A stretch of DNA of 64,000 nt from Candidatus Methanomethylophilaceae archaeon (GTDB taxonomy: Archaea > Thermoplasmatota > Thermoplasmata > Methanomassiliicoccales > Methanomethylophilaceae): the NCBI GenBank assembly GCA_017524805.1, contig JAFXUX010000033.1, forward strand, positions 62,001 to 126,000, in the 5' to 3' direction. The notes beneath the pieces are model-generated. The model saw nothing but the letters and a program-made list of their open reading frames with translations. It did not search any database and was not told where the DNA came from. The translations under genes and the position numbers were made by a program. Positions 1 through 64,000 of this stretch are shown one piece after another. Each line of letters begins with the position of its first letter. Position 1 is the first letter of the stretch.

Positions 1-1805
1 TGTCGTCCGGCCAGATAGGAAAGAATTTCATGTCGGTCGGAAGGGTCCAAAGCCCTACCCTCAAGCTTCTGGTCGACAGGCACGAAGAGATAGAGGGATT
101 CGTCCCGGTGCCGTTCTGGGATGTCATCGGAAAATTCGGGATGCTGGCTTTCAAAGGCGGCCATGAGGGCAACCATTTCTGGGAGAAGGAAAAAGCAGAT
201 GCCGTGCTGGCGAAAGTCGAAGGCGAAAAAGAAGGGACGGTCGTGGAATACGTCGTCACCAAGAAAGAGGAATACAAGCCCGCCCCGTTCGACACCACCC
301 AGATGCAGGTGGAAGCCAACAAAATCGGCATCCCTCCGACGACCGCCATGAAGCTCGCCGAGGACCTTTACACCGGGGGATACATCTCCTATCCGCGTAC
401 GGAAAACACGGAATATCCCCGCACGCTCAACCTGAGGTCGGTCCTCGAGAAGCTGAAGGAATCAGAATTCGGAACCGAAGCCGAGGAAATCCTCTCCCAA
501 GAGAAGATAATCCCGTCCAAAGGGAAGAGAAGAACCACCGACCATCCGCCGATTTACCCTACCGCTGGTGCATCATCCGACAAGATGAAGGGCGACAAAT
601 GGAAGCTGTATGAGCTCATCGTGAGAAGGTTCCTCGCCACCGTCGCGCCCAACGCCGAAGCGGAGGTGACGACCTGCGCCATAGATGTCGCCGGGGAGAG
701 ATTCCTAGCCGAAGGGTATGCCCTGAAAAAGCAGGGGTGGAAAAAGTATTATAAGAAATATCTGAAAGCGCCCCCCGCGAAGCTGCCCGAGATGGAGGTC
801 GGGGACAGAGTGGAGATCAGATCCATGTCCGCCGCCGAATCCGAGACCCAGCCGCCTTACAGATACAATCAAGGTACCCTCATCCAAGAGATGGACAGGC
901 TTCAGCTCGGAACCAAGAGCACCAGGCACGACATCATCAGCAAACTGTTCTCGAGGAATTACGTCCAAGGAAACTATATGATTCCCACCTACAGCGGCAT
1001 AGCCCTCACCAAATCGCTGGAGAAGCACGGCGGCGGGATAACCGAGCCGGACATGACCGCGAAACTGGAAGCTGACATGGCCAGCATCACCGAGGGCAAG
1101 CGCACGATGGACGAAGTGGTGAAGGAATCCCAGGACATGCTCCACAGCGTCGCTGTAAAGATCTCCGAGGAATCCGAGGCCATTGGCGAAGAGATCAAGG
1201 TCGCGCTCCACAGCCAGCAGCATGTGGGCGTATGCCCCGACTGCGGCAATGACATGGTAATAAAAAGATCCAAAAACGGGAATTTCATCGGATGCAACGG
1301 ATATCCCGAATGCACCCGCGCATATCCCATCCCGAAAGGTGCGCTGAATCAGATGACCGAGACTGTGTGCCCCGTATGCGGGCTGCCGCAGCTCAAAGTC
1401 ATCAGGAAAGGCAATCCGCCTTCTGTCCAATGCATAGACCCGAAATGCAAGAGCAACGTGGAGAAAAACGATCTCGGCCCCTGCCCGACGTGCGGGAAAG
1501 GCCGCATAAGAGTCATGTTCTCCAAACAGGGCAAAAGATTCGCCGGATGCTCCGAATGGCCCGCCTGCTCCCAGACATACCCTCTCAGACCGAGGGGAAG
1601 CGTCCAGTCCGCGAAGAAAGTCTGCGAGCTCTGCGGCGCCCCCATGATAATCTTCGGCAGCATGGAAGAATGCATCAATACCGATTGCCCCGGCAGGAAG
1701 AAAAGCGCCCGCGCGAAAAAGACGGCGGAAGGAGCGGAGAAACCTAAGAAAGCCCCCGCAAAAAAGCCGGCCGCGAAAAAGAAGAAACCGGCGGAAGCAG
1801 ATTGA
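1..1805 (+). CDS. topA: DNA topoisomerase I (type IA), 5' end missing
   Basis: The frame is open to the left edge (it enters at base 3), so the N-terminal TOPRIM part lies outside the window. What is visible starts with SSGQIGKNFMSVGRVQSPTL, the conserved GRVQ segment of type IA topoisomerases. The active-site tyrosine is in the GYISYPRTE motif. After the core come four cysteine clusters (about residues 400-560 of the visible part: CPDCG..CNGYPEC, CPVCG..CIDPKC, CPTCG..CSEWPAC, CELCG..CINTDC), the zinc-finger tail usual for TopA, then a lysine/alanine-rich end. The enzyme relaxes negatively supercoiled DNA by passing a strand through a single-strand break. It converges with the small gene on the other strand; only 29 bases separate the two stops. 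The internal ATG at 30 is not a real start because conserved sequence continues upstream of it. Confidence 0.95.
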   Translation, partial: SSGQIGKNFMSVGRVQSPTLKLLVDRHEEIEGFVPVPFWDVIGKFGMLAFKGGHEGNHFWEKEKADAVLAKVEGEKEGTVVEYVVTKKEEYKPAPFDTTQMQVEANKIGIPPTTAMKLAEDLYTGGYISYPRTENTEYPRTLNLRSVLEKLKESEFGTEAEEILSQEKIIPSKGKRRTTDHPPIYPTAGASSDKMKGDKWKLYELIVRRFLATVAPNAEAEVTTCAIDVAGERFLAEGYALKKQGWKKYYKKYLKAPPAKLPEMEVGDRVEIRSMSAAESETQPPYRYNQGTLIQEMDRLQLGTKSTRHDIISKLFSRNYVQGNYMIPTYSGIALTKSLEKHGGGITEPDMTAKLEADMASITEGKRTMDEVVKESQDMLHSVAVKISEESEAIGEEIKVALHSQQHVGVCPDCGNDMVIKRSKNGNFIGCNGYPECTRAYPIPKGALNQMTETVCPVCGLPQLKVIRKGNPPSVQCIDPKCKSNVEKNDLGPCPTCGKGRIRVMFSKQGKRFAGCSEWPACSQTYPLRPRGSVQSAKKVCELCGAPMIIFGSMEECINTDCPGRKKSARAKKTAEGAEKPKKAPAKKPAAKKKKPAEAD

Positions 1806-1834
1806 TCTCGCCAAAAATAAGGCCCTAAGGCCAA

Positions 1835-2080
1835 TCAGAATAAACTTGGGCCTTCCTCTTGCTGCCCTGAGAAAATGGAATCCAGCTCGTCTATCTCGCG
1901 ACCGATGCGTTGGTTGCGGCAGGAGCTGCATTCCAGTTCTTTTCCCAGACTCAATTTGAACTCCATCTCGTCCCTGTCCAGAACGGTGATGCGACCGCAG
2001 TTGCAATAGATGCTTTTGCCGCTTACGATGGATTCCAGCACCTGAATGCATTCATTTGGTTGGCCTTCCCAGTAGCTCAT
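1835..2080 (-). CDS. Small cysteine-rich protein, possible zinc ribbon
   Basis: An 81-residue acidic protein of unknown function. It has a CxC at residues 26-28 and a CxxC at about 51-54 (CSSC), a plausible zinc knuckle. The ATG is preceded by GGGGATAGG, a fair ribosome-binding site. It converges with topA. I do not recognise the family. Codon use looks normal and there is no competing frame on the other strand, so it is probably a real gene. Confidence 0.6.
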   Translation of the reverse strand: MSYWEGQPNECIQVLESIVSGKSIYCNCGRITVLDRDEMEFKLSLGKELECSSCRNQRIGREIDELDSIFSGQQEEGPSLF

Positions 2081-2397
2081 CCTATCCCCTAGCCCTTGGA
2101 TCCCGAACGGTTTTCCCCATCCATTCTGAACCCTATATCCTCCCGTTTTTCCCCTTGAACAGCAGGATATCGCGCAGAATTACCTTATGCCTAGGCCCGA
2201 TATAAGCCTTGTCTAAATCAGGGCAGCTGTCCCTATTCGTGTCCCTGATCGTCAAAATCGATGTCTGAAAACTGTTTCCGACTGATGATGACATTTTATA
2301 TCTCGGCCGTTGAGCAGATGAAAGGAATCGGCATGCGCTATAAAAAAGGAAGAAAACCGCCATTGCGGCGGGAAGAATTTTCGTTGCCCTGATCGGA
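2081..2397. other. Intergenic region with a TATA box and no convincing gene
   Basis: About 317 bases between the small zinc protein and the 3' end of enolase. The minus strand can be read as 76 codons (2133-2363), but the product has no recognisable motif and its start lies upstream of the only good TATA box, so I do not call it a gene. The minus strand does carry a clear TATA element at 2291-2302, and TCAGGG/CCCTGA arms (about 2214-2244) that could pair. It may be a long leader of the 1835-2080 gene or a small RNA. Confidence 0.4.
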
Positions 2398-3666
2398 TCA
2401 GAGACGGAATTTGGAGATGCCCGGGAACACGGCCTTAGAGCCCAATTCCTCTTCTATCCTGAGAAGGCGGTTGTATTTGGCCGTCCTCTCTCCGCGGGCC
2501 GGCGCACCGGTCTTAATCTCTCCCGAACCCCATCCGACGGAAAGATCTGCGATGGTTGTGTCCTCGGATTCCCCAGATCTGTGGGAGACTACGACGTTAT
2601 AGCCGTTCTTGTAGCTGAGCTCCGCCGCATCCTGGGATTCGGTGACGGTCCCTATCTGGTTGACCTTCAAAAGAAGCGCATTGGCGGCGCCCATATCGAT
2701 TCCGCGGGCGAGACGCTTGCTGTTGGTTACGAAGAGATCGTCGCCGACTATCTGCACATGCTTCCCGACCCTCTTCGTGAACTCCGCGGTAGTCTCGAAA
2801 TCATCCTCTTGGAAAGGATCCTCGATGCTGACCAGGGGATGGCTCTTGATCAATGACTCATAATGGTCCAGAAGCTCTCCCGAAGACAGTTCCATGCCAT
2901 CGACGGAATAGACTCCTTTGCTGTGGAATTCCGAGGATGCCGCGTCAATCGCGAGGAAAACCTCTTTTCCGGGCACATACCCCGCATCCGAGACCGCATC
3001 CACGATCGTGGAGAGCGCTTCGTCCACGGTGCTCACAGGGGGCGCGAAACCGCCTTCGTCGCCGACGTTTATGGAGCCGGAGCCGTACTTGGAGCTGAGA
3101 AGGGATTTCAGGCGCATGTAGACCTCCGAAGACATCCTGAGGCATTCGGAGAAGGATTTCGCCCCTGCGGGGATTATCATGCATTCCTGGATCTTCAGAT
3201 TGCCGCCCGCGTGCTTGCCTCCGTTTATGATGTTGAGCATAGGCACGGGAAGAGTGACATGGTCCTTCCCTATGTGCTCATACACGGAGATCCCTTCGCA
3301 CGCAGCCCCGGCCTTGGCGACAGCGAGAGACACGGCGACAGTGGCGTTGCCTCCCAGCCTGGATTTGTTGTCCGTGCCGTCCAGGTCGATCATAGCCAGA
3401 TCTACTGCCCTTTGATCGGTGGGATCCATGCCGGTGATGCGCTTGGCAATCTCGTTGCGAACGTTCTCCACGGCTTTCAGAACGCCTCTGCCGCCATATC
3501 TGGATCCTCCGTCGCGCAATTCCAGCGCCTCCCAGGAACCTGTTGATGCGCCCGACGGCGCGATCGCAGATATTTTATGGCCTGCAACCGTGATCTCTGC
3601 CTCGACTGTAGGATTCCCCCTGGAATCGAGAACTTCCCTTGCCCACACCTTCTCTATTTTCATCAT
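2398..3666 (-). CDS. eno: Enolase (phosphopyruvate hydratase)
   Basis: Interconverts 2-phosphoglycerate and phosphoenolpyruvate in glycolysis and gluconeogenesis. Full length (422 residues). Clear family motifs are AREVLDSRGNPTVE at the N-terminus, the lid loop APSGASTGSWEALELRDG, the magnesium ligands in SIEDPFQEDD and VGDDLFVTN, and the signature LLKVNQIGTVTES followed by VSHRSGESEDTTIADL. Two ATG codons lie in tandem (3664-3666 and 3661-3663) behind GGGGATGT; either could start translation. The gene stops with TGA. It lies downstream of the response-regulator gene on the same strand with only 10 bases between them, so the two may be co-transcribed. Confidence 0.97.
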   Translation of the reverse strand: MMKIEKVWAREVLDSRGNPTVEAEITVAGHKISAIAPSGASTGSWEALELRDGGSRYGGRGVLKAVENVRNEIAKRITGMDPTDQRAVDLAMIDLDGTDNKSRLGGNATVAVSLAVAKAGAACEGISVYEHIGKDHVTLPVPMLNIINGGKHAGGNLKIQECMIIPAGAKSFSECLRMSSEVYMRLKSLLSSKYGSGSINVGDEGGFAPPVSTVDEALSTIVDAVSDAGYVPGKEVFLAIDAASSEFHSKGVYSVDGMELSSGELLDHYESLIKSHPLVSIEDPFQEDDFETTAEFTKRVGKHVQIVGDDLFVTNSKRLARGIDMGAANALLLKVNQIGTVTESQDAAELSYKNGYNVVVSHRSGESEDTTIADLSVGWGSGEIKTGAPARGERTAKYNRLLRIEEELGSKAVFPGISKFRL

Positions 3667-3676
3667 ACATCCCCAA

Positions 3677-4618
3677 TCAATCTTTATAATCGTTCATACC
3701 GCGCATCAATACGCGATAATCATTCTTTGAAATGGAATTCTTGTCTACCGATACAGCCAAAGTACGCACGACGCCCTCGGTCCTCTTCAAAAGGAGATCC
3801 AACATCCTAAGCGTCTTGCCCATCCCATTCACTTTGACCATATCATCGAAATTATCGAAAACGACCACCGGATTCGGTGAATCTTTGATGAAACCGCTCA
3901 GCTCGCTGACGAGAGTGCCATATCCTTGGCTGCTGAACCCGCCATCTTTGGCTTTGGGCGCCATCGCCCTCACATCTATCTTGCCATAACCCAGCTTATC
4001 CTTGACTATCTTAGGTTTATCTGACGTTATGACCATGACCGAATAAGCTTCCGGATCGAACATCTTAGCGAAATCATAGATTTTATTCGGGTAATCCTCG
4101 AAAACCACATACGAGGAACCGAACCTGACCCCGTGCTCGGAAGGATTCTCCCTTTCCGGCTCCGGCTGGGTTTTCTTCTTCCTGAACATTGAAAATAAGC
4201 CTGGACGGCTTTTCGGCTTCGCATGCGCGCCATTCTTGCCGCCGGCCATATCGGCGACGACGGGAGAGCTGGATGATACGCTGTAGAGGGCGTCCAGAAG
4301 ATGCTCCGTATCGAAAGGCTTGCGGACGCATCCCTTCACCTCGGGAATGTCGGTGGGAATCTCCTCCGCTATGGATGCCAGCAGAACGACCTTGAGCTTG
4401 ACGTCGGGATGAGACTTCCTGACCTCCTCTATGAAACCGAGGCTGCTTTCCCCTCCGAGGACGGTATCCAGGAAAACGATGTCGGGACGGAAATCGACCG
4501 CGTTGGATACGGCTTCCTGCATGGTGCCGCTGATGCGGATCTCGCATCCCTGCTCCCTGAGGATATTCTCGACGGCCCTTCTTATCCCGCCTTCGTCATC
4601 TATGACCAAAGCCCTCAT
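3677..4618 (-). CDS. Response regulator receiver fused to a DUF835 domain
   Basis: The N-terminal 115 residues form a CheY-like receiver: the acidic pair D7/D8, phospho-acceptor D51 in IVFLDTVLGG, and K100 in VRKPFD. A basic/proline linker (about 125-160) leads to a C-terminal domain that starts GSSYVVFEDYPNKIYDFAKM and ends near the stop, matching the archaeal DUF835 family. There is no DNA-binding domain, so output is probably through protein contacts. No histidine kinase is seen in the window. A TATA-like element (TTAAATATAAATATC on the minus strand, plus positions 4643-4657) lies about 30 bases upstream of the ATG, giving a very short leader. Enolase follows 10 bases downstream. Confidence 0.8.
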   Translation of the reverse strand: MRALVIDDEGGIRRAVENILREQGCEIRISGTMQEAVSNAVDFRPDIVFLDTVLGGESSLGFIEEVRKSHPDVKLKVVLLASIAEEIPTDIPEVKGCVRKPFDTEHLLDALYSVSSSSPVVADMAGGKNGAHAKPKSRPGLFSMFRKKKTQPEPERENPSEHGVRFGSSYVVFEDYPNKIYDFAKMFDPEAYSVMVITSDKPKIVKDKLGYGKIDVRAMAPKAKDGGFSSQGYGTLVSELSGFIKDSPNPVVVFDNFDDMVKVNGMGKTLRMLDLLLKRTEGVVRTLAVSVDKNSISKNDYRVLMRGMNDYKD

Positions 4619-4943
4619 ACGAAAACCCAGTCCTGAATGACGATATTTATATTTAACTAAAACGAATAAAAAATGTCTAGATTAGGCAATTTTCATGGCA
4701 TCCAAGAAAGAAGCCTGAATACCTAAGGCAGTTTGATGGGGATGGTACCCTTGACTGCGATTCTGCAAGGCCAAAGGAAACCGGGAAAAAGAGCGAAAAC
4801 ACCGATTGAATTGGAGCGGAAGACACGTTCCGGTATGATACATAGAAGAAGTGATGAAAAGAAGCGCTGGGATCCCGGTCCCAACGGTTCTTTCTGGTGA
4901 CCGGCCGGAATGGCCGTAAATAGATGTGGAAGAGGAGAATTCC
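4619..4943. other. Intergenic region between response regulator and L40e
   Basis: About 325 bases with no credible gene. The left end holds the promoter of the response-regulator gene. Around 4899-4918 is a CGGCC-GGAAT-GGCCG hairpin downstream of the L40e stop on the minus strand, a possible terminator or RNA-stabilising structure. Open frames here on the minus strand overlap L40e out of frame and have no family features. Confidence 0.4.
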
Positions 4944-5093
4944 TCACTGCTTCCTGCTTTCCTTTGCTTTGGGCCTGAGGTTGCTGTAGCCGCATTTCCT
5001 GCACTTTGTAGCCTTGGGGGCGTTGGTGGCATAGCAGTTCATGCAGACAGACTTCTCAAGGAGCCTTTTCTCAGCTTCTTTGAAGCGTGCCAT
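4944..5093 (-). CDS. rpl40e: Large ribosomal subunit protein eL40
   Basis: A 49-residue zinc-ribbon ribosomal protein: [14 protein letters not shown], then [18 protein letters not shown] and the conserved [11 protein letters not shown] tail. Four cysteines in two CxxC pairs bind zinc. I start it at the ATG at 5093 because archaeal L40e proteins begin at MARF and a strong ribosome-binding site (AGAGGA, seven bases off) precedes it. A longer reading from 5129 adds 12 residues that the family lacks. The TATA element at 5127-5138 gives a leader of about a dozen bases. Confidence 0.93.
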
Positions 5094-5126
5094 CTTAATT
5101 CCTCTGGACATTCGCATTATGCAGGT

Positions 5127-5138
5127 CATATAAAAAGG
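5127..5138 (-). promoter_or_regulatory. TATA box of the L40e gene
   Basis: Reads CCTTTTTATATG on the minus strand, centred about 39 bases upstream of the L40e ATG. This leaves room for a short leader holding the AGAGGA ribosome-binding site. Confidence 0.5.
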
Positions 5139-5271
5139 TTTTATGAGCGAAAGCGCCCCTCAGTAATCGCGCGTATATGCCATGGCAAAATCACGAAACT
5201 GTTTCCGACCTAGGCAGACAGCAAAAACAACACACACTGCCGCATTTTCCTTCCCAGAATCGGATTTCTGA

Positions 5272-6213
5272 TTACGGAAACAGAGATCTCTGCTTGATGA
5301 AGTCCTCGATCGGGCCTGATTCCGATCCGGGCATCTCGTGGGTGACATATTCCGGTTTGAGAATGTCCAGCAGCTCTTTGCATGAAGGATCTGAGAAGGG
5401 CATGTGCCTGTCGATCATCTTCACGTGATGGTATACCCCGCGTATGAAATCCATCAGCGGCTCCTCGCCCGGAACTACGTCCTCAAAACTCTCGCGATAA
5501 TCCGCGGATGCGCTGTAATGGAAATGGACCGTCCTCACCTTATCTACGACGTCATTGCTGTATCCAGAGAATATGTCTGCGAGAGCGTCTATGCCATCCT
5601 TCTCCGTGCGTATCCCCGGAAGGCAGCTCATCAGATGGCCGGTGTCTATGCAGAGGCCCCAATTCGAGAATTCCAGTTTCCTGTCCAGAATCCTGAAACC
5701 GGAGCTGTCAACCATCCTGAGGCCGGGCCACCAGAGATTCTCGAAAAGAATCTGGAACGGGGGCTCGCCTCCCTCCATATCGGCAACGACGCGGTTCATG
5801 ACCTCCGCGAACTTGGAGATCACGAAATCGTCCGTGTGAGGGAAATGATGGGTGCGGATGCTGGGGATGTGCGCGTTGCCCAGATGGAGGACACCGTACG
5901 GTGGTCTGACAGTTTTCGCACGGTCTATGGCCAATGTTATGTTGGACACCACTTGCTCGGGAGAGCGGCCATACATGTAATACATGGACGACATCTCGTC
6001 CATTTCATAGGGCCTTCCCTCCCAGGCGGCCAGCCAATCGGTGGCATAAGGGAGATGGACCGCTGAAGACAATTGCTTGTGGGAATCTGGGATGGGCTCA
6101 TAAGAAGTGAGCATCTCCAGGCCGTCGCAACCTATGGCATCCAAGAGGGCGGGAGGGTTCCTCCCGAAGAATCCCATCTCTTGGTATACCGAATAGCTGA
6201 GGTAATGCCTCAT
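5272..6213 (-). CDS. Sugar phosphate isomerase/epimerase-like TIM barrel protein
   Basis: A 313-residue protein of the xylose isomerase-like / AP endonuclease 2 superfamily. Visible family features are the metal-ligand glutamate in ILFENLWWPG, the GLCIDTGHL motif with aspartate and histidine ligands, TVHFHYSAS and a final glutamate in THEMPGSESG. The substrate cannot be told from sequence; DNA endonuclease activity is less likely than a small-molecule isomerase role. It starts 4 bases after the DUF4443-type gene on the same strand, so the two form an operon. It stops with TAA, one of only three genes here that do. Confidence 0.75.
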   Translation of the reverse strand: MRHYLSYSVYQEMGFFGRNPPALLDAIGCDGLEMLTSYEPIPDSHKQLSSAVHLPYATDWLAAWEGRPYEMDEMSSMYYMYGRSPEQVVSNITLAIDRAKTVRPPYGVLHLGNAHIPSIRTHHFPHTDDFVISKFAEVMNRVVADMEGGEPPFQILFENLWWPGLRMVDSSGFRILDRKLEFSNWGLCIDTGHLMSCLPGIRTEKDGIDALADIFSGYSNDVVDKVRTVHFHYSASADYRESFEDVVPGEEPLMDFIRGVYHHVKMIDRHMPFSDPSCKELLDILKPEYVTHEMPGSESGPIEDFIKQRSLFP

Positions 6214-6217
6214 AGCC

Positions 6218-6808
6218 TCAGAATAACTCCAAAGCGGCGGATACTGCGGCTTCCACGGCGCTGCAGATGTTGTCCGCGCCTCCGATGATCAGAGCGTCAT
6301 TCGGAGTCAGACCGGTGTCACGGATGGTCTTGGCGATGGCGGGCGACTTCTCATCCAGATTCCAATCCGGTGGGACCATCAGCTTGCCGTCGCGGATGAG
6401 AATGGTTGTGCATCCCTGAGCGCCCATCTTGACGCCGACATCCCTCTGCTCCATTCCGTTCTTGACTTTGTCGGCCGCCCCGAGGACGATTACGGCCTGC
6501 TGGAAGTCCCCCATGACGCTTTCGGGGACCTTTATGTCGACCGGCCTTATCGGAATCTGCCTGAGGAATTCGAGCCCTGCGGAGGTGATAGTGATCCCGG
6601 TCTGCTTGATGAAGATGAAATCCCACTCTTTCAGCGTATCGATGATCCTGCGCATGCTGCCTTCTCCGATGCCGACCTCTTGAGCCAGCCTCTTCCGCCC
6701 CATGCTTTTGCCGCCGGAGAGTACGTGAAGAGACCAGTAAACGTTCGCATCGTTGAATCTGAACATCGGGCCGAATTGAGGTTCGTCGATTATCTTCAAC
6801 CATACCAC
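6218..6808 (-). CDS. Archaeal DUF4443-type protein with N-terminal winged helix
   Basis: 196 residues. The first 90 look like a winged helix-turn-helix (GRKRLAQEVGIGEGSMRRII, then a wing ending TSAGLEFLRQIP). The second half, with VIVLGAADKVKNGMEQRDVG and ALIIGGADNICSAVEAAVSA, is a small alpha/beta ligand-binding type domain. The arrangement matches the archaeal DUF4443 family; function is unknown and may be regulatory. A good ribosome-binding site (AGGTGGT) sits next to the ATG, and a TATA-like run (ATTATTAAAAAC, about 6835-6847) lies upstream. First gene of a two-gene operon with the isomerase-like gene. Confidence 0.7.
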   Translation of the reverse strand: MVWLKIIDEPQFGPMFRFNDANVYWSLHVLSGGKSMGRKRLAQEVGIGEGSMRRIIDTLKEWDFIFIKQTGITITSAGLEFLRQIPIRPVDIKVPESVMGDFQQAVIVLGAADKVKNGMEQRDVGVKMGAQGCTTILIRDGKLMVPPDWNLDEKSPAIAKTIRDTGLTPNDALIIGGADNICSAVEAAVSAALELF

Positions 6809-6952
6809 CTGAGTAGAGATGTCATGGGCATTCTGGTTTTTAATAATGTTGGATGGGATTGAAAACCATCATGCAACGGTTAGTCACATTTCTTGTAATG
6901 GCGTAAATAAATCCAAAACAGATGGATGGAAAAGGTTTGGATGGGAAGGGGA

Positions 6953-8179
6953 TCAGAAAGTCCTGACCTTCCCATCGATGATCATATCGGACACTTTGTC
7001 CACGTTGTCTAGCCAGTACTCGGCGACGGACTCGGCCTCGGACTTCCATGCGGCCAGGTGGGGATCCTTCTCCGCGTTGGGCAGAACGATCTGGACGGAG
7101 GCGTTGAGAGGCTCGGACACAGGCTTACCGATCTGGGAGAGGAGCCTGACCCTGATCTCAGCCTCATTGGTAACCTTCTCTGCGATCTCGTCCGCGATGA
7201 GCTTGGACATGACGTTGTAGATCTTTCCGATGTGGGTGATCGGGTTCTTTCCGGACGTGGCTTCCATAGACATGGGCCTGTAAGGAGTGATGAGCCCGTT
7301 GCATCTGTTACCCCTTCCGACGGATCCGTCGTCTCCCATCTCCTGGGAAAGACCTGTGCAGGTCAGGTAGTAGTTTCCGCGCTCGTAATCGTCTCCGGTG
7401 TTGATCTCAAGCTTGTAAGTTATGTCTTCGCTGCCGATGATCTTGAGAGCGTTGTCGGTTACGCAGTCATACATCTGCTCTATGGCGGATTTGTAGTGGC
7501 CGGCGTCGGGGATGTATTTGTCGACCATCGCGCAGGCGATAGTCATGGTGACCTCGTTGTCGACCCTGGAGCACATTACCTTGACATCCTGTCCGGTCTC
7601 AGGGAGCTTCTTCTTCATCTTGCCGTTGATGAATTCCTCGGTGAGAAGGGTGAGCTTGTCGGTGATCGAATAGGGCGCATAGCCGACTCCGAAAGAGGTG
7701 TCGTTGGCAAGAGTCTTCCCTGCGCTGTAGATGCCGGTCAGATCGTCGGAACCCATTCCGAGTTTGGCGTCGAGGATCACCTGGGAATCCACATCGAGGT
7801 TGGGGAATGTCTTCTGAAGATAGTCGTGGGCTGCCTTGAGCGCCGTGGGTTTGCATGGGAGATCCTTGCGGTTCTCGCCTTCTCCGGCGTAAGTAGTCGC
7901 GCGCCCTACGAGAAGGATGTAGACCGGGTCGATGATGTATCCGCCGCCGAACTTGGGCGCGGCTTCCCCGGCGGCGATCTGGGTCTCGTCGGTATTATGA
8001 TGCAATACGTGCCCGAATTCCTTTCTGTACATCCTGCAGAGGGCTTTGCTGACCTCTTCTGCCAAAGCGTCGGAAACGCTGTCCGGATGTCCGATCCCTT
8101 TTCTTTCGACAATCTCAATCTTTTTCATCGGCGTGGGAATCTCGTTAAGCCCTTCCGCGTGGATATTCTTCGAAGTCAT
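6953..8179 (-). CDS. mat: S-adenosylmethionine synthetase, archaeal type
   Basis: Makes S-adenosylmethionine from ATP and methionine. The ~408-residue product is the archaeal MAT type, unrelated in length and motifs to bacterial MetK: ERKGIGHPDSVSDALAEEV, HHNTDETQIAAGEA, GMGSDDLTGIYSAGK, NTGDDYERGNYYLTCTG, GSVGRGNRCNGLI and MSMEATSGKNPITHIGK. I start at the ATG at 8179 because the ribosome-binding site AGAGGG lies 10 bases before it; a second ATG at 8188 is almost on top of that site. It supplies the methyl donor for corrin-ring synthesis and other methylations. A helix-turn-helix/CBS regulator is transcribed divergently 100 bases away. Confidence 0.95.
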   Translation of the reverse strand: MTSKNIHAEGLNEIPTPMKKIEIVERKGIGHPDSVSDALAEEVSKALCRMYRKEFGHVLHHNTDETQIAAGEAAPKFGGGYIIDPVYILLVGRATTYAGEGENRKDLPCKPTALKAAHDYLQKTFPNLDVDSQVILDAKLGMGSDDLTGIYSAGKTLANDTSFGVGYAPYSITDKLTLLTEEFINGKMKKKLPETGQDVKVMCSRVDNEVTMTIACAMVDKYIPDAGHYKSAIEQMYDCVTDNALKIIGSEDITYKLEINTGDDYERGNYYLTCTGLSQEMGDDGSVGRGNRCNGLITPYRPMSMEATSGKNPITHIGKIYNVMSKLIADEIAEKVTNEAEIRVRLLSQIGKPVSEPLNASVQIVLPNAEKDPHLAAWKSEAESVAEYWLDNVDKVSDMIIDGKVRTF

Positions 8180-8278
8180 TGGAAACATTCCCTCTTTAGT
8201 TTAAGAATAGAAAATAGTCGTCATAGATAAACAATACGGAAGACAATATTCAAATAAGAATATAATAATTACATATGC
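8180..8278. promoter_or_regulatory. Divergent promoter region of mat and the HTH-CBS gene
   Basis: AT-rich 99 bases with TATA-like runs facing both ways. For the plus-strand gene, TTCAAATAAGAA at 8249-8260 lies about 26 bases before the ATG, and AATATAATAATT lies closer. On the minus strand GTTTATCTA around 8226-8234 could serve mat. Any autoregulatory operator of the HTH-CBS protein would be expected here; I see no clear palindrome. Confidence 0.4.
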
Positions 8279-8842
8279 ATGAAATTCCCGCCGTCTACGG
8301 ACATCCGCAGGATAAGGAAGAATTTGGATGTCACCCAGATGCGCCTTTCGGAGCTGTCGGGCGTCAGCCAAAGCACGATCGCCAAAATAGAGCAAGGAAA
8401 AATCTCCGCCAGCTATGCCACCGTGGTGAAGCTGTTCGAGACTTTGGATGAGATCAGGGAGTCCGGGAGGAAGGATCCTACCGCGATCGAGGTGGCTTCC
8501 AAAGGCGTTATGAGCGTCCAAAGCACCGAGAGCATCCTTAACGTGTCGGAGATGCTCAAAATGACCGGGTATTCCCAGCTCCCTGTGATGGAGGGGGAGA
8601 TCCCAGTCGGTAGCATATCCGAAAGGGACATATTCGATGCCATGAGGCAGAGCCATTCCGCGGATCAGATGAAGACCACTAGCATCTCCAAGATCATGAA
8701 GGAATCCTACCCCATAGTTTCTGATAACGCTCCCATGTCGTCGGTTACCATGCTCATGACCGACAGCAACGCTGTTCTCGTCGCCAAAAAAGGGAAGATC
8801 GTAGGCATCATAACCAACGCCGACATGCTGAAGCTGATCTGA
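8279..8842 (+). CDS. Helix-turn-helix transcription regulator with paired CBS domains
   Basis: 187 residues. Residues 5-62 form an XRE/Cro-type helix-turn-helix (IRRIRKNLDVTQMRLSELSG, VSQSTIAKIEQGKISASYAT). Residues about 75-187 form two CBS motifs (ISERDIFDAMRQ; VGIITNADMLKLI), a Bateman module that usually binds adenosyl compounds such as ATP, AMP or SAM. It is transcribed away from mat, so a role in sensing adenylates or SAM and controlling mat is a reasonable inference, not something the sequence proves. It converges with rnz; five bases separate the stops. Confidence 0.85.
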   Translation: MKFPPSTDIRRIRKNLDVTQMRLSELSGVSQSTIAKIEQGKISASYATVVKLFETLDEIRESGRKDPTAIEVASKGVMSVQSTESILNVSEMLKMTGYSQLPVMEGEIPVGSISERDIFDAMRQSHSADQMKTTSISKIMKESYPIVSDNAPMSSVTMLMTDSNAVLVAKKGKIVGIITNADMLKLI

Positions 8843-8847
8843 CTCGG

Positions 8848-9762
8848 TCAATCCATTTTCCTGGCCGCACGATTGGTTATCTCGTAGCGATCGAAATCGT
8901 CGGCCAGAATCGTTTCGGAGAAGACCGCCTTGGCTTCCTCCAAGAGAGAATCCCTGCAGTCGTCATAGCGATTGCTTATGTGGGTAAGGAAAAGATAGCG
9001 CACGCCAGCTTCCTTGGCGGTGGCCGCCGCCTGCAGCGCGGTGGAATGGAAATGGCTGTCAGCCAAAGACGTTTCGGACGACATATACGTAGATTCGTGG
9101 ATCAGGGCGTCGACGTCACCTATGGCATCCGCTATCGCCGAAGTTGATCTGGTGTCTCCAGTGTACGCGACGCGGATCCCTCTTCTGATGGGACCGACCA
9201 CCTGCTCCGGAAGAATCCCTTTGACGGTTTCGCCCCTCTTCAGGCGGGCCATGTCCGGTCCGTCTTTGATGCCCAACGAAAGGGCCTTCCCTCTGTCGAG
9301 TTTACCGGGAGAATCAGGCTCGGACACGATGAATCCGACAGATGGCAATCCATGGTCCGTCCCGAAAACAGATACCTTCATCTTGCATACGGAAAACTCG
9401 TTTCCATGGTCGGCCTCGACGACCTCCACAGGATACTCGGTCTCGCCTTCGGTGGCATCCATGATGGCTTTCAGAGGCGCTGCGAACCCTTTCGGGCCGC
9501 ATATCATCAGAGGGTCCTTCCTTCCAAGAAGCCCCATGGTCTGGAGGAGCCCGGGAAGGCCGAGGATGTGGTCGCCGTGGACGTGGGTTATCAGAACCGC
9601 GCGTATCTTCATGAACGAGAACGGCGAAATCATCAGCTGGCGCTGGGAACCTTCCCCGCAATCCATGAGGATGATGTCAGATCCGCTGCGGAGGGCGATG
9701 CAGGATGTGGACCTATTTCTGGAGGGGAGACTGGCTCCCGTGCCAAGGAACAGTATCTCCAT
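8848..9762 (-). CDS. rnz: Ribonuclease Z (tRNA 3' endonuclease)
   Basis: Trims the 3' trailer of pre-tRNA. 304 residues from the ATG at 9762 (MEILFLGTGASLPSRNRSTS, the usual N-terminus). Metal-binding HxHGDH lies at residues 60-65 (THVHGDH), with further ligands in GTDHGLPSVGF, VAYTGDTRST, LIHESTYMSS, DSHFHSTALQAA and FLTHISNRY. The frame is open for another 97 codons upstream, but that stretch is the out-of-frame shadow of the next gene. It follows the small zinc protein by 22 bases and is probably co-transcribed with it. Confidence 0.95.
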   Translation of the reverse strand: MEILFLGTGASLPSRNRSTSCIALRSGSDIILMDCGEGSQRQLMISPFSFMKIRAVLITHVHGDHILGLPGLLQTMGLLGRKDPLMICGPKGFAAPLKAIMDATEGETEYPVEVVEADHGNEFSVCKMKVSVFGTDHGLPSVGFIVSEPDSPGKLDRGKALSLGIKDGPDMARLKRGETVKGILPEQVVGPIRRGIRVAYTGDTRSTSAIADAIGDVDALIHESTYMSSETSLADSHFHSTALQAAATAKEAGVRYLFLTHISNRYDDCRDSLLEEAKAVFSETILADDFDRYEITNRAARKMD

Positions 9763-9784
9763 CCTAGCACCGCCAAAAAGGGAA

Positions 9785-10006
9785 TCAATAGACCTGATCC
9801 AACGATCTGTCGGTCTTGGTCTCTTTCTTGAATTCTTTATAGTGCTCTTTGCAAAGGTGTATCTGCCTCGCGCTGGGGTCTTTGAGATCAAGAGAGGATT
9901 TGGACACCTGTTTGATGTTGAAAGACCTCTCCGCCGGGTTATTGCACCCGGAAACGTCACAGATTTCGGTCGCTGTTTCATGCTTAGCCAATGCCATGGG
10001 ATACAT
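9785..10006 (-). CDS. Conserved small archaeal zinc-binding type protein
   Basis: 73-77 residues with CDVSGC near the N-terminus and LCKEHYKEFKKETKTDR at the C-terminus. The two cysteines, then Cys and His, look like a zinc site, and a similar small protein occurs in other archaea. The function is unknown. I prefer the ATG at 10006, which follows GGAG at good spacing; an in-frame ATG also lies at 10018. It shares an AT-rich promoter with the divergent methyltransferase gene and runs into rnz. Confidence 0.7.
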   Translation of the reverse strand: MYPMALAKHETATEICDVSGCNNPAERSFNIKQVSKSSLDLKDPSARQIHLCKEHYKEFKKETKTDRSLDQVY

Positions 10007-10052
10007 AATCGTCTCCATAAGGTATAATTATGATGGGATGGCTGGGATTTCA

Positions 10053-10062
10053 TTTATATATA
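10053..10062 (+). promoter_or_regulatory. TATA box of the methylcobamide:CoM methyltransferase gene
   Basis: TTTATATATA, centred 26 bases before the ATG at 10083. That is the spacing from TATA to the transcription start in archaea, so the mRNA is probably leaderless. The reverse complement is also TATA-like and could serve the divergent small gene. Confidence 0.55.
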
Positions 10063-10082
10063 GACGATTGGCATCCATTTTT

Positions 10083-11096
10083 ATGAACACTAAAGACGAA
10101 ATATGCGACGCATTGGACGGAAATAGAGGCGACCAAGCTCCCCCCGCGATATTCACCCAGACTGGGACGGTCGGGCAGATGGACAGATGCGGGGCCTGCT
10201 GGCCGGAAGCGAATTTCGACGCTGAGAAAATGGCTCAGCTGGCCGTCCAACCGGCGGAGATGTTCGGATTCGCCATGGCAAAAGTGCCGTTCTGCGTGAC
10301 CATAATCCCCGAGATATTGGGATGCGATATCAGCAAAGGGAACAAAGGGGCCCAACCCGCTGTGACCGCATCCCCTTGGAGGAACGACGACATGATGCTT
10401 GTCGAACCTCCGGATGTGATGTCTCCCGATGAGTTCCTGTCTTCCGGGAGATGCCCGATGATTTTGGAGGCGGCCGAAAAAGTGAGGTCGCGCAGAGAAG
10501 ACCTCTTCCTGATATGCGGGATGGAAGACGCATTCTCGACCGCGTACCAGATGACTGGGTTGGAGACGTTCCTGATGGGCGCGATGATGGACCCGGATCT
10601 TTGCAGATCCTGGGTGGAAGCCGTCAAGCCTTGCCTCAAAGCTTACGCGGCGGCCCTTTCCGAAGTTTCCGACGACGTCCAGCTGATCGTCGAATCCGCG
10701 ACCGACGTTATGCCCGCCGAGATGTTCCACGATTTCGTGGAGGGGAGCGCCTCCGACATCGTGGGTTGCATCAAAAAATCGTATTCCACCGTGCACAGCT
10801 GCGGAGAGACGTCGGAAATCCTCGAGGATCTGGCTTCCATGGGTGAGACGGGACTCTCCGTCGAGACATACTACGATCCAGTGGGTGTCGCAGAAAGGAT
10901 AGCGAAGAAGGTCCGCATAGTCGGCGGCGTGCCTCCGGTTAACCACCTGATGCAAGGCACCCCCGCAATCATCCGCGAGGACGCCATCAAATGCTCAGAC
11001 GCCGGATTCGCCATCATAGCGCCGGAATGCGGGGTCCCTCCGCTCACTCCCAACGAGAACCTGATGGCCCTGGCCAAGTACAGGGAAAATCTCTGA
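10083..11096 (+). CDS. mtbA: Methylcobamide:CoM methyltransferase (MtaA/MtbA family)
   Basis: Transfers the methyl group from a methylated corrinoid protein to coenzyme M, the step that feeds methylotrophic methanogenesis. 337 residues of the uroporphyrinogen decarboxylase fold. The zinc site HxCx(n)C typical of MtaA/MtbA is present as H238, C240 (STVHSCGE) and C316 (APECGVPP). The ATG at 10083 has no ribosome-binding site, but a TATA box stands 26 bases upstream, so a leaderless mRNA is likely. I cannot separate the methylamine-type (MtbA) from the methanol-type (MtaA) enzyme by eye, so the symbol is tentative. No corrinoid protein or substrate-specific methyltransferase is nearby. Confidence 0.85.
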   Translation: MNTKDEICDALDGNRGDQAPPAIFTQTGTVGQMDRCGACWPEANFDAEKMAQLAVQPAEMFGFAMAKVPFCVTIIPEILGCDISKGNKGAQPAVTASPWRNDDMMLVEPPDVMSPDEFLSSGRCPMILEAAEKVRSRREDLFLICGMEDAFSTAYQMTGLETFLMGAMMDPDLCRSWVEAVKPCLKAYAAALSEVSDDVQLIVESATDVMPAEMFHDFVEGSASDIVGCIKKSYSTVHSCGETSEILEDLASMGETGLSVETYYDPVGVAERIAKKVRIVGGVPPVNHLMQGTPAIIREDAIKCSDAGFAIIAPECGVPPLTPNENLMALAKYRENL

Positions 11097-11177
11097 TCCG
11101 ATCCGGGGGCCTCCCCGGACCTTCCTATCAGCCAGCGGAAAAAAAGGATAATATCTTTCGTCGCCAATGGCGGGAGC

Positions 11178-11837
11178 ATGACCAAGGTCTCACCCTCGAT
11201 GCTTTCCGCCGATTTCTCTAAGCTCGGCGAAGAGCTCGTCCGCGTTGAGGCGGCCGGCGCGGATTGGGCCCACCTCGACGTCATGGACGGGATGTTCGTT
11301 CCAAACATTACATTCGGGCCTCCCATCATAAAATCCATACGCAAATGCTCGGGCATATTGTTCGATGCCCATCTGATGATAGAGGATCCGTCAAGATACG
11401 TGGACGCTTTCGCCGATGCCGGCTGCGACATGATCACCGTCCATTGCGAGGCCGAGGGGAACATAGCCGAGGCAATCGACAGAATCAAGGGAAGAGGGCT
11501 CAAAGCTGGTGTTTCGCTGAACCCTGAGACCCCCACGTCAAAAATCATCCCTTATCTGGGCGATGCGGATCTCGCTTTGGTCATGACGGTACATCCCGGA
11601 TTCGGAGGGCAGTCCTTCATCGGGGAATGCGTGCCGAAGATCGGCGAAATCAGGAAATGGGCCGAAAACAGAGGGAAAAGGCTTGAGATCTCCGTCGACG
11701 GCGGGATAAACGCCGAAACCGGGAAAATCTGCGCCGACACTGGGGCAACCGCCCTAGTGGCTGGGTCCTCCCTGTTCAGGCTGGACGACATGGCGCCCGA
11801 GATAGCCAGATGGAAGCTGTACGGGCCTACGCTCTGA
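11178..11837 (+). CDS. rpe: Ribulose-phosphate 3-epimerase
   Basis: Interconverts ribulose 5-phosphate and xylulose 5-phosphate. 219 residues, full length. Motifs: VSPSMLSADFSKLGEE, HLDVMDGMFVPNITFGP, FDAHLMIEDP, TVHCEAEGN, VMTVHPGFGGQSFI and ISVDGGINAETG, with the metal-binding His and Asp residues in place. The FEN1 gene starts 9 bases after its stop, so the two are co-transcribed. A TATA-like GATAATATC lies at about 11147-11155. Confidence 0.95.
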   Translation: MTKVSPSMLSADFSKLGEELVRVEAAGADWAHLDVMDGMFVPNITFGPPIIKSIRKCSGILFDAHLMIEDPSRYVDAFADAGCDMITVHCEAEGNIAEAIDRIKGRGLKAGVSLNPETPTSKIIPYLGDADLALVMTVHPGFGGQSFIGECVPKIGEIRKWAENRGKRLEISVDGGINAETGKICADTGATALVAGSSLFRLDDMAPEIARWKLYGPTL

Positions 11838-11846
11838 GGTGATTTT

Positions 11847-12875
11847 ATGGGAGTAAACCTTTCACCGATAGTGGAGCCCAGGGAGATAGAGCTCTCGGAA
11901 CTCCGCGGCAAAACCGTCGCAGTAGATGCGTACAACACCATCTTCCAATTCCTTTCGATAATCAGGCAGCCGGACGGAAAGCCCCTCATGGACCAGGACG
12001 GCAACGTCACGTCGCATCTCTCCGGGATACTGTATCGCACGTCCAACCTCATCGAAGCGGGCATCGAACCGGTCTTCGTGTTCGACGGCAAGGCCAACGC
12101 CCTCAAGGCGGGTACTATAGAGGAAAGGATAGCCCGCAGAGAGAAGGCGAAAGAGGAATACGAGCAGGCTCTGGCCGAAGGGGACCTCAAGAAAGCGTTC
12201 TCCAAGGCGCAGCAGACATCCAGAATGACTCCCGATATTCTCGAGAGCTCCAAAAGGCTGCTTGAGCTCCTCGGGATACCCGTAGTCCAGGCCCCCAGCG
12301 ACGGGGAAGCCCAGGCGGCCTACATGTGCTCCGCCGGTTCCGTCTATGCGGCGGCCTCGCAGGATTTCGATTCCATACTTTTCGGGGCGCCCCTGCTTCT
12401 GAGGAACCTTACGATGTCGGGAAGGCGCAAAATCCCCGGCAAAAACGCCTACAAAGACGTGAAAACCGAACTCATAGACACCGAGAATATGCTCCAAAAC
12501 CTCGGGATCACCAGAGAACAGCTCGTGGACGTGTGCATCCTCATAGGAACCGATTTCAACCATGGGATCGACGGCATAGGGCCGAAAAAAGGGCTTAAAC
12601 TCATACAGAAGCACGGGAACCTGGAGGAGACCCTGCCCGCGATTGGCAAGGAGATCCCCGAATACCAGGAAGTCCGCGACATTTTCCTGGACGGCCCGAA
12701 ATCCGACGATTACGACGTCAAGCATGGCACGGCCCTTCTGGAAGAGACCGTGGAGATGATGGCTGGATATGGGTTCTCCGAGGACAGGGTGAAAGCCGTG
12801 GTCGGCAGGATCGAAGCGGCCAGGAAAACTGAGGACAGCAGGAAAAAGCAGAGGTCCCTGGACGGATGGTTCTGA
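11847..12875 (+). CDS. fen: Flap endonuclease 1
   Basis: Structure-specific nuclease that removes 5' flaps in Okazaki fragment processing and repair. 342 residues. The N and I regions carry the acidic metal ligands (AVDAYNTIFQF, PVFVFDGKA, APSDGEAQAAYM, ASQDFDSILFG, IGTDFNHGIDG), and a helix-hairpin-helix follows (GIGPKKGLKLIQKHG). The end QRSLDGWF is a PIP box for binding the PCNA clamp. The ribosome-binding site GAGGTGA precedes the ATG. Downstream lies a GC hairpin and a T run. Confidence 0.96.
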   Translation: MGVNLSPIVEPREIELSELRGKTVAVDAYNTIFQFLSIIRQPDGKPLMDQDGNVTSHLSGILYRTSNLIEAGIEPVFVFDGKANALKAGTIEERIARREKAKEEYEQALAEGDLKKAFSKAQQTSRMTPDILESSKRLLELLGIPVVQAPSDGEAQAAYMCSAGSVYAAASQDFDSILFGAPLLLRNLTMSGRRKIPGKNAYKDVKTELIDTENMLQNLGITREQLVDVCILIGTDFNHGIDGIGPKKGLKLIQKHGNLEETLPAIGKEIPEYQEVRDIFLDGPKSDDYDVKHGTALLEETVEMMAGYGFSEDRVKAVVGRIEAARKTEDSRKKQRSLDGWF

Positions 12876-12885
12876 GCTTAAAACC

Positions 12886-12930
12886 TGGGGCCCGTGCACG
12901 GCCCTGGGAATCCCCGAGGGTCGATTTTTT
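12886..12930 (+). terminator. Terminator after fen
   Basis: A GGGCC-CGTGCAC-GGCCC hairpin (12888-12904) followed after 20 bases by six T residues (12925-12930). It separates fen from the accessory PP-loop gene. Confidence 0.5.
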
Positions 12931-12953
12931 GCTATATTGACTTTTCAATAAAA

Positions 12954-12962
12954 CTTTATATC
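12954..12962 (+). promoter_or_regulatory. TATA box of PP-loop gene copy 1
   Basis: CTTTATATC lies 25 bases upstream of the GTG at 12983 but only 13 bases upstream of the ATG at 12971. A similar box lies at the same distance from the ATG of copy 2, which argues that translation starts at 12983. Confidence 0.5.
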
Positions 12963-12970
12963 CAGCATCT

Positions 12971-14368
12971 ATGCTGTCAAATGTGGGCAGAGGAGAATTA
13001 TCGATAGGCCCTGCGAGAACTCGCGAAGAAAATGGAAGGGCAATCCAAGAAGTAGACATAACCTTCGTTCTTCCGGGGGAGAATGCCCAGACCAAGACGC
13101 TGTTCTACAGCGTGCAGGCCGAATATGGATACGGCCTGTGCTCGGATCTCTCGGACGCTTATGTGATGGCGTCCCTCGTCTATTGCATGAGGAGAGGGCT
13201 GGACATCGTGGCGGAATCCCCAATGAGCAGCCACCTCTACCACAATGTTACCGAGTACCTGATCCCCTCCCTTGTCCATACTGACGGCCACCTCGAAGCA
13301 ATCAAGATCCATGCCCCTATAACGAAGGACTCGAAGGTACGCGCCGGAAAGCACGTGGGTACGGGAATGTCATGCGGCGTGGACTCCATGCACGCGCTCT
13401 GGCACTATCTCGACTACGAAGACAGCAGCCGCAGGCTGACGCACTTGTGCATAACCGATGTCGGAGCTTTCAACGTCGTTTACGGCAGCGATGAGAATAT
13501 CAAAAAAGTCAAAGAAAGATCGTACGAACGTGCAAGAACAGTATCCGAAGACATCGATCTTCCTCTGATTGAAATCGAATGCAACATAAGAGAAGTATTG
13601 AAGCAAAGCCACAGGCTGACCCATACCTACACAGACCTGTTCTCCATAATGATGCTGAGATACTTCTGGAAGGTCTATTACTACGCATCAGTGGGCGACG
13701 GGAAGCTTGCCCTAGAGCTGGAAAACAACAGCAGACACGACTCCGGATACTATGAGATGTTCATCCTGCCTTTGGTGTCCGACGGAAAGCTGGACATTAT
13801 GTCCGAAGGATTCATCTCGAATCGCTTCCAAAAAATCAAAGACATAAAGGACGCCCCGTACGCCCAGAAATACCTCTACTCCTGCGTGAAAAGGAGCGAG
13901 AATTGTGGCGTCTGCAGCAAATGCCTCAGAAACCTTTGGAATCTGGATGCGCTCGGTTGCCTCGATTCATTCCGCGATGCTTACGATATCGATGCTTACC
14001 TGAAAAAACGCAGAGTGCTTATGATCAAACTGGCCAATCAAGCCGGAAAGAATGATTTCGTCGAGGATGCGATCGGCGTATTCGCCGGCAACAAGGATCC
14101 AGATTACCTTTACGCCCTAAACAGCATAAAGAAGATTGAAACCGCAGTATCCGATTACGAAAAAGGCAAGAATCTGAAAAGATGCTTCAGGATATTCAAA
14201 CATTACAGGCGTTACAGCACTCTGGCCTACGTATACTACGGCAAATCGCTGTTGGAAGGGAAGGGAACCGCCGCCGACGAAGAGCTAGGAAGGAAGGTCA
14301 TGGAATCCGATAGGGCCAGAAAATACCTGCTGAAACACAGGGTTTCCGAAGATGACGAATCGGAATAA
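12971..14368 (+). CDS. PP-loop ATPase-like protein with zinc knuckle and Sel1-like tail (copy 1)
   Basis: 465 residues of unknown function. Residues about 130-143 (GTGMSCGVDSMHAL) match the SGGxDS-type PP-loop of ATP pyrophosphatases, as in QueC, asparagine synthase and argininosuccinate synthase. A zinc knuckle CGVCSKC at about residue 312 recalls the QueC CxxC cluster. The C-terminal 100 residues (YYGKSLLEGKGTAADEELGR) look like a Sel1-type helical repeat. About nine in ten residues match copy 2 at 15781-17163. The ATG at 12971 fits the open frame, but promoter spacing and alignment with copy 2 favour GTG at 12983. It may activate a carboxylate or nucleotide by adenylation; the substrate is unknown. 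Confidence 0.75.
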   Translation: MLSNVGRGELSIGPARTREENGRAIQEVDITFVLPGENAQTKTLFYSVQAEYGYGLCSDLSDAYVMASLVYCMRRGLDIVAESPMSSHLYHNVTEYLIPSLVHTDGHLEAIKIHAPITKDSKVRAGKHVGTGMSCGVDSMHALWHYLDYEDSSRRLTHLCITDVGAFNVVYGSDENIKKVKERSYERARTVSEDIDLPLIEIECNIREVLKQSHRLTHTYTDLFSIMMLRYFWKVYYYASVGDGKLALELENNSRHDSGYYEMFILPLVSDGKLDIMSEGFISNRFQKIKDIKDAPYAQKYLYSCVKRSENCGVCSKCLRNLWNLDALGCLDSFRDAYDIDAYLKKRRVLMIKLANQAGKNDFVEDAIGVFAGNKDPDYLYALNSIKKIETAVSDYEKGKNLKRCFRIFKHYRRYSTLAYVYYGKSLLEGKGTAADEELGRKVMESDRARKYLLKHRVSEDDESE

Positions 14369-14371
14369 GAA

Positions 14372-14432
14372 AAGAATACCCGGCCAACTCCGAACTCTTC
14401 CTGATGCGCTGGAAATCCATCTCTGTGCCGAT
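14372..14432 (-). pseudogene. Possible remnant of the esterase 3' end
   Basis: On the minus strand this stretch reads IGTEMDFQRIRKSSELA, similar to IGPGSHFQRIEERLELG near the end of the esterase at 17581-18231. Both lie just downstream of a PP-loop copy and face it. Twelve bases (TTTCCAGCGCAT) are identical. It may be a leftover of a segment duplication that carried the PP-loop gene and the tail of its convergent neighbour. The match is short and could be chance. Confidence 0.25.
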
Positions 14433-14513
14433 CATCTAACAGAACGATGTGTCGCTTTTGATTCCCATATTGCCTGTGGCAAAGACAAACCCGCATATCT
14501 GTTCTTTCAACCC

Positions 14514-15659
14514 TCAGGATTCTTTGTATTCTATCGTCCTGTTCAATGGCACTACAGTCGTACCGTCGCTTAAATCCTTAGCGACAGTGGCTCCCGCGGC
14601 AATCTTACAATTATTACCGATAACTATGTTCCCCACCAATACGGCTCCAGCACCGATGAATACGCCATCGCCAATTTTAGGTGCCCCATAGCGTTTATGG
14701 CCCTTCGTCTTATTGGACCCGATTGTCACCTGCTGGTATATAGTGCATTTTTTTCCGATCACCGCTGAATCACTGATAAAAATGGAAAGAATCCCGTGAG
14801 GAAAACTGGGGATCGCCGAGATTTTGGAGCTTATACCTATCCAGCTTCCGCGCTTCTCCAAGACATAATAATAAAGATTCAACATCATTTTCTTGTCAGA
14901 AGCGCCACTTTTTATAGCTTTTCTTAATCTGAATATATATTCTACCTGCCATGGTATCCTTTTGCCTAAAAACATTGATTTTTCAAATAATTCATATGAT
15001 TTATATAAATCGCGAGGCACCACGTCACCGTCGAAATAAAACTCGGATAATAGAAATATGCATCTGGACGACTGGCTGCTATTGCAAAGCAAAAATGATT
15101 CGCGACGGTCGTTAATATCGGTGCTTTGGAAGAGTATGTTAGCTAGCGGTGCCACAGCCTCTTTCACTCCGGATTTGACTGCGGATCTCAGCATCATTGT
15201 TGCTTTGCTGATATCCTTCTTTGTCACTTTACCTTCAATATACATCATTCCGAGCCTATAATAGATGCCATCGTTTCCTAAAGCCTCCAATGACTTGCAT
15301 AAATCAAAGGCGCGTGCCCTTTCAGTTTGGCTTTTGCTTGAATATAGCTCATCAATCAACAGAACAGATGCATCCTGATTTCCGGATTTTGATGCCTGCT
15401 CCAATAAATCTATAGCTTTTTTTCTGTCACTGGGAACAATGTTTCCTGTAAGATACCACTCCGCAAGCATAAGCTGGAAAGCGGGCCTACCTTCCCGCGC
15501 TAGTTCCGTGCAGATTTCTGCCGCTTTCAATCTGCTTTCCTGATTCCCTGATGCATATGCATTGATTAAAGACAGAAAAGACGACTCATCATCGATATCG
15601 TCGATCGCTGAAAGAACAGAATTATCACTCATGCCCAACAACCTCAAGCATTTCTCCAT
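14514..15659 (-). CDS. Sel1-repeat protein fused to a hexapeptide acyltransferase
   Basis: 381 residues. The first 240 hold Sel1/TPR-like helical repeats (for example YYRLGMMYIEGKVTKKD, LSEFYFDGDVVPRDLYKSYE). The last 110 are a left-handed beta-helix of the serine acetyltransferase type: ISDSAVIGKKCTIYQQVTIG, KIGDGVFIGAGAVLVGN, VIGNNCKIAAGATVAKDL. It probably transfers an acetyl group to a sugar or amino-acid acceptor, using the helical repeats as a scaffold. The gene is clearly AT-richer than its neighbours and sits on the opposite strand between the two PP-loop copies, suggesting acquisition. An in-frame ATG at 15632, preceded by GAGG, is a possible alternative start. Confidence 0.8.
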   Translation of the reverse strand: MEKCLRLLGMSDNSVLSAIDDIDDESSFLSLINAYASGNQESRLKAAEICTELAREGRPAFQLMLAEWYLTGNIVPSDRKKAIDLLEQASKSGNQDASVLLIDELYSSKSQTERARAFDLCKSLEALGNDGIYYRLGMMYIEGKVTKKDISKATMMLRSAVKSGVKEAVAPLANILFQSTDINDRRESFLLCNSSQSSRCIFLLSEFYFDGDVVPRDLYKSYELFEKSMFLGKRIPWQVEYIFRLRKAIKSGASDKKMMLNLYYYVLEKRGSWIGISSKISAIPSFPHGILSIFISDSAVIGKKCTIYQQVTIGSNKTKGHKRYGAPKIGDGVFIGAGAVLVGNIVIGNNCKIAAGATVAKDLSDGTTVVPLNRTIEYKES

Positions 15660-15752
15660 TATTTAAGTGCCACTTTAGTGCTATGCGCGAATTTTAAGTG
15701 AAAATACACGTCTTATCAAGGACTACTTATTTCATACGTGATTCGGAAGTTG

Positions 15753-15762
15753 TTAATATAAC
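15753..15762 (+). promoter_or_regulatory. TATA box of PP-loop gene copy 2
   Basis: TTAATATAAC lies 23-24 bases before the ATG at 15781, the spacing expected for a leaderless transcript starting at that ATG. Confidence 0.5.
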
Positions 15763-15780
15763 ATATCCTTGCCGTCAGAT

Positions 15781-17163
15781 ATGGACAGAGGAAAATTGTC
15801 GATAGGGCCTGCGAGAACTCGCGAAGAAAATGGAAGAGTGATACAGGAGGTCGACATTACCATAGCTGTTCCAGGTGAGGATACCCAGACCAAGACGCTG
15901 TTCTACAGCGTGCAGGCCGAATATGGATACGGCCTGTGCTCAGATCTCTCGGACGCTTATGTGATAGCGTCGCTCATCTACTGCATGAAAAGAGGGCTGG
16001 ACATCGTGGCAGAATCCCCCATGAGCAGCCATCTCTACCACAACGTGACCGAGTACCTGATTCCCTCCCTTGTCTATACCGACAGCCGCCTCGAAGCAAT
16101 CAAGATCCATGCCCCTATAACGAAGGACTCGAAGGTACGCGCCGGGAAGCACGTGGGCACGGGCATGTCGTGCGGCGTGGACTCCATGCATGCGCTCTGG
16201 CACTATCTTGACTACGAAGACAAGAGCCGCAGGCTGACCCACCTGTGCATAGCCAACGTCGGTGCCTTCAATGGCCTTTATGGCAGTAAAAATAGTATTA
16301 AAAAAGTTAAAGATATGGCATATGAACGCGCCAGAACGGTATCCGAGGACATCAAACTTCCTCTGATCGAAATCGAATGCAACATACAGAGCGTGTTAAG
16401 ACAGGGCCATAGGCTGACCCATACATACACGGATCTGTTCTCCATATTGATGCTGAGGTATTTCTGGAGGACCTATTACTACGCATCGGTGGGCGACGGA
16501 AAGCTTGCGCTCGAGCTGGAAAACAACAGCAAGCACGATTCTGGATACTATGAGATGTTCTTGCTGCCTTTGGTGTCCGACGGAAAGCTGGACATCATGT
16601 CCGAAGGATTCATCTCCAACCGCTTCCAGAAACTCAAAGACATAAAAGACGCCCCGTACGCCCAGAAATACCTCTACTCCTGCGTGAAAAAGAGCGAGAA
16701 CTGCGGCGTATGCTCAAAATGCCTCAGAAACCTTTGGAATCTGGATGCACTCGGATGCCTCGATTCGTTCCGCGATGCTTACGATATCGACGCTTACCTG
16801 AAAAGACGCAAAACAAACATGTTCATTCTGGCCAATCAATCCGGAAAGAATGATTTCGTCGAGGACGCGATCGGCGTATTCGCCGGCAACAAGGATCCAG
16901 ATTACCTTTATGCCCTGAAAAGATTGAAAAATCTTGAAACCGCAGTATCCGATTACGAAAAAGGCAAGAATCTGAAAAGATGCTTCAGGATATTCAAATA
17001 TAACAGGCGTTACAGCACTCTGGCCTACGTATACTACGGCAAATCGCTGTTGGAAGGGAAGGGAACCGCCGCAGACGAAGAGCTAGGAAGGAAGGTCATG
17101 GAATCCGAGAGAGTCAGAAAATACCTGATGAAACACCCTGACCTCGCCCCACATGATGCCTGA
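15781..17163 (+). CDS. PP-loop ATPase-like protein with zinc knuckle and Sel1-like tail (copy 2)
   Basis: 460 residues, a near-identical paralogue of the 12971-14368 gene. It has the same PP-loop GTGMSCGVDSMHAL, the CGVCSKCLRNLWNLDALG knuckle and the C-terminal KSLLEGKGTAADEELGR repeat. The main differences are in residues 20-40, around the SKNSIKKVKDMAYERA segment, and in the last dozen residues. The ATG that starts copy 1 is TTG here (15769), while the next candidate, GTG in copy 1, is ATG at 15781. I therefore start at 15781, which also fits the TATA box. Directly downstream and in the same frame lies a third, interrupted homologous segment. Confidence 0.75.
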   Translation: MDRGKLSIGPARTREENGRVIQEVDITIAVPGEDTQTKTLFYSVQAEYGYGLCSDLSDAYVIASLIYCMKRGLDIVAESPMSSHLYHNVTEYLIPSLVYTDSRLEAIKIHAPITKDSKVRAGKHVGTGMSCGVDSMHALWHYLDYEDKSRRLTHLCIANVGAFNGLYGSKNSIKKVKDMAYERARTVSEDIKLPLIEIECNIQSVLRQGHRLTHTYTDLFSILMLRYFWRTYYYASVGDGKLALELENNSKHDSGYYEMFLLPLVSDGKLDIMSEGFISNRFQKLKDIKDAPYAQKYLYSCVKKSENCGVCSKCLRNLWNLDALGCLDSFRDAYDIDAYLKRRKTNMFILANQSGKNDFVEDAIGVFAGNKDPDYLYALKRLKNLETAVSDYEKGKNLKRCFRIFKYNRRYSTLAYVYYGKSLLEGKGTAADEELGRKVMESERVRKYLMKHPDLAPHDA

Positions 17164-17169
17164 GTAGGT

Positions 17170-17529
17170 ATGCAACTCTGGTCACGACAGAAAAAATCGA
17201 ATAAGCCGTTCGTCGAGAATGCCGCCCGCGTCTTCTCAAGCAACAGCAATCCAGACTACCTAAGCGTCTTGGGCAAGATAGATGCGCTCAGAAACGCCGT
17301 ATGCTACGACGAAAAGGCGAGAACATAGAGCATTGTTAGAGACTTTCTCAAAACAAATGTCTCGACAAATGGCCTTCTATTGTTAGACAAAGAGAGATTT
17401 GAGAACAAAGGGACCGACACCTACAAAAAACTCGTGAAATAGATCATCAGTTCCGCTCAGGTCAAAGCATAGTTGAGGAAACGTCGTCTAACCAGTATAA
17501 CAATTAGAGCTGCATCCGACTATCCTTAA
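17170..17529 (+). pseudogene. Third PP-loop paralogue fragment interrupted by three TAG codons
   Basis: Begins with ATG six bases after the stop of copy 2 and in the same frame. It reads MQLWSRQKKSNKPFVENAARVFSSNSNPDYLS and onward. It aligns with the C-terminal 100 residues of the PP-loop proteins: FVENAARVFSSNSNPDYLSVL against FVEDAIGVFAGNKDPDYLYAL, and later STNGLLLLDKERFENKGT against STLAYVYYGKSLLEGKGT. The only in-frame stops before the TAA at 17527 are TAG at 17326, 17440 and 17470. Two of these align, without gaps, to Lys and Tyr of copy 2. It is either a decaying copy or a reading frame in which TAG is read as pyrrolysine. No complete gene ends in TAG here. Confidence 0.6.
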
Positions 17530-17580
17530 GCCTCAGAAAGCACCAAATCATCATAACAAATGCGAGACCTATTGCGGAAG

Positions 17581-18231
17581 TCAATGGACCAAAGCATCAT
17601 ACAAGAAAGCCAGACCCAATTCCAGACGCTCCTCAATGCGCTGGAAATGCGACCCGGGGCCGATCGACACTTCCGTCTCGCATCCCCTGGATCTGAGAAT
17701 ATGCGCCGTCTCTTCCGTGCGTTCCCTGACAGTGCGGAGTATGGCGCATCCGGAACGTTCCTCCCTGTCTCCCAGAGAAAGGAAGGCCTTTTTCCCTTCG
17801 CCGCTGAAATCCAAGTCTCTGAGATACTCGACCCAGCCTTCGTACCACAGGGAACCGGACATCGATGAGACAGCGGAGAACATGTCGCCATGGGTGAAAG
17901 CATACAGCGAGAACAGCCCTCCGAGAGAATATCCGGCAATCCCATATGCCGGCGGAGACAAGCCGTGAATCTCCACCTCTTCAGGTATAATCTCTTCGAC
18001 GAGCCGCCTCAGAGTCTCGTCTGCATTGCCGCCGAAATCGGGATCCCCTGCACGCAGACCGGGGGCCTTCCAAGGCGTCAGGGCATCGTTCCAATCGTCG
18101 TACCTTATGTCGATGACGTTGGCATTATGGGGCGCCGCAGATGCTATGTCGAACGGATGGCCGGCCATGTCGATGAAAATGATGCATGGCGCGAGATCGT
18201 CCCCGCATGGAATGAATTCTGTCTCTGCCAT
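17581..18231 (-). CDS. Alpha/beta-hydrolase esterase, enterobactin-esterase/EsD-like
   Basis: 216 residues from the ATG at 18231, chosen because GGAGG lies ten bases before it; a TTG at 18258 opens the frame further. The nucleophile elbow GYSLGG has S102. Acid and histidine candidates are in FLSLGDREE and GPGSHFQRI. The layout (SSMSGSLWYEGWVEYL after the elbow) resembles the putative esterase family of siderophore esterases and S-formylglutathione hydrolases. There is no signal peptide, so it is cytosolic. It follows argD by about 60 bases and may be the last gene of the arginine operon, though a role in that pathway is not evident. Confidence 0.75.
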   Translation of the reverse strand: MAETEFIPCGDDLAPCIIFIDMAGHPFDIASAAPHNANVIDIRYDDWNDALTPWKAPGLRAGDPDFGGNADETLRRLVEEIIPEEVEIHGLSPPAYGIAGYSLGGLFSLYAFTHGDMFSAVSSMSGSLWYEGWVEYLRDLDFSGEGKKAFLSLGDREERSGCAILRTVRERTEETAHILRSRGCETEVSIGPGSHFQRIEERLELGLAFLYDALVH

Positions 18232-18292
18232 ACGTCCGATGCCTCCGATCGCAACCAATTGAATGGCCGCCGGTTTCCCGGCGAAAGAAGTT

Positions 18293-19477
18293 TCAGAAAG
18301 CGCTTTCCTTGAAGAGCGCAGTGAATCTGTCCTTTTCCGCGTCGCTCAGGATGAGCGGAGGAATGAGGCGTATGGTGTTGCCGTGGCAGACGTTGACCAG
18401 GACGCCGTTGTCGCGGCAATGCTTCTGGACGTTGGATGCCGATTCGGCGGTATCCATCTCGATCCCGATGATGAGGCCGTATCCGCGGACTTCCTTGGCT
18501 TTGGGGGAGCCGACCGCGAGAAGGTCTTCCTTCCATCTGGCCCCCATCTCTCTCGCATGCTCGACGACCTTGTCGCGCTTCATGACGTCGATGACGGCGT
18601 TTCCCGCGGCGCATACCAAGGGGTTGCCTCCGAAGGTAGTGCCATGTGTTCCCGGAGTCATCACCGACGATATTTCCTCGGTCGTCGTGACGGCGCCTAT
18701 CGGGAGACCTCCGCCGAGAGCTTTGGCCATAGTGATTATGTCCGGGATGACACCGAAGTTCTCTATCCCGTACCACTGGCCGGTGCGTCCGATTCCGGTC
18801 TGGACTTCGTCGCAGATCATCAGAGCGCCCTTGTCGTCGCACACGTCGCGGACGGTCTTGAAGAACTCCTTGGGCACGGTGCGGACCCCGCCCTCGCCCT
18901 GTATGGGCTCCACTATGACCGCCGCTGTGTCGGAATCCACCATCGATTTGATCTGCTCACAATCCCCGTAGTCGAAATACTTGAACGCGTCGCTGATCAA
19001 AGGCTCGAATGATCTTTGGTATTTCTCCTGCCCTGTGGCTCCGAGCGAGGCGGCTGTTCTTCCGTGGAAACCGTTCAAGGCGGACAGTATCTTCCCGCGG
19101 CCGGTGTAGCGCACCGCAGTTTTGAAGGCACCCTCGTTGGCTTCCGCGCCGCTGTTGCAGAAAAGCGTCCGATCCAGATTTCCAGGGGTTATCGACGCGA
19201 TTCTCTCGGCGAGCTCCGCCTGCTGCTCCACGTAGTAGAGATTCGACACGTGGCACATGCGGGAGGCCTGCTCCTGTATCGCCGCGGTGACGTCAGGATG
19301 CACATATCCCAGCGAATTCACGGCGATTCCGGCCACCAGATCCAAGTATTCTTTTTCTTCCGTATCGTATAGGCAGCATCCCTTCCCATGCGTGAAAGAC
19401 AGGTCTATCCGCCCGTAATTCTGGAAAAGGAATTGCGATGATTTCTCTTTGATATCGTTGAATTTCATTTCTCTCAT
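18293..19477 (-). CDS. argD: Acetylornithine aminotransferase
   Basis: Class III PLP-dependent aminotransferase converting N-acetylglutamate 5-semialdehyde to N-acetylornithine. 394 residues. Motifs: LDLVAGIAVNSLGYVHP, FCNSGAEANEGAFKTA, GFHGRTAASLGATG, VEPIQGEGGV, ICDEVQTGIGRTG and the PLP lysine in TMAKALGGGLPIGA, followed by GTHGTTFGGNPLVCAAG. The ATG at 19477 overlaps the argB stop by four bases (ATGA), indicating translational coupling. Part of the argC-argJ-argB-argD operon. In archaea such enzymes can also act on other acylated amino acids, but the context points to arginine. Confidence 0.93.
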   Translation of the reverse strand: MREMKFNDIKEKSSQFLFQNYGRIDLSFTHGKGCCLYDTEEKEYLDLVAGIAVNSLGYVHPDVTAAIQEQASRMCHVSNLYYVEQQAELAERIASITPGNLDRTLFCNSGAEANEGAFKTAVRYTGRGKILSALNGFHGRTAASLGATGQEKYQRSFEPLISDAFKYFDYGDCEQIKSMVDSDTAAVIVEPIQGEGGVRTVPKEFFKTVRDVCDDKGALMICDEVQTGIGRTGQWYGIENFGVIPDIITMAKALGGGLPIGAVTTTEEISSVMTPGTHGTTFGGNPLVCAAGNAVIDVMKRDKVVEHAREMGARWKEDLLAVGSPKAKEVRGYGLIIGIEMDTAESASNVQKHCRDNGVLVNVCHGNTIRLIPPLILSDAEKDRFTALFKESAF

Positions 19478-20274
19478 CCCGTGACGATCGTTCCGCGGCC
19501 CTCAGACATGATGCCGCTCTCGTCTTTCCCGTTCACCATGCGGACCGATGGTACGCCGGCTTCCAACGCTTTGATGCAGGATTCGACCTTCGGGATCATC
19601 CCGCCCGAGATCGTCCCGTCTTCTATGAGGGCGCGCGCCTCTTCTATGGTCAGCGAATCTATCTTGGACGACGGATCGGCGACATCCCTCAGTATTCCTG
19701 GGACGTCGGTGATGGCAACCATTCCGGAGCACCCTATGCCCACGGCGATTCCGGCGGCCATTGTGTCCGCATTGACGTTGAGCATGTTTCCTGCGGCATC
19801 TTTCCCGATGGGATACACAACAGGCACTATTCCCTGCTCGATCAGATCGAACAGAGGCTGGGGGTCCACGTCGGTAACCTCTCCCACCAATCCGAGATCG
19901 ACTTCCTTTTCCTCTCCGTCTTCCGAGGCTTTGATGGGCGCTTTCTTCTCGCACGAGGCGCAGAAATAGCCCGGGATTCCGATGGCGTCTGCGCCGGATT
20001 CCCTGAGGCAGCCGACCATGTCTGCGTTTATCTTGCGGAGCACGGTCTCAGCGACCTCCAAAGCATCCTTGTCTGTGACTCTGACGCCGCAGACCTTGAC
20101 CGGCTTCAAGCCTCTCCTCTCCATCTCCTCAGATATTTCCGGGCCTCCTCCGTGGATGAGAATCAGCTTTTTGCCTTCTTTCAGCATGGCCGCCATCTCC
20201 GACGAAAGGCGCATCATATCGCCTTTCCCGCGTATGGCATTCCCTCCGAACTTGAGCACGTACAGATTGTCCAT
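19474..20274 (-). CDS. argB: Acetylglutamate kinase
   Basis: Phosphorylates N-acetylglutamate, the second step of arginine synthesis. 266 residues of the amino-acid kinase fold: LKFGGNAI with the phosphate-binding lysine, LIHGGGPEISEEM, VCGVRVTDKDALEVAE, NVNADTMAAGIA and SGGMIPKVESCIKALEAGV. It carries a CASC pair in an insertion (GYFCASCEKKAPIKASEDGEEKEVDL) that is longer than in many homologues. It starts ten bases after the argJ stop and overlaps the argD start. Confidence 0.93.
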   Translation of the reverse strand: MDNLYVLKFGGNAIRGKGDMMRLSSEMAAMLKEGKKLILIHGGGPEISEEMERRGLKPVKVCGVRVTDKDALEVAETVLRKINADMVGCLRESGADAIGIPGYFCASCEKKAPIKASEDGEEKEVDLGLVGEVTDVDPQPLFDLIEQGIVPVVYPIGKDAAGNMLNVNADTMAAGIAVGIGCSGMVAITDVPGILRDVADPSSKIDSLTIEEARALIEDGTISGGMIPKVESCIKALEAGVPSVRMVNGKDESGIMSEGRGTIVTG

Positions 20275-20283
20275 GAGAACAGC

Positions 20284-21510
20284 TCACGTAGCGTATTCCG
20301 CGTTGATGCGGACGTAATCATAGGTGAGATCGCAGCCCCAGCCTATGGATTCCTCCTCTCCCACTCCGAGATCGACCAGAATGCTGACCTCTTTGTTGTC
20401 CATCGCCATGCGGACGACCTCCACAGCGCGCTCGTCCTGGAAAACAGGCGACCCGGCATCCAAGATCGGGACTTCCATGTCCCCTCCCTTGATTATCAGG
20501 CGCATCTCCTCCAAGTTGAACTTTGCGCCGCTGTTCCCGACGGCCATCATTATGCGCCCGTAGTTGGGGTCGGAACCGAATATGGCTGACTTGACCAGAG
20601 GCGAATCGATGATTGTCTTGATGACTTTGCGGGCATCCTCCTTGGATTCCGCCCCGGTGACCTGGACCTCGATGAGCTTGGTGGCTCCCTCCCCGTCCAT
20701 CGCGATGGTGCGGGCGATCTTGGTCATCACGGTGCGGAGGGCATCCTCGAACTCGGGATCCTCGTCTGCGCATTTGCCATTGGACATGCCGTTGGCGAGC
20801 AGGATGCAGGTGTCGTTGGTCGACTGGTCGCCATCCACGGAGACCATATTCATGCTGTCGTCGAGGATGGACTGCCACTTCTCGCGGAAAGCTGGGGATA
20901 GGTTGGCGTCAGTGGTGACCAGAGACAGGGTGGTCCCGTGCAGGACTTTCATGTGGGGCGAGATCATCCCGCTTCCCTTGGATATCGCGCCGATATACAC
21001 CAGAGTGCCATCGCTCAGGCGGACGCGGGCGGCGCATTCCTTTTTGATGGTGTCCGTAGTCATGATGGCTTCGGCAATCAGGCCGTCGGCCTCTCTGCCG
21101 GAGCTCAGCTCTTTGGCGGCGCGGGATATCCCGTAGCGGATCTTGTGCATGTCCATGAAACGGCCGATCAGTCCCGTAGACATGACTCCGACCTGGACCG
21201 GATCCAGACCGAGCTCAGTCGCGACCGACTGCTTCATTGATATGGCGTCCTCGATCCCGCGGCGGCCGGTGAGAGCGTTTGCGTTACCGCTGTTCACCAC
21301 GACGGCAGAAAGCGTCGGGGAATTCTCCTTCATCATGACCTGGACCGGAGCCGCCTTCACATTGTTGCTCGTGTAGCCCACGAAAGCTGCCGCCGGCACC
21401 TCGGAATACAGCAATCCGAGGTCGAGCGAGCGATATTTAACTCCGCTGTGGACGCCCGCCGCTTTAAAGCCCTGCGGGGTCGTAACTCCTCCATCGATTA
21501 TTTCCGTCAT
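20284..21510 (-). CDS. argJ: Bifunctional ornithine acetyltransferase / glutamate N-acetyltransferase
   Basis: Moves the acetyl group from N-acetylornithine to glutamate, which recycles acetyl in arginine synthesis; the family is made as a precursor that cleaves itself before a threonine. 408 residues from the ATG at 21510, which has GGGGG at good spacing; a TTG at 21516 overlaps the argC stop. Motifs: VNSGNANALTG, MSTGLIGRF, AISKGSGMISPHM and DGDQSTNDTC, SDPNYGRIMMAVGNSG. The autocleavage region reads PHMKVLHGTTLSLVTTDA, four residues (KVLH) longer than the usual PNMATMLAFITTDA. The threonine itself is present. Confidence 0.93.
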   Translation of the reverse strand: MTEIIDGGVTTPQGFKAAGVHSGVKYRSLDLGLLYSEVPAAAFVGYTSNNVKAAPVQVMMKENSPTLSAVVVNSGNANALTGRRGIEDAISMKQSVATELGLDPVQVGVMSTGLIGRFMDMHKIRYGISRAAKELSSGREADGLIAEAIMTTDTIKKECAARVRLSDGTLVYIGAISKGSGMISPHMKVLHGTTLSLVTTDANLSPAFREKWQSILDDSMNMVSVDGDQSTNDTCILLANGMSNGKCADEDPEFEDALRTVMTKIARTIAMDGEGATKLIEVQVTGAESKEDARKVIKTIIDSPLVKSAIFGSDPNYGRIMMAVGNSGAKFNLEEMRLIIKGGDMEVPILDAGSPVFQDERAVEVVRMAMDNKEVSILVDLGVGEEESIGWGCDLTYDYVRINAEYAT

Positions 21511-21512
21511 AT

Positions 21513-22529
21513 TCAAACCCCCAATCCCGGGAAATTGAGCCCGGATCTCTCATCGAGACCTAACATAAGATTCATGCACTGGACCGCCTGCCCAGATGCG
21601 CCTTTGACAAGATTGTCCACCACGCCGAAGGCGACGGCTTTTCCGCCCAGGACGCGGGCCGACACCTGCGCGTGGTTCGAAGCGACGACCGCGCGGATGG
21701 ACGGATCAGGAACGTAATGGACGAACGTCTCGCCGCCGTATTGCTTCCCGTAGATCGAATCGATCTCCTCCTGGGAGACGTCCTTCTTCAGATCGAAATA
21801 GCATGACGAAATTATCCCGCGAATTATCGGGACCAGATTCGGGACGAACGTTACCTTCGAATGCGAACCCGCGAAGCGATCCACTGCCATCTCTATCTCG
21901 GGCGTATGGCGATGCTTCCCTATGCTGTAAGGTATCACGGATTCACCGCATGTCGAATGGTGGGTGCGCTCCGTCGGCACCATTCCTGCCCCGGAAGTCC
22001 CGGATTTGGCGTCCACGACGACGTCATCGCCGACCACCCCCGATTTGAGCAGCGGGCCGCAAGCCAGTATTATGGATGTCGCATAACATCCGGGATTTGC
22101 AACCAGATCCGCCCCTTTGATTTCGTCGCGGAAGAATTCTGGCAGGCCATACACGGCTTTCTGAAGGTTTTCCACGTCAGTATGCTCATGCCCATACCAT
22201 TTCTGGTATGTCTCCACGTCATGGAGGCGATAGTCCCCTGAAAGGTCTATGGCTTTGATCCCGCGCTCCAGCAATGCTGGGACCTCCTTCATAGCCACGC
22301 CATGGGGCGTCGCGACGAACACGAGATCGAGATCCGAGGCCTCCGAGATGTTGGAGATGAACTCGAGGTCCAAGTATCCCTTGAGATAAGGATGCGAATC
22401 CTGCACTTTCTTACCCGCGTTCTGACGCGACGTCATCGCGGCTATTTCGACGTCCGGATGGACGGATAGGATGCGGGCAAGCTCTCCGCCTGCGTACCCC
22501 GTTCCCCCAATGATCCCTACTTTTGTCAT
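21513..22529 (-). CDS. argC: N-acetyl-gamma-glutamyl-phosphate reductase
   Basis: NADPH-dependent reduction of N-acetylglutamyl phosphate to the semialdehyde. 338 residues from the ATG at 22529 (MTKVGIIGGTGYAGGELARIL, the nucleotide-binding start). The catalytic cysteine is in LVANPGCYATSI; SGTSGAGMVPTERTHH and GKHRHTPEIEM follow. The frame stays open 77 codons upstream, but that part lacks family similarity. First gene of the minus-strand arginine operon; argJ follows after two bases. Confidence 0.95.
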   Translation of the reverse strand: MTKVGIIGGTGYAGGELARILSVHPDVEIAAMTSRQNAGKKVQDSHPYLKGYLDLEFISNISEASDLDLVFVATPHGVAMKEVPALLERGIKAIDLSGDYRLHDVETYQKWYGHEHTDVENLQKAVYGLPEFFRDEIKGADLVANPGCYATSIILACGPLLKSGVVGDDVVVDAKSGTSGAGMVPTERTHHSTCGESVIPYSIGKHRHTPEIEMAVDRFAGSHSKVTFVPNLVPIIRGIISSCYFDLKKDVSQEEIDSIYGKQYGGETFVHYVPDPSIRAVVASNHAQVSARVLGGKAVAFGVVDNLVKGASGQAVQCMNLMLGLDERSGLNFPGLGV

Positions 22530-22774
22530 GTCGAAACGTCCAGTTAAGTGAGTCGAACCCACTGTCGTTAAGCCTATAAAACTATTGTTTAGCAAAAGAC
22601 ATCTATTGTCTGATTTGTTGATGCACTGTCGCTCTGACACTTTGCATATCCAGATGTCGACATAGAGACCATTCACGGCGACATCAAAGGGAATCCCCCG
22701 AAAACCGATGGTTCTGGGAAGCGACCAAGGATATATGCGTAATGCATTTCCGCAAAACAATGGGGCGAGAAAGG
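22530..22774. promoter_or_regulatory. Divergent control region between argC and the GTPase cluster
   Basis: 245 bases. On the minus strand CCTATAAAAC (22573-22582) is a TATA box giving argC a leader of about 20 bases. Just upstream of it, AGACA-TCTAT-TGTCT (22597-22611) is a small perfect inverted repeat that could be an operator. A T-arm-like run at about 22547-22561 is not part of a tRNA. On the plus strand the region leads into the first membrane GTPase gene. Confidence 0.4.
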
Positions 22775-24115
22775 ATGGAACGCATCAACAAATCCGTCAT
22801 CATATTTGGAGGCACAGTATCATTCATACTCAGCTGCTATTTGATGATCGAATACGTAGCCCTGATTTACGGATTCTGGACCCTCGTACCCGCCGCCATA
22901 GGCCAGATCATCCTGTTCGTCATCCTGGCCAGCGCATTTAAAAACATGGGCTATACGAAGTACCACAATACTTTCGTCACGTTCGACTACCGTACATATG
23001 TGGACTTCCTGAAGAATTTCGTCGTGAAATTCAAAGATTTCATAATCGAAGAAGGGGAAGAGCTGATGGATTGGGGATACATAGGAATCGGGATCATAAT
23101 CCTGATGCTGTTCCCCCTTCTGCTGTCAATCGTAGGCTTCGCCGCATTCCTCCTCTGTTTCGCGGCCTATTTCTTCCTGGTGATGGTGGTTTACATCGCG
23201 GCTCTCGCCTTGGCCAAAGCGTCGGAATCCGGCGGCTATGCGAAAAACACGGGGCGCTGCGTTTGCCCGACATGCGGAACCGTCTTCGCACGCCCGATAT
23301 ACGTGTGCTCCTGCGGCCATCGCTACCCTTCAGCTTCGACCATAGAGCTCCGCCCTTCGATCCACGGGTTGACAAAGACGAATTGCGAATACTGCGGCGC
23401 GAAACTCCCTGTCAGCGGCGATAGGCGCTTATTGGATGCGATCTGCCCGGATTGCGGCGGCAAGATATCGACCCAGGAAGGCCGCCCCTATCTGGTCACA
23501 TTGGCCGGTTCTTCCGGATCCGGGAAGACCGCCCTGGCTTTCTCCGCGATGAAAGCCTTGGAAAGCACCGGGAAATCGGAATACCCCTATGGGAATGCCT
23601 ATGGCCTCAGAACGCCGAAAACCTACAGCCCGCCTTACGTCATCAGCGTCGACGCCTCCAAGAAAAGAAAGCAATACCTCGCTCTTTTCGACATAAATGG
23701 GGCATATTTCAGCGACAGCGATGACGTAGGCCAGCAACCGCAGTACGGCCAGGAAAATGCCATAATCATAACGATAAACCCGCTCTCGCCGGATGCGACC
23801 TTGAAAGATGAGAAGGCGACGAACATTTTCTGGCAGAAATACCATTCAGTCTCGCAGACTTCCCTGTCCGATTCCATACATGTTCCGCTGCATGTGGTGG
23901 TCACCCACGGCGATTTGGAAGGGGATAAGGCCGATATCAAAGGATATCTTGAGTCTAAAGGGTATGGGCTGATCATAAAATCCCTTGAAAGCAACTTCCG
24001 CAGCGTCTCCTATCACATCTGCGATGCCAGAGACCCGAAAGAGGTCGCGAAAGTTTTCTCCGATGCGATTTCCGGCGGGAACAAAGCGTTATCCGGCGCA
24101 TTCCCGAAAATATGA
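22775..24115 (+). CDS. Membrane zinc-ribbon GTPase-like protein (paralogue 1)
   Basis: 446 residues. Four hydrophobic helices lie in the first 145 residues: two at about 7-53 and two at about 98-143. Two zinc ribbons follow (CVCPTCGTVFARPIYVCSCG; CEYCGAKLP..CPDCGG). The GTPase-like domain has a P-loop GSSGSGKT at about 244, a DxxG-like FDINGAYF at about 304 and a THGD at about 377 in place of NKxD. The start at 22775 aligns with paralogue 2; an in-frame ATG at 22742 lies upstream. It resembles the second domain of double-GTPase (DO-GTPase) families. It probably sits in the membrane with the nucleotide domain in the cytoplasm, and heads the GTPase/Hsp70 set. Confidence 0.8.
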   Translation: MERINKSVIIFGGTVSFILSCYLMIEYVALIYGFWTLVPAAIGQIILFVILASAFKNMGYTKYHNTFVTFDYRTYVDFLKNFVVKFKDFIIEEGEELMDWGYIGIGIIILMLFPLLLSIVGFAAFLLCFAAYFFLVMVVYIAALALAKASESGGYAKNTGRCVCPTCGTVFARPIYVCSCGHRYPSASTIELRPSIHGLTKTNCEYCGAKLPVSGDRRLLDAICPDCGGKISTQEGRPYLVTLAGSSGSGKTALAFSAMKALESTGKSEYPYGNAYGLRTPKTYSPPYVISVDASKKRKQYLALFDINGAYFSDSDDVGQQPQYGQENAIIITINPLSPDATLKDEKATNIFWQKYHSVSQTSLSDSIHVPLHVVVTHGDLEGDKADIKGYLESKGYGLIIKSLESNFRSVSYHICDARDPKEVAKVFSDAISGGNKALSGAFPKI

Positions 24116-24245
24116 TGGCATAACGGTCACGAAATTTCCGGATTCCGATAAGATATAACTATCAACAACGACATAACGGAACGAGTTCGTTGCGCCCGAA
24201 ACATGCGTACGAAACATCGGCAAATGTCGTCGCGGAGCTGGTCAA
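24116..24245 (+). promoter_or_regulatory. Spacer with TATA-like box before GTPase paralogue 2
   Basis: 130 bases. ATAAGATATAACTATC at about 24149-24164 is a TATA-like element, so paralogue 2 may have its own promoter. A short palindrome AACGAGTTCGTT (about 24180-24191) follows. Confidence 0.35.
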
Positions 24246-25577
24246 TTGGAATCGCTCAATAAAGCTGTGATAATACTGGGACATATTCTGGCGCTTATTA
24301 TCAGCGAATTTGTGATGTACTGCGTGGGGATCGTCAATACCGACCTTTACATCTCCATTCCCGTAGGAATAAGCATGATCGGCCTGGTGGTCGTATTGGG
24401 GATGTCCATGTACAAAATCGATTACAGCGAATTCCACAACACATTCGCCGTCTTCGATTATCACACCGTGATCAGGATGATCGTCAAAAGCGCCGAAGGC
24501 TTCGGAACTCTCATCGGCTTGGCGCTGACATTCGGCGTATACGGGATCGTCCTGATGATATTCCCGCTCATCCTGGGGATCATTGGGTTCGTCATCGCTC
24601 TGATCGTCTTCCTGATCTACTACTTCATTGTGATGATCATATTCGTCACGGTTCTGGGCTACTCGAAGATGAAGGAGAGGGCCGGTTACGCCAAAAACAC
24701 CCGCCGCTGCGTATGCCCGAGCTGCGGCGCCATATTCGAGCGCCCGATCTACGTCTGCTCTTGCGGCCAACGCTATCCCACGGCGAATGGCCTGGACCTC
24801 CGCCCATCGATCCACGGGATCAACCACACCCATTGCGAAGTGTGCGACGCAAAACTGCCTGTGACTGATCGCCACAATAAAAGACGCCTCCTCGATGCGG
24901 TATGCCCGGAATGCGACGCCATAATCAATGCCAAAGAAGCCAAGCCCTACATTCTGACCTTGGCCGGGCCGTCCAAATCCGGGAAGACTACCCTCGCTTT
25001 CTCCGCTATGTATGCGATAGAGAAGAGCGGAAAATACTCCTACCCATACAGTTCCTCTTACAGCGGAAGCACCCCCAAAACATACAGCCCGCCTTACGTG
25101 ATAGATGTGGACGTCTCCAAGAAGACGAACCGCCATCTCGTCATGTTCGACATCAACGGCTCATACTTCAGCAGCGACGAGAACGATTTCGGACAGCAGC
25201 CCCAATACGGGCAGGAAGACGCAATCTTCGTGACGATAGACGCCAGCGCCCAGGACGCCGCGGTCAAAGCCGAACTGGCCGTCAACGAATTCTGGCAGAA
25301 ATACCATTCGATATCGCAGACCTCTCTGACCAGCACGATCCGCGTCCCGCTTCACCTGGTGGTCACCCACAAAGATGCCATCGGAGACCCGGGAGACGTC
25401 AGGGGATATCTGGTATCCTCTGGCTTCGGGCAGCTGATCTCCATGCTGGACAACAGCTTCAGCAGCGTCTCATACCATATATGCGATGCAAGAGACACAA
25501 AAGAGGTCGCGAAAGTGTTCTTCGATGCGTTCGTCAGGCTGGACTCGGACGTGGCGAACATGTTCTACAAGGCGTGA
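24246..25577 (+). CDS. Membrane zinc-ribbon GTPase-like protein (paralogue 2)
   Basis: 443 residues, same architecture as the preceding gene and clearly homologous over its length. It has hydrophobic pairs at about 5-55 and 95-145, zinc ribbons CVCPSCGAIFERPIYVCSCG and CEVCDAKLP..CPECDA, P-loop GPSKSGKT (about 240), FDINGSYF (about 301) and THKD (about 373). The start codon is TTG, supported by GGAG eight bases upstream and by alignment with paralogue 1. The third G-motif has Asn-Gly instead of the common Ala-Gly (DxNG), shared with paralogue 1 and so probably functional. The tandem arrangement suggests a heteromeric or specialised membrane complex. Confidence 0.8.
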   Translation: MESLNKAVIILGHILALIISEFVMYCVGIVNTDLYISIPVGISMIGLVVVLGMSMYKIDYSEFHNTFAVFDYHTVIRMIVKSAEGFGTLIGLALTFGVYGIVLMIFPLILGIIGFVIALIVFLIYYFIVMIIFVTVLGYSKMKERAGYAKNTRRCVCPSCGAIFERPIYVCSCGQRYPTANGLDLRPSIHGINHTHCEVCDAKLPVTDRHNKRRLLDAVCPECDAIINAKEAKPYILTLAGPSKSGKTTLAFSAMYAIEKSGKYSYPYSSSYSGSTPKTYSPPYVIDVDVSKKTNRHLVMFDINGSYFSSDENDFGQQPQYGQEDAIFVTIDASAQDAAVKAELAVNEFWQKYHSISQTSLTSTIRVPLHLVVTHKDAIGDPGDVRGYLVSSGFGQLISMLDNSFSSVSYHICDARDTKEVAKVFFDAFVRLDSDVANMFYKA

Positions 25578-25643
25578 GGAAGGACATCGACATTTATGCG
25601 CAAGTGATTTGACTGCAAAACCCATTATAGATTACAGGATGCC

Positions 25644-26759
25644 GTGGTTCAATTGATCTGCTTTCATTGCTTCCAAGAAATCGACAAGGAACTGTACATT
25701 TGCAACAACATAAGATGCACCAGCCCCACCAAAGAGGTTGTCCCCAACATAAGCGGCGGCAAAAGGGTGTGCCCCACCTGCGGGAAAAAGGTGGGATTCC
25801 GCATATGCCCCAACTGCAAATGCCAAATACCTTTCGACCAGGAGAACCAGAAGAACATCTTCTACGCGATCGCCGGGGTCAGAGGATGCGGGAAAACCCA
25901 CTACATGACCGTCCTGATAGACAGGATGAAAGAGCTGTCCAACGAGTTCGAATGGAACATACAGGGCATAGGGGACACGGAAGAGATCTACAGAACCAAC
26001 TATTACAACCCGCTCTTCAAGAACCACACCACCCTGGAAGGTACGGACCCTCTGAGCATCAGGAAGGATTACGATGTACTTTCATACAGGCTGAAGCTGA
26101 AGAATGGCAAGACCATATACCTGCATTTCATCGACACCGCCGGAGAAGACGTCCGCGACATCAGAGGGACCTCCGCAATAGGCAATTACCTGTCTTACGC
26201 CCAGGGCCTCATATACATCATCGATCCGACCATATGCGACGGAGTATCCGATGTCGTCGGGAGCGGCCACGGCGCAGACGAAGACACCGATTACATCTCC
26301 ACTTTCAACAGCATCTGCCAGACCATCCGCAGCTTCAACAGGATCGGCGACAAGAAGAAGATCCCCATCCCGCTGGCGATAGTCATGGCCAAAGTGGACG
26401 TGCTCCTCCGCGAGCCAAAGAGCCAGGAGGAGATGAGCGCGCTTCTGGGGCCGGAATCGGCCATCAACAAACCCAGGGTGAAAGGGAGGTTCGACGAGGA
26501 GAACAGCTACGCCATCGACCAGGAGATCCGCGGATACATCGGAAAATACTCCAGCGGGCAGATCAATCAGGCCGCGGAGAGCGAATTCAAGGTCTCCCGC
26601 TTTTTCGGGGTCTCGGCGCTGGGCAAAGACCCGGAGGGAAAGAGGATCGACAAGATCGAGCCCCTGAGAGTGGAGGACCCCATCCTTTGGCTGATCTACG
26701 GCAAGAACACCAAGACCGACAAATTCCCCGATCTGCCCGACCTATTCCACAGGAGGTGA
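25644..26759 (+). CDS. Soluble zinc-ribbon GTPase of DO-GTPase2 type
   Basis: 371 residues, GTG start. The N-terminal 65 residues hold three Cys pairs (CFHCFQEIDKELYICNNIRC, CPTCGKK, CPNCKC). The GTPase domain then has a P-loop GVRGCGKTHYM at about 75, a canonical DTAGED at about 165, a long hydrophobic strand AQGLIYIIDP and an AKVD at about 251 as the base-specificity motif. This is the pattern I associate with the double-GTPase 2 family that pairs with GTPase-associated protein 1. There are no membrane helices. The next gene starts three bases after its stop behind AGGAGGTGA, so the two are tightly coupled. Confidence 0.75.
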   Translation: MVQLICFHCFQEIDKELYICNNIRCTSPTKEVVPNISGGKRVCPTCGKKVGFRICPNCKCQIPFDQENQKNIFYAIAGVRGCGKTHYMTVLIDRMKELSNEFEWNIQGIGDTEEIYRTNYYNPLFKNHTTLEGTDPLSIRKDYDVLSYRLKLKNGKTIYLHFIDTAGEDVRDIRGTSAIGNYLSYAQGLIYIIDPTICDGVSDVVGSGHGADEDTDYISTFNSICQTIRSFNRIGDKKKIPIPLAIVMAKVDVLLREPKSQEEMSALLGPESAINKPRVKGRFDEENSYAIDQEIRGYIGKYSSGQINQAAESEFKVSRFFGVSALGKDPEGKRIDKIEPLRVEDPILWLIYGKNTKTDKFPDLPDLFHRR

Positions 26760-26762
26760 ACC

Positions 26763-29207
26763 ATGCCGGAGCAGATCATTTACACCATAAACCGCGCGAT
26801 ACCAGGCCATCTCCAATCCGGCTACGGGATATACTCCGAGACTGAGGGCATCCCCGAGGGGGACCGCGCCGATGTCCTGGCAAGATTCTCGTCGTTCAAA
26901 CCGCCCATGCCCATAAGCGGACCGGATGATCCCAATCTGGAGCTCATACCCAAAGCCCTGGCGTTCGGGACGCTGAAATCCGGGAAGATGTGCGTCGCCC
27001 AGAAAACCTTCACCGGGTACATCTACGGGATGCCGAGCAGATACAACAATTACGTTTCGCACTCGTTCATCTGCGATGATCTGGAAGGCTACCCGATAGA
27101 GTACATGTCCTCCCCGTCCTTCTGCACCGGGATCGACTTCGACGGCATGGACGTCACATCGGCTCCCGCCAGCCTGGACAGCTCCCCGCCGGCTCTGGAA
27201 AGCGGGCGCGCGATATGCCTGGAATCGACGGAAAAGTTCGTGGAATCCAGGGACAAAGGGTTCCTGAGGCTTCTGACATATAGGATACTGGACGCATGCG
27301 ACAGGAAAGACAAGGTGCTGCTCTGCGCCGATTGGAAGGAGACCCCATTCTGGATAGCCGCGGTCACCATGCTGTTCCCCAAAAAAATCGCGGACAGAAT
27401 GACGTTCGTTACCTATGTGCATCCGGACAACGCGGCGGTATGCGAAGAAACGATAATGGGCCTCTACGAGAGGCGCAGAGGCCAGATCCGCGAGGGCATA
27501 ATGACCTCCGATGACGAGGCCTTCGACCCGTCGGAGACGTTTGACGGCCCGTTCAACGAGTACATAGACGGGGCGTATGGCGGGCTGAGGGAGGGATTCT
27601 TCGGATTCCTGGCGAAAGCCGAAGCGGAAACCCCCGGCAAGGACATCATAGGCCTGTATGACCTGTACTGCATTGCTGAGAAAGGCATGAAGCTGTCAGG
27701 GGACAGCCTTGACCGCGCCTGGGAAGCGCTGAAGAAATACGGCGCCAAACTTCCCGCGGAATGCTCTGCGGCCGCCGTGGAATGCAGGATGGAAGTCTTG
27801 GACGATGCCGACGTGGATTTCATCCAGAACGATCTTTGCCGCTCCCTGAAGGACGAGGAATGCGTGAGGAAGATCAGGATTGCCGTGGCGAAAAGCCGCC
27901 TCCAAGGCATGGACGGCCTCAGACCTTCCGAGCTGATGGGATTTTACGAGAGGAACAGGGGATCGATCGCGGATATGGCGTCGTATCGCCTCGGAGACTG
28001 TATGGGGTCGCTTCCCGGCGCCTGCCTGGCCGCCAAATACTGGTCGGACAGCCGCTCCAAGGATTCCTTTGAAGCGGCATCGGCGGCGCTGAGCCAGGCC
28101 GGGCCAGAAGCGGCGGAATTCATCCTTTCGGATCGCCCCTTGGCCATGGCCGCTTTGGGTTCGGACAGCCCGGCGAGCGAGAGTCTGAAGCGCTCTCTCC
28201 TCGAGGGAATGCTTTCTTCGAAGACCAGCTTGGATGAGGCTGCGCGCCTTGCGGAGGTGATAGGATACGATGCCGACCTCCAGGATGCTCTGGACGACCG
28301 CATGGCGGAAGGCCCATACGCCGGAGCCTATGTCAAAGGCAGATGCGAGAGCCTCATCGCCGAAGGGAAGACGAAAGAAGCGGAATCGATGTATCTGTGC
28401 CATTGCGAATCGGCCAGCACGGAAGAGATGCTGGATGCCCTGGAATTCCTGGGGGCTGCCGGCAAACCTCTGGAGAAAGCGTGCATCCCCACAATAGCCA
28501 AGAGATTCGAGAGCATGCCCGGGGACTTCCTGTCCGAAAAGAAGATGCGCATCGCCCATATGCTGGCGGAAATTGATGAGACCCTGGAGGGATCCCTCCG
28601 CACCGCCCTTTATCTGACCGCGGACAGCATAAGCCTCGGAACCCCGGCGGATCTGGATGGATACGATTCCTTGAGTCCGGAGGAGAAGAGATCATTCTGC
28701 CGCAGAGCCCTCCGCCGCGGGGTCAGGATGGACGAGGAATGGTTCGAATCCAGGCTCGCCCCGTTCGTCGGACACGAAAGCTCCGAATTCTACGAAGCGG
28801 CGGCCGACATAGTCCGCCCCACGATCATGGACTCCCCGGAAGTCCTCGCGGCATACATCGTGGCCGTAGGGAAAACCGGGATCGACGTTTCCGACCTCAC
28901 GTACAAGAGCATACCTTGGCGCGGGAGGCCTTCGAGACTCGAGAGAGTGGTCGAGAAGATAGGCGGAAGCGAAGAGGACCTGGAGACATATTACGAGCAC
29001 TCCGAGAGGCCCCCCGAAGAGAAGGGAGGATTCCTCGGCGGATGGGGCAGCAAAGAATCCGACAGCCAGACCAAAGAGGAGAAGAGCAAGCGCTCCGGCG
29101 GCAAGGATCCGGGATCCGACAGATCAGACAGCCGCAAAGAGGAAGGCCAGCGCGAGGAAGGCGGAGGGAACATCCTCAAAGGCCTGAAAGGCTTGTTCAA
29201 AAAATGA
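26763..29207 (+). CDS. GTPase-associated protein 1 (GAP1)-like large protein
   Basis: 814 residues. The N-terminus (IIYTINRAIPGHLQSGYGIY, SEYMS..., SRYNNYVSHSFICDD) resembles the GAP1 N-terminal domain type 2; residues about 150-250 (RLLTYRILDACDRKDKVLLC, WIAAVTMLFPKKIADRMTFV) resemble the GAP1 middle domain. Residues 270-740 are mostly helical repeats with many Ala/Glu-rich helices, and the last 70 are charged and probably disordered. GAP1 proteins are partners of GTPases in bacterial NTP-dependent conflict systems; here the partner gene lies directly upstream. Its stop overlaps the Hsp70-vWA start (ATGA). The assignment rests on motif memory, not a search. Confidence 0.65.
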   Translation: MPEQIIYTINRAIPGHLQSGYGIYSETEGIPEGDRADVLARFSSFKPPMPISGPDDPNLELIPKALAFGTLKSGKMCVAQKTFTGYIYGMPSRYNNYVSHSFICDDLEGYPIEYMSSPSFCTGIDFDGMDVTSAPASLDSSPPALESGRAICLESTEKFVESRDKGFLRLLTYRILDACDRKDKVLLCADWKETPFWIAAVTMLFPKKIADRMTFVTYVHPDNAAVCEETIMGLYERRRGQIREGIMTSDDEAFDPSETFDGPFNEYIDGAYGGLREGFFGFLAKAEAETPGKDIIGLYDLYCIAEKGMKLSGDSLDRAWEALKKYGAKLPAECSAAAVECRMEVLDDADVDFIQNDLCRSLKDEECVRKIRIAVAKSRLQGMDGLRPSELMGFYERNRGSIADMASYRLGDCMGSLPGACLAAKYWSDSRSKDSFEAASAALSQAGPEAAEFILSDRPLAMAALGSDSPASESLKRSLLEGMLSSKTSLDEAARLAEVIGYDADLQDALDDRMAEGPYAGAYVKGRCESLIAEGKTKEAESMYLCHCESASTEEMLDALEFLGAAGKPLEKACIPTIAKRFESMPGDFLSEKKMRIAHMLAEIDETLEGSLRTALYLTADSISLGTPADLDGYDSLSPEEKRSFCRRALRRGVRMDEEWFESRLAPFVGHESSEFYEAAADIVRPTIMDSPEVLAAYIVAVGKTGIDVSDLTYKSIPWRGRPSRLERVVEKIGGSEEDLETYYEHSERPPEEKGGFLGGWGSKESDSQTKEEKSKRSGGKDPGSDRSDSRKEEGQREEGGGNILKGLKGLFKK

Positions 29208-31261
29208 CGGTGGACGACATGGCCGGGATAAAAGTTGGGATAGATTTGGGGACCACGTACTCAGCGATAGCTTACGTGGACGACAGCGGAACGCCCAGGA
29301 TGATCGAGACCGACTGGGGCGAGGACACCACCCCTTCGGTGGTCGCCATAACCGATGACGGGTACATAGTCGGACACGAGGCCAAGGAGTTCCAAGCCAG
29401 CGGAACCGAAAACGCCTTCTCGACGTTCAAGAGGTTCATGGGAAGCAGCCACCGCTATTACGCCGGCGACAGGGAATTCAGCCCGGAAGAGCTGTCCAGC
29501 ATGCTCCTGAAACGCATGAAGGAGGTGGCCGAAAAAGTATCCGGGAAGGAGATAGAGGGCGCGGTGATCACCTGCCCCGCGTACTTCAACGAATTCCAGA
29601 GGAAAGCTACCAAAAAAGCCGGGGAAGACGCCGGCCTGAAGGTCTTGGACCTGGTGAACGAGCCTACGGCGGCCTCCGTCTATTACGGATTCAAAAAAGG
29701 CGCCAACGGCACGCTGATGACCTTCGACCTCGGCGGAGGGACTTTCGACATCACCATACTGGTTATCGCGGACGGGAACATCACCGTCAAAGCCACCAAA
29801 GGGGATTCCGCACTGGGCGGGAAGAACTGGGACTCCGAGCTTTGCGACATCGTCTCCGCCAAATTCCAGGAGGAGACCGGAGACAGCTTCGAGAACGACA
29901 AGGAGTTCATGTGCAAGATGATCGTCGACTCGGAGAAGATGAAAAAGGAGCTCTCGTCGAGGAACGACGCCAAGATGAGGATAAACTACGGCGGCAGCGC
30001 GGTCACCATCTCCGTCAGCAGAGATGAGTTCGAAGAAGCCACATCCTATCTCGTAGACAAGACGATCAGCATCTGCAGAGACCTCCTCGCCGAGATGGGC
30101 ATGAAATGGAGCGACATCGACCACGTGCTTCTGGTCGGAGGCTCCACCCGCATGCCGGCCGTCCGCTCTGCCATCAAAAACGAGAGCAAAACGGACGTCA
30201 TCATCCATGAGGACACCGACCTGGCCGTCGCCAAAGGGGCAGCTCTGCTTGCGAACGCGCAGGAAGGCAAGATAAGGATACACAAGAAAGAGCAGGGCAT
30301 GGGCGTCAGGACCGTCAACATGAGCTTCAAGGACGTGACCCCGTTCGGCCTCGGAACTTTGGTCACCGATCCCGGGTTCACAAAATACCTCAACAAGATA
30401 ATGATCGCCCGCAACTCCGCGATCCCGGCCAAAGGCCGGCGCACTGTCAAGATACAGCCCGGGAACTATACCACGAAGCTCGACATATACACTATCCAGG
30501 GCGAGAGCGAGAACCCCTTGGACGTGGGCAACAAAGTGCTGTACCTGACCGTCGCAAAAGAGATAGAGAACGACGGGGACGGCGTGGAGATAGATATCGA
30601 CTACGAATACGACCGCAGCGGCATGGTTAAAGTCACGGCCTATCAGGGCGAACGTCTCCTCAAAATGGAGACGGGGGTAGTCCCGGACAACTGCGCTTGG
30701 ATGGGCAAGCCCCCTGTGGCCGAGAAGATCGCCGGAGGAAAGAAGTACATCATCCTGACGATTGACCTGTCCGGAAGCATGAGCGGCAATCCTTTGAAGG
30801 AAGCCATCAACGAGATGTGCAAGTTCGCCAAGATGATCAAGGACGCGGAGTTCGCCCTGGTAGCGTTCGCCGACTCCTCCAAAGAGGTCTCCGGATTCAC
30901 TACCCCCGGCAACATACTGTCTAAGATCGAGTCTCTGAACAGCGTCAACGTCGGCGGAGGTACCAGCTGCAACCCCCTGAACAAACAGGTATATTCCCTG
31001 GCCAAAAGCGTCGCAGGAAAAGGGAAAGTGTTCGTCGTGACGCTGACGGACGGCCAATGGTATGGCGACAATACGGTCGAGAGCAGCATAAAGAGCCTGA
31101 AAGAGCTTAAAGTCGAATGCATAGGCATCGGGTTCGGGGACGTGGACAGAACCTTCATCCGCAAGATATCATCCTCCGACAAATCCGCTCTAAAAGCCAG
31201 CTTCGGAGGCCTGGGAAGAACGCTGTCGTCGATAGCTTCAGATATCAGCGGAAGCAAATGA
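29204..31261 (+). CDS. Hsp70 family protein fused to a von Willebrand factor A domain
   Basis: 685 residues from the ATG overlapping the GAP1 stop. Residues 1-390 are an Hsp70 ATPase domain: VGIDLGTTYSAIAYVD, TFDLGGGTFDITILV, ALGGKNWDSELCD, LLVGGSTRMPAVRSA. Residues about 390-510 form a beta-rich part like the Hsp70 substrate domain without the helical lid. Residues about 515-685 are a vWA domain with a complete MIDAS site: DLSGSMSG, then the Thr in GGGTSCNP and the Asp in TLTDGQW. The fusion suggests metal-dependent binding coupled to an ATP-driven chaperone. It is central to the GTPase/Hsp70 set. Confidence 0.9.
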   Translation: MTVDDMAGIKVGIDLGTTYSAIAYVDDSGTPRMIETDWGEDTTPSVVAITDDGYIVGHEAKEFQASGTENAFSTFKRFMGSSHRYYAGDREFSPEELSSMLLKRMKEVAEKVSGKEIEGAVITCPAYFNEFQRKATKKAGEDAGLKVLDLVNEPTAASVYYGFKKGANGTLMTFDLGGGTFDITILVIADGNITVKATKGDSALGGKNWDSELCDIVSAKFQEETGDSFENDKEFMCKMIVDSEKMKKELSSRNDAKMRINYGGSAVTISVSRDEFEEATSYLVDKTISICRDLLAEMGMKWSDIDHVLLVGGSTRMPAVRSAIKNESKTDVIIHEDTDLAVAKGAALLANAQEGKIRIHKKEQGMGVRTVNMSFKDVTPFGLGTLVTDPGFTKYLNKIMIARNSAIPAKGRRTVKIQPGNYTTKLDIYTIQGESENPLDVGNKVLYLTVAKEIENDGDGVEIDIDYEYDRSGMVKVTAYQGERLLKMETGVVPDNCAWMGKPPVAEKIAGGKKYIILTIDLSGSMSGNPLKEAINEMCKFAKMIKDAEFALVAFADSSKEVSGFTTPGNILSKIESLNSVNVGGGTSCNPLNKQVYSLAKSVAGKGKVFVVTLTDGQWYGDNTVESSIKSLKELKVECIGIGFGDVDRTFIRKISSSDKSALKASFGGLGRTLSSIASDISGSK

Positions 31262-31291
31262 TGCGGACACAGGAAGCGAAGAGGACGGACG

Positions 31292-34165
31292 ATGACTGAC
31301 CCTTACAAAGCCTTGGGACTCAACCCTCTGAACACATACGACAAGCCTCAGGTGCAGCAGAGGATAAACGCTCTGAAGAGGGCCAACGAAATCAAATACA
31401 GCCCGGAGGAGCTTGCCAGATTCGAGGCGGAGATAACTTCCGGGATGGCCGCGGACGAATCCCTGGCCGCAATGAAGAAAGATTTCTCCAGGGTTCTGAG
31501 GAGCTTCATCTTCGTGCGCACGGACGGCAAGCAGGTGATCTTGGACAAGAGCGCCGACGCCATCTGCAAGAAGATGAAGAACAAAGGATGGAACATCGAG
31601 AAGGATGACATCGACGATCTTACCAAAACCCCCATCGAGAAATGCAAGGACTACGCCCTGAACGCGAAGCTCGTCGGAGCCCTGGGGGCGATGGAATGCA
31701 AGCCGTTCGTGGAATGGACCAACGACGCCGTGGACACGGCCAACGGCTACGGAGGAAACGTAGATAAGCTGGGCCCGAAGTTCGATGCGAGCGAGGTCAG
31801 GGCCATCTACGCCGCCCTCAACAAAATCTTCGACGTGCTGATGGAGCAGCGCAAATGCATGGACCTCGTCAAAGCGTTCAGGAAAGTGAAGCCCTGCGTT
31901 GACGACGACAAGCTGCTGGAAGACCTGAAAACATGGTCCGTCCTGTGGGAGATCGTCGAGGACATAAGGGCCTCATCCTCGGACCGCATAGAGAGGAGCA
32001 CGATAGAGGCCCTCTTCGAAAGCAACGGATTCGCCCGTTCCGGAGCTGACACCGACAAGTCCCTGAAAGCGCTCGAGCAGTACTGCATGAGCATGGGGAT
32101 AATCGCGAACCTGTCGAAGGACGACGATTTCGATCTCAGATGCGGCTCGTGCGGCGCCTACATGCCCAAAGACAACGAGAAATGCACCGTCTGCGGGTCG
32201 GATCTGTACTACCACTGCAAATGCGGGGCCACGACGCCTTTTTCTGAGGGGAAATGCAAGCGCTGCGGAATGGGGATAGCCCTCGTCAGCGACATCAAGG
32301 AAACGCAGAAGAAGGTCGAAAAACTGACGGCATCCTACGGTCTGGCCGAGCTCAGGCGCCTGCTCAATGACCTCGGGGAGCACAAGAAAAACTTGGATCC
32401 TCTGGTCTTGGCCAGAGCCGAAGCTGTTCTGAGGGACAACGACGCCATCGTTTCCAAGTTGGATTCGCTGATCTCAGCATCGAAAATAAACGAGGCCCTG
32501 GAAGCCTCGAAGAGATACCTCGCCGGGAAGCCAAACTCCCCAGACCTCGAACAGGTGAGGCTGCGCAAGAGCCACTGCGAATCCACGATGGCCGAGGTCA
32601 GAAGGCGCCTCCAGGACGCCGGGACCCTTTCGGGGAAGGACGCCGCCAAAGAATACGCCGCGATAATGCGCCTCTGCGCCGACTGCCCCGAAGCCAACGC
32701 GCGCTTGGAAGGCCTCAGGCCGCAGAAGCCTTCCTCGGTGATGCTGTCGGAAAGCATGGACGGGTTCATCAGGATAAGGATGGCCCAAGCCGACGGGAAA
32801 CCGGCCGGGTATGAGATCGTCAAGAACGCCGGCCGCGCCCCTAGGAACCGCGAGGACGGAGAGACGATAAAGACCGCCGCCTCGGAATACGTGGACCGCG
32901 ACATCGTCTTCGGGAAGGGCTACTACTACGCCGTATACTCCGAGAGGGAAGGGATATCATCATCCGAGCCTACGTACGCCGGACCGTTCGCCGTGTTCTC
33001 CAACGTGAGGAACCTCCGCGCCTCTTCGGAAACGAAGGGGATACGCCTGAGATTCGATGTCCCCAAAGGATGCAGCAGAGTCTGGATGTGCAGATCCGAA
33101 GGCTCCGTACCGGCTTTCCTCGGCATGGGACGCATAGATCTTGGGACCGAGGGCGGATATCTGGACGTGGAATCCTCCGGCGAAGGCATGTCATACGGTT
33201 ACCTTCTGGTGGCCGAATATTCCGACGGGCGCTCTACGCCGGCGTTCTCGAAAGGCGTCTCGGTAGTATGCACCTATGAGAAGGTCCCGGAACCGCCCGG
33301 CAATTTCAAGGTGCAGCCGAAAGGGAACGGAACTTTCTCGGCCGCATGGAACCAATGCAGAGAGGAATGCAGGCTGTATTCATCGCCGAAGCGCATCGGC
33401 GGAAACAAAACGGCCACCGCTGATTACGTCAGAAAGAACATGTCGCCCCTGAGCTTCGAGACAACGGGCCAGAATTCGGCTTCGTTCTCGCTCCCGCCCG
33501 GCGCCGTGCTGTACGTCTACCCCGTGGTCATATCGGGTTCCAACGCCGCCATAGGCGCCGAAAAGCTCGTGCACAACGCGATCCCGCCGGACAACGTCAG
33601 ATGCGTGTACAGCGGAGGGAGATACGTCGTCACATTGGACTGGCCGAAAGGCGCCTTGGCGATGAGGGCATGCTATTCCGGGGACGGATTCCCGTCGGAC
33701 CCCCACGAAGGGTTCTCTGTAAGGAAAACCAAACAGGAGTACGATGCCCAGAAAAAGATCGAGATACCGTCCAAGGATTCGGAGATATTCGTCGCCGTCT
33801 TCTCCGAATATCCGGAGAGCACATTCTCCGAGGGGCGCAGCATCAGCTGCTCCAAGCTGAAAGAAAAAACCGCGATAAGATACAGCATCACAAGCGGGCT
33901 GTTCGGAACGAAGATAGAGTTCTCGACCGACCCCACATTGAGCGCCCTGCCTGAGATGGCGCTCCGCGTATCCGACTTCGGATTCCCGCGCCCGGACGAC
34001 GAGAAGATTGCCACCGTGAGCAAAGTCGATCTGAACAAAGGAAGGGGCACTTTCGTCCTCTCCAAAGAAGCGGCCAAAGCGTATAGGAGCTCCAAGAGAT
34101 CGGGGCTATTCTTCGCGAACTTCGAGGACTATGAGATTTACACGCTGGAACACCCCAGGAGCTGA
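31292..34165 (+). CDS. Large protein with J-like start, zinc ribbons and fibronectin-like repeats
   Basis: 957 residues of unknown function. It begins DPYKALGLNPLNTYDKPQVQ, reminiscent of the start of a J-domain, but has no HPD motif. Residues about 20-270 are helical. Two or three zinc ribbons lie at about 283-329 (CGSCGAYMPKDNEKCTVCG, CKCGATTPFSEGKCKRCG). A coiled or TPR-like helical part spans 335-470, and from about 480 to 870 there are beta-rich units resembling fibronectin type III (for example YYYAVYSEREGISSSEPTYAG, GYLLVAEYSDGRSTPAFSKG). The ATG follows GAGG by seven bases. Its place between two Hsp70 genes suggests a co-chaperone or substrate-binding scaffold. Confidence 0.65.
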   Translation: MTDPYKALGLNPLNTYDKPQVQQRINALKRANEIKYSPEELARFEAEITSGMAADESLAAMKKDFSRVLRSFIFVRTDGKQVILDKSADAICKKMKNKGWNIEKDDIDDLTKTPIEKCKDYALNAKLVGALGAMECKPFVEWTNDAVDTANGYGGNVDKLGPKFDASEVRAIYAALNKIFDVLMEQRKCMDLVKAFRKVKPCVDDDKLLEDLKTWSVLWEIVEDIRASSSDRIERSTIEALFESNGFARSGADTDKSLKALEQYCMSMGIIANLSKDDDFDLRCGSCGAYMPKDNEKCTVCGSDLYYHCKCGATTPFSEGKCKRCGMGIALVSDIKETQKKVEKLTASYGLAELRRLLNDLGEHKKNLDPLVLARAEAVLRDNDAIVSKLDSLISASKINEALEASKRYLAGKPNSPDLEQVRLRKSHCESTMAEVRRRLQDAGTLSGKDAAKEYAAIMRLCADCPEANARLEGLRPQKPSSVMLSESMDGFIRIRMAQADGKPAGYEIVKNAGRAPRNREDGETIKTAASEYVDRDIVFGKGYYYAVYSEREGISSSEPTYAGPFAVFSNVRNLRASSETKGIRLRFDVPKGCSRVWMCRSEGSVPAFLGMGRIDLGTEGGYLDVESSGEGMSYGYLLVAEYSDGRSTPAFSKGVSVVCTYEKVPEPPGNFKVQPKGNGTFSAAWNQCREECRLYSSPKRIGGNKTATADYVRKNMSPLSFETTGQNSASFSLPPGAVLYVYPVVISGSNAAIGAEKLVHNAIPPDNVRCVYSGGRYVVTLDWPKGALAMRACYSGDGFPSDPHEGFSVRKTKQEYDAQKKIEIPSKDSEIFVAVFSEYPESTFSEGRSISCSKLKEKTAIRYSITSGLFGTKIEFSTDPTLSALPEMALRVSDFGFPRPDDEKIATVSKVDLNKGRGTFVLSKEAAKAYRSSKRSGLFFANFEDYEIYTLEHPRS

Positions 34166-34170
34166 TTGAT

Positions 34171-34881
34171 ATGGAAGAGACAGAAAGAACGGACGAGATA
34201 TGCGCGGATGCCGGAGAGCAGATCCCCGGACCTTCCGCGGAGGCGACCGAGCCGGAACCTGAAGAGACGGAACCGACGGCGGAAACTTCCGGGCCCGAAG
34301 AGCCATCGGAAGAGCCGGAAAAAGAAGACTTCGAACCTGAAGAGACGCCCGAAGCGGAGATCCCATCGATAGATTCCCGTCTCGACGGCATATCTTACCA
34401 ATTGGCCGAAATCTGCGACAGAATCTCGGTTATGGATGTGCTGCTGGAATCCCGCACCATACCACAATCGGTGTTCCAGCACTTCAACGGGACCATCTCC
34501 GGGCAGCTGGATAAGGTCAAGATGAGCCTTACCGCGGACATCCTGAAGGAGATCATCAAATTCAGGGAGGATATGGCAAGGTTCCTGGCCAACGCCCACG
34601 AGAAGAAAGATGAGCTTACTGTGGACTCTTTGCTGAACTCCTTCGACAACTTCGATTACGGGCTCCTGAACATCCTCGAATGCCGCGGGGTTTCCTGCAC
34701 CCGCGCGGAGATCGGAACGGCTTTCGACAGCAAAACCCAGAAGATCGTGCCCCCGGCCGTCCCGACCGGCGACAGGGAACTTGACAAAACCATCCAATCG
34801 ATCAAAACGGACTGCTATGAGCTGGAGGGCAAGGTGATCTATCCCTCCCAGGTCAAGGTTTTTAAGTACAACGGAGAATGA
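34171..34881 (+). CDS. GrpE-like nucleotide exchange factor candidate
   Basis: 236 residues. The first 68 are very acidic and proline-rich and probably disordered. A helical stretch (about 68-150, with ADILKEIIKFREDMARFLAN) is followed by a compact end that finishes KVIYPSQVKVFKYNGE. The order acidic tail, long helix, small beta domain with a final valine-rich strand is that of GrpE, which recharges Hsp70. It lies directly between two Hsp70-related genes, which supports the reading. Sequence identity to classical GrpE is low and the canonical signature is not obvious, so this is an inference. Confidence 0.55.
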   Translation: MEETERTDEICADAGEQIPGPSAEATEPEPEETEPTAETSGPEEPSEEPEKEDFEPEETPEAEIPSIDSRLDGISYQLAEICDRISVMDVLLESRTIPQSVFQHFNGTISGQLDKVKMSLTADILKEIIKFREDMARFLANAHEKKDELTVDSLLNSFDNFDYGLLNILECRGVSCTRAEIGTAFDSKTQKIVPPAVPTGDRELDKTIQSIKTDCYELEGKVIYPSQVKVFKYNGE

Positions 34882-34887
34882 TAAGAT

Positions 34888-36411
34888 ATGTCAGACCTCA
34901 AAATAGGAATCGACCTCGGTACCACATACTCATGCATCGCGGTTATCGACCCCGCCACGGGGCTCCCGACCATCGTGAAGAACTTCGAGGAAGAGGAGAC
35001 CACCCCCTCCGTGGTCCTCTACGACACGGAAAACAACGAAGTCATCGTCGGAAAAGATGCCAAAGCCAATGCAGCGATCTATCCGGACACCTGCTTCGAC
35101 TCGATCAAAAGGCACATGGGAGAGGCGGGATTCCGCATCTACGTCGGCGACAAGGAATACTATCCCCAGGACCTCTCGGCCGAGATCCTCAAAAAACTCA
35201 TCAGAGATTTCAAGCAGTTCTATCCGGAGTACGACATGAGCAGCGTGACCATCACCTGCCCCGCATACTTCGACGAGAACCAGAAGAAAGCCACCAAGCA
35301 GGCCGGCGAGATCGCCGGTTTCAAGAACATCAACATCGTCGAGGAACCCATCGCCGCGGCCATTTCTTACGGAGCGAAGAGCGACAAAAACCAGACCGTG
35401 TTCGTGTACGACCTTGGAGGAGGAACGTTCGACATCACCATCATCAAGATAGAGAACGGCAACTACTCCGTGTTCTGCACCGGAGGAGACTCCGGCCTGG
35501 GAGGAAAAGATTGGGACAGAGAGCTCGAAGACCACATAATAGAGAAGATCGCGGAGGCCGAGCCTTCCCTCGATGTGGGCGAGATCAAGAGCGGCGAGAA
35601 CTACCCCGGGATCGCCGCCAAAGTCGAGGACATCAAGAAGCAGCTGTCCACCAGGACATCCGTCAAGAACTACTTCACCGTCGGCGCCAACAACATAGCC
35701 GTCGAAGTGACCCGCGAGGAGTTCGAATCGTGGACGGAAGCCCTTCTGGACAAGACCAGAGGATACATAGACACCCTGATGGCCGAGAAGAACCTCTCCT
35801 TCGACGACATAGACAAGTTCCTTCTGGTCGGAGGGTCCACCAAGATGCCTCAGGTCCCCGCGATGCTCAACAAATTCTACCCCCAGCTCGCAGGGAAGAT
35901 CGAGAGCCACGACCCCAACCTCGCGGTCGCCAAAGGCGCGGCGCTGTACGAGCAGATGGTCACCGACGTCAAGACCGGCGGCATCAGGAAGTTCACCAGG
36001 GTCATGCCCCATACCTACGGCATCATCGCCTTCGACGACGAGAAACAGAGGGACATGGTCTGCAACATCGTCTACCGCAACGAGCAGCTCCCGCTGGAAG
36101 GGGCCAGAGAATTCTCCCCGTCCTCCAACGGCCAGACCCAGGCCCGCATCCAGGTGTGCAAGAACGACGCTCTGGAAGAGGACGGAGACCAGGAGGTCGA
36201 CCTGTGCCCCAAGATCGGAGAATTCGTATTCGATCTCGCCAGCGACAGCAGGATGAACGAGGAGATCATTGTGAAGATCCGCGGGAACGAGAGGGCTGAG
36301 CTTGAAGCTGAATGCATCTACCGCGGCGTCTCCAAGATCTACTCCCTGCAGTTCACCGGCGACCAGATCATGTCCGAAGAAGAGATCAAAAGGAAGAGGC
36401 TCGGAGCCTGA
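34888..36411 (+). CDS. Short Hsp70 (DnaK-like) chaperone without C-terminal lid
   Basis: 507 residues. The ATPase domain is intact: KIGIDLGTTYSCIAVID, VYDLGGGTFDITIIKI, GLGGKDWDRELED, FLLVGGSTKMPQVPAML, DPNLAVAKGAALYEQM. After residue 375 only a beta-type substrate domain remains; the alpha-helical lid and C-terminal tail of DnaK (about 610-640 residues) are missing. It begins six bases after the GrpE-like gene, and a perfect GC hairpin follows its stop. It is similar to, but clearly diverged from, the Hsp70 half of the 29204-31261 protein, and is probably specialised to this gene set rather than the general DnaK. Confidence 0.88.
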   Translation: MSDLKIGIDLGTTYSCIAVIDPATGLPTIVKNFEEEETTPSVVLYDTENNEVIVGKDAKANAAIYPDTCFDSIKRHMGEAGFRIYVGDKEYYPQDLSAEILKKLIRDFKQFYPEYDMSSVTITCPAYFDENQKKATKQAGEIAGFKNINIVEEPIAAAISYGAKSDKNQTVFVYDLGGGTFDITIIKIENGNYSVFCTGGDSGLGGKDWDRELEDHIIEKIAEAEPSLDVGEIKSGENYPGIAAKVEDIKKQLSTRTSVKNYFTVGANNIAVEVTREEFESWTEALLDKTRGYIDTLMAEKNLSFDDIDKFLLVGGSTKMPQVPAMLNKFYPQLAGKIESHDPNLAVAKGAALYEQMVTDVKTGGIRKFTRVMPHTYGIIAFDDEKQRDMVCNIVYRNEQLPLEGAREFSPSSNGQTQARIQVCKNDALEEDGDQEVDLCPKIGEFVFDLASDSRMNEEIIVKIRGNERAELEAECIYRGVSKIYSLQFTGDQIMSEEEIKRKRLGA

Positions 36412-36428
36412 GATCCCCGTCCGCCTCC

Positions 36429-36451
36429 GAGGGGCCGCCTCCAGGCCCCTC
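36429..36451 (+). terminator. Terminator-like hairpin after the Hsp70 gene
   Basis: GAGGGGCC (36429-36436), a seven-base loop, then GGCCCCTC (36444-36451): a perfect eight-pair stem 18 bases after the Hsp70 stop. There is no T run directly after it. It marks the end of the GTPase/Hsp70 set; the remaining 110 bases to the next gene's end hold nothing I recognise. Confidence 0.55.
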
Positions 36452-36564
36452 CGTACGGGCACCAAACGGTTTGACGCCGATGACAGAATTCAACGCGCAT
36501 ATCGTTACGGCAATCATGCCCGCCGGATGCCGTGATCCTTCGGTAAAAACATAAAATCAAAGCC

Positions 36565-37182
36565 TTATGGAGCCGAGACCTTGTTCAGCGGATCTGAAAA
36601 GATCCTTATTCTGAACTCCTGGCTGATCGACCCCTCGCCTGCATCGTCCCCGTACGAAACCGACATCCATATCCGAATCTCGCATTGGTCTCCGTACATC
36701 CTAAAATAAAAAACGTTGCTCACATCGTTCTCCGCGGATCCATTCCCACGGAACTGAGAGACGAATCCTGAGCTGAATCTCATTTCAGTTCCATCCGTCG
36801 CCGTGACCATGATGCCGCCGGCAATGCTGCTCTGGCAAACCTCCATGGTTCCTCCAGAGGAAATAGACAGGCCATCCATCCTGGATTCGCCGGAGCAGTC
36901 CATCACGATCCTGTCTGCAGCACGTCCGGATAGAATAGACTGAACTGCGAGCCTATACAAGCCGGATTCTTCTGACAGCCCGAATCTTTGTTCGATGTAC
37001 ATGCCATCTGCATCCATTTCGTATCTGCTTCCATCGCCGTCGCGAAGATCGAAACATACGGAGCCGGACTCATGCACAGAACGTTCGATGCCGTCCTGAT
37101 GGGCAATCCCTATGATGCACATCGACAGAAACATCACGGCGAATATCGCGATAGCAACCAGCATTGCGGCTTTGCCATTCAT
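36565..37182 (-). CDS. Membrane-anchored extracytoplasmic protein of unknown function
   Basis: 205 residues. One N-terminal hydrophobic helix (AAMLVAIAIFAVMFLSMCII) is followed by a beta-rich, acidic domain with no lipobox, so it is probably anchored with its bulk outside. A good ribosome-binding site (GAGGTG, seven bases off) precedes the ATG. It starts 11 bases after the ABC permease stop and is the last gene of the GntR-ABC operon. It may be an accessory subunit of the transporter. It stops with TAA. Confidence 0.65.
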   Translation of the reverse strand: MNGKAAMLVAIAIFAVMFLSMCIIGIAHQDGIERSVHESGSVCFDLRDGDGSRYEMDADGMYIEQRFGLSEESGLYRLAVQSILSGRAADRIVMDCSGESRMDGLSISSGGTMEVCQSSIAGGIMVTATDGTEMRFSSGFVSQFRGNGSAENDVSNVFYFRMYGDQCEIRIWMSVSYGDDAGEGSISQEFRIRIFSDPLNKVSAP

Positions 37183-37193
37183 CGAGCATCACC

Positions 37194-37814
37194 TCAGGCG
37201 CCGTGTGGGTCGAAGCGGCATTCCGATATTATCAGGATAGCCACCACGGTTATAGCAGTTGCAGCGATGGACATCCCCAGAATGTGCTCGTTCGGTGCGA
37301 CAAGCCTGAACACATGCACAAAAACCGCGGCGACGCCTATGACGGGGGATATCACGGCCGCCGATTCAAACGGAGAAAGGTTGCGGTTATACGACCAAAA
37401 CGCAAATGTGCACGCCGCCAACGCAGACAGCGAAAGAATCATGATCAACATCCCTGAGATCATGTATCCTGTTATCTGGGGGTTGATCAGGGCATAAGAC
37501 AGCAACAGAATGCAATTCGCCAAGACAGGAACGGATATTGCCGCGATAATAGGACTTTTTATCGCCTTGGGATTCCCGAACGTGGACAATATGAATTTTA
37601 CCCACCCCGATTCAACCCATTTGGAGATCGACAGCATGGACATGGAGAACGCGCTGGACAGCGATGCGGCAGCTATGAAGACTACATAGCTGTGATCGAT
37701 AGCGCCCATGCAAGATGCCGAATGGTACAGAGCGATGAACAGCGCCGTGACCAGGATGCCGATGGCCATTTCTCTCTTCAGAAGAAATATCGAGGCGACG
37801 ACCAGCCCCCTCAA
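37194..37814 (-). CDS. ABC-2 type membrane protein (permease subunit)
   Basis: 206 residues with about six hydrophobic helices (for example MAIGILVTALFIALYHSA, YVVFIAAASLSSAFSM, ILGMSIAATAITVVAILI). I start it at TTG 37814: this codon overlaps the ATPase stop as TTGA and has GGAGG nine bases upstream, whereas a TTG at 37832 has no such support. It pairs with the ATPase gene just upstream to form an export-type ABC transporter. The substrate is unknown; the GntR partner suggests response to cell-envelope stress as in bacterial YtrABC-type systems. Confidence 0.75.
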   Translation of the reverse strand: MRGLVVASIFLLKREMAIGILVTALFIALYHSASCMGAIDHSYVVFIAAASLSSAFSMSMLSISKWVESGWVKFILSTFGNPKAIKSPIIAAISVPVLANCILLLSYALINPQITGYMISGMLIMILSLSALAACTFAFWSYNRNLSPFESAAVISPVIGVAAVFVHVFRLVAPNEHILGMSIAATAITVVAILIISECRFDPHGA

Positions 37815-38638
37815 TTTACCAATCCTCCGCAATGCATTACGAGATCTTCGAGGGTAACGTCCTCGATTCCTAGCTCTGGAAAGCTCTCCGACAGCTCCGG
37901 CCTGCCCTTTATGAAGATTGCGCTGCCGTATCTCCCGGATTCCTCGCCGATCACGTATTCCCGCTGTATCGGCTTCGCGGGTGCGTTCACGCGACCGTAC
38001 TCGCTCATGACAGCATTCATGTCATCGAACAGAACCTGTTTGCCGCCGTCCAAAAGGAGAACGTAATCGGCATTGACCTCCAGCATCGGGGCGTCATGCG
38101 AGGCTATGACGACGGTATGCCTCTCATCCGAAACGTATTCCCTCACAAGACCCAGGACTTTGTCTTTGGAACCCGGATCCAGACCCGAGGTAGGTTCATC
38201 CATAAGCAAATAATCTGTCTCATGCGACAGCGAGACGGCGACCTGAAGCTTGGTTTGGTTTCCCTTGGACACCTCAGCTATCCTCAGTTCTGGGTCGATA
38301 TCCAAGAACGAGCACAGATGGAAGAATCTGCGGCGATCCCAGCCGGGAATGACTATAGACATCAGCTTGGAGAGCCCATAGGCATCAATGTCCGGCGGAT
38401 ATGGGCAGCGATCCAGCACGATGCCCATGTTCCCGCCGATAACTGGCTTGGAATAACGAACATCGCCCGAGTCAGCGGCGTACGAACCGGAGATGCAACT
38501 GAGCAAGGCGGTCTTCCCCGAGGAATTCTTGCCGATTATGGCCGTAATATTCCCTGCAGGGAGCTCTGCATCGATAGGACCCAATATGAAATCATGGAAC
38601 CTCCTCTCCAGATGGTTGATGGCGATTCCCGCGTTCAT
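37811..38638 (-). CDS. ABC transporter ATP-binding protein
   Basis: 275 residues. Walker A GKNSSGKT at about 36, signature segment VSKGNQTKLQ (variant of LSGGQ), Walker B DYLLMDEPTSGLDP and the H-loop ASHD. The C-terminal 70 residues (AKPIQREYVIGEESGRYGSA) extend beyond the nucleotide domain, as in transporters regulated by GntR genes. The start overlaps the GntR stop (ATGA) and the stop overlaps the permease start (TTGA), so all three are translationally coupled. Confidence 0.92.
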   Translation of the reverse strand: MNAGIAINHLERRFHDFILGPIDAELPAGNITAIIGKNSSGKTALLSCISGSYAADSGDVRYSKPVIGGNMGIVLDRCPYPPDIDAYGLSKLMSIVIPGWDRRRFFHLCSFLDIDPELRIAEVSKGNQTKLQVAVSLSHETDYLLMDEPTSGLDPGSKDKVLGLVREYVSDERHTVVIASHDAPMLEVNADYVLLLDGGKQVLFDDMNAVMSEYGRVNAPAKPIQREYVIGEESGRYGSAIFIKGRPELSESFPELGIEDVTLEDLVMHCGGLVN

Positions 38639-39015
38639 CTCTTCCCCTCCTCATAGAAGATGGATACTATGTCGATGAGCTCCTGCAGACCGACTCCGTA
38701 GGTCTTAGCCTCCTCGACGGCCTTGCTCAGCAGCGATTCGATCTCGTTCAGCTTATACTCGGAAAGAAACCCGAAATCCGTATCGGAAACGAAACTTCCC
38801 TTTCCCACCATGGAAACTATGAAGCCTTCCTTCTCGAGATCCTCATAGGTGCGCTTAGTGGTTATCAGGCTGATTTTCAGATCCTTGGCAAGCTCGCGCA
38901 TGCTCGGAAGCGGATCGCCCGGGCGAAGCTTTCCTGAGAGAATCATGTTCTTTATCTGAATCTCCAGCTGTTCGTATATCGGTTTTCCAGCTGATTTGCT
39001 GATGATCAGTTCCAT
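38635..39015 (-). CDS. GntR family regulator, YtrA type
   Basis: 126 residues. Residues 8-72 are a winged helix of the GntR family (PIYEQLEIQIKNMILSGKLR, PGDPLPSMRELAKDLKISLI, then a wing VSMVGKGSFVSD). The short helical C-terminus is typical of the YtrA subfamily, which represses its own ABC transporter operon. The TATA box (39040-39048) lies 29 bases before the ATG and there is no ribosome-binding site, so the mRNA is probably leaderless. AT-rich inverted repeats upstream are candidate operators. Confidence 0.9.
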   Translation of the reverse strand: MELIISKSAGKPIYEQLEIQIKNMILSGKLRPGDPLPSMRELAKDLKISLITTKRTYEDLEKEGFIVSMVGKGSFVSDTDFGFLSEYKLNEIESLLSKAVEEAKTYGVGLQELIDIVSIFYEEGKR

Positions 39016-39123
39016 CTGCTAGGCATCAGGCATTCCCCGTATTTAAAGTACATATAATAATTAATATATATACTTAATATATACAATAGTTCAGCAGAAA
39101 TGCTAAGTAATCGGGAGGTCTGA
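39016..39123. promoter_or_regulatory. Divergent promoter with AT-rich inverted repeats
   Basis: Minus-strand TATA at 39040-39048 (CTTTAAATA) for the GntR operon; plus-strand TATA at about 39073-39084 and ribosome-binding site GGGAGG at 39113-39118 for the secreted-protein gene. TATATA-CTTAA-TATATA (39067-39083) is a symmetric AT element that could be the GntR operator. Confidence 0.45.
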
Positions 39124-40545
39124 ATGAACAGAAAGATTTTGGTTCTAATGGCGATAATAACACTTGCCACGTTAGTTTCCATGGCGTTTCTTCCATATTC
39201 CATGGGGAATAGCAAACAAATCTCTTCCACAGAAGGATATAGGAATGCTGTGGACACGGATATCCCCGTTTTCGTGATCGGGGAAGATGGGAATGCGAAG
39301 GATATATTCGCAGCCGTGTCTTTCGGGACGAACACCGTCCGCATAAGCCAGAGCTTCGACGATTACAATAGCGAAGACATAGTCATTATAGACGGCGGCT
39401 GGATCGGAAAAAACAATCGGAGCGACATCTGGAAGCATATGGATTTGCTGATCGGAGACGGCATCGTGGTGTCAGTGACCGGCTCGTACGATGTGTTCGT
39501 GGACAATCCGAACTCCGTTTTCGCCGCGTTCGTAGACGGATGCCATGCCTACGCAGTACATAACGACCTTTCATCATCGAGATATGTCTGCCACAGCGCC
39601 GACGGCTCGGATATGCAAGAATGTGTGACGGAGACCTACTGCTGGGCGCACAGAATCCTGAGCGCGAAACAATTGCGGAACGCATCGGATCTTACCTGCG
39701 GAACAGAATACTCCTCGGATTACAGCGGCTATCTAGATGGCTACGGCTATATGAATATTGAGACCAATTATTATGCAATTCCCGAGGATGATGAGAGATA
39801 CAACTACTATTTCGCTCGCTATTACGAAGAATCCGTTCCGAATCATAATAGATTCACGGCAGACATGTACGTCGAATCCAACAATGCGCAAAACAATCTG
39901 ATATACAGCTACACAGCGCCTGGTACGGTATCGAATGTCTCTACGGCCTACATCAGCTACGGTGTTGAGATCGGCATCCCTCCGTCGACTACATACAACG
40001 TTGGATGGTCGTATTCGGTGCAAGATGTTGCCGTACACAACGGCTCCGATACCGAAACCGGAACATACGACATATGGCATAATGTGGATGAATTGAAGGC
40101 GGTGGGACAGGGCATGTATCATGTCGAGCCCGCTAAATTCATGCGCGCCGATTGCTACAACGGATCTGGGCATTGCTACCAATCAGACGTCTACACAGTC
40201 AAGTTCTGCAAATGGGTCGCTTTTTGGCTAGAATTCCACGAGATCACAAAAACGTTGCATGTGTATTACAAAGGATTGCCGCATACTCTGACGATTGACC
40301 CAAACGGTGCGGAAGAGTATGAAGATCTGGAGATGACCATTGAATTGGGTGCCCCAGAACCGGATTCTTCTACGTATAGCGAAGGGACATTCGTCAGCCT
40401 CTGGGACAGGGGATATTACAGATCTGGATACACATGCATCGGTTATTCTACAAATCCTAACTCAACTATCGCCGAGTATAATTTTAATGATACTATTCAG
40501 ATGCTAGATGATTACATATTGTATGCTGTGTGGATGCATGATTGA
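39124..40545 (+). CDS. Secreted protein with C-terminal InlB-like repeat
   Basis: 473 residues. An N-terminal signal segment (MNRKILVLMAIITLATLVSM) leads into a large extracytoplasmic part. The middle (YISYGVEIGIPPSTTYNVGW, SYSVQDVAVHNGSDTETGTY, DIWHNVDELKAVGQGMYHVE) is homologous to the C-terminal half of the 41177-43567 protein. The end (RSGYTCIGYSTNPNSTIAEY ... LYAVW) is an InlB/Flg_new-type repeat found in surface proteins. Several cysteine pairs suggest disulfides. The function is unknown; I do not recognise the main domain. Confidence 0.75.
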   Translation: MNRKILVLMAIITLATLVSMAFLPYSMGNSKQISSTEGYRNAVDTDIPVFVIGEDGNAKDIFAAVSFGTNTVRISQSFDDYNSEDIVIIDGGWIGKNNRSDIWKHMDLLIGDGIVVSVTGSYDVFVDNPNSVFAAFVDGCHAYAVHNDLSSSRYVCHSADGSDMQECVTETYCWAHRILSAKQLRNASDLTCGTEYSSDYSGYLDGYGYMNIETNYYAIPEDDERYNYYFARYYEESVPNHNRFTADMYVESNNAQNNLIYSYTAPGTVSNVSTAYISYGVEIGIPPSTTYNVGWSYSVQDVAVHNGSDTETGTYDIWHNVDELKAVGQGMYHVEPAKFMRADCYNGSGHCYQSDVYTVKFCKWVAFWLEFHEITKTLHVYYKGLPHTLTIDPNGAEEYEDLEMTIELGAPEPDSSTYSEGTFVSLWDRGYYRSGYTCIGYSTNPNSTIAEYNFNDTIQMLDDYILYAVWMHD

Positions 40546-40572
40546 TAATGCGCCAAAAATGTGGGTGTGAGA

Positions 40573-41166
40573 ATGAATAAAGCACATATCATCTTGGCCG
40601 TCGCGCTGCTGCTTGCAATCGCGGTGATTGCGGCAATAATAATCAGTGCCGATGACAAAAAGGAATACCCAATAGTCAGCGCGAACGAGGGGCTGCTCGG
40701 AACGGCATCTTTCGATGTCGCCGACACAGAGCACAGCGGCACCTGGATAAAAGGATCCGCATTCGCCATTGATAAAGGCGACAAAATCCTGCTGAAAATA
40801 GTTGGCGAGATGGAAATGAAAGGGAACGATCCGATGGGCGTTGGAATCAATACCGCTCTCGACCAGGAATACGCTCATCCTTCATTCATTATAGTCGGCG
40901 CCTATAGCGACTGGGAGCAGAAACGCGGAGTACCGAAACTTAGTGCCAATCGTTATGGATTCGATATTGGTTTTTCATATTTAGCCGAAGAAAAGGCCAT
41001 CGGAGGTGGAACTTTCGTGGTCGATTTCGAGTCTACAGAGCGGTTCGACCGCTCAGAAGGCAAGATCGACTTTATTGTGGGGGCGGGATCCTATTTTTAC
41101 AAAGGAATCTGGTACAAACATCCAGCGAACGAAGTTGTCACAATACACTTTAGCAATAATAATTGA
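40573..41166 (+). CDS. Membrane-anchored small extracytoplasmic protein
   Basis: 197 residues. Starts MNKAHIILAVALLLAIAVIA, a single membrane helix or signal anchor, followed by a beta-rich domain (KGSAFAIDKGDKILLKIVGE ... FVVDFESTERFD). The ATG at 40573 is preferred to a GTG at 40561. It lies 27 bases after the upstream secreted-protein gene and 10 bases before the next, so the three form an operon. I do not recognise the family. Confidence 0.65.
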   Translation: MNKAHIILAVALLLAIAVIAAIIISADDKKEYPIVSANEGLLGTASFDVADTEHSGTWIKGSAFAIDKGDKILLKIVGEMEMKGNDPMGVGINTALDQEYAHPSFIIVGAYSDWEQKRGVPKLSANRYGFDIGFSYLAEEKAIGGGTFVVDFESTERFDRSEGKIDFIVGAGSYFYKGIWYKHPANEVVTIHFSNNN

Positions 41167-41176
41167 GTGCGATTCT

Positions 41177-43567
41177 ATGAATAAAACTGTTTTAAAAATA
41201 CTGACCATTTCTGTGGCCACAATGATACTCTTCAGTTCATCAGGATGTTTATCACAAATGTCAGCAATAGAAAACGTCATTGATGATGGACAAGTCTCAT
41301 TTTCTTCAATTGGTGAGCAGATATTTGAAAACCAATATCCATATAATGAAGACCTACTGTTAGCTATCTACACAAGCAATGCAACCACAAGTTTTTCAGA
41401 CGGAGTTCAACACGAAATAAAAGCTGCTTCATCGATCTGGATACCTAGAGGAATCTGGAGTTCCACAGAAAACGGTTCGTGGGATTATGCATTTGTAACT
41501 ACTGGGATGGGAGAATCCACTGATGGAGATTACATTCGCATTGCATTTATGGATGTGGATGGAACGTCGGATCACGGCCCCATGATAATGACTCCCGATA
41601 CAGATTCTACACGTTCTTGGTGTATGCCATCATCAACCGGCTCAGGATTTAACCCTACCCCTGCAATCAGTCTTATAGCCCAAACATTGATTTCTATATT
41701 GAACCCTACAATGGGGATAAATGTCATCTCATCTTTGCTCCTCTCCTTTATTGGAATGATGAAAGGTTCATCGAGTGGCTTCACTATTAGTGATAATCAT
41801 TTTACCAGAACATTGACTTGGAACCCGGACATAGATTGGACCGGCCAGAACATGGCATTTATCGCCCATGTATTACCGGGTGAAGATGTTAGTTTCACTA
41901 CCGAATACGCAATATTCGGCCCTACATACGAATACCTGAGCGCAGGGAAGCACATCATATCCATATCAGCCCCCTCTATTTCAGAAGGTGGCCCTTCTGC
42001 TATGACTATCGAAGAAAGGGAAGCAGCAGGAATCGTCACCGTCACAAAGGCCCAATTACAGGCCCTGGCACCAGAATTCGGACTCAGCAACGATGAGGTT
42101 CAAGAGATGATGGATTCCGACGATAACGAATTTTACTTTACATCCGTGGCTCCATCCTGCGTCACGGAAGAACCGGAAGAAGCCGATCAAGGATACGGAT
42201 CTAGGGACGCTCTGCTGGATGCCATCGCCAAGAAAATCTCCGTGAGCGAGAAGATTATTGCTGCATTCAGCGAGGACGACATCTGCGACCTTCTTGACAG
42301 CCAAGAAATCGTGGCCAGACATGCCATTAAACTGGAAAGCCTGCGCGCCTTAGACCGTCTCGTGAGGTTTGGGATCCACAGCCAAAACTCTCTAGAAAGA
42401 ATGTATGACATGTACTGGAATCTCATAGGCCGTGCGAACGATCTTGTTTCCAATTTCGGAAACGATATCCTATTAAGTAACGTGTCGTCGGGATACGTCA
42501 GGGAGGCCCTGGACAGGGGTCCAGCGATAGTTTCGGATACTCTGGATGGATTGAGGGCCTCGGCAATGAACGGAATCTTCGACACCTTGGGTGACGGCGA
42601 AGCGCTGCTAGTGGGCAGCAACTGGCTGAGCGGCAATGCATCTCGCATGAGAATGATTGCCGAGATAGCCGCATCGGGACATCCGGTAATCATGTCGGGG
42701 AACAGTCCCGATGCGTTATCCACAGAGAATATCGGTTTGCCCACCGCATACTCCGACTCCGCGGACGTGTATGGCCTGTGGCATGATGATAATAACAACA
42801 TCACATACTGCTACAGCGAAATTGGGGGCGAACTGAACGATTCCATCGAATCTGCGTTCGAATGGACAGAAAACTCGCAATCAAACACTCCAACTCCTGG
42901 TCAACTGGCGCCAGAAAACTCCGTCGTTTATTCCCTAACCAAGACGCACGGAAACTATGGAGATTTAATCGTAAATACTGAGTACGATCTAATTGAAATC
43001 GAAGATGACCTGTATATAGCCCTTACACACTACAAACTCACCGGCGATGCCAACGTATCCACGTCGTTCTGGGACAGATGGACTGCGGTATCAGATTTGA
43101 GAGTGTCATGTGAGCACAACTATTCATTTCTGATCGACTACGACCCCCATATTAGTCCAACAGGAAACGGCACTCAAAATGTGAATATTTGCTACCCCGA
43201 TACCCAATTTTATATTGGATGGTCCTTCCAAATTGAAGACACAACCTTCCACGATTCCTCTAGCCTGTTAAACAATACATTCTCACTGTGGTACGACATA
43301 GACGAATGCGAAGCCAATGATGGAAAAAGCTATACAATCGAGCCGGGGACAATCGCCGAAATATCCACGGATGATATACAAGAGCTGATCCAGGAAATAG
43401 AGGAGAGATTAAACGAAAACATAGTGAGTGAAGAGGACAGGATTACGATAAAACCATTCAGATACTCTGAAACCGAGCACTATTCAGTGACGTTCTTCAG
43501 GGATCGTACGCTCCTGCCAGACCAGACGGAGACAGTGGAATGCGACATAACGGTGACCCTAATCTGA
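41177..43567 (+). CDS. Large secreted protein, related to the 39124 gene product
   Basis: 796 residues. Signal segment MNKTVLKILTISVATMILFS ends in SSSGC, which could be a lipobox. The C-terminal half aligns with the 473-residue protein upstream: VNICYPDTQFYIGWSFQIED against VEIGIPPSTTYNVGWSYSVQ, and YTIEPGTIAEI against YHVEPAKFMRA. A central helical part (about 340-480) carries DALLDAIAKKISVSEKIIAA and similar. The first half is visibly AT-richer than the flanking genes. The function is unknown; a surface or export role is likely. The start was chosen at 41177 because conserved signal-peptide features begin there. Confidence 0.7.
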   Translation: MNKTVLKILTISVATMILFSSSGCLSQMSAIENVIDDGQVSFSSIGEQIFENQYPYNEDLLLAIYTSNATTSFSDGVQHEIKAASSIWIPRGIWSSTENGSWDYAFVTTGMGESTDGDYIRIAFMDVDGTSDHGPMIMTPDTDSTRSWCMPSSTGSGFNPTPAISLIAQTLISILNPTMGINVISSLLLSFIGMMKGSSSGFTISDNHFTRTLTWNPDIDWTGQNMAFIAHVLPGEDVSFTTEYAIFGPTYEYLSAGKHIISISAPSISEGGPSAMTIEEREAAGIVTVTKAQLQALAPEFGLSNDEVQEMMDSDDNEFYFTSVAPSCVTEEPEEADQGYGSRDALLDAIAKKISVSEKIIAAFSEDDICDLLDSQEIVARHAIKLESLRALDRLVRFGIHSQNSLERMYDMYWNLIGRANDLVSNFGNDILLSNVSSGYVREALDRGPAIVSDTLDGLRASAMNGIFDTLGDGEALLVGSNWLSGNASRMRMIAEIAASGHPVIMSGNSPDALSTENIGLPTAYSDSADVYGLWHDDNNNITYCYSEIGGELNDSIESAFEWTENSQSNTPTPGQLAPENSVVYSLTKTHGNYGDLIVNTEYDLIEIEDDLYIALTHYKLTGDANVSTSFWDRWTAVSDLRVSCEHNYSFLIDYDPHISPTGNGTQNVNICYPDTQFYIGWSFQIEDTTFHDSSSLLNNTFSLWYDIDECEANDGKSYTIEPGTIAEISTDDIQELIQEIEERLNENIVSEEDRITIKPFRYSETEHYSVTFFRDRTLLPDQTETVECDITVTLI

Positions 43568-43790
43568 CACAAATATGGCCTAATGCCCAACAGGAAACGA
43601 TCGAGACCGCGCTCAACCAACTACAATCCATTATGGTGGGTTCGAGCGCCCTCGATCTCCGGCAGATTCAAGATCTTACGCGTTGGACAACGTATATCCA
43701 GTCTTTCTGAACATAATCGCCCATTCAGAGCGGGTGGGAGGCCAGCCGACTACGATCAATGATGCGCTAGGGCACCAACATACAGCATGA
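43540..43790 (+). pseudogene. Possible frameshifted gene fragment
   Basis: From 43540 one frame reads MRHNGDPNLTQIWPNAQQET, IETALNQLQSIMVGSSALDL and ends at a TGA at 43708. From 43704 another frame continues FLNIIAHSERVGGQPTTIND and ends at 43790. Together they could be one coding sequence broken by a frameshift, or two chance frames. The fragment overlaps the end of the secreted-protein gene. It fills most of the 306-base gap before argG; no homologue is recognised. Confidence 0.25.
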
Positions 43791-43873
43791 ACCAGACATG
43801 GACGAACCTACCCTCGACCACTTCCGGTCCGATGGTCATATATCGAAAGAAACTCTCTCCCAGAGCGATAATC

Positions 43874-45082
43874 ATGGCAGAGAAAACCAAAGACAAAGTG
43901 GTCCTCGCGTATTCCGGAGGCCTCGACACCTCAGTCGCCATCCATTGGCTCCAGGAGCAATACGACCTCGACGTGATAGCCATCGCTATCAACGTCGGCC
44001 AGCCCCCCAGCAAGGACGACATCGTCGCCCGCGCCCTCAGAAACGGAGCCATAAAATCCGATTTCATAGACGCCACCGAGGAGTTCGTCTCGGATTACGT
44101 CTGGCCTTCGCTCAAAGCCAACGCCCTCTATCAGAACGTGTATCCTCTGAGCACCTCCATCGCCAGACCCCTCATAGCCAAGAAACTCGTCGAAGTGGCC
44201 AACAGAGAGGGGGCCAAGTACATCGCCCACGGATGCACCGCCAAAGGGAACGACCAGGTCAGATTCGACGTCGGAATAGTCTCCCAGAACCCCGACCTGA
44301 AGATCATCGCCCCCATGAGAGAATGGGTCACCACCAGAGAGAAGGAAATCGAATACGCCAAAGAGCACGGGATCGAAATCATCGTCAAGAAAGAGAGCCC
44401 GTACTCCAGAGACGAGAACCTTTGGGGAAGTTCCTGCGAATGCGGAATCCTCGAAGATCCCTGGGCCGAACCCCCCGCAGACGTCTGGGAGAACACCGTC
44501 GACCCCGAGAAAGCGCCTGACGAACCCCAATACATAGAGATCGGATTCGAGAATGGTATCCCGACCCGCCTCAACGGCAAGAAGGTCGAGGGCGTGAAGC
44601 TGATCGAGAAGCTCAACAAAACCGCCGGAAAGCACGGCGTAGGCAGAATCGACCACGTCGAGGACCGTCTGGTCGGCATCAAGAGCCGCGAGACCTACGA
44701 ATGCCCCGCCGCGGTCACGCTCATAACTGCCCACAGAGCACTCGAAGCCATGACCCTCCCCAGAGACACCATCGAATACAAGCGCGGTATCGAGCAGAAA
44801 TACTGCCAGCTGGTGTATGATGGGCTCTGGTTCGGCGGCCTCAGAGAGCCGATCCAGGCGTTCATCGACAAGACCCAGGAATACGTCACCGGAACCGTCA
44901 GAGTCAAGCTGTACAAAGGGACCGCGACCGTTGTCGGAAGAAAATCCCCGTACTCCATGTACGACACCGGCCTCAGCACCTACGCCGAAGGCGACAGCTT
45001 CGACCACAGATCCGCGACCGGATTCATCTACGTCTGGGGTCTCCCCGGAAGAACCGCCGCGAAAGCCCACGGGAAGAAGTGA
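43874..45082 (+). CDS. argG: Argininosuccinate synthase
   Basis: Joins citrulline and aspartate using ATP. 402 residues from the ATG at 43874 (MAEKTKDKVVLAYSGGLDTS with the PP-loop SGGLDTS). Further motifs: HGCTAKGNDQVRFDV, APMREWVTTREKEIEYA, YSRDENLWGSSCECGILEDP, KKVEGVKLIEKLN, GRIDHVEDRLVGIKSRETYE. The frame is open 29 codons upstream, but that extension is not part of the family. The argH start overlaps the stop (GTGA), so the two are coupled. The codon use is that of a well expressed gene. Confidence 0.96.
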   Translation: MAEKTKDKVVLAYSGGLDTSVAIHWLQEQYDLDVIAIAINVGQPPSKDDIVARALRNGAIKSDFIDATEEFVSDYVWPSLKANALYQNVYPLSTSIARPLIAKKLVEVANREGAKYIAHGCTAKGNDQVRFDVGIVSQNPDLKIIAPMREWVTTREKEIEYAKEHGIEIIVKKESPYSRDENLWGSSCECGILEDPWAEPPADVWENTVDPEKAPDEPQYIEIGFENGIPTRLNGKKVEGVKLIEKLNKTAGKHGVGRIDHVEDRLVGIKSRETYECPAAVTLITAHRALEAMTLPRDTIEYKRGIEQKYCQLVYDGLWFGGLREPIQAFIDKTQEYVTGTVRVKLYKGTATVVGRKSPYSMYDTGLSTYAEGDSFDHRSATGFIYVWGLPGRTAAKAHGKK

Positions 45083-46530
45083 TCCCTTTGCAGCAGGCTC
45101 TCTGGTCGGGAAGGTTCGAAGGCGGGATGGACGATTCCACTCTGGAATTCACCTCATCCTTGGATGTGGACTCCAAACTGGCGTTCTACGACGTCATGGG
45201 ATCCTTGGCCCACGCAAAGATGCTGAAGGCGTGCGGGATAATCCCCGCCGAAGACGCCGACGACATCGTAGAAGGGCTGAAAGGGATTCTGAAGGAGATC
45301 TCGGACGGAACCTTCGAACTGGACTATTCTCTGGAGGACATCCACACCAACGTGGAATTCACTCTCACCCAGAGAATCGGCCCGGCCGGAGGGAAGCTGC
45401 ACACGGGCAGGAGCAGGAACGACCAGGTCGCCGTGGATTTCAGGATGTACCTGAGGGATGAGGCCCTGAAAGCCGTAGAATCGGCGGACAGCCTCATGAT
45501 GAGCCTCGTCAAGGTCGCCGAAGAGAACGGTGGAACTGTCATGCCTGGGTTCACCCATATGCAGCACGCGCAGCCGGTCTCCCTGGCCCAGCACATGCTC
45601 GCCCACGCATTCAGATTCTCCAGGGACGCAGACAGATTCCTCGATGCCTTCAGGAGAATGGATAAATGCCCGCTCGGAGCCGCCGCCCTGGCCGGGACCA
45701 CCTACCCGATAGACAGGAGGATGACCGCCGCCGCCCTGGGATTCAGAGAGCCCACCGAGAATTCCATGGACACCGTCAGCGACAGGGATTTCGTGACCGA
45801 ACTGGCATATTGCGCGGCGCAGACCGCCATCCACCTATCATCTCTTTGCGAGGAGCTCGTACTGTGGTCTTCGCAGGAGTTCGGGTTCGTGGAGATGGAC
45901 GACAGATACGCAACCGGATCGTCGATCATGCCTCAGAAGAAGAACCCGGATATCGCGGAGCTCGTCAGAGGCAAGACCGGATCTGTGATAGGCGCCCTGA
46001 CGACCATGATAGTCATGACCAAGGGCCTCCCGCTGACCTACAACCGCGACCTCCAGGAGGACAAGTCCCCCGTGATGGAATCCATGCGCACGGTGATCTC
46101 TAGCGTAAAAATCATGTCCAAAGTCATCTCCACATCCAAATTCAATACGAAGAGAATGATGGAAGTCACCAGCAGAGGGCAGATCAACGCCACCGATCTT
46201 GCCGATTATCTGGTCACCAAAGGCGTCCCGTTCAGAGAAGCCCATGGGATCGTCGGCGCCGCCGTGAGGAAAAGCATCGAATCAGGCGTGAACCTCGAGG
46301 ACATGCCTCTCGAGGAGCTCAGAAGCTTCTCCGACAGGATAGAGCAGGACGTGTATCAGGTGCTCCCGGTGAGAAAATGCATGGAACGGCGCGATTCCTA
46401 CGGCGGGACTTCCCCCGGATCCACCGACGTCCAGATCGGCCAGGCCATGGAGCAGATAATGACCAGAGACGAGATTGTCAGGCAGGAAAAGCAGCTGATA
46501 GAGAACTGCTGGAAAGCTCTGACTGAATGA
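45079..46530 (+). CDS. argH: Argininosuccinate lyase
   Basis: Splits argininosuccinate to arginine and fumarate, the last step of arginine synthesis. 483 residues, GTG start overlapping the argG stop; TTG at 45088 is an alternative. Motifs: LWSGRFEGGMDDSTLEFTSS, EDIHTNVEFTLTQRIGPAGG, KLHTGRSRNDQVAVDFRMYL, GFTHMQHAQPVSLAQHMLAH and the family signature GSSIMPQKKNPDIAELVRGK. Followed at once by a GC hairpin with a T-rich tail. Confidence 0.96.
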   Translation: MIPLQQALWSGRFEGGMDDSTLEFTSSLDVDSKLAFYDVMGSLAHAKMLKACGIIPAEDADDIVEGLKGILKEISDGTFELDYSLEDIHTNVEFTLTQRIGPAGGKLHTGRSRNDQVAVDFRMYLRDEALKAVESADSLMMSLVKVAEENGGTVMPGFTHMQHAQPVSLAQHMLAHAFRFSRDADRFLDAFRRMDKCPLGAAALAGTTYPIDRRMTAAALGFREPTENSMDTVSDRDFVTELAYCAAQTAIHLSSLCEELVLWSSQEFGFVEMDDRYATGSSIMPQKKNPDIAELVRGKTGSVIGALTTMIVMTKGLPLTYNRDLQEDKSPVMESMRTVISSVKIMSKVISTSKFNTKRMMEVTSRGQINATDLADYLVTKGVPFREAHGIVGAAVRKSIESGVNLEDMPLEELRSFSDRIEQDVYQVLPVRKCMERRDSYGGTSPGSTDVQIGQAMEQIMTRDEIVRQEKQLIENCWKALTE

Positions 46531-46554
46531 CGGGGGATTCCCCCGCACTTTTCT
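46531..46554 (+). terminator. Terminator after argH
   Basis: CGGGGG-ATT-CCCCCG (46531-46545), a perfect six-pair stem starting right after the argH stop, followed by a T-rich run (ACTTTTCTCT). Confidence 0.7.
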
Positions 46555-46561
46555 CTATAAT

Positions 46562-46613
46562 ACTATAGTGATAAATTAGAAAACGATGCAGTCTTCTCGA
46601 TTATCACTATAGT
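46562..46613. repeat. 13-base inverted repeat between argH and cbiC
   Basis: ACTATAGTGATAA (46562-46574) is repeated exactly in inverse at 46601-46613 with a 26-base loop. It lies between the 3' ends of the convergent argH and cbiC genes. It could be a bidirectional termination or mRNA-stabilising hairpin, or the trace of a small mobile element. Confidence 0.7.
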
Positions 46614-46652
46614 CTTAAAAATGGAGCGCCCAGTTAGACGCCCCGGTTTGAT

Positions 46653-47282
46653 TCAGCCTTTATAGTACATCATCGCGTTGCAGATTGTCGCCGCGATGTT
46701 GGATCCGCCTTTCCTTCCCTTGGGGACTATGAACGGCACATCCCTCTCCATGATTATCTCCTTGGATTCGACCACGTTGACGAATCCGACGGGTGCCCCG
46801 ATGATCAATGCAGGCTTGAGTTCTCCCGAATCGATCAGCTCCGCGAGCCTTATCAGCGCGGTGGGAGCATTCCCGATGGCAAAGATGACCGGATGGCTCT
46901 TGGCAAGCTCGGCGCCTTTCTCCATCGCCACGGTGGCGCGGGTGCATCCGCGTTCCTTGGCCTCCGCGGAGACGTCCTCATCGGAGATGTAGCAATGGAC
47001 CTCTCCGCCGTACTGGGCGAGCCTGGGCTTGTTGATTCCGGCGGCAGCCATTTTGGTGTCGGTCACGATGTGGGCGCCGTTTCTTATCGCTTTGACTCCG
47101 ATGTTCGCCGCATCCTCGGAGAACACCAGATTGTCGGCGTAATCGAAATCGGCGGAAGTGTGTATGCATCTCTTAACTATGGAGAACTCTGGCTCAGGCC
47201 AAGTCCTTCCGTTCAATTCGGAGACTATGGTCGCCATGCTGTGCGCTTCTATGTCCTCAGGCTTCACTACGGTTATAGCCAT
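46653..47282 (-). CDS. cbiC: Cobalt-precorrin-8 methylmutase
   Basis: Moves a methyl group from C11 to C12 of the corrin ring precursor, giving cobyrinate. 209 residues from the ATG at 47282 (MAITVVKPEDIEAHSMATIV). The catalytic histidine is H41 in RCIHTSADFDYA; VTDTKMAAAGINK, IGNAPTALIRLAELI, GAPVGFVNVVESKE and PFIVPKGRKGGSNIAA are family motifs. It starts four bases after the cbiF stop and has GAGTGAT upstream. Part of the corrin cluster that continues on the other strand. Confidence 0.94.
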   Translation of the reverse strand: MAITVVKPEDIEAHSMATIVSELNGRTWPEPEFSIVKRCIHTSADFDYADNLVFSEDAANIGVKAIRNGAHIVTDTKMAAAGINKPRLAQYGGEVHCYISDEDVSAEAKERGCTRATVAMEKGAELAKSHPVIFAIGNAPTALIRLAELIDSGELKPALIIGAPVGFVNVVESKEIIMERDVPFIVPKGRKGGSNIAATICNAMMYYKG

Positions 47283-47286
47283 TATA

Positions 47287-48045
47287 TCACTCTGGTTTGC
47301 CAACCCTGAACTCGGTTGTAAATGTCTTATCGTAAAGTTTTGAAAGGTCGTGCTCATCCCCGAGGAAATCCCCGACGACTGTGAGAGCGGTTTTCTTTAT
47401 GCCCTCTGCCTCGACTTTCGCGGCGATGTCGGCCAAAGTGCCCCTAACAATCTTCTGGTCGGGCCAGGTGGCCTTGTAGACGACTGCGACTGGAGTCTCG
47501 GGCTCGTATCCGCCCTCCTCAAGCTGCGCGACCATCTCGTCCAAAAATCCGATGGAGAGGAAAATGACCATGGTGGCGTGATGCCTTGCGAGGTCCACAA
47601 GCTTCTCTCTGGGAGGCATAGGCGTCCTGCCTTCCATCCTGGTGAGGATGACGCTCTGGCTCTTCCCTGGGAGGGTGTACTCCGCGTTGAGGACCGCCGC
47701 GGTCCCGAGGAACGAACTGACCCCCGGGATCACCTCATATTTTATGCCGAGCTCGTCGAGCCTGTCCATCTGCTCCCTGTGGGCGCCGTAGATGGCGGGA
47801 TCCCCGGTGTGCACGCGGACGCACTTCTTTCCGGCGGCTTCAGCCTCTTTCATTACTTCGATGACCTCGTCGAGATTCATCAGGGCACTGTTGTAAATCT
47901 TCGCATCGGGCTTGCAGCCATCTAAAACGGCGGGATTGACCAGCGATCCCGCATATATCACCACATCAGCGGCGTCGATGAGCCTCTTACCTTTTAACGT
48001 CAGGAGCTCGGGGTCGCCCGGGCCCGCACCTATGAACGATATCAT
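47287..48045 (-). CDS. cbiF: Cobalt-precorrin-4 C11-methyltransferase
   Basis: SAM-dependent methylation at C11 of the corrin ring. 252 residues of the tetrapyrrole methylase fold: SFIGAGPGDPELLTLKGKRL, DVVIYAGSLVNPAVLDGC, VRVHTGDPAIYGAHREQMD, YEVIPGVSSFLGTAAVLN, LTRMEGRTPMPPREKL. GAGGAGG lies seven bases before the ATG. It is transcribed divergently from cbiD, with cbiC downstream. Confidence 0.95.
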   Translation of the reverse strand: MISFIGAGPGDPELLTLKGKRLIDAADVVIYAGSLVNPAVLDGCKPDAKIYNSALMNLDEVIEVMKEAEAAGKKCVRVHTGDPAIYGAHREQMDRLDELGIKYEVIPGVSSFLGTAAVLNAEYTLPGKSQSVILTRMEGRTPMPPREKLVDLARHHATMVIFLSIGFLDEMVAQLEEGGYEPETPVAVVYKATWPDQKIVRGTLADIAAKVEAEGIKKTALTVVGDFLGDEHDLSKLYDKTFTTEFRVGKPE

Positions 48046-48269
48046 GTCAGTTCCTCCTCGGCACCTTTATCGGCGCATATCGGTGAGGGTTGTAGATTAA
48101 GGGACAATAAATAAGAATCGCCGGCCGTAATTCAACTCCAAACTTTCGAATGGAAACAGACGGAATATCTATCCGAACGGATTGCATTTCACGTCCTAAG
48201 CGCGTTGTGAGCACCCAATTATAATATAATATCTATACATCCAACAATATGGAAAACGGAGGCAGAGAT
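48046..48269. promoter_or_regulatory. Divergent promoter region of cbiF-cbiC and cbiD operons
   Basis: About 220 bases. On the plus strand a strong TATA box (48219-48232) precedes cbiD. On the minus side a leader of roughly 50 bases with GAGGAGG serves cbiF. I looked for a cobalamin riboswitch (B12 box) and did not find one. Confidence 0.5.
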
Positions 48270-49394
48270 ATGGAAGGCAACTATGTGATCGTGGGTTCCC
48301 GCCGGATGAGATGCGGCCATACCACTGGCACATGCGCTGCCGCAGCCGCGAAAGCTTCCGCTCAAGCCCTTTTGTCAGGCGTATTCCCTGCCCATGTCGA
48401 AATACTCACGCCCAAAGGAATCCTTCTCGATCTGCCGGTGGAAGAGCCGAGATCCGAGGGGAAACGCGCCATTTGCGCCGTCAGAAAAGACGGAGGCGAC
48501 GACCAGGATGCAACCCATGGAACGCTGATATGCTCCGAAGTGACGCTCACGGACGCTGGCATTACCATAGATGGAGGAGTGGGCGTAGGCAGGGTCACGC
48601 GGAAAGGCCTGGATCAGCCTCCCGGGAACGCCGCGATAAACAAAGTCCCAAGAAGCATGATAAGGGAAGCTCTGGAGGACTTGGCGCTCACATACGGCTA
48701 CAAAGGCGGATTCTCGGTCGTGGTCAGCGTGCCGGAAGGCCAGAACATAGCTACCAAAACATTCAATCCCCGTCTTGGTATCGTCGGCGGGATATCCATA
48801 CTCGGCACCAGCGGCATAGTCGAGCCGATGAGCGAAACCGCTCTGGTGGCGTCGATAAAGAAAGAGATGGACGTCCATGCCGCCGCCGGAGAGAAGGTCC
48901 TGATAGTCGTCCCCGGAAATTATGGCAAGGAATTCAGCGATTCCATCCCCGGGATCACGGACGACATGTGCGTTAAATGCAGCAATTTCGTCGGCGAGAT
49001 GCTGGACCATGCCTGCGCGCTGGAGACTGATGTGGTCCTGATCTCCAACATAGGGAAGATCGTCAAAGTGGCGGCCGGGATAATGAACACCCATTCCCGG
49101 AATGCGGACGGCAGGATGGAGACGATAGCCGCCAACGCTGCGATGGCAGGCGCGGATATCGATACGGTCAAAAGAATCATGGGATGCATATCCACGGACG
49201 ATGCTCTGAGCCTGCTGAGCCCGGAGCTCATGGAAAAAACCTGCGGGATCCTTATGGAAAAAATCCAATTCTACATGAACCACCGCACGGCCGGGAAGAT
49301 CCGTGTTGGGGCGGTCATGTTCTCGTCGGTCTACGGCCTTCTGGGGAAGACCGAACTGGCAGACGCTCTCATCGAGGAGGCGACGCGGAAATGA
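48270..49394 (+). CDS. cbiD: Cobalt-precorrin-5B C1-methyltransferase
   Basis: Methylates C1 of the corrin precursor in the anaerobic pathway. 374 residues from the ATG at 48270, chosen because GGAGG lies seven bases before it; an in-frame ATG at 48249 sits where transcription probably begins. Motifs: RCGHTTGTCAAAAAKA, GIGRVT-like GVGVGRVTRKGLDQPPGNAA, INKVPRSMIREAL, GGISILGTSGIVEPMSE and NIGKIVKVAAGIMNTHSR. cbiG overlaps its stop by four bases. Confidence 0.95.
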   Translation: MEGNYVIVGSRRMRCGHTTGTCAAAAAKASAQALLSGVFPAHVEILTPKGILLDLPVEEPRSEGKRAICAVRKDGGDDQDATHGTLICSEVTLTDAGITIDGGVGVGRVTRKGLDQPPGNAAINKVPRSMIREALEDLALTYGYKGGFSVVVSVPEGQNIATKTFNPRLGIVGGISILGTSGIVEPMSETALVASIKKEMDVHAAAGEKVLIVVPGNYGKEFSDSIPGITDDMCVKCSNFVGEMLDHACALETDVVLISNIGKIVKVAAGIMNTHSRNADGRMETIAANAAMAGADIDTVKRIMGCISTDDALSLLSPELMEKTCGILMEKIQFYMNHRTAGKIRVGAVMFSSVYGLLGKTELADALIEEATRK

Positions 49395-50416
49395 GGATAG
49401 CGATCATAGCGTTCACGGCAAACGGATGCAAAACCGCCCTGAGGATCAGGGACTCTCTGGATGGGGAGGACGTCACCGCCCAGTGCAAAACCACCCATGA
49501 CGTCGAAGGCATAGAGATGATACAGTGCTCATCTGACGAATGGACCGCCAAGACTTTCCCGTCCGTGGACGCTATCGTGTTCGTCGGAGCTACCGGAATA
49601 GCTGTCAGGCTCATCGCGCCATACGTCAAAACCAAAGATGTGGACCCCGCGGTCGTCTGCGTGGATGAGCACGGAAGATACGCGATAGCTCTCCTTTCCG
49701 GGCATATCGGCGGAAGCAACCGCCTGACGGCAAGAATAGCTGCTGGCATAGGCGCCACGCCCATCATAACCACCGCGACGGATATCAACGGGAAGTTCTC
49801 TGTTGACGTGTTCGCCACCGAAAATTGCCTCAGAATCACCGACCTCCACAAAGTGCAGATAATTTCCGCGGACATACTGGCGGACAAATTCGTGGGCATA
49901 TCATCAGACAGACCCATCGAAGGAAACCTGCCCCACGGGCTCACGGAAGCCGACGCCGGGCACTGCGGCGTACGCATATCTTCGGATCCCTCCGAATCCC
50001 CGTTCAATGTGACCCTCAACCTGGTTCCCATGGACATCTCCGTCGGCGTCGGATGCAAAAGAGGGATCCTTCCCGGGAAGATGCTTGAGTTCGTGCTCTC
50101 AGTCCTGAAAGAAGAAGGCATAGCTCCCGAAAGAGTCGGATCGGTGTCCAGCATAGACCTGAAATCCGACGAGAGAGCGGTTCTGGACCTCGCCGCGTCC
50201 CTGAAATGCCCTGTGATGTTCTTCACCTCGGAAGAACTGATGTCTTTGGAGGGGAAATTCTCGGGATCGAATTTCGTCAGATCCGTGACCGCCGTAGACT
50301 GCGTGTGCGAGAGGGCCGCGATCAAAGCGCGCGGGGGAACGCTGATACGCCGGAAGACCGCTTCCGATGGGATGACTGTGGCCCTATCCAAAATCGAAGT
50401 GAAACCGAGGTTCTGA
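49391..50416 (+). CDS. cbiG: Cobalt-precorrin-5A hydrolase
   Basis: Opens the delta-lactone of cobalt-precorrin-5A and releases acetaldehyde. 341 residues from the ATG overlapping the cbiD stop (ATGA). Motifs: IVFVGATGIAVRLIAPYV, DPAVVCVDEHGRYAIALLSG, HIGGSNRLTARIA, ATDINGKFSVDVFA in the N-terminal part, and SVGVGCKRGI with ISSIDLK-like SVSSIDLKSDERAVLDLA in the C-terminal CbiG domain. The next gene starts one base after its stop. Confidence 0.94.
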   Translation: MRIAIIAFTANGCKTALRIRDSLDGEDVTAQCKTTHDVEGIEMIQCSSDEWTAKTFPSVDAIVFVGATGIAVRLIAPYVKTKDVDPAVVCVDEHGRYAIALLSGHIGGSNRLTARIAAGIGATPIITTATDINGKFSVDVFATENCLRITDLHKVQIISADILADKFVGISSDRPIEGNLPHGLTEADAGHCGVRISSDPSESPFNVTLNLVPMDISVGVGCKRGILPGKMLEFVLSVLKEEGIAPERVGSVSSIDLKSDERAVLDLAASLKCPVMFFTSEELMSLEGKFSGSNFVRSVTAVDCVCERAAIKARGGTLIRRKTASDGMTVALSKIEVKPRF

Positions 50417-50417
50417 C

Positions 50418-52379
50418 ATGGAAGACATACTCATATTCTCTGGGACGACCGAGGGAAGGGCGATATCCAGGCTCTTGAAGGCCGCCGGCGCGAACGTCCA
50501 TGTGAGGGTGGCCACCCAATACGGAGCTGACGCGATGTCCGGCGATGGAATCTCCGACGTCCAGGTGGGAAGCTGCGGAGGGGCTGAAGGCATCGCCAAA
50601 GAAATAAGGAATAAGGGATGCGGCTGCGTCGTCGATGCCACCCATCCGTACGCATCTGTGATATCCGAGCACATCAGGCAGGCATGCGACGCCACCGGAA
50701 CCAAATTGGTCAGGGTGCTCAGAGACGCCGGCTCCCAAGACGGGATGGCAGTGGTCGGTTCGGTCCGCGAAGCCGCGGAGTTCCTTTCCAAGACGGAAGG
50801 AAACATCCTCGTCACCACCGGATCCAAGGAAGCCGAGGAATACACCAAAATTCCGAATCATACGGAGAGGGTGTTCATGCGCGTCCTCTCGACCCCAGAA
50901 TCTGTAAGCAAATGCAGTTCGCTGGGATTCCAGGGCAAGAACCTTATCTGCGCCCAAGGCCCATTCTCGGAGGAGTTCAACGTTGCGACCATCAACCATG
51001 CGGATGCGAAATGGATCGTCACGAAAGATTCCGGACCATCCGGAGGGTTCCCGGAGAAAGTATCCGCCGCGGAGAAGACCGGCGCCAAAATTGTCCTCGT
51101 TGCCAGGCCTCCGGACAGCGGGCTGCAATATGCGGACGCTCTGGCTGAGCTGGGACGCATCGTCGGCAAGGAGCTCAAAGACAGCTCCAAGAGAAAGGTC
51201 ACTCTGATCGGGATAGGGATGGGCGAAGACGGGATGACCGTGAGGTCCTCGAAGATAGTCAAAGGAGCTGACTTGGTCATAGGCGCCGAAAGGATGCTGA
51301 GAACCGCCGGCGCAAAAGGTCCCAACACCCTGGCCGAATATCGCGCCGACAGAATAGCGGAATACCTGGCCTCACATCAGGAATACAGAAACATAGCGAT
51401 CCTCCTATCAGGTGACATCGGATTCTACAGCGGCGCCAAGAAACTGCTGGAAGCGCTGGAAGGATTCGACGTCGAATCGGAGTGCGGAATCTCCACCGCC
51501 GCCTATCTATGCTCGAAAATGGGGATACCGTGGCAGGACGCAAAGCTGACGAGCATCCATGGCAGAGAATTCAACGTCACCGGAGCGGCGAGAACCAACG
51601 GGACGGTCTTCGCACTGCTGTCCGGTACAGAAGGGGCCAAAGCCCTGTGCTCCGAGCTTATGGAGTATCTTCCTGACGTTACGGTGACGATAGGAAGCAA
51701 CCTCGGCTACGAGGACGAATCGATAGTCTCCGGGTCGCCTGAAGAGTTGGTAAGCAAGGAATTCGGCGCCCTCTGCGCGGCGGTGATCCAGAACCCTCAT
51801 CCGGACGCATCCTGCCCGATATGGATTCCGGACGAGGAATTCATAAGAGGCGATGCGCCGATGACGAAGAGCGACGTCAGAGCGCTGTCAGTCGCGAAGC
51901 TCCGCCTTTCCCCGGACTCGGTCGCATTCGACGTGGGCGCCGGCACCGGATCGGTATCCATTGCCATGGCGCTGGATTGCCCGGAAGGCAGAGTCTACGC
52001 GATTGAAAGGGAAGATGCAGCGGCTGATCTCATCGAACTCAACAAAAAGAAGTTCTGCGCTCCGAACGTAAAGGTGATCCGCGGTCTGGCCCCGGATGCC
52101 ATGGAAGGTCTGCCTGCGCCCACCCACGCTTTCATCGGCGGGTCGTCGGGCAATCTGAAGGAGATCGTTGAGAAGCTTCTGTCCATGAATCCCTGCGTCC
52201 GCATGGTCATAAACTCCGTCACTTTGGAGACTCTGTCTGAGACTATGGCGGTCATCCGCGAGGAAGGCCTCGTCGAAGAGGAGACCGTCTGCATCAACGC
52301 CTCGAAATCCAGGAAAGCCGGCAGATACCATCTTATGACCGCACAGAATCCGGTATACATCACGGTGGCGAGAAAATGA
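50418..52379 (+). CDS. cbiJET: CbiJ-CbiE-CbiT triple fusion (precorrin-6 reductase and methyltransferase/decarboxylase)
   Basis: 653 residues carrying three enzymes in pathway order. Residues 1-250 are CbiJ, precorrin-6A reductase (LIFSGTTEGRAISRLL, VVDATHPYASVISEHI, TTGSKEAEEY). Residues about 260-460 are CbiE, the C5-methyltransferase (VTLIGIGMGEDGMTVRSSKI, ILLSGDIGFYSGAKKLLEAL). Residues about 465-653 are CbiT, the C15-methyltransferase and decarboxylase, with SAM motif FDVGAGTGSVSIAMAL. CbiE and CbiT are often fused; adding CbiJ is less common. The stop overlaps the cbiA start. Acting in one chain could channel precorrin-6 to precorrin-8. Confidence 0.93.
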   Translation: MEDILIFSGTTEGRAISRLLKAAGANVHVRVATQYGADAMSGDGISDVQVGSCGGAEGIAKEIRNKGCGCVVDATHPYASVISEHIRQACDATGTKLVRVLRDAGSQDGMAVVGSVREAAEFLSKTEGNILVTTGSKEAEEYTKIPNHTERVFMRVLSTPESVSKCSSLGFQGKNLICAQGPFSEEFNVATINHADAKWIVTKDSGPSGGFPEKVSAAEKTGAKIVLVARPPDSGLQYADALAELGRIVGKELKDSSKRKVTLIGIGMGEDGMTVRSSKIVKGADLVIGAERMLRTAGAKGPNTLAEYRADRIAEYLASHQEYRNIAILLSGDIGFYSGAKKLLEALEGFDVESECGISTAAYLCSKMGIPWQDAKLTSIHGREFNVTGAARTNGTVFALLSGTEGAKALCSELMEYLPDVTVTIGSNLGYEDESIVSGSPEELVSKEFGALCAAVIQNPHPDASCPIWIPDEEFIRGDAPMTKSDVRALSVAKLRLSPDSVAFDVGAGTGSVSIAMALDCPEGRVYAIEREDAAADLIELNKKKFCAPNVKVIRGLAPDAMEGLPAPTHAFIGGSSGNLKEIVEKLLSMNPCVRMVINSVTLETLSETMAVIREEGLVEEETVCINASKSRKAGRYHLMTAQNPVYITVARK

Positions 52380-53716
52380 GATGCCCGAGGATCATGATAG
52401 CAGCCCCTTCCAGCGGCAGCGGAAAGACGCTCACGACCTGCGGCATACTGCAGGCTCTGGTGAACAGGAAGCTTAAGACAGCCTCGTTCAAATGCGGTCC
52501 CGATTACATCGACCCCATGTTCCACAGCCGCATCATCGGCGCCAAATCGAAGAATCTGGACGCTTTCTTCCTGAAAGAAAACGACCTGAGATATATCTTC
52601 TCCAGAAGCGCGGAAGGATACGACATCTCAGTGGTGGAAGGCGTGATGGGATTCTACGACGGCATCAAAGTGGACAGTTCCGAAGCGAGCTCCTATGACG
52701 TCTCCATCAAAACCGGCACCCCTGTGATTCTCCTGATCGATAGCCGCGGGGCGAGCCTCTCGACGCTCCCGGTGCTGAAAGGATTCCTCGATTACAGGAA
52801 GAACAACATCAAAGGCGTCATATTCAACAGGATGTCCGAGAAAGTGTTCAAGATGATAGCGCCTGAAGCAGAGAAACTCGGCGTGAAAGCCATCGGCTAC
52901 GTGCCCAAAGTGAGCGATCTGGTGCTCGAAAGCAGGCACCTTGGCCTCGTGCTCCCCGGAGAAATCGAAAATCTGAAGGACAAACTCAACAAACTGGCTG
53001 ACGTCTTGGAGAGGACTCTGGACATCGACTCGCTGATAAAGATCGCGAACGAGGCCCCCGACATCGAAGGGGAACCTCCGGAGATACCCCAGACCGCTGG
53101 GAAAACAAGAATCGGGCTCGCCGACGACGACGCTTTCTGCTTCATATACGAGGACAACGTAGATCTTCTGAAAAGGATGGGCGCCGAGATCGTCAGATTC
53201 TCGCCTTTGAAGGACAAGAAACTTCCGGACGTCGACGGCATAATGCTACCGGGAGGGTATCCCGAGCTCCACGCCAAGGAATTGGAGGACAACGCTGCCA
53301 TGAGGGAGGACATAAAAAACAAGCTGGATGCCGGGATGCCATGCATGGCCGAATGCGGCGGCTTCATGTACCTCCATACGATGATGACCAACAAGGAAGG
53401 CATGACATACTGCATGTGCAACGTCATCGACGGCGATTCCAAGAACATGAGCAAGCTGACCAGATTCGGCTATGCCACCTTCGAATCGAAATCCAGCGGG
53501 ATATGGTGCAAAGGCCACGAATTCCATTATTGGGACAGCGACAACTGCGGAAGCGATTGGAAAGCAAAGAAACCGTCGGGATTGGAATACAGATGCATCC
53601 ATGACGACGGCCGCATAATCGCTGGATTCCCTCATCTGTACTACTATTCGAACCCGGATATAGCCGCAGAATTCATAGGGAGATGCCTGGAATACAAAAG
53701 CAAAATAGCCCTGTGA
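52376..53716 (+). CDS. cbiA: Cobyrinate a,c-diamide synthase
   Basis: Amidates the a and c side chains of cobyrinate using glutamine and ATP. 446 residues. N-terminal P-loop APSSGSGKTLTTCGILQAL, then KCGPDYIDPMFHSRI and VVEGVMGFYDG; the C-terminal class I glutaminase domain has the nucleophile in MAECGGFMYLH and GGYPELHAKEL. The related CfbB enzyme makes the nickel cofactor F430; the surrounding corrin genes favour CbiA. ATGA overlap with the upstream fusion gene. Last gene of the plus-strand corrin operon. Confidence 0.9.
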   Translation: MRCPRIMIAAPSSGSGKTLTTCGILQALVNRKLKTASFKCGPDYIDPMFHSRIIGAKSKNLDAFFLKENDLRYIFSRSAEGYDISVVEGVMGFYDGIKVDSSEASSYDVSIKTGTPVILLIDSRGASLSTLPVLKGFLDYRKNNIKGVIFNRMSEKVFKMIAPEAEKLGVKAIGYVPKVSDLVLESRHLGLVLPGEIENLKDKLNKLADVLERTLDIDSLIKIANEAPDIEGEPPEIPQTAGKTRIGLADDDAFCFIYEDNVDLLKRMGAEIVRFSPLKDKKLPDVDGIMLPGGYPELHAKELEDNAAMREDIKNKLDAGMPCMAECGGFMYLHTMMTNKEGMTYCMCNVIDGDSKNMSKLTRFGYATFESKSSGIWCKGHEFHYWDSDNCGSDWKAKKPSGLEYRCIHDDGRIIAGFPHLYYYSNPDIAAEFIGRCLEYKSKIAL

Positions 53717-53764
53717 TGACCGGAACCGAAACATCAGATCGATCACGTTTTTGAAGTGCGATGC

Positions 53765-53782
53765 GGATGGGAAACCCCATCC
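53765..53782 (+). terminator. Hairpin after cbiA
   Basis: GGATGGG (53765-53771), loop AAAC, CCCATCC (53776-53782): a perfect seven-pair stem about 50 bases after the cbiA stop. No T run follows, so it may stabilise the mRNA end rather than terminate. The rest of the 307-base gap up to 54023 is AT-rich and holds no gene. Confidence 0.4.
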
Positions 53783-53939
53783 AAACCCTTCGATATTATT
53801 GGGGCCGATGATGACCCCTTGCATCAATTCCCTTCTATTATCTACATATCGATTATCGAAAGAAGATCTAAAAGCAGATAAAGTCTTTCCTGACAGCCGC
53901 GGTTTCGCATCCCATCATAAAACTGAGCAGGGATTATAA

Positions 53940-54012
53940 CAAGAAAAAAAGAAAGCCACGGCCCGGCCTTCGAAGACCGGACCGATTGTTTGGGAGGGGT
54001 TTCCCCCTCGTT
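53940..54012 (-). terminator. Terminator of the first Big_2 surface protein gene
   Basis: On the minus strand, two hairpins follow the stop: GAGGGG-loop-CCCCTC (within 53994-54009) and GGTCCGG-loop-CCGGGCC (53960-53983), then a run of T residues interrupted once (53940-53954). A typical strong stop. Confidence 0.75.
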
Positions 54013-54023
54013 CAGGTTTCGGA

Positions 54024-57000
54024 TCACTTCCTTCTCATGAGGAAGAACGCCAGCAGAGCTATGATGATGATAGCTGCCGCAGCGATTCCGATGTAGAGCC
54101 AGAGGTTGTTGTCGCCGCCTCCGGATCCTCCGTCGGTGACAGTGACGTCGCAGGTCGCGGTCTTGCCGCCGTCTTCGGTGATGACGGTGATCTTCGCGGT
54201 TCCCTTGCCGACGGCCGTGACTTTTCCGTCGGAATCGACGATGACGACCTTGGTATCGCTGGATCTCCAGGAGACTTTCTTGTCGGAAGCGTCAGAGGGC
54301 ACAACGGTCGCCTTGAGGGTTGCAGTCTCGCCCACTTTGAGCTGGAGGTTGGTCTTGTCAAGAGTGACTCCGGTCACATGGATGACAGGAGTTACTTCAT
54401 TGACGGTCACAACACATTCCGCATACACGGAGGGGTTGTCCTCGGAAGCGGCTCTGATCGTGGCAGTTCCCTTGGAAACTCCGGTGACGACTCCCTTGTT
54501 GACGGTAGCGACATTGGGGTCGCTGCTGGTCCAAATGACGTTCTTGTTGGAAACGTCCGCGGGGATGATCGTGGCGTTGAGAGTCACGGTGCTGCCGACG
54601 TCGATGGTGGTAGCGATGGTGTCGAGCGTGATTCCGGTTACGGGCACAAGCCTCTCGGTCACGGTCACGACGCAGGTCGCGGTCTTGTTTCCGTCGACGG
54701 TGGCAACGGTAATAGTCGCGATTCCCTTGGAGATACCGGTGACAACGCCGTTGGCGCTGACGGTGGCGACGGAAGCATCGCTGGTGTACCAGGTGACGCT
54801 CTTGTCGGTGGCGTCAGCAGGCAGGACAGTCGCAGTGAGAGCGAGAGTCTCGTTGACGCAGATCTCTGCGGAGGTCTTGTCAAGGGTGACTCCGGTCGGA
54901 TGGACGACTGGAGGCACGATGGGCTTGACGGTTACGGCGCACTCGGCCTTGTAACCTCCATCGACGGTGGTAACGGTTATGATGGCGGTTCCCTCGGAGA
55001 TACCGGTAAAGACGCCGTTGACATCGACGGTCGCAACGGAAGCGTTGCTGGAGGACCAGATGACGGCCTTGTTGGTCGCATCGGCGGGCAGGACGGTGGC
55101 GATGAGAGTGACTTTCTCGCCGACGAAAATCTCTGCGGAGGTCTTGTCGAGAGTGACTCCGGTCACATGGACGATCGGGGCCATGACAGTCACAGAACAG
55201 GTGGCTGTGTGGGCTCCGTCGACGGTGGTAACGGTGATGACGGTCTTTCCTGCGGCTATTCCGGTCACTACGCCGTCGTTGACAATAGCGACAGACTCGT
55301 TGCCGCTGCTCCAGATGACGTCCTTTATGGTCGCATCGGCAGGCAGGACGGTAGCGGTCAGTGTCGCGCTCTCTCCGACATACATGGAGATCGCGCTGGC
55401 GTCGAGGACGACTCTCTCGACGGGGATGGCATCGGAAGTCACGAGGACGTAACAGGTCGCGACGAGGTCTCCGCAAGTTGCCGTGATGATGGCGGTTCCG
55501 ACGGAAGCTGCCCTGACGACTCCGTTGTAGACGGTAGCCACGGAAGCGTCGCTGGTGGACCAGACAACCGGGTCGTGGTCGGCACCGGCAGGGTAGAAAA
55601 TGGGCTCAAGGATGAGGACATTTCCGGGCCTGAGCTCGGCGCGATCGATGTTGAGGGTCATGTCAGTGGCTTGGCCGGTTATTACGGTGACAACACATGA
55701 TGCGGTGTATCCTCCGTCGACGGTTGTGACGGTTACGGTCGAGGTTCCCTTGGCGAGACCGACGACAACGCCGTTATTGACGGATACAGCGTTGAGGTTG
55801 CTGCTGCTCCACATGACGTTCTTGTTGGTGGCGTTGGCAGGCAGGACAGTCGCTTTGAGGACAGCGCTGGTTCCGACATAGATGGTGATACTGGTCTTGT
55901 CAAGAGTGACGCCTTCGACGGGCACTAAGACAGGGGAGACCTCTGCAGTGACGACGGCGTCGTCGGTCAGCTCAATAACCATGGTGTCAGTGATGTCGTA
56001 AGTAACACCTCCCATATTGATGATGACGGAATCAACGGCATACCCGTTCTCAGGGATGACGACGAAAGCCACTCTGGTGGGATCGATTCCGGGGACAGCG
56101 ATGATGGTCGCGTGCTCGGGGGATTCGATCACGAGGTCGTATGGACGCTCCTGAGGATCGACCTTTCCGATCACTCCGATGTTGATGTCCATCCCGCCTC
56201 CGCTGATCACGATGCTTCCTGAAGCCTCGAACTCTCCGGTTTCGGGGTTGAAGAAGGTGGACATGGGGACATCCCATCCGCTGGTGTATCCTTCGGGGGA
56301 TTTGTCCATGCTGTTGTAGATTCCAGCCATTATCTTCTGGAATGCATCGGCTCCATCTCCAGGCTGGAAGTTCCTGAGAGCGATCTTGTACGATACTCCG
56401 TCCTTGTCGCAGACAATCGAGAGGATGTTGAAGAGCTCAGGGACATTGAGGAGAGGCTCAAGCACTTTGTTGAGAGCGTTGCCGTATTTCTCGCCGAAGA
56501 GCTGGACGGCATTGACCTGGCTGTACAGCATGGCGAGGTACTCGGCGGTCATCTCCCCATCGATTCCGTAAAGAGGAACGCTGACGGAAATCTTTCCGGT
56601 CTTGTCATCTACGGAAACGACGGAAGAGATCTTCTCAGCGGCATCGATCATGGCCTGATCCACGTCGACGTAGACGAATATGGCCCCATCATACGGCGCG
56701 CACTGGGATTTGATTATGTTCACATCCGCGAAATACGCGAGAGCCATTCCGGGCTCGGCGACGCTGATGTTGCCGATGGCATTTACGCCGTCCCTGAGAA
56801 GGCCGTTAATAGCGGCATCGACGTCAGGGATGTCTCCGTCCTGGATGTAGGTAACGCCGCCCATGACGTATTTGACATAGCTGTCGATGATGAATTGAGC
56901 CATCGATGGGTCGTTCCAGTCGACATTGGCAGGGATATTCTGGGGGTAGACGTAGAACTTGATCTGCCCGTTCTCATAGACTCCATAGGCAGCATCGAGA

Positions 57001-58088
57001 CCGACGGAGGACTCGAAAACAGAGTTCATGTCGGCGACGAAGGCGGCGGCAGAGTCTTCGGCGTTGATTATGTAAGCGTCGAAGTTGACGGTGAAGGGCA
57101 CGACGGTGCCGTATCCTGCATAGTAGTCAGCATGTGCCTGGCCGGAAACGTTGAATTCTCCGGTGGAGGGGTCGTAAAACTCGCTGAGAGGAACGTCCCA
57201 AGCGTTGACGGTGCCCGGGAGAGCGTCTCCGATTCCGTTGACGATTCCTTTCGCAAGTTTCTGGTAGGCATCTGCGCCCTCTCCGGGCTCGAAATCGGAA
57301 AGCGTGAGGCTGTAGTCGGTTTTGTTTGAGTTCCAGACGAAACTGACCGAGCTGATCGCGTTGGGAAGCCTGTTGGCAATGTCAGCGAGAGTGTTTATCA
57401 TGCTGGCATACTGGGGGTCGAAGACCTTGTCAGCAGTCAGCGTAGAATACAAAGTCGCAAGTTCGCGGAGAGTAACGTCGCCGGAAGCCGCGGGAACGAT
57501 TGCCGCAGCGCAAATCTCGCCGTCATAGACGTCGATCTGAACGAAATTGGTGGCGTATCTCGCGAAATCAATAGACTTTTGGTCCAGCGGGATTTTGACG
57601 ACGACGCTTCCGTCGTACTCTTCGTATCCGGTCTTGGTCACTGTGAAGCTCTCGGAAGCATAGACCGTGACAAGTCCGGGGGTCGCTGAGCAGATGTTGT
57701 TGATCGCGATCCCCGCGATGCAGAGCGCTCCGGTGGCGGACGCGGAAGGATCGGGAATTCCGCCTTCCATGTACGAAACGCCATCCAAGACGAAACTGTC
57801 GTATTTGGTGATGATGTCGTATGCTAGCCCTTTCATCTCCGCCGTGTTGGCAGAGAGCTCGGAAACGAAAGCCGGGTCTGCTATGACCTCGATGACGCCG
57901 TCGTCGGTATACTTTATGCTGACGATGTTGGTGCCGATCGTTTCCTCAAGGAACATGTTGGCATCTGCCACGAGCTCCTCGCCCGAATTGGGGGAGGCGG
58001 CGGCTTTCTCGTCCGCAAGGCAGACGATGCCCGCCATCGCGATGAGAGATACCAGCATGGCGATGATTAACGCGTTGCTGTTCTTCAT
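54024..58088 (-). CDS. Giant cell-surface protein with seven Big_2 Ig-like repeats
   Basis: 1354 residues. Signal segment MKNSNALIIAMLVSLIAMAG; the ATG at 58088 has AGTGAT upstream, while a GTG at 58097 opens the frame. The N-terminal 620 residues contain two copies of an unfamiliar domain of about 300 residues (LSDFEPGEGADAYQKL and LRNFQPGDGADAFQKI are equivalent points). Then come seven bacterial Ig-like group 2 repeats of about 85 residues (for example VTGVTLDKTSAEIFVGEKVT, ATVLPADATNKAVIWSSSNA), a glycine linker and a C-terminal membrane helix (LWLYIGIAAAAIIIIALLAF) with a basic end. It is probably an adhesin or wall-less cell coat protein exposed to the host gut. Confidence 0.88.
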   Translation of the reverse strand: MKNSNALIIAMLVSLIAMAGIVCLADEKAAASPNSGEELVADANMFLEETIGTNIVSIKYTDDGVIEVIADPAFVSELSANTAEMKGLAYDIITKYDSFVLDGVSYMEGGIPDPSASATGALCIAGIAINNICSATPGLVTVYASESFTVTKTGYEEYDGSVVVKIPLDQKSIDFARYATNFVQIDVYDGEICAAAIVPAASGDVTLRELATLYSTLTADKVFDPQYASMINTLADIANRLPNAISSVSFVWNSNKTDYSLTLSDFEPGEGADAYQKLAKGIVNGIGDALPGTVNAWDVPLSEFYDPSTGEFNVSGQAHADYYAGYGTVVPFTVNFDAYIINAEDSAAAFVADMNSVFESSVGLDAAYGVYENGQIKFYVYPQNIPANVDWNDPSMAQFIIDSYVKYVMGGVTYIQDGDIPDVDAAINGLLRDGVNAIGNISVAEPGMALAYFADVNIIKSQCAPYDGAIFVYVDVDQAMIDAAEKISSVVSVDDKTGKISVSVPLYGIDGEMTAEYLAMLYSQVNAVQLFGEKYGNALNKVLEPLLNVPELFNILSIVCDKDGVSYKIALRNFQPGDGADAFQKIMAGIYNSMDKSPEGYTSGWDVPMSTFFNPETGEFEASGSIVISGGGMDINIGVIGKVDPQERPYDLVIESPEHATIIAVPGIDPTRVAFVVIPENGYAVDSVIINMGGVTYDITDTMVIELTDDAVVTAEVSPVLVPVEGVTLDKTSITIYVGTSAVLKATVLPANATNKNVMWSSSNLNAVSVNNGVVVGLAKGTSTVTVTTVDGGYTASCVVTVITGQATDMTLNIDRAELRPGNVLILEPIFYPAGADHDPVVWSTSDASVATVYNGVVRAASVGTAIITATCGDLVATCYVLVTSDAIPVERVVLDASAISMYVGESATLTATVLPADATIKDVIWSSGNESVAIVNDGVVTGIAAGKTVITVTTVDGAHTATCSVTVMAPIVHVTGVTLDKTSAEIFVGEKVTLIATVLPADATNKAVIWSSSNASVATVDVNGVFTGISEGTAIITVTTVDGGYKAECAVTVKPIVPPVVHPTGVTLDKTSAEICVNETLALTATVLPADATDKSVTWYTSDASVATVSANGVVTGISKGIATITVATVDGNKTATCVVTVTERLVPVTGITLDTIATTIDVGSTVTLNATIIPADVSNKNVIWTSSDPNVATVNKGVVTGVSKGTATIRAASEDNPSVYAECVVTVNEVTPVIHVTGVTLDKTNLQLKVGETATLKATVVPSDASDKKVSWRSSDTKVVIVDSDGKVTAVGKGTAKITVITEDGGKTATCDVTVTDGGSGGGDNNLWLYIGIAAAAIIIIALLAFFLMRRK
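54135..55925 (-). repeat. Seven tandem Big_2 coding repeats
   Basis: About 256 bases per unit. The cores VTGVTLDKTSAEI, ATVLPADATNK, WSSSNASVATV and GTAIITVTTVDGG recur with drift. Some adjacent units are close enough at DNA level to recombine, so repeat number may vary between strains. Confidence 0.85.
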
Positions 58089-58097
58089 TTGAATCAC

Positions 58098-58289
58098 TGA
58101 ACCAGGCTCGAAGACCCATAAGGTCCCCTGGGCTCTGACAATGTGGGTATGAGGTCTACTAATAAAAATTATGGGTGCTATTATATTAATAAAAAGGAGT
58201 AAGAAAGGCCAACATAACTAAAGAACGCGTAAGCAACGGAAAATTGCCGATTTAGAAGGGGAAGGACGTATCCTCCCCCTAAGCCGCAT
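58098..58289. promoter_or_regulatory. Promoter and leader of the first Big_2 gene, and terminator of the second
   Basis: A minus-strand TATA region (TTAATATAATA, about 58182-58192) lies about 95 bases upstream of the ATG at 58088, leaving a leader of some 70 bases that contains the pairing segments CCAGG and CCTGG. At 58258-58278 GGGGAAGGA-CGTA-TCCTCCCC forms a hairpin just after the stop of the second Big_2 gene on the minus strand. Confidence 0.45.
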
Positions 58290-61200
58290 TCATCTGTGGC
58301 GGACGAAATAGACTGCTGCGATTATCGCCAAGAGCGCGATGACGGCTATGCCAACATATAGCATCGCGTTGCTCCCGCCGCCTTCGGGATGGGGTTCCTC
58401 CGCGACTGTGACGGCGCATTCGGCAGAATGGCTCCCATCGACGGTTGTGACGGTTATGGTGGCGCTTCCTGGTGAAACGGCCTTCACATTCCCATCAGAA
58501 TCCACTGTGGCTACGGCTGAATCGCTCGTCTTCCAGGTGACCCTCTTATCGCTGGCATCGGCAGGCCTGACCTCCGCGGAAAGCTTGGCTGAATCCCCGG
58601 CTTTCAATGCCAAAGCGCTGCTGCTGAGGGATACCCCCGTTACGTGTATCTCGCCTTTCGCGACAGTAACGGTGCATTCGGCGGAATATCCCCCGTCCAT
58701 CGTCAGAACGCTTATCGTCGCCGTACCCTCGGAAACGGCAGTGACGATGCCATCCGATACCGTAGCGACGGATGGATCGCTGGTTGACCAGTAGACCTCT
58801 TTGTTGGTCGCATTGGATGGCGAAACTTTAGCAGACAGGGTCAGCGTTTCTTCCAGAACAATCGTGGCTGAAGACCGATCTAAAGCTACTCCGGTGACCG
58901 AGATTATATCGCTGGAAACCGAAACGACGCATTTTGCCTCGAATCCTCCGTCGGCGGTCTTCACCATTATATTGGCTGTGCCTTCGTAAACTCCGGTGAC
59001 AACCCCGTCCGATACCGTGGCGACAGATGGATCACTCGTTATCCAGAACACTTCTTTGTTGGTCGCATCATATGGGATGACCGTTGCCACTATAGTTTGA
59101 GTGCTTCCGGAGACCAACGACATGCTTTCGCGATCCAAAGTTATTCCTTCGACCGCGCGCACTGGTTCCTTGACGGTTATCTGGCAGGAATCCGAGAATC
59201 CGCCGGCTATGGCCGTTATCGTGGCTTTGCCGGCCGAAAGTGCGGTCACAAGGCCATCTGAAGAAACCTTAGCCACAGAAGTATCGCTTGAGGACCATTG
59301 CACATTATCGGTTGAGTCCAACGGCAGAACTTCAGCGGTAAGCTTCAGATTTTCGCCTTCGGCCATCGATGCGGTCGACTTGTCCAGAGATACGCTTTCT
59401 GCCGGGATCTCCTTAGCTATGACAGTTATCGAACAGGAATCGGATATGTTCCCGTCGGCAGAAGAAGCGACTATCTTAGTGACGCCCGCAGACAAACCTT
59501 TCACGATGCCATCCTGGCCGACGTTTGCCACCGAAGGATCAACGCTTTTCCAGATGATGACCTTATTGTCAGCATCAGAAGGAGTGACAGTCACTTTCAG
59601 AGCTGTCTCCTCTCCCACCATAATGGATGCGCTCGTTCTGTCCAACGTTACCCCGGCGACATGGATCGCACTCTTCACTACTGTCACGACGCACTGATCC
59701 GAGAATCCCCCGTCCACAGAGGTGGCGGTTATGATAGCGGTCCCTGGAGATACGGCCTTCACGACCCCGTTCGAAACTGTGGCCACCGACGGATCGCTGG
59801 TTGACCATTCGATTCTTTTATCGCTTGCATCCGACGGAATGATGTCGACCCCGAGAGAGCACTCGTAGCCTATGGCGACCGAAGCTTCCTCCTCGCTGAT
59901 GCTTATGGCCGTTACGGGAACCCTTTGAACGGATATCTGGCAGGAATCCGTTGCTCCGCCGTCTTGGGCGGTGACGGTTATTATCGCGACGCCTTCGGAA
60001 AGCCCCGTGACTACGCCTCCCGAAACGCTGGCCACCGACGGAGCACTCGAAGACCAGAATACGGTGCGGTTGGTGGCATCCGAAGGGGTGATGATGGCCC
60101 TCAATGCCAATGTCTCTCCGATTTTGATGGTCCCGGCGGACTTGTCTATGCTCACGGATTCGACATGCACCTCGCCATCATCGACGGTGACTTTGCATTC
60201 CGCTTCGAATCCTCCGTCAGAAGTTACCGCGGTGATGATCGCAGTCCCGGGGGATATCCCCGAGATTCTCCCTGAACTGACTGTCGCAACCGACGAATCG
60301 CTCGTGCTCCAAATAACCGTCTTGTTCGTGGCGTTGGATGGCGACAGCGTGGCTATGACGGTCGCGGATTCCCCTTGGACGATGGATAGGGCGTCTTTGT
60401 TCAATGTGATCCCAGTAACAGGGACAATCTTGGCGGTGACCGTGACCTTGCATGTGGCGGTGTATCCTCCGTCGGAGGTTCTGACCGTTATCGTCGCGGT
60501 CCCGGGGGATATGCCCGCCACTTTGCCGCCGCTTACGGATGCTATCTTGAGGCTGCTGCTGGACCAGACAACGCTTTTGTCGGTCGCATCGGCAGGCATA
60601 ACGGTCGCTATGAGCTCCAGTGATTCTCCCGTCAGGAGCTCTGCCGAAGTTTTGTTCAGCGTCACACCGGTGACATGGACCTTTTCCTTCTCCCAGACTG
60701 CGTACAGCACGGTATCCCCGAGGACTCTGATCAAACTGCCCTGTTTGTATATAGGCACCGAGCCATCTTTGCTGGCCGACCATCCGGAAAATTCGAATCC
60801 GGATTTGGAAAGGGTGTTCTTGGCCAAGACTGTGGCGTATTCGCCGTATTCATAGAGGCCCGAATCGGTCGGAACCTTTCCGGAGCCCCCGTTGGCGTTG
60901 TATGTGACATGGAAATCTCCGGTATCCCAAGCGCCCATGATGGATTGGGTGAAAGTCAAAACGCCAGAATAGCCGCTTATCTCGTCCTTATACTGGCAGA
61001 CGAATGCCACGTCCCTGCTGACCCTATCGATGGAAGTATAGGTTTTGCCGGGAAGCAAGGTGAAAAGATTGCCGTCGGCGCCGCATGCCATCGCGCTGAT
61101 CGGCATGCTGGTTTTGTTTTCAATAATCTTGCCATTGAACTTGCCGTCGGCGCCATACACCGCCGTCGATGACAACTTAGCATCATTATCGATTTGAACC

Positions 61201-62525
61201 TTAGATCCGACCACGGAGGATTGAATAGTGCCCAGAAAAGTTCCGGATACTTTCATCTCACCGCTGACCACCATGTCGGCCACAACACTAAACCCTCCAG
61301 CCGAAAGAATTTCAGGTGTCGGATAGTATTTTTTCTCAAAAACATGGTCATAAAGGCCATTATAGCATATCAAGGTCCCTGTGACGTTCAGCGTTGCCCC
61401 TCTGGCGACTCCAAGGCTGGATCCTGGCAGGAACCTCAGCTGATTGGCAATCTCGAAATTCCCGCTGACGATGGTTATGTCAAAGTTATATGGGATTGAA
61501 AAAACGGTTTTTGCGGTGTCCACGTGACGCCCCTGCACATCGAGGATTATGGATCCGGCAGATCCTCCGCCCACTATTCTGATGTATTTCTTGCCGACAT
61601 CATTCCATATGTTACTCTGCCAATCATCATCCCATACATCGCTCATCCCTTCGGCAGAAAGATATTCAGATGAGACGTACCTGGTCGTGAGCGAGGCCCC
61701 TTCGGCCAGTTTGATTAGCCCCTCATCAACCCCGACCAAAGTGACGGTGGCTTTGTTGAATTTTTTGTTCGCATAGAGATTCATGAGCCCATGAACAATT
61801 GCTCCATATTCCATCTCGAATTTGGACTGTATATTCTGGACAGCATATCTGTTGAACGGAGACTGCCCGCTATTGTAGTTGACGTAAGCGAAATCCCCGC
61901 CGACATAATCGGTGACGATGAATGGCTCATATATCTCTGAACCCTTCTCCGCGCGCAAAGTTCCGGTCCCCATGAGAGAGCCATAACAGCGGAGAACCCC
62001 GCCGTCCTTAACCGTGACATCCCCCTTGATGTAAAGGCGGGCGAAACTTCCGGACGTATGCCCCTGATAATCGAAAGTGAAAAGCTTAGAAAGCACCCCC
62101 CCGACTATGAGCTCGCCTTCTACCGTAATGGTCGAACCTTTCTCAAGAATCAATGCCAGATAACGATCGTTCGATATTTTAGCAGAAGCTTTATCGTTGC
62201 CGTCCATCGTCCCATCTTTATCCAGAACAGAGGAATATGGGAGCACCAATGTCACGCCTTCTTTGACCGTGACATCCTCGTCTATGGTTGCAGACATATA
62301 CGGATTCTTCCCGGATACCTCATCCCCGATGACAAAAACGACATCGCCGGATTCGCTGGCCTCCAAAGCCTTCGGAACAGTCTCATAAAACATGTTTCCT
62401 ATTTTGGCGCCTCCCTCGGAAGCGTCCGCTCCGGAAACTGAGAGCGACAGCGCGAAGGCCACGAATGCGGCGATAGCGAGAAGGAAAAGGGCCGAACGTC
62501 TCAAGCGAACACCTATCAGGCCCAT
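58290..62525 (-). CDS. Giant cell-surface protein with InlB-like repeat and nine Big_2 repeats
   Basis: 1411 residues. Signal segment MGLIGVRLRRSALFLLAIAA FVAFALSLS ending SGADA; the ATG at 62525 is preferred to a TTG at 62540. Residues about 40-550 look like a parallel beta-helix with repeated short strands (ITVEGELIVGG, GDVTVKDGGVLRCYGSLMG, VVADMVVSGEMKVSGTFLG). An InlB/Flg_new-type repeat follows (FHVTYNANGGSGKVP ... VLYAVWEKE). Nine Big_2 repeats and a C-terminal membrane helix (AMLYVGIAVIALLAIIAAVY) with a basic tail complete it. The same build as its neighbour, with a different N-terminal module, points to a surface adhesin or polysaccharide-binding protein. Confidence 0.88.
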   Translation of the reverse strand: MGLIGVRLRRSALFLLAIAAFVAFALSLSVSGADASEGGAKIGNMFYETVPKALEASESGDVVFVIGDEVSGKNPYMSATIDEDVTVKEGVTLVLPYSSVLDKDGTMDGNDKASAKISNDRYLALILEKGSTITVEGELIVGGVLSKLFTFDYQGHTSGSFARLYIKGDVTVKDGGVLRCYGSLMGTGTLRAEKGSEIYEPFIVTDYVGGDFAYVNYNSGQSPFNRYAVQNIQSKFEMEYGAIVHGLMNLYANKKFNKATVTLVGVDEGLIKLAEGASLTTRYVSSEYLSAEGMSDVWDDDWQSNIWNDVGKKYIRIVGGGSAGSIILDVQGRHVDTAKTVFSIPYNFDITIVSGNFEIANQLRFLPGSSLGVARGATLNVTGTLICYNGLYDHVFEKKYYPTPEILSAGGFSVVADMVVSGEMKVSGTFLGTIQSSVVGSKVQIDNDAKLSSTAVYGADGKFNGKIIENKTSMPISAMACGADGNLFTLLPGKTYTSIDRVSRDVAFVCQYKDEISGYSGVLTFTQSIMGAWDTGDFHVTYNANGGSGKVPTDSGLYEYGEYATVLAKNTLSKSGFEFSGWSASKDGSVPIYKQGSLIRVLGDTVLYAVWEKEKVHVTGVTLNKTSAELLTGESLELIATVMPADATDKSVVWSSSSLKIASVSGGKVAGISPGTATITVRTSDGGYTATCKVTVTAKIVPVTGITLNKDALSIVQGESATVIATLSPSNATNKTVIWSTSDSSVATVSSGRISGISPGTAIITAVTSDGGFEAECKVTVDDGEVHVESVSIDKSAGTIKIGETLALRAIITPSDATNRTVFWSSSAPSVASVSGGVVTGLSEGVAIITVTAQDGGATDSCQISVQRVPVTAISISEEEASVAIGYECSLGVDIIPSDASDKRIEWSTSDPSVATVSNGVVKAVSPGTAIITATSVDGGFSDQCVVTVVKSAIHVAGVTLDRTSASIMVGEETALKVTVTPSDADNKVIIWKSVDPSVANVGQDGIVKGLSAGVTKIVASSADGNISDSCSITVIAKEIPAESVSLDKSTASMAEGENLKLTAEVLPLDSTDNVQWSSSDTSVAKVSSDGLVTALSAGKATITAIAGGFSDSCQITVKEPVRAVEGITLDRESMSLVSGSTQTIVATVIPYDATNKEVFWITSDPSVATVSDGVVTGVYEGTANIMVKTADGGFEAKCVVSVSSDIISVTGVALDRSSATIVLEETLTLSAKVSPSNATNKEVYWSTSDPSVATVSDGIVTAVSEGTATISVLTMDGGYSAECTVTVAKGEIHVTGVSLSSSALALKAGDSAKLSAEVRPADASDKRVTWKTSDSAVATVDSDGNVKAVSPGSATITVTTVDGSHSAECAVTVAEEPHPEGGGSNAMLYVGIAVIALLAIIAAVYFVRHR
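58395..60685 (-). repeat. Nine tandem Big_2 coding repeats
   Basis: Units of about 254 bases sharing LDRSSATIV-type, PSNATNKEVYWSTSDPSVAT and GTATI cores. They have drifted more from each other than the units in the neighbouring gene. Confidence 0.85.
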
Positions 62526-62562
62526 ATTCTTAGGGCACAAAAAACTTGGCGGTCACGAACGT

Positions 62563-62572
62563 GTTTTAACTA
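62563..62572 (+). promoter_or_regulatory. TATA box of the right-edge membrane GTPase gene
   Basis: GTTTTAACTA centred about 23 bases before the ATG at 62591; no ribosome-binding site is present, so a leaderless mRNA is likely. Confidence 0.4.
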
Positions 62573-62590
62573 TCGCGCATATTACGGGTT

Positions 62591-64000
62591 ATGAGCGAAA
62601 CGGACGAAACAGGCGAGTCAAACCCTGGGCCGATAAAGCGGCTCCGCGTGATGGGAACCGCGAACAAGACAATCATAACGGCTATCTACGTCCCCGCTCT
62701 TGTCTACGCCGGATTGGCGCTGTTCCTTACGATCATGACGTTCGGAAGCGAACCTGCGACCGTCATCCCCGGGATCGCCAAACTGTCTGGACCTTACAGC
62801 GGATTGCTTTCGGAGCAGCCCTGGGGCTTATACGTGGCAATAATAGGATTCGCGCTTTCCGCCGCAGGAATGTTCACGTCGGAGCCCTTGGACGTCCTCG
62901 GAGACCAGAATCGCGTCCAATACCTGTGGACCCACCGTCCGTATGCGCCCCTCAGATGCGTAGCCGCCCCTTGGGGCCTCATCAGCTCGGCATGGAAAAG
63001 GAACAAATTCTATGCGGTCGCCCCGATCATAGCCCTGCCCCTTTATGCCGTCTGGTCCGCGATCATCTCCGTCGCGCTGATAATCCCCTTCGCCATAGCT
63101 TGGGCGGTCGTATCCCATTCCATATCCAAAGCCAGGAAAAAAGAAAGGCTGGAATACAGAACCTCCACCAGATTCGCCGTCTGCCCCAGCTGCAGAAGGA
63201 AATTCTCCCGCCCCTTGGTCGTAAGCGACGGCGAAATGATAGACTATCCGATCCCCGGCAAATACGGCATAAAATGCCAGACTACAAACAAAGGCCGCAA
63301 GATTCCCTGCACCCATGGCACAAGGGGGATGCTTGAGACCAAATGCCCGCATTGCCTCCAGCTCATCCCAACCCGCGAATCATACCCCGTCTGCATATCC
63401 CTGGCGGGTGCGTCTGGCGCCGGGAAAACCACGCTGATGCTTGCGTCCGCCGAGATGATAATGGCTGCGGCCAAAAAGATAGACATAACATCTGAGACCC
63501 CGACCGCCGGCCTATCCCCCGATATCATCGCATGCAGGGATTCGGCGCATCCCACCGAGCCTGGGGCCGTCAATTCCGAATGCCTGTTCCTCAAACCCCT
63601 ATCTGGGACCGGCTCCGAAATAGTGTACAGCGACATATCTGGCTCGGAATTCCTGGCGAGAAAAGACAAAGATCTGTTCGAAGAGTACTACAAGTACACC
63701 GACGGAATCGTGTTTGTCTTCGACCCCAGGTTCGCGAGAACCAATATGGCGGACCTCATAGATGCGTTCAACTCGTTCTACGGGATGTTCAGCACCATCA
63801 GAGGGATCGCTCCCGGAGAGCCCGCTCCGATCAGATTCGCCATGGTGGCCTCGAAGAAAGACATCAGCGGCATGGAGAATTCGGATGTCAGGGCGTACCT
63901 CCACAAGAACGGAGGGGACGCATTGATAAGGACCGTCGAAACCCTGTTCGAAGACGTAAGATATTTCTCGGAATGCGGAGTAGGAAACAGGCCGAAGACC
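62591..64000 (+). CDS. Membrane zinc-ribbon GTPase-like protein, 3' end missing
   Basis: 470 codons are open to the right edge. The start is MSETDETGESNPGPIKRLRV. Hydrophobic segments lie at about 28-50 (IITAIYVPALVYAGLALFLT), 85-100 and 150-185 (a pair). Two Cys clusters follow (CPSCRRKFSRP; CPHCLQLIP). The GTPase-like domain has P-loop GASGAGKTT at about 280, SDISGSEF as the DxxG-type motif at about 345 and SKKD at about 425. This is the architecture of the two membrane proteins at 22775-25577, but more diverged and placed 37 kb away. What follows outside the window would show whether it heads a second GTPase/GAP1 set. Confidence 0.75.
   Translation, partial: MSETDETGESNPGPIKRLRVMGTANKTIITAIYVPALVYAGLALFLTIMTFGSEPATVIPGIAKLSGPYSGLLSEQPWGLYVAIIGFALSAAGMFTSEPLDVLGDQNRVQYLWTHRPYAPLRCVAAPWGLISSAWKRNKFYAVAPIIALPLYAVWSAIISVALIIPFAIAWAVVSHSISKARKKERLEYRTSTRFAVCPSCRRKFSRPLVVSDGEMIDYPIPGKYGIKCQTTNKGRKIPCTHGTRGMLETKCPHCLQLIPTRESYPVCISLAGASGAGKTTLMLASAEMIMAAAKKIDITSETPTAGLSPDIIACRDSAHPTEPGAVNSECLFLKPLSGTGSEIVYSDISGSEFLARKDKDLFEEYYKYTDGIVFVFDPRFARTNMADLIDAFNSFYGMFSTIRGIAPGEPAPIRFAMVASKKDISGMENSDVRAYLHKNGGDALIRTVETLFEDVRYFSECGVGNRPKT

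Follow-up and report, generated by a model that had tools for sequence, protein, structure and literature searches.

Three in-frame TAG codons in the stranded tail of a truncated paralogue from an archaeon with pyrrolysine genes

Introduction

An in-frame stop codon is the usual sign of a pseudogene, but this sign fails in archaea that decode TAG as pyrrolysine. It is well established that the TAG codon in MtmB, MtbB and MttB encodes a catalytic pyrrolysine, and a 2025 paper reportedly argues that some archaea read every TAG in this way. The locus described here raises the question in a direct form: is a 119-codon frame, in which every internal stop is a TAG, a gene that is translated through its amber codons, or is it a pseudogene? 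The frame lies in a stretch of 64,000 nucleotides from a gut methanogen, a Candidatus Methanomethylophilaceae archaeon (GCA_017524805.1, contig JAFXUX010000033.1, positions 62,001 to 126,000; hereafter the window), and in-frame stops alone would have misled us about it.

Results

A TAG-bearing frame behind two PP-loop-like genes

The part of the window that concerns us contains the following features.

12971..14368, plus strand: copy 1, PP-loop-like gene, 465 aa, 86–87% identity to copy 2
14514..15659, minus strand: acetyltransferase gene with a repeat-rich N-terminal part, between copies 1 and 2 (upstream of both copies in the sister species)
15769..17163, plus strand: copy 2, PP-loop-like gene, 464 aa, TGA stop, sharing its frame with the fragment and ending 6 bases upstream of the fragment's ATG
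17170..17529, plus strand: the fragment, 119 codons with three in-frame TAG and a final TAA at 17527-17529, taken as the stranded C-terminal end of a third member of the array
17326..17328, plus strand: TAG 1, Lys (AAG/AAA) in relatives
17440..17442, plus strand: TAG 2, Lys/Arg (AAG/AGG) in relatives
17470..17472, plus strand: TAG 3, Tyr/Phe (TAT/TAC/TTC) in relatives
17581..18258, minus strand: esterase-like ORF (presumed from a look at the sequence), convergent; in the sister species it directly follows the intact copy B
18293..19477, minus strand: argD-like aminotransferase (presumed), syntenic anchor

The names esterase and argD, and fen1 for the gene at the other flank, were all given from the look of the sequences and are presumptive.

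Reading of the plus strand from ATG 17170 to TAA 17527-17529 confirmed what a first-pass annotation of this DNA had described, namely a 119-codon frame with TAG at 17326, 17440 and 17470 and neither TAA nor TGA. Leftward, the frame is open only as far as the TGA of copy 2 (17161-17163), which lies in the same frame. No clear ribosome-binding site could be discerned by eye upstream of ATG 17170, and a terminator scan reported no terminator-like site on the plus strand of 17000-17650. The idea that a TAG-only frame is remarkable in itself was rejected, as the 479,952 bases sampled from this genome (the window plus 21 further stretches) contain 195 frames of at least 119 codons with at least three TAG and without TAA or TGA. 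It is the homology of the fragment that exceeds chance; its TAG-only openness does not.

A search of the window's own genome with copy 2 hit six loci. Two are copies 1 and 2, three are distant relatives on other contigs (34–35% identity), and the sixth is the fragment, which matches residues 359–455 of copy 2 with 32% identity, an E value of 9.8e-7 and three TAG in the match, so that the proposed homology to the C-terminus of the PP-loop proteins holds. The BLOSUM score of the fragment is highest against copy B of the sister species (146), followed by sister copy A (128), copy 2 (109) and copy 1 (106). In L014, L022 (sister copy A), copy 2 and copy 1, in this order, the codons are AAG, AAG, AAA and AAA in the column of TAG 1, AAG, AGG, AAG and AAG in that of TAG 2, and TAT, TTC, TAC and TAC in that of TAG 3. 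Two TAGs had earlier been placed opposite a Lys and a Tyr of copy 2, which is right for TAG 2 and TAG 3, and TAG 1 also falls on a Lys.

The parent genes carry an S-C-G-V-D-S motif, which we take to be a PP-loop, together with a Cys-rich segment, and their presumptive PP-loop identity comes from this motif. Copies 1 and 2 had no Pfam match, and QueC was matched marginally in one of eight relatives (E 0.098). Against the PDB, the family profile had only a match at chance level (E 0.24), PADLOC returned nothing for the three proteins submitted, and a structure prediction for copy 2 from the two window copies had a mean pLDDT of 39.1, making the model useless.

The sister species has an intact gene at this site

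We compared 31 genomes of the genus, with the window's own genome designated G000 and that of the sister species G026. In G026 the gene order is fen1 - acetyltransferase(−) - copy A - copy B - esterase(−) - argD(−), versus fen1 - copy 1 - acetyltransferase(−) - copy 2 - fragment - esterase(−) - argD(−) in the window, and both flanks of the array are linked to G026 by nucleotide matches. At the fragment's place G026 has an intact, full-length copy B whose tail contains no stop, and the ATG of the fragment falls opposite an internal Met (codon ~351) of copy B. The distance from the stop of copy A (L039 8043) to this Met (L039 9525) is 1,481 bases, versus 6 bases here; missing in the window is about 1.48 kb, made up of the spacer and codons 1 to ~350 of copy B. 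Since an intact full-length gene stands at its place in the sister species, the fragment reads as the stranded tail of the third array member, its first ~350 codons lost, and deletion of the spacer together with these codons would be the simplest account. One mark of a gene remnant, truncation relative to an intact relative at the same place, is therefore present. The fragment and the tail of copy B share 36% amino-acid identity, and the intact copies of the two species share 51–57% in that region.

A check of the TAGs in related genomes, as had been suggested, was possible against a single close copy of the array, in only one other genome among the 31, and there the gene is full length and its tail stop-free. 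A profile of the tail, run across the 31 genomes, matched two copies in G026, three places here and, weakly, one place in G001 (E 0.0014), and found no lone tail elsewhere; the profile was built with the fragment included, so that the fragment's own E value of 1.7e-46 is not independent. Among database contigs, a scan with a second alignment returned one record related to the array, Methanomassiliicoccaceae archaeon isolate Tb.RUG.172.

Two further observations concern the neighbours. In the window (12971-15659) copy 1 stands upstream of the acetyltransferase gene, and because there is no copy at that place in G026, it has the look of an additional duplicate or of a copy that has moved. In G026 the esterase ORF (L039 9743-10495, minus strand) reaches a TAG and then continues antisense into copy B; this TAG is possibly a true stop.

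UAG appears to be read as sense in this genome

ARAGORN found a tRNA-Pyl with a CUA anticodon at L007 7127-7197, followed by pylS, pylB, pylC and pylD, all above the NCBIfam cut-offs (TIGR02367, TIGR03910, TIGR03909, TIGR03911). With pylT and these four genes present, the earlier proposal is not overturned by an absence of pyl genes, which had been named as one thing that would refute it. PylS is present in 28 of the 31 genomes at an E value of 1e-30, and was not found in G002, a genome that is 61% complete.

A simple codon-usage caller gave 363 ORFs in the 479,952-base sample, ending in TGA (308), TAA (39) or TAG (16). A coding-like extension past the stop, with a score over 5, was seen for 10 of the 15 TAG-ended ORFs (out of 16) whose extension could be followed, versus 4 of 38 ending in TAA and 32 of 305 ending in TGA; in 5 of the 363 ORFs the TAG is apparently the true end (extension scores of 0.4 or less). 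Pfam scans of ten of the 16 TAG frames, translated through the TAG, gave matches that span it in two MtmB genes, a dimethylamine methyltransferase, MttB and a DUF7064 frame (TAG at codon 269, match 167–283). TAG also occurs in LicD-Sel1 and DUF6270-Sel1 frames; the case is less clear for the PHP and MarR frames and for those with no match.

Selection downstream of TAG can be followed between species. A paralogue of the parent genes (L010, contig C38) and its G026 orthologue (L032), with 89% amino-acid identity, have the same TAG in common, and omega is 0.063 both upstream (622 codons) and downstream (211 codons) of it. The TAG at codon 269 of the DUF7064/7065 gene (L057 9551-10426, minus strand) is likewise common to G000 and G026; the site is Glu (GAA/GAG) in the four other genomes compared residue by residue, a conserved motif runs past it, and matches to the gene occur in 17 of the 31 genomes. 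In copy A of G026 (L022) a TAG occupies a Lys codon, and the next 167 codons have an omega of 0.148 against copy B. Within the PP-loop-like family, nine of 30 rows carry one gene-body TAG (L010, L022, L023, L026, L032, L034, L035, L036 and L038), a count that leaves out flanking, non-homologous TAGs (L017, L024, L027 and one of two in L032) and takes L033 as TAG-free. A tRNA-Pyl with the CUA anticodon, pylS, pylB, pylC and pylD, and TAGs inside conserved genes with constraint downstream thus occur together, and the reading of UAG as sense in this genome is supported on a comparative rather than a peptide basis.

Some further details of TAG sites may be recorded here. Besides the methylamine methyltransferases, TAG-bearing genes in the sample are often rich in Sel1 repeats, with LicD or DUF6270 (L061 11682-13730 and L066 11506-13722, both minus strand). 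The TAG in common with L032 (G026:C56) lies at L060 18433-18435 (G000:C38), in the context NDRM-O-DLKL of a PP-loop-like/Sel1 gene, and purifying selection is strong to either side of it. The TAGs at codon 50 of L036 and codon 39 of L038 (G001 and G018) align, with synonymous divergence saturated; the alignment just upstream is weak, so that conservation of the site is no more than suggestive. Codon 485 of L023 and codon 488 of L026 (G027 and G002, 62% amino-acid identity) have the TAG at the same position (GF-O-S.Y.LFD), with an omega of 0.64 over the 80 codons downstream.

Constraint and decay of the tail

The frame of the fragment is free of frameshifts, TAA and TGA, and for this reason it was not filed firmly as a pseudogene. 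Measured to the stop, it differs in length from the tail of copy B by no more than one codon, and its alignment contains two gaps, each of a single codon. For comparison, of the 10 spacers with 60 bases or more, none was equally long in G000 and G026 (51 orthologue pairs; the count leaves out spacers longer than 3 kb and overlaps greater than 100 bases).

In codon models on 97 codons, which is a weak basis for deciding between neutral and constrained evolution, the freely estimated omega of the fragment was 0.43, and neither 1 nor the relatives' value was rejected (lnL −1205.40 with omega free, −1205.58 with the relatives' omega and −1206.66 with omega at 1). When the branch was fixed at the path lengths of the relatives (0.49–1.07), the fragment's omega became 0.68–1.41, versus 0.24–0.27 for the relatives in the same fits. 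The coding score of the fragment is far higher in frame than off frame, but at 0.068 per codon it is low: of 899 gene windows, whose mean is 0.274 (sd 0.099), 2.9% score lower; simulated neutral decay of four relatives' tails gave mean scores of 0.066–0.093 at 0.4 and 0.014–0.039 at 0.55 substitutions per site.

The stops were treated in the same way. Sense TAGs number about 11 per ~130,000 coding codons in the sample, so that ~0.01 would be expected in 119 codons, and the fragment's TAG density is ~300 times that of the sampled genes. Under neutral decay 1.2–1.6 TAGs are expected in the tail, and a count of three lies inside the neutral range; the probability that such a tail has no TAA or TGA is about 0.05–0.12, that of at least three TAG and no other stop is about 0.013, and that of TAG-only stops, if three stops arise neutrally, is about 0.05. 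Relaxed, near-neutral evolution would account for the substitution pattern, for the codon usage and for the density of TAG. The eroded coding score and the clock-like omega point to relaxed constraint on the tail, and over 97 codons they are not decisive; the likelihoods favour an intermediate state, in which the tail is relaxed, perhaps dead only recently, and TAG is tolerated.

Discussion

Whether the frame is translated or a pseudogene had been left open by the first-pass annotation, and the evidence now leans towards a truncated remnant under relaxed constraint. The account that we somewhat prefer, and consider fairly likely, is that the fragment is a decaying remnant, the left-over 3′ end of the last PP-loop-like member of the array, and that it is not broken by its TAGs. 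The last member would have lost the spacer and codons 1 to ~350 of copy B, stranding the tail, which would then have come under weak or no selection. Its TAGs may each have come from a Lys or Tyr codon altered at a single base, and would have cost nothing because UAG is no reliable stop here and the PP-loop domain is gone from the tail. The three TAGs probably do not stop translation, and the gene was apparently broken when its first ~350 codons were lost rather than by the TAGs. A ribosome re-starting at ATG 17170 after the stop of copy 2 would read all three TAGs as pyrrolysine and stop at TAA 17527, and the product would probably be nothing useful.

A more doubtful reading is that the tail is still a gene, encoding a 119-residue helical protein with three pyrrolysines that is made by re-initiation after copy 2 and is perhaps a loose partner of the full-length copies. 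TAG being sense in this genome would allow it, as would the ATG 6 bases past the stop of copy 2 with no terminator-like site nearby, and the frame has stayed free of frameshifts, TAA and TGA, whereas none of the spacers compared between G000 and G026 kept its length; stops confined to TAG are also rather improbable under neutrality, as calculated above. However, three TAGs in 119 codons exceed even the PP-loop-like family, where each of the nine carriers has one, as well as the sampled genes; codon usage is eroded, evolution is near neutral if clock-like, and the ATG is not preceded by a clear ribosome-binding site. That a short stand-alone protein was born of the gene tail and is still translated with its three pyrrolysines we regard as unlikely. 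If it is, amber codons would drift into weakly constrained genes like any sense codon, with TAA and TGA staying excluded.

Should the TAGs terminate translation here, the fragment would be an ordinary pseudogene or encode at most a 52-residue peptide. Some UAG termination may occur, given the five ORFs in which the coding signal apparently ceases at the TAG, but few genes end in this way, a coding signal continues in most of the TAG-ended ORFs that could be followed, and purifying selection persists past TAG in the sister-species comparisons, which makes this quite improbable. An assembly or sequencing artefact, with the truncated junction a mis-join in a metagenome-derived genome, we consider very improbable indeed: tandem repeats are hard to assemble and the sister genome is itself a metagenome assembly, but the fragment has only ~30% identity to the window's copies, and is therefore no collapsed duplicate, and its best relative is the sister gene at the same position.

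The tail illustrates that in such archaea a TAG by itself says little, and that truncation, frame and relatives are needed to judge a pseudogene. The locus pairs an intact copy in the sister with a nearly neutral tail that lacks TAA and TGA, and lends itself to asking whether UAG is fully a sense codon in these methanogens.

Several known systems share features with the fragment. Like the truncated tandem duplicates left by deletions in gene arrays, it has an intact relative in the sister at the same place, retains the 3′ end only and probably evolves in a relaxed manner; unlike them, its frame is unbroken and every in-frame stop is a codon that this organism can read. The MtmB, MtbB and MttB methyltransferases of the same genome also have a TAG within an open frame, but there it is a single TAG inside a complete enzyme domain. 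Another is Ca. Methanomethylophilus alvus, a methanogen of the same order, in which Borrel et al. 2014 (PMC4153887) report TAG as the stop of 1.6% of genes, predict 16 additional proteins with pyrrolysine, and argue that a new in-frame TAG would be a stable mutation. The two cases are alike in having in-frame TAG outside the methylamine methyltransferase genes and few TAG terminators (1.6% there versus 5–16 of 363 called ORFs here), and they differ in that whole genes are fused across the in-frame TAG there, whereas here a start-less tail carries three TAGs (PMC4153887). By this analogy the fragment would represent the TAG behaviour seen in Ca. M. alvus, placed in a truncated paralogue, with each of its parts being ordinary.

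Follow-up and report, generated by a model that had tools for sequence, protein, structure and literature searches.

An archaeal GTPase, GAP1 and Hsp70 gene cassette belongs to the HSP70 theme of GAP1-N2 systems and has a GAP1-less relative in the same genome

Eight consecutive genes at 22775-36411 of the window (the whole stretch of DNA analysed, 64,000 nucleotides from a Candidatus Methanomethylophilaceae archaeon) form a GAP1-N2 DO-GTPase system in an archaeon, one that belongs to the HSP70 theme of these systems. This theme is described by Kaur et al. 2020 (eLife e52696, PMC7159879), whose main text reports that approximately 14% of GAP1-N2 neighbourhoods carry HSP70 and GrpE, that a subset of the theme possesses a second HSP70 without a peptide-binding domain, and that the theme includes an FNIII protein with a DnaJ or TPR fusion; a few archaea are reported there for the GTPase-centric systems taken together, and the authors propose conflict and thresholding roles for the family. 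The sequence-only reading of the locus had offered it as a candidate undescribed system, a label that has to be withdrawn because the HSP70/GrpE theme was already described in that text. What is new here is the GAP1-less relative, the insertion sites, the specialisation of the two Hsp70s, and the loss of the HPD motif. A literature search found no experiment on any member of the HSP70 theme. A conflict role for the cassette is plausible but unproven, and the explanation that we favour, at a probability of about one in two, is that a membrane-anchored GTPase timer gates the FNIII-directed loading of an Hsp70-vWA protein onto a foreign or misassembled target.

All eight ORFs (g1 to g8) are correctly read and lie on the plus strand. 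The distances between them, from g1 to g8, are 130, 66, 3, -4, 30, 5, and 6 bp, with an ATGA overlap joining g4 to g5, and each gene ends in TGA; the co-directional, tightly spaced arrangement first described is therefore confirmed. The set exceeds what one might expect by chance, since it is syntenic in a relative (G084) and recurs in rearranged form in five more archaea and two Clostridia. The relatives named here are Methanomethylophilaceae MAGs, mostly from ruminants, and many of the compared genomes are fragmentary. The cassette contains no recognised effector, and comparison with the PADLOC defence models gave no convincing match (best E=0.0067). Its GC content is 0.56 versus 0.53-0.54 in the flanks, an uninformative difference, and an argument for horizontal transfer from base composition was dropped.

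The first three genes encode zinc-ribbon GTPases. The soluble g3 (25644..26759, +; 371 aa) matches Pfam DO-GTPase2 above the curated cut-off (E=9e-7), is supported by alignment, and possesses the CxxC pairs of zinc ribbons. The scores of g2 (24246..25577, +; 443 aa, with a TTG start) and g1 (22775..24115, +; 446 aa) fall below that cut-off (E=1e-4 and E=0.2, respectively), g1 being placed by its 53% identity to g2 and by alignment; the DO-GTPase assignment proposed earlier thus stands for g3, and the two membrane proteins read, by their weak scores, as DO-GTPase-like. Hydrophobic segments at the N-termini of g1 and g2 are consistent with approximately four transmembrane helices, as the proposed membrane anchoring would have it, and none were found in g3-g8. 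The nucleotide-binding motifs differ between the two kinds: g1 has the P-loop GSSGSGKT, a G3 (DINGAY) without the DTAGE-type Glu, and the G4 THGD, and g2 has GPSKSGKT, DINGSY, and THKD, whereas g3 has GVRGCGKT, DTAGED (including the Walker B Glu of the family), and AKVD. Across the alignments, the DTAGE-type G3 is kept in most of the soluble GTPases and is missing from the membrane GTPases. One could thus picture an asymmetric GTPase pair, in which g1 and g2, without the Walker B Glu, would be the anchor and receptor half, and g3, which retains it, the hydrolysing half. Membrane GTPases related to g1 and g2 also adjoin GAP1 in Clostridia. A PDB profile search with the soluble GTPase and the J-FNIII protein (g6) returned nothing past weak matches.

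A third membrane zinc-ribbon DO-GTPase-like gene (62591..64000, +; 498 aa) extends past the end of the window. It may work with the GAP1-less core locus discussed below, since related membrane GTPases adjoin that locus in other genera. Next to it are two very large, mutually similar ORFs (54024-58097 and 58290-62540, -; 1357 and 1416 aa), the second with repeated Ig-like segments that look BIG2-type by eye; both are likely surface proteins.

The fourth gene (g4, 26763..29207, +) encodes GAP1, as was originally assigned: GAP1-N2 (E=6e-11) and GAP1-M (E=1e-7) both match the same protein above cut-off, and an alignment and an AlphaFold2 model were also used, though the N-terminal domains are poorly modelled. 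These domains are followed by an all-helical C-terminal array and a basic LKGLFKK tail. The structure matches of the array are generic solenoids, none below E=0.001, and we therefore give it no functional reading. GAP1 may read the state of the GTPase pair. Searches for its relatives in plasmids and viral contigs found none.

Three of the remaining genes encode Hsp70s and their exchange factor. The product of g5 (29204..31261, +) has an Hsp70 nucleotide-binding domain (NBD) and beta substrate-binding domain (SBD-beta), and a vWA domain takes the position of the helical lid (Pfam HSP70 E=2e-105, VWA E=1.6e-12; alignment), that of g7 (34171..34881, +) is a GrpE-like factor whose long N-terminal region is acidic (Pfam GrpE E=3e-10; alignment), and that of g8 (34888..36411, +) is a short Hsp70 of 507 aa (Pfam HSP70 E=1.5e-88; alignment). 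The helical lid is missing from both Hsp70s; g8 has intact NBD motifs and still possesses an SBD-beta-like region. The fusion, the GrpE-like factor, and the lidless Hsp70 had all been correctly recognised from the sequence.

The two Hsp70s are specialised. Asp393 of the interdomain linker is important in DnaK. Its equivalent, equated by alignment, is present in 16/16 Hsp70-vWA proteins and in 0/16 short Hsp70s, that is, the g5 type keeps the linker Asp and the g8 type, where the linker reads FTRVMP, has lost it. In the vWA domain, DxSxS and the TDG Asp are found in all 16 Hsp70-vWA proteins, and the MIDAS Thr in 14, with Asn in the other two. In a tree with DnaK as the outgroup, the Hsp70-vWA proteins form one clade (100/99), and a second clade (99/95) unites the short Hsp70s of these systems; both include archaeal and bacterial copies, which indicates that the two-Hsp70 set predates the archaeal loci. 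One might suspect, given the HSP70 and GrpE domains, that a general Hsp70 system has simply been duplicated and that its neighbours are there by chance. The tree and the synteny refute this idea: both Hsp70 types lie outside DnaK (100/100), the same set recurs in bacteria, and canonical DnaK, GrpE, and DnaJ are encoded separately elsewhere in the same genome.

The sixth gene (g6, 31292..34165, +) encodes a protein composed of a J-like domain, a helical region, a double zinc ribbon, a helical segment, and an FNIII array. Pfam recognises the zinc ribbons only. In the AlphaFold2 model (pLDDT 83), four helices form the N-terminal segment, the middle is helical, and the FNIII array, which is long, matches fibronectin repeats (E=1e-13); no transmembrane segment or signal peptide was seen. 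That the N-terminus is a J-like domain is supported by an hhalign probability of 93.6 against a small alignment of three J domains, by DNAJB8 and DNAJB9 among the top (all weak) PDB matches, and by the order of helices in the model, which together uphold the J-like, zinc-ribbon, and fibronectin-like description given earlier. The archaeal proteins of this type do not reach the Pfam DnaJ threshold, and the HPD motif is absent from all 15 archaeal sequences aligned and from both bacterial homologues. The cassette is therefore not a canonical DnaK-DnaJ-GrpE trio, and, for want of this motif, the earlier claim of a complete private Hsp70 machine was wrong or overstated. It resembles that trio in its Hsp70 NBD and SBD-beta, GrpE-like factor, and J-like domain, and differs in lacking the lid, carrying a vWA instead, having lost HPD, and having a second Hsp70 that is uncoupled at the linker. 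A search of a viral fold library with g6 gave generic FNIII tail proteins and was uninformative. In two Clostridial clusters (L212 9836-14861 and L213 4016-12469), a short Hsp70 adjoins J-like/TPR proteins whose J domain has no HPD (Pfam DnaJ 3e-9 for that of L213), and a neighbouring protein in one of the two resembles a kinase; these are possibly related systems.

The same genome has a paralogous locus on another contig (C9), with genes for a Sel1 protein, Hsp70-vWA, J-FNIII, zinc-ribbon DO-GTPase, GrpE, and short Hsp70, and with neither GAP1 nor an adjacent membrane GTPase. Every genome of the genus (31/31) has this core form, as do most genomes in four other genera belonging to the family; it was found nowhere else among 390 sampled genomes of the phylum. 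The 20 core loci read share one gene order, apart from an unrecognised GrpE in one genus and cuts at contig ends, and a membrane DO-GTPase adjoins the core in several genera. Fixed in this way, the core form resembles a housekeeping locus. GAP1-N2, on the other hand, was found in only 7/31 congeners, plus one weak match.

Such conservation argues for an alternative in which the system controls the quality of the envelope or of membrane proteins: envelope stress would be sensed by the membrane GTPases, and these would switch an Hsp70 of their own that holds damaged membrane or secreted proteins or extracts them, with the core locus as the housekeeping copy and the GAP1 cassette as a specialised accessory. 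The order-conserved core in all 31 congeners and four more genera, its linked membrane DO-GTPase in several genera, and the PspF-associated operons of gammaproteobacteria, which tie the DO-GTPase family to membrane stress (PMC11237479), all point this way. We nevertheless consider it rather unlikely, as the GAP1 version is patchy, occupies two sites, and evolves faster, and the FNIII arrays and GAP1 come from lineages with conflict-type neighbourhoods.

The two sites were identified by comparing GAP1-positive genomes. argC (21513..22529, -) and argG (43787..45082, +) border the cassette in the window genome; they are adjacent in nine congeners, where the site is empty, and the cassette lies between them in two genomes, that of the window and G084. 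In the remaining five, it sits beside a gene that reads, from its sequence, as ribosomal protein uS15, which gives two integration sites. Synteny and a patchy GAP1 version, both foreseen as support for a defence role, were thus found, whereas the stretches read hold no obvious defence island adjoining either site. In G084, nothing but the cassette separates argC from argG; the window has further genes at 36565-43567, perhaps from another insertion, namely those for an ABC transporter ATPase and a GntR regulator and five ORFs that match no Pfam family.

Between the window and G084, GAP1, GrpE, and the membrane GTPase have 74-78% amino acid identity and dN/dS of 0.15-0.20, compared with 94-99% and 0.01-0.04 for the flanking arg genes. 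The testable cassette genes (dN/dS 0.07-0.20) are under purifying selection and evolve faster than the arg genes; g1 of G084 is excluded from this comparison because of an in-frame TAG. We also considered separate, recent imports from bacteria as the origin of the two archaeal GAP1 cassette types, and rejected this, on thin bacterial sampling, because the GTPases and Hsp70-vWA proteins of both types form one archaeal clade.

In-frame TAG codons, with no other stop, interrupt otherwise open core J-FNIII, GAP1, and g1 genes of relatives (L094 5453-8425, aa 680; L091 4006-6978, aa 679; L104 7630-10011, aa 139; L102 9670-12018, aa 139; L105 3089-4444, aa 239), and their positions match in two genome pairs. 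Since PylS matches above cut-off are present in G000, G080, G084, and G092, TAG may be read as pyrrolysine.

Bacterial counterparts were sought in one class, the Clostridia. Full-length Hsp70-vWA fusions occur at least twice among 391 genomes (663 and 613 bits); among the matches listed, the other Clostridial Hsp70s end by position ~565 of 674. All eight part types are present in the two genomes concerned (G931 and G884), in clusters that bring Hsp70-vWA together with GrpE, short Hsp70, J-FNIII, zinc-ribbon DO-GTPase, GAP1, and membrane GTPase, so the co-occurrence of homologues holds; G884 matches GAP1 weakly (GAP1-M 0.0015, below cut-off) and has transposase-like ORFs inside its cluster. As far as the main text of Kaur et al. 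goes, its HSP70 theme shares with the cassette the zinc-ribbon DO-GTPases (including transmembrane copies), GAP1-N2/M, HSP70, GrpE, a second HSP70 without the peptide-binding domain, and an FNIII protein with a DnaJ-like fusion. The cassette differs in its archaeal host, the J-like domain without HPD, the GAP1-less relative fixed in five archaeal genera, and the fusion of vWA to one Hsp70, which is absent from that main text.

A Clostridiaceae locus, putatively of the tubulin theme, also clusters an FNIII C-terminal protein, zinc-ribbon DO-GTPase, GAP1, and membrane GTPase. GAP1-N2 was found in 20/226 genomes of the surrounding order, and almost all of the larger GAP1-N2 stretches read encode vWA in a gene of its own. 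These loci differ from the cassette: the stretches read contain neither Hsp70 nor GrpE, the vWA is separate, and most genomes have two GAP1 genes. The MoxR-vWA ternary systems likewise couple an NTPase chaperone to a vWA, proposed to be the client or threshold module, though in the cassette the NTPases are Hsp70 and GTPases rather than a MoxR AAA+, and there is no VMAP. This coupling, along with the conservation of the core within genera, would suit a dedicated assembly chaperone for one cellular complex (cf. RavA-ViaA and further pairs of an NTPase and a vWA), acting in neither stress nor defence. We find that quite improbable, as the core has no conserved client gene beside it except the Sel1-repeat gene, and the GAP1 version is duplicate and mobile.

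In the conflict explanation that we favour, we infer the interactions, switch direction, target, and defence role as follows. With the GTPase pair at the membrane and its state read by GAP1, the cytosolic FNIII array of g6 would recognise the target, probably a foreign or misassembled assembly, and its J-like domain, barred from the HPD route by the missing motif, would dock the Hsp70-vWA protein. The target could then be clamped at the membrane by ATP-driven closure and by MIDAS-type ligand binding of the vWA in the lid position; the GrpE-like factor would reset the cycle, and the linker-uncoupled g8 may act as a second nucleotide switch or a co-chaperone. The output would be containment of the target and not a toxin. 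We counted in favour the domain matches, Clostridial counterparts, linker-Asp split, vWA motifs, DTAGE split, patchy accessory GAP1 version, two sites, faster divergence under constraint, and the conflict proposal of Kaur et al., and, against, the core fixation, lack of an effector, PADLOC null result, absence of GAP1 from viral contigs and plasmids, weak DO-GTPase scores of g1 and g2, and lack of published experiments on this theme in the literature searched.

More broadly, we tentatively propose, while thinking it somewhat more likely wrong than right, that archaea hold a GTPase-Hsp70 module in two states, a GAP1-less form, domesticated and fixed for housekeeping or first-line surveillance in five genera of gut methanogens, and a mobile GAP1 form gained repeatedly, and that its Hsp70 machine is new in kind (a vWA for the lid, an HPD-less J/FNIII receptor for the J-protein, and a membrane GTPase pair gating substrate loading). 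If right, GTPase-GAP1-Hsp70 systems in complete form would extend to gut methanogens, and the vWA as an Hsp70 lid with an HPD-less J-like partner would represent a different mode of the Hsp70 cycle. Natural versions with and without GAP1 would coexist in one genome, making the role of GAP1, and the question of defence versus housekeeping, directly testable.
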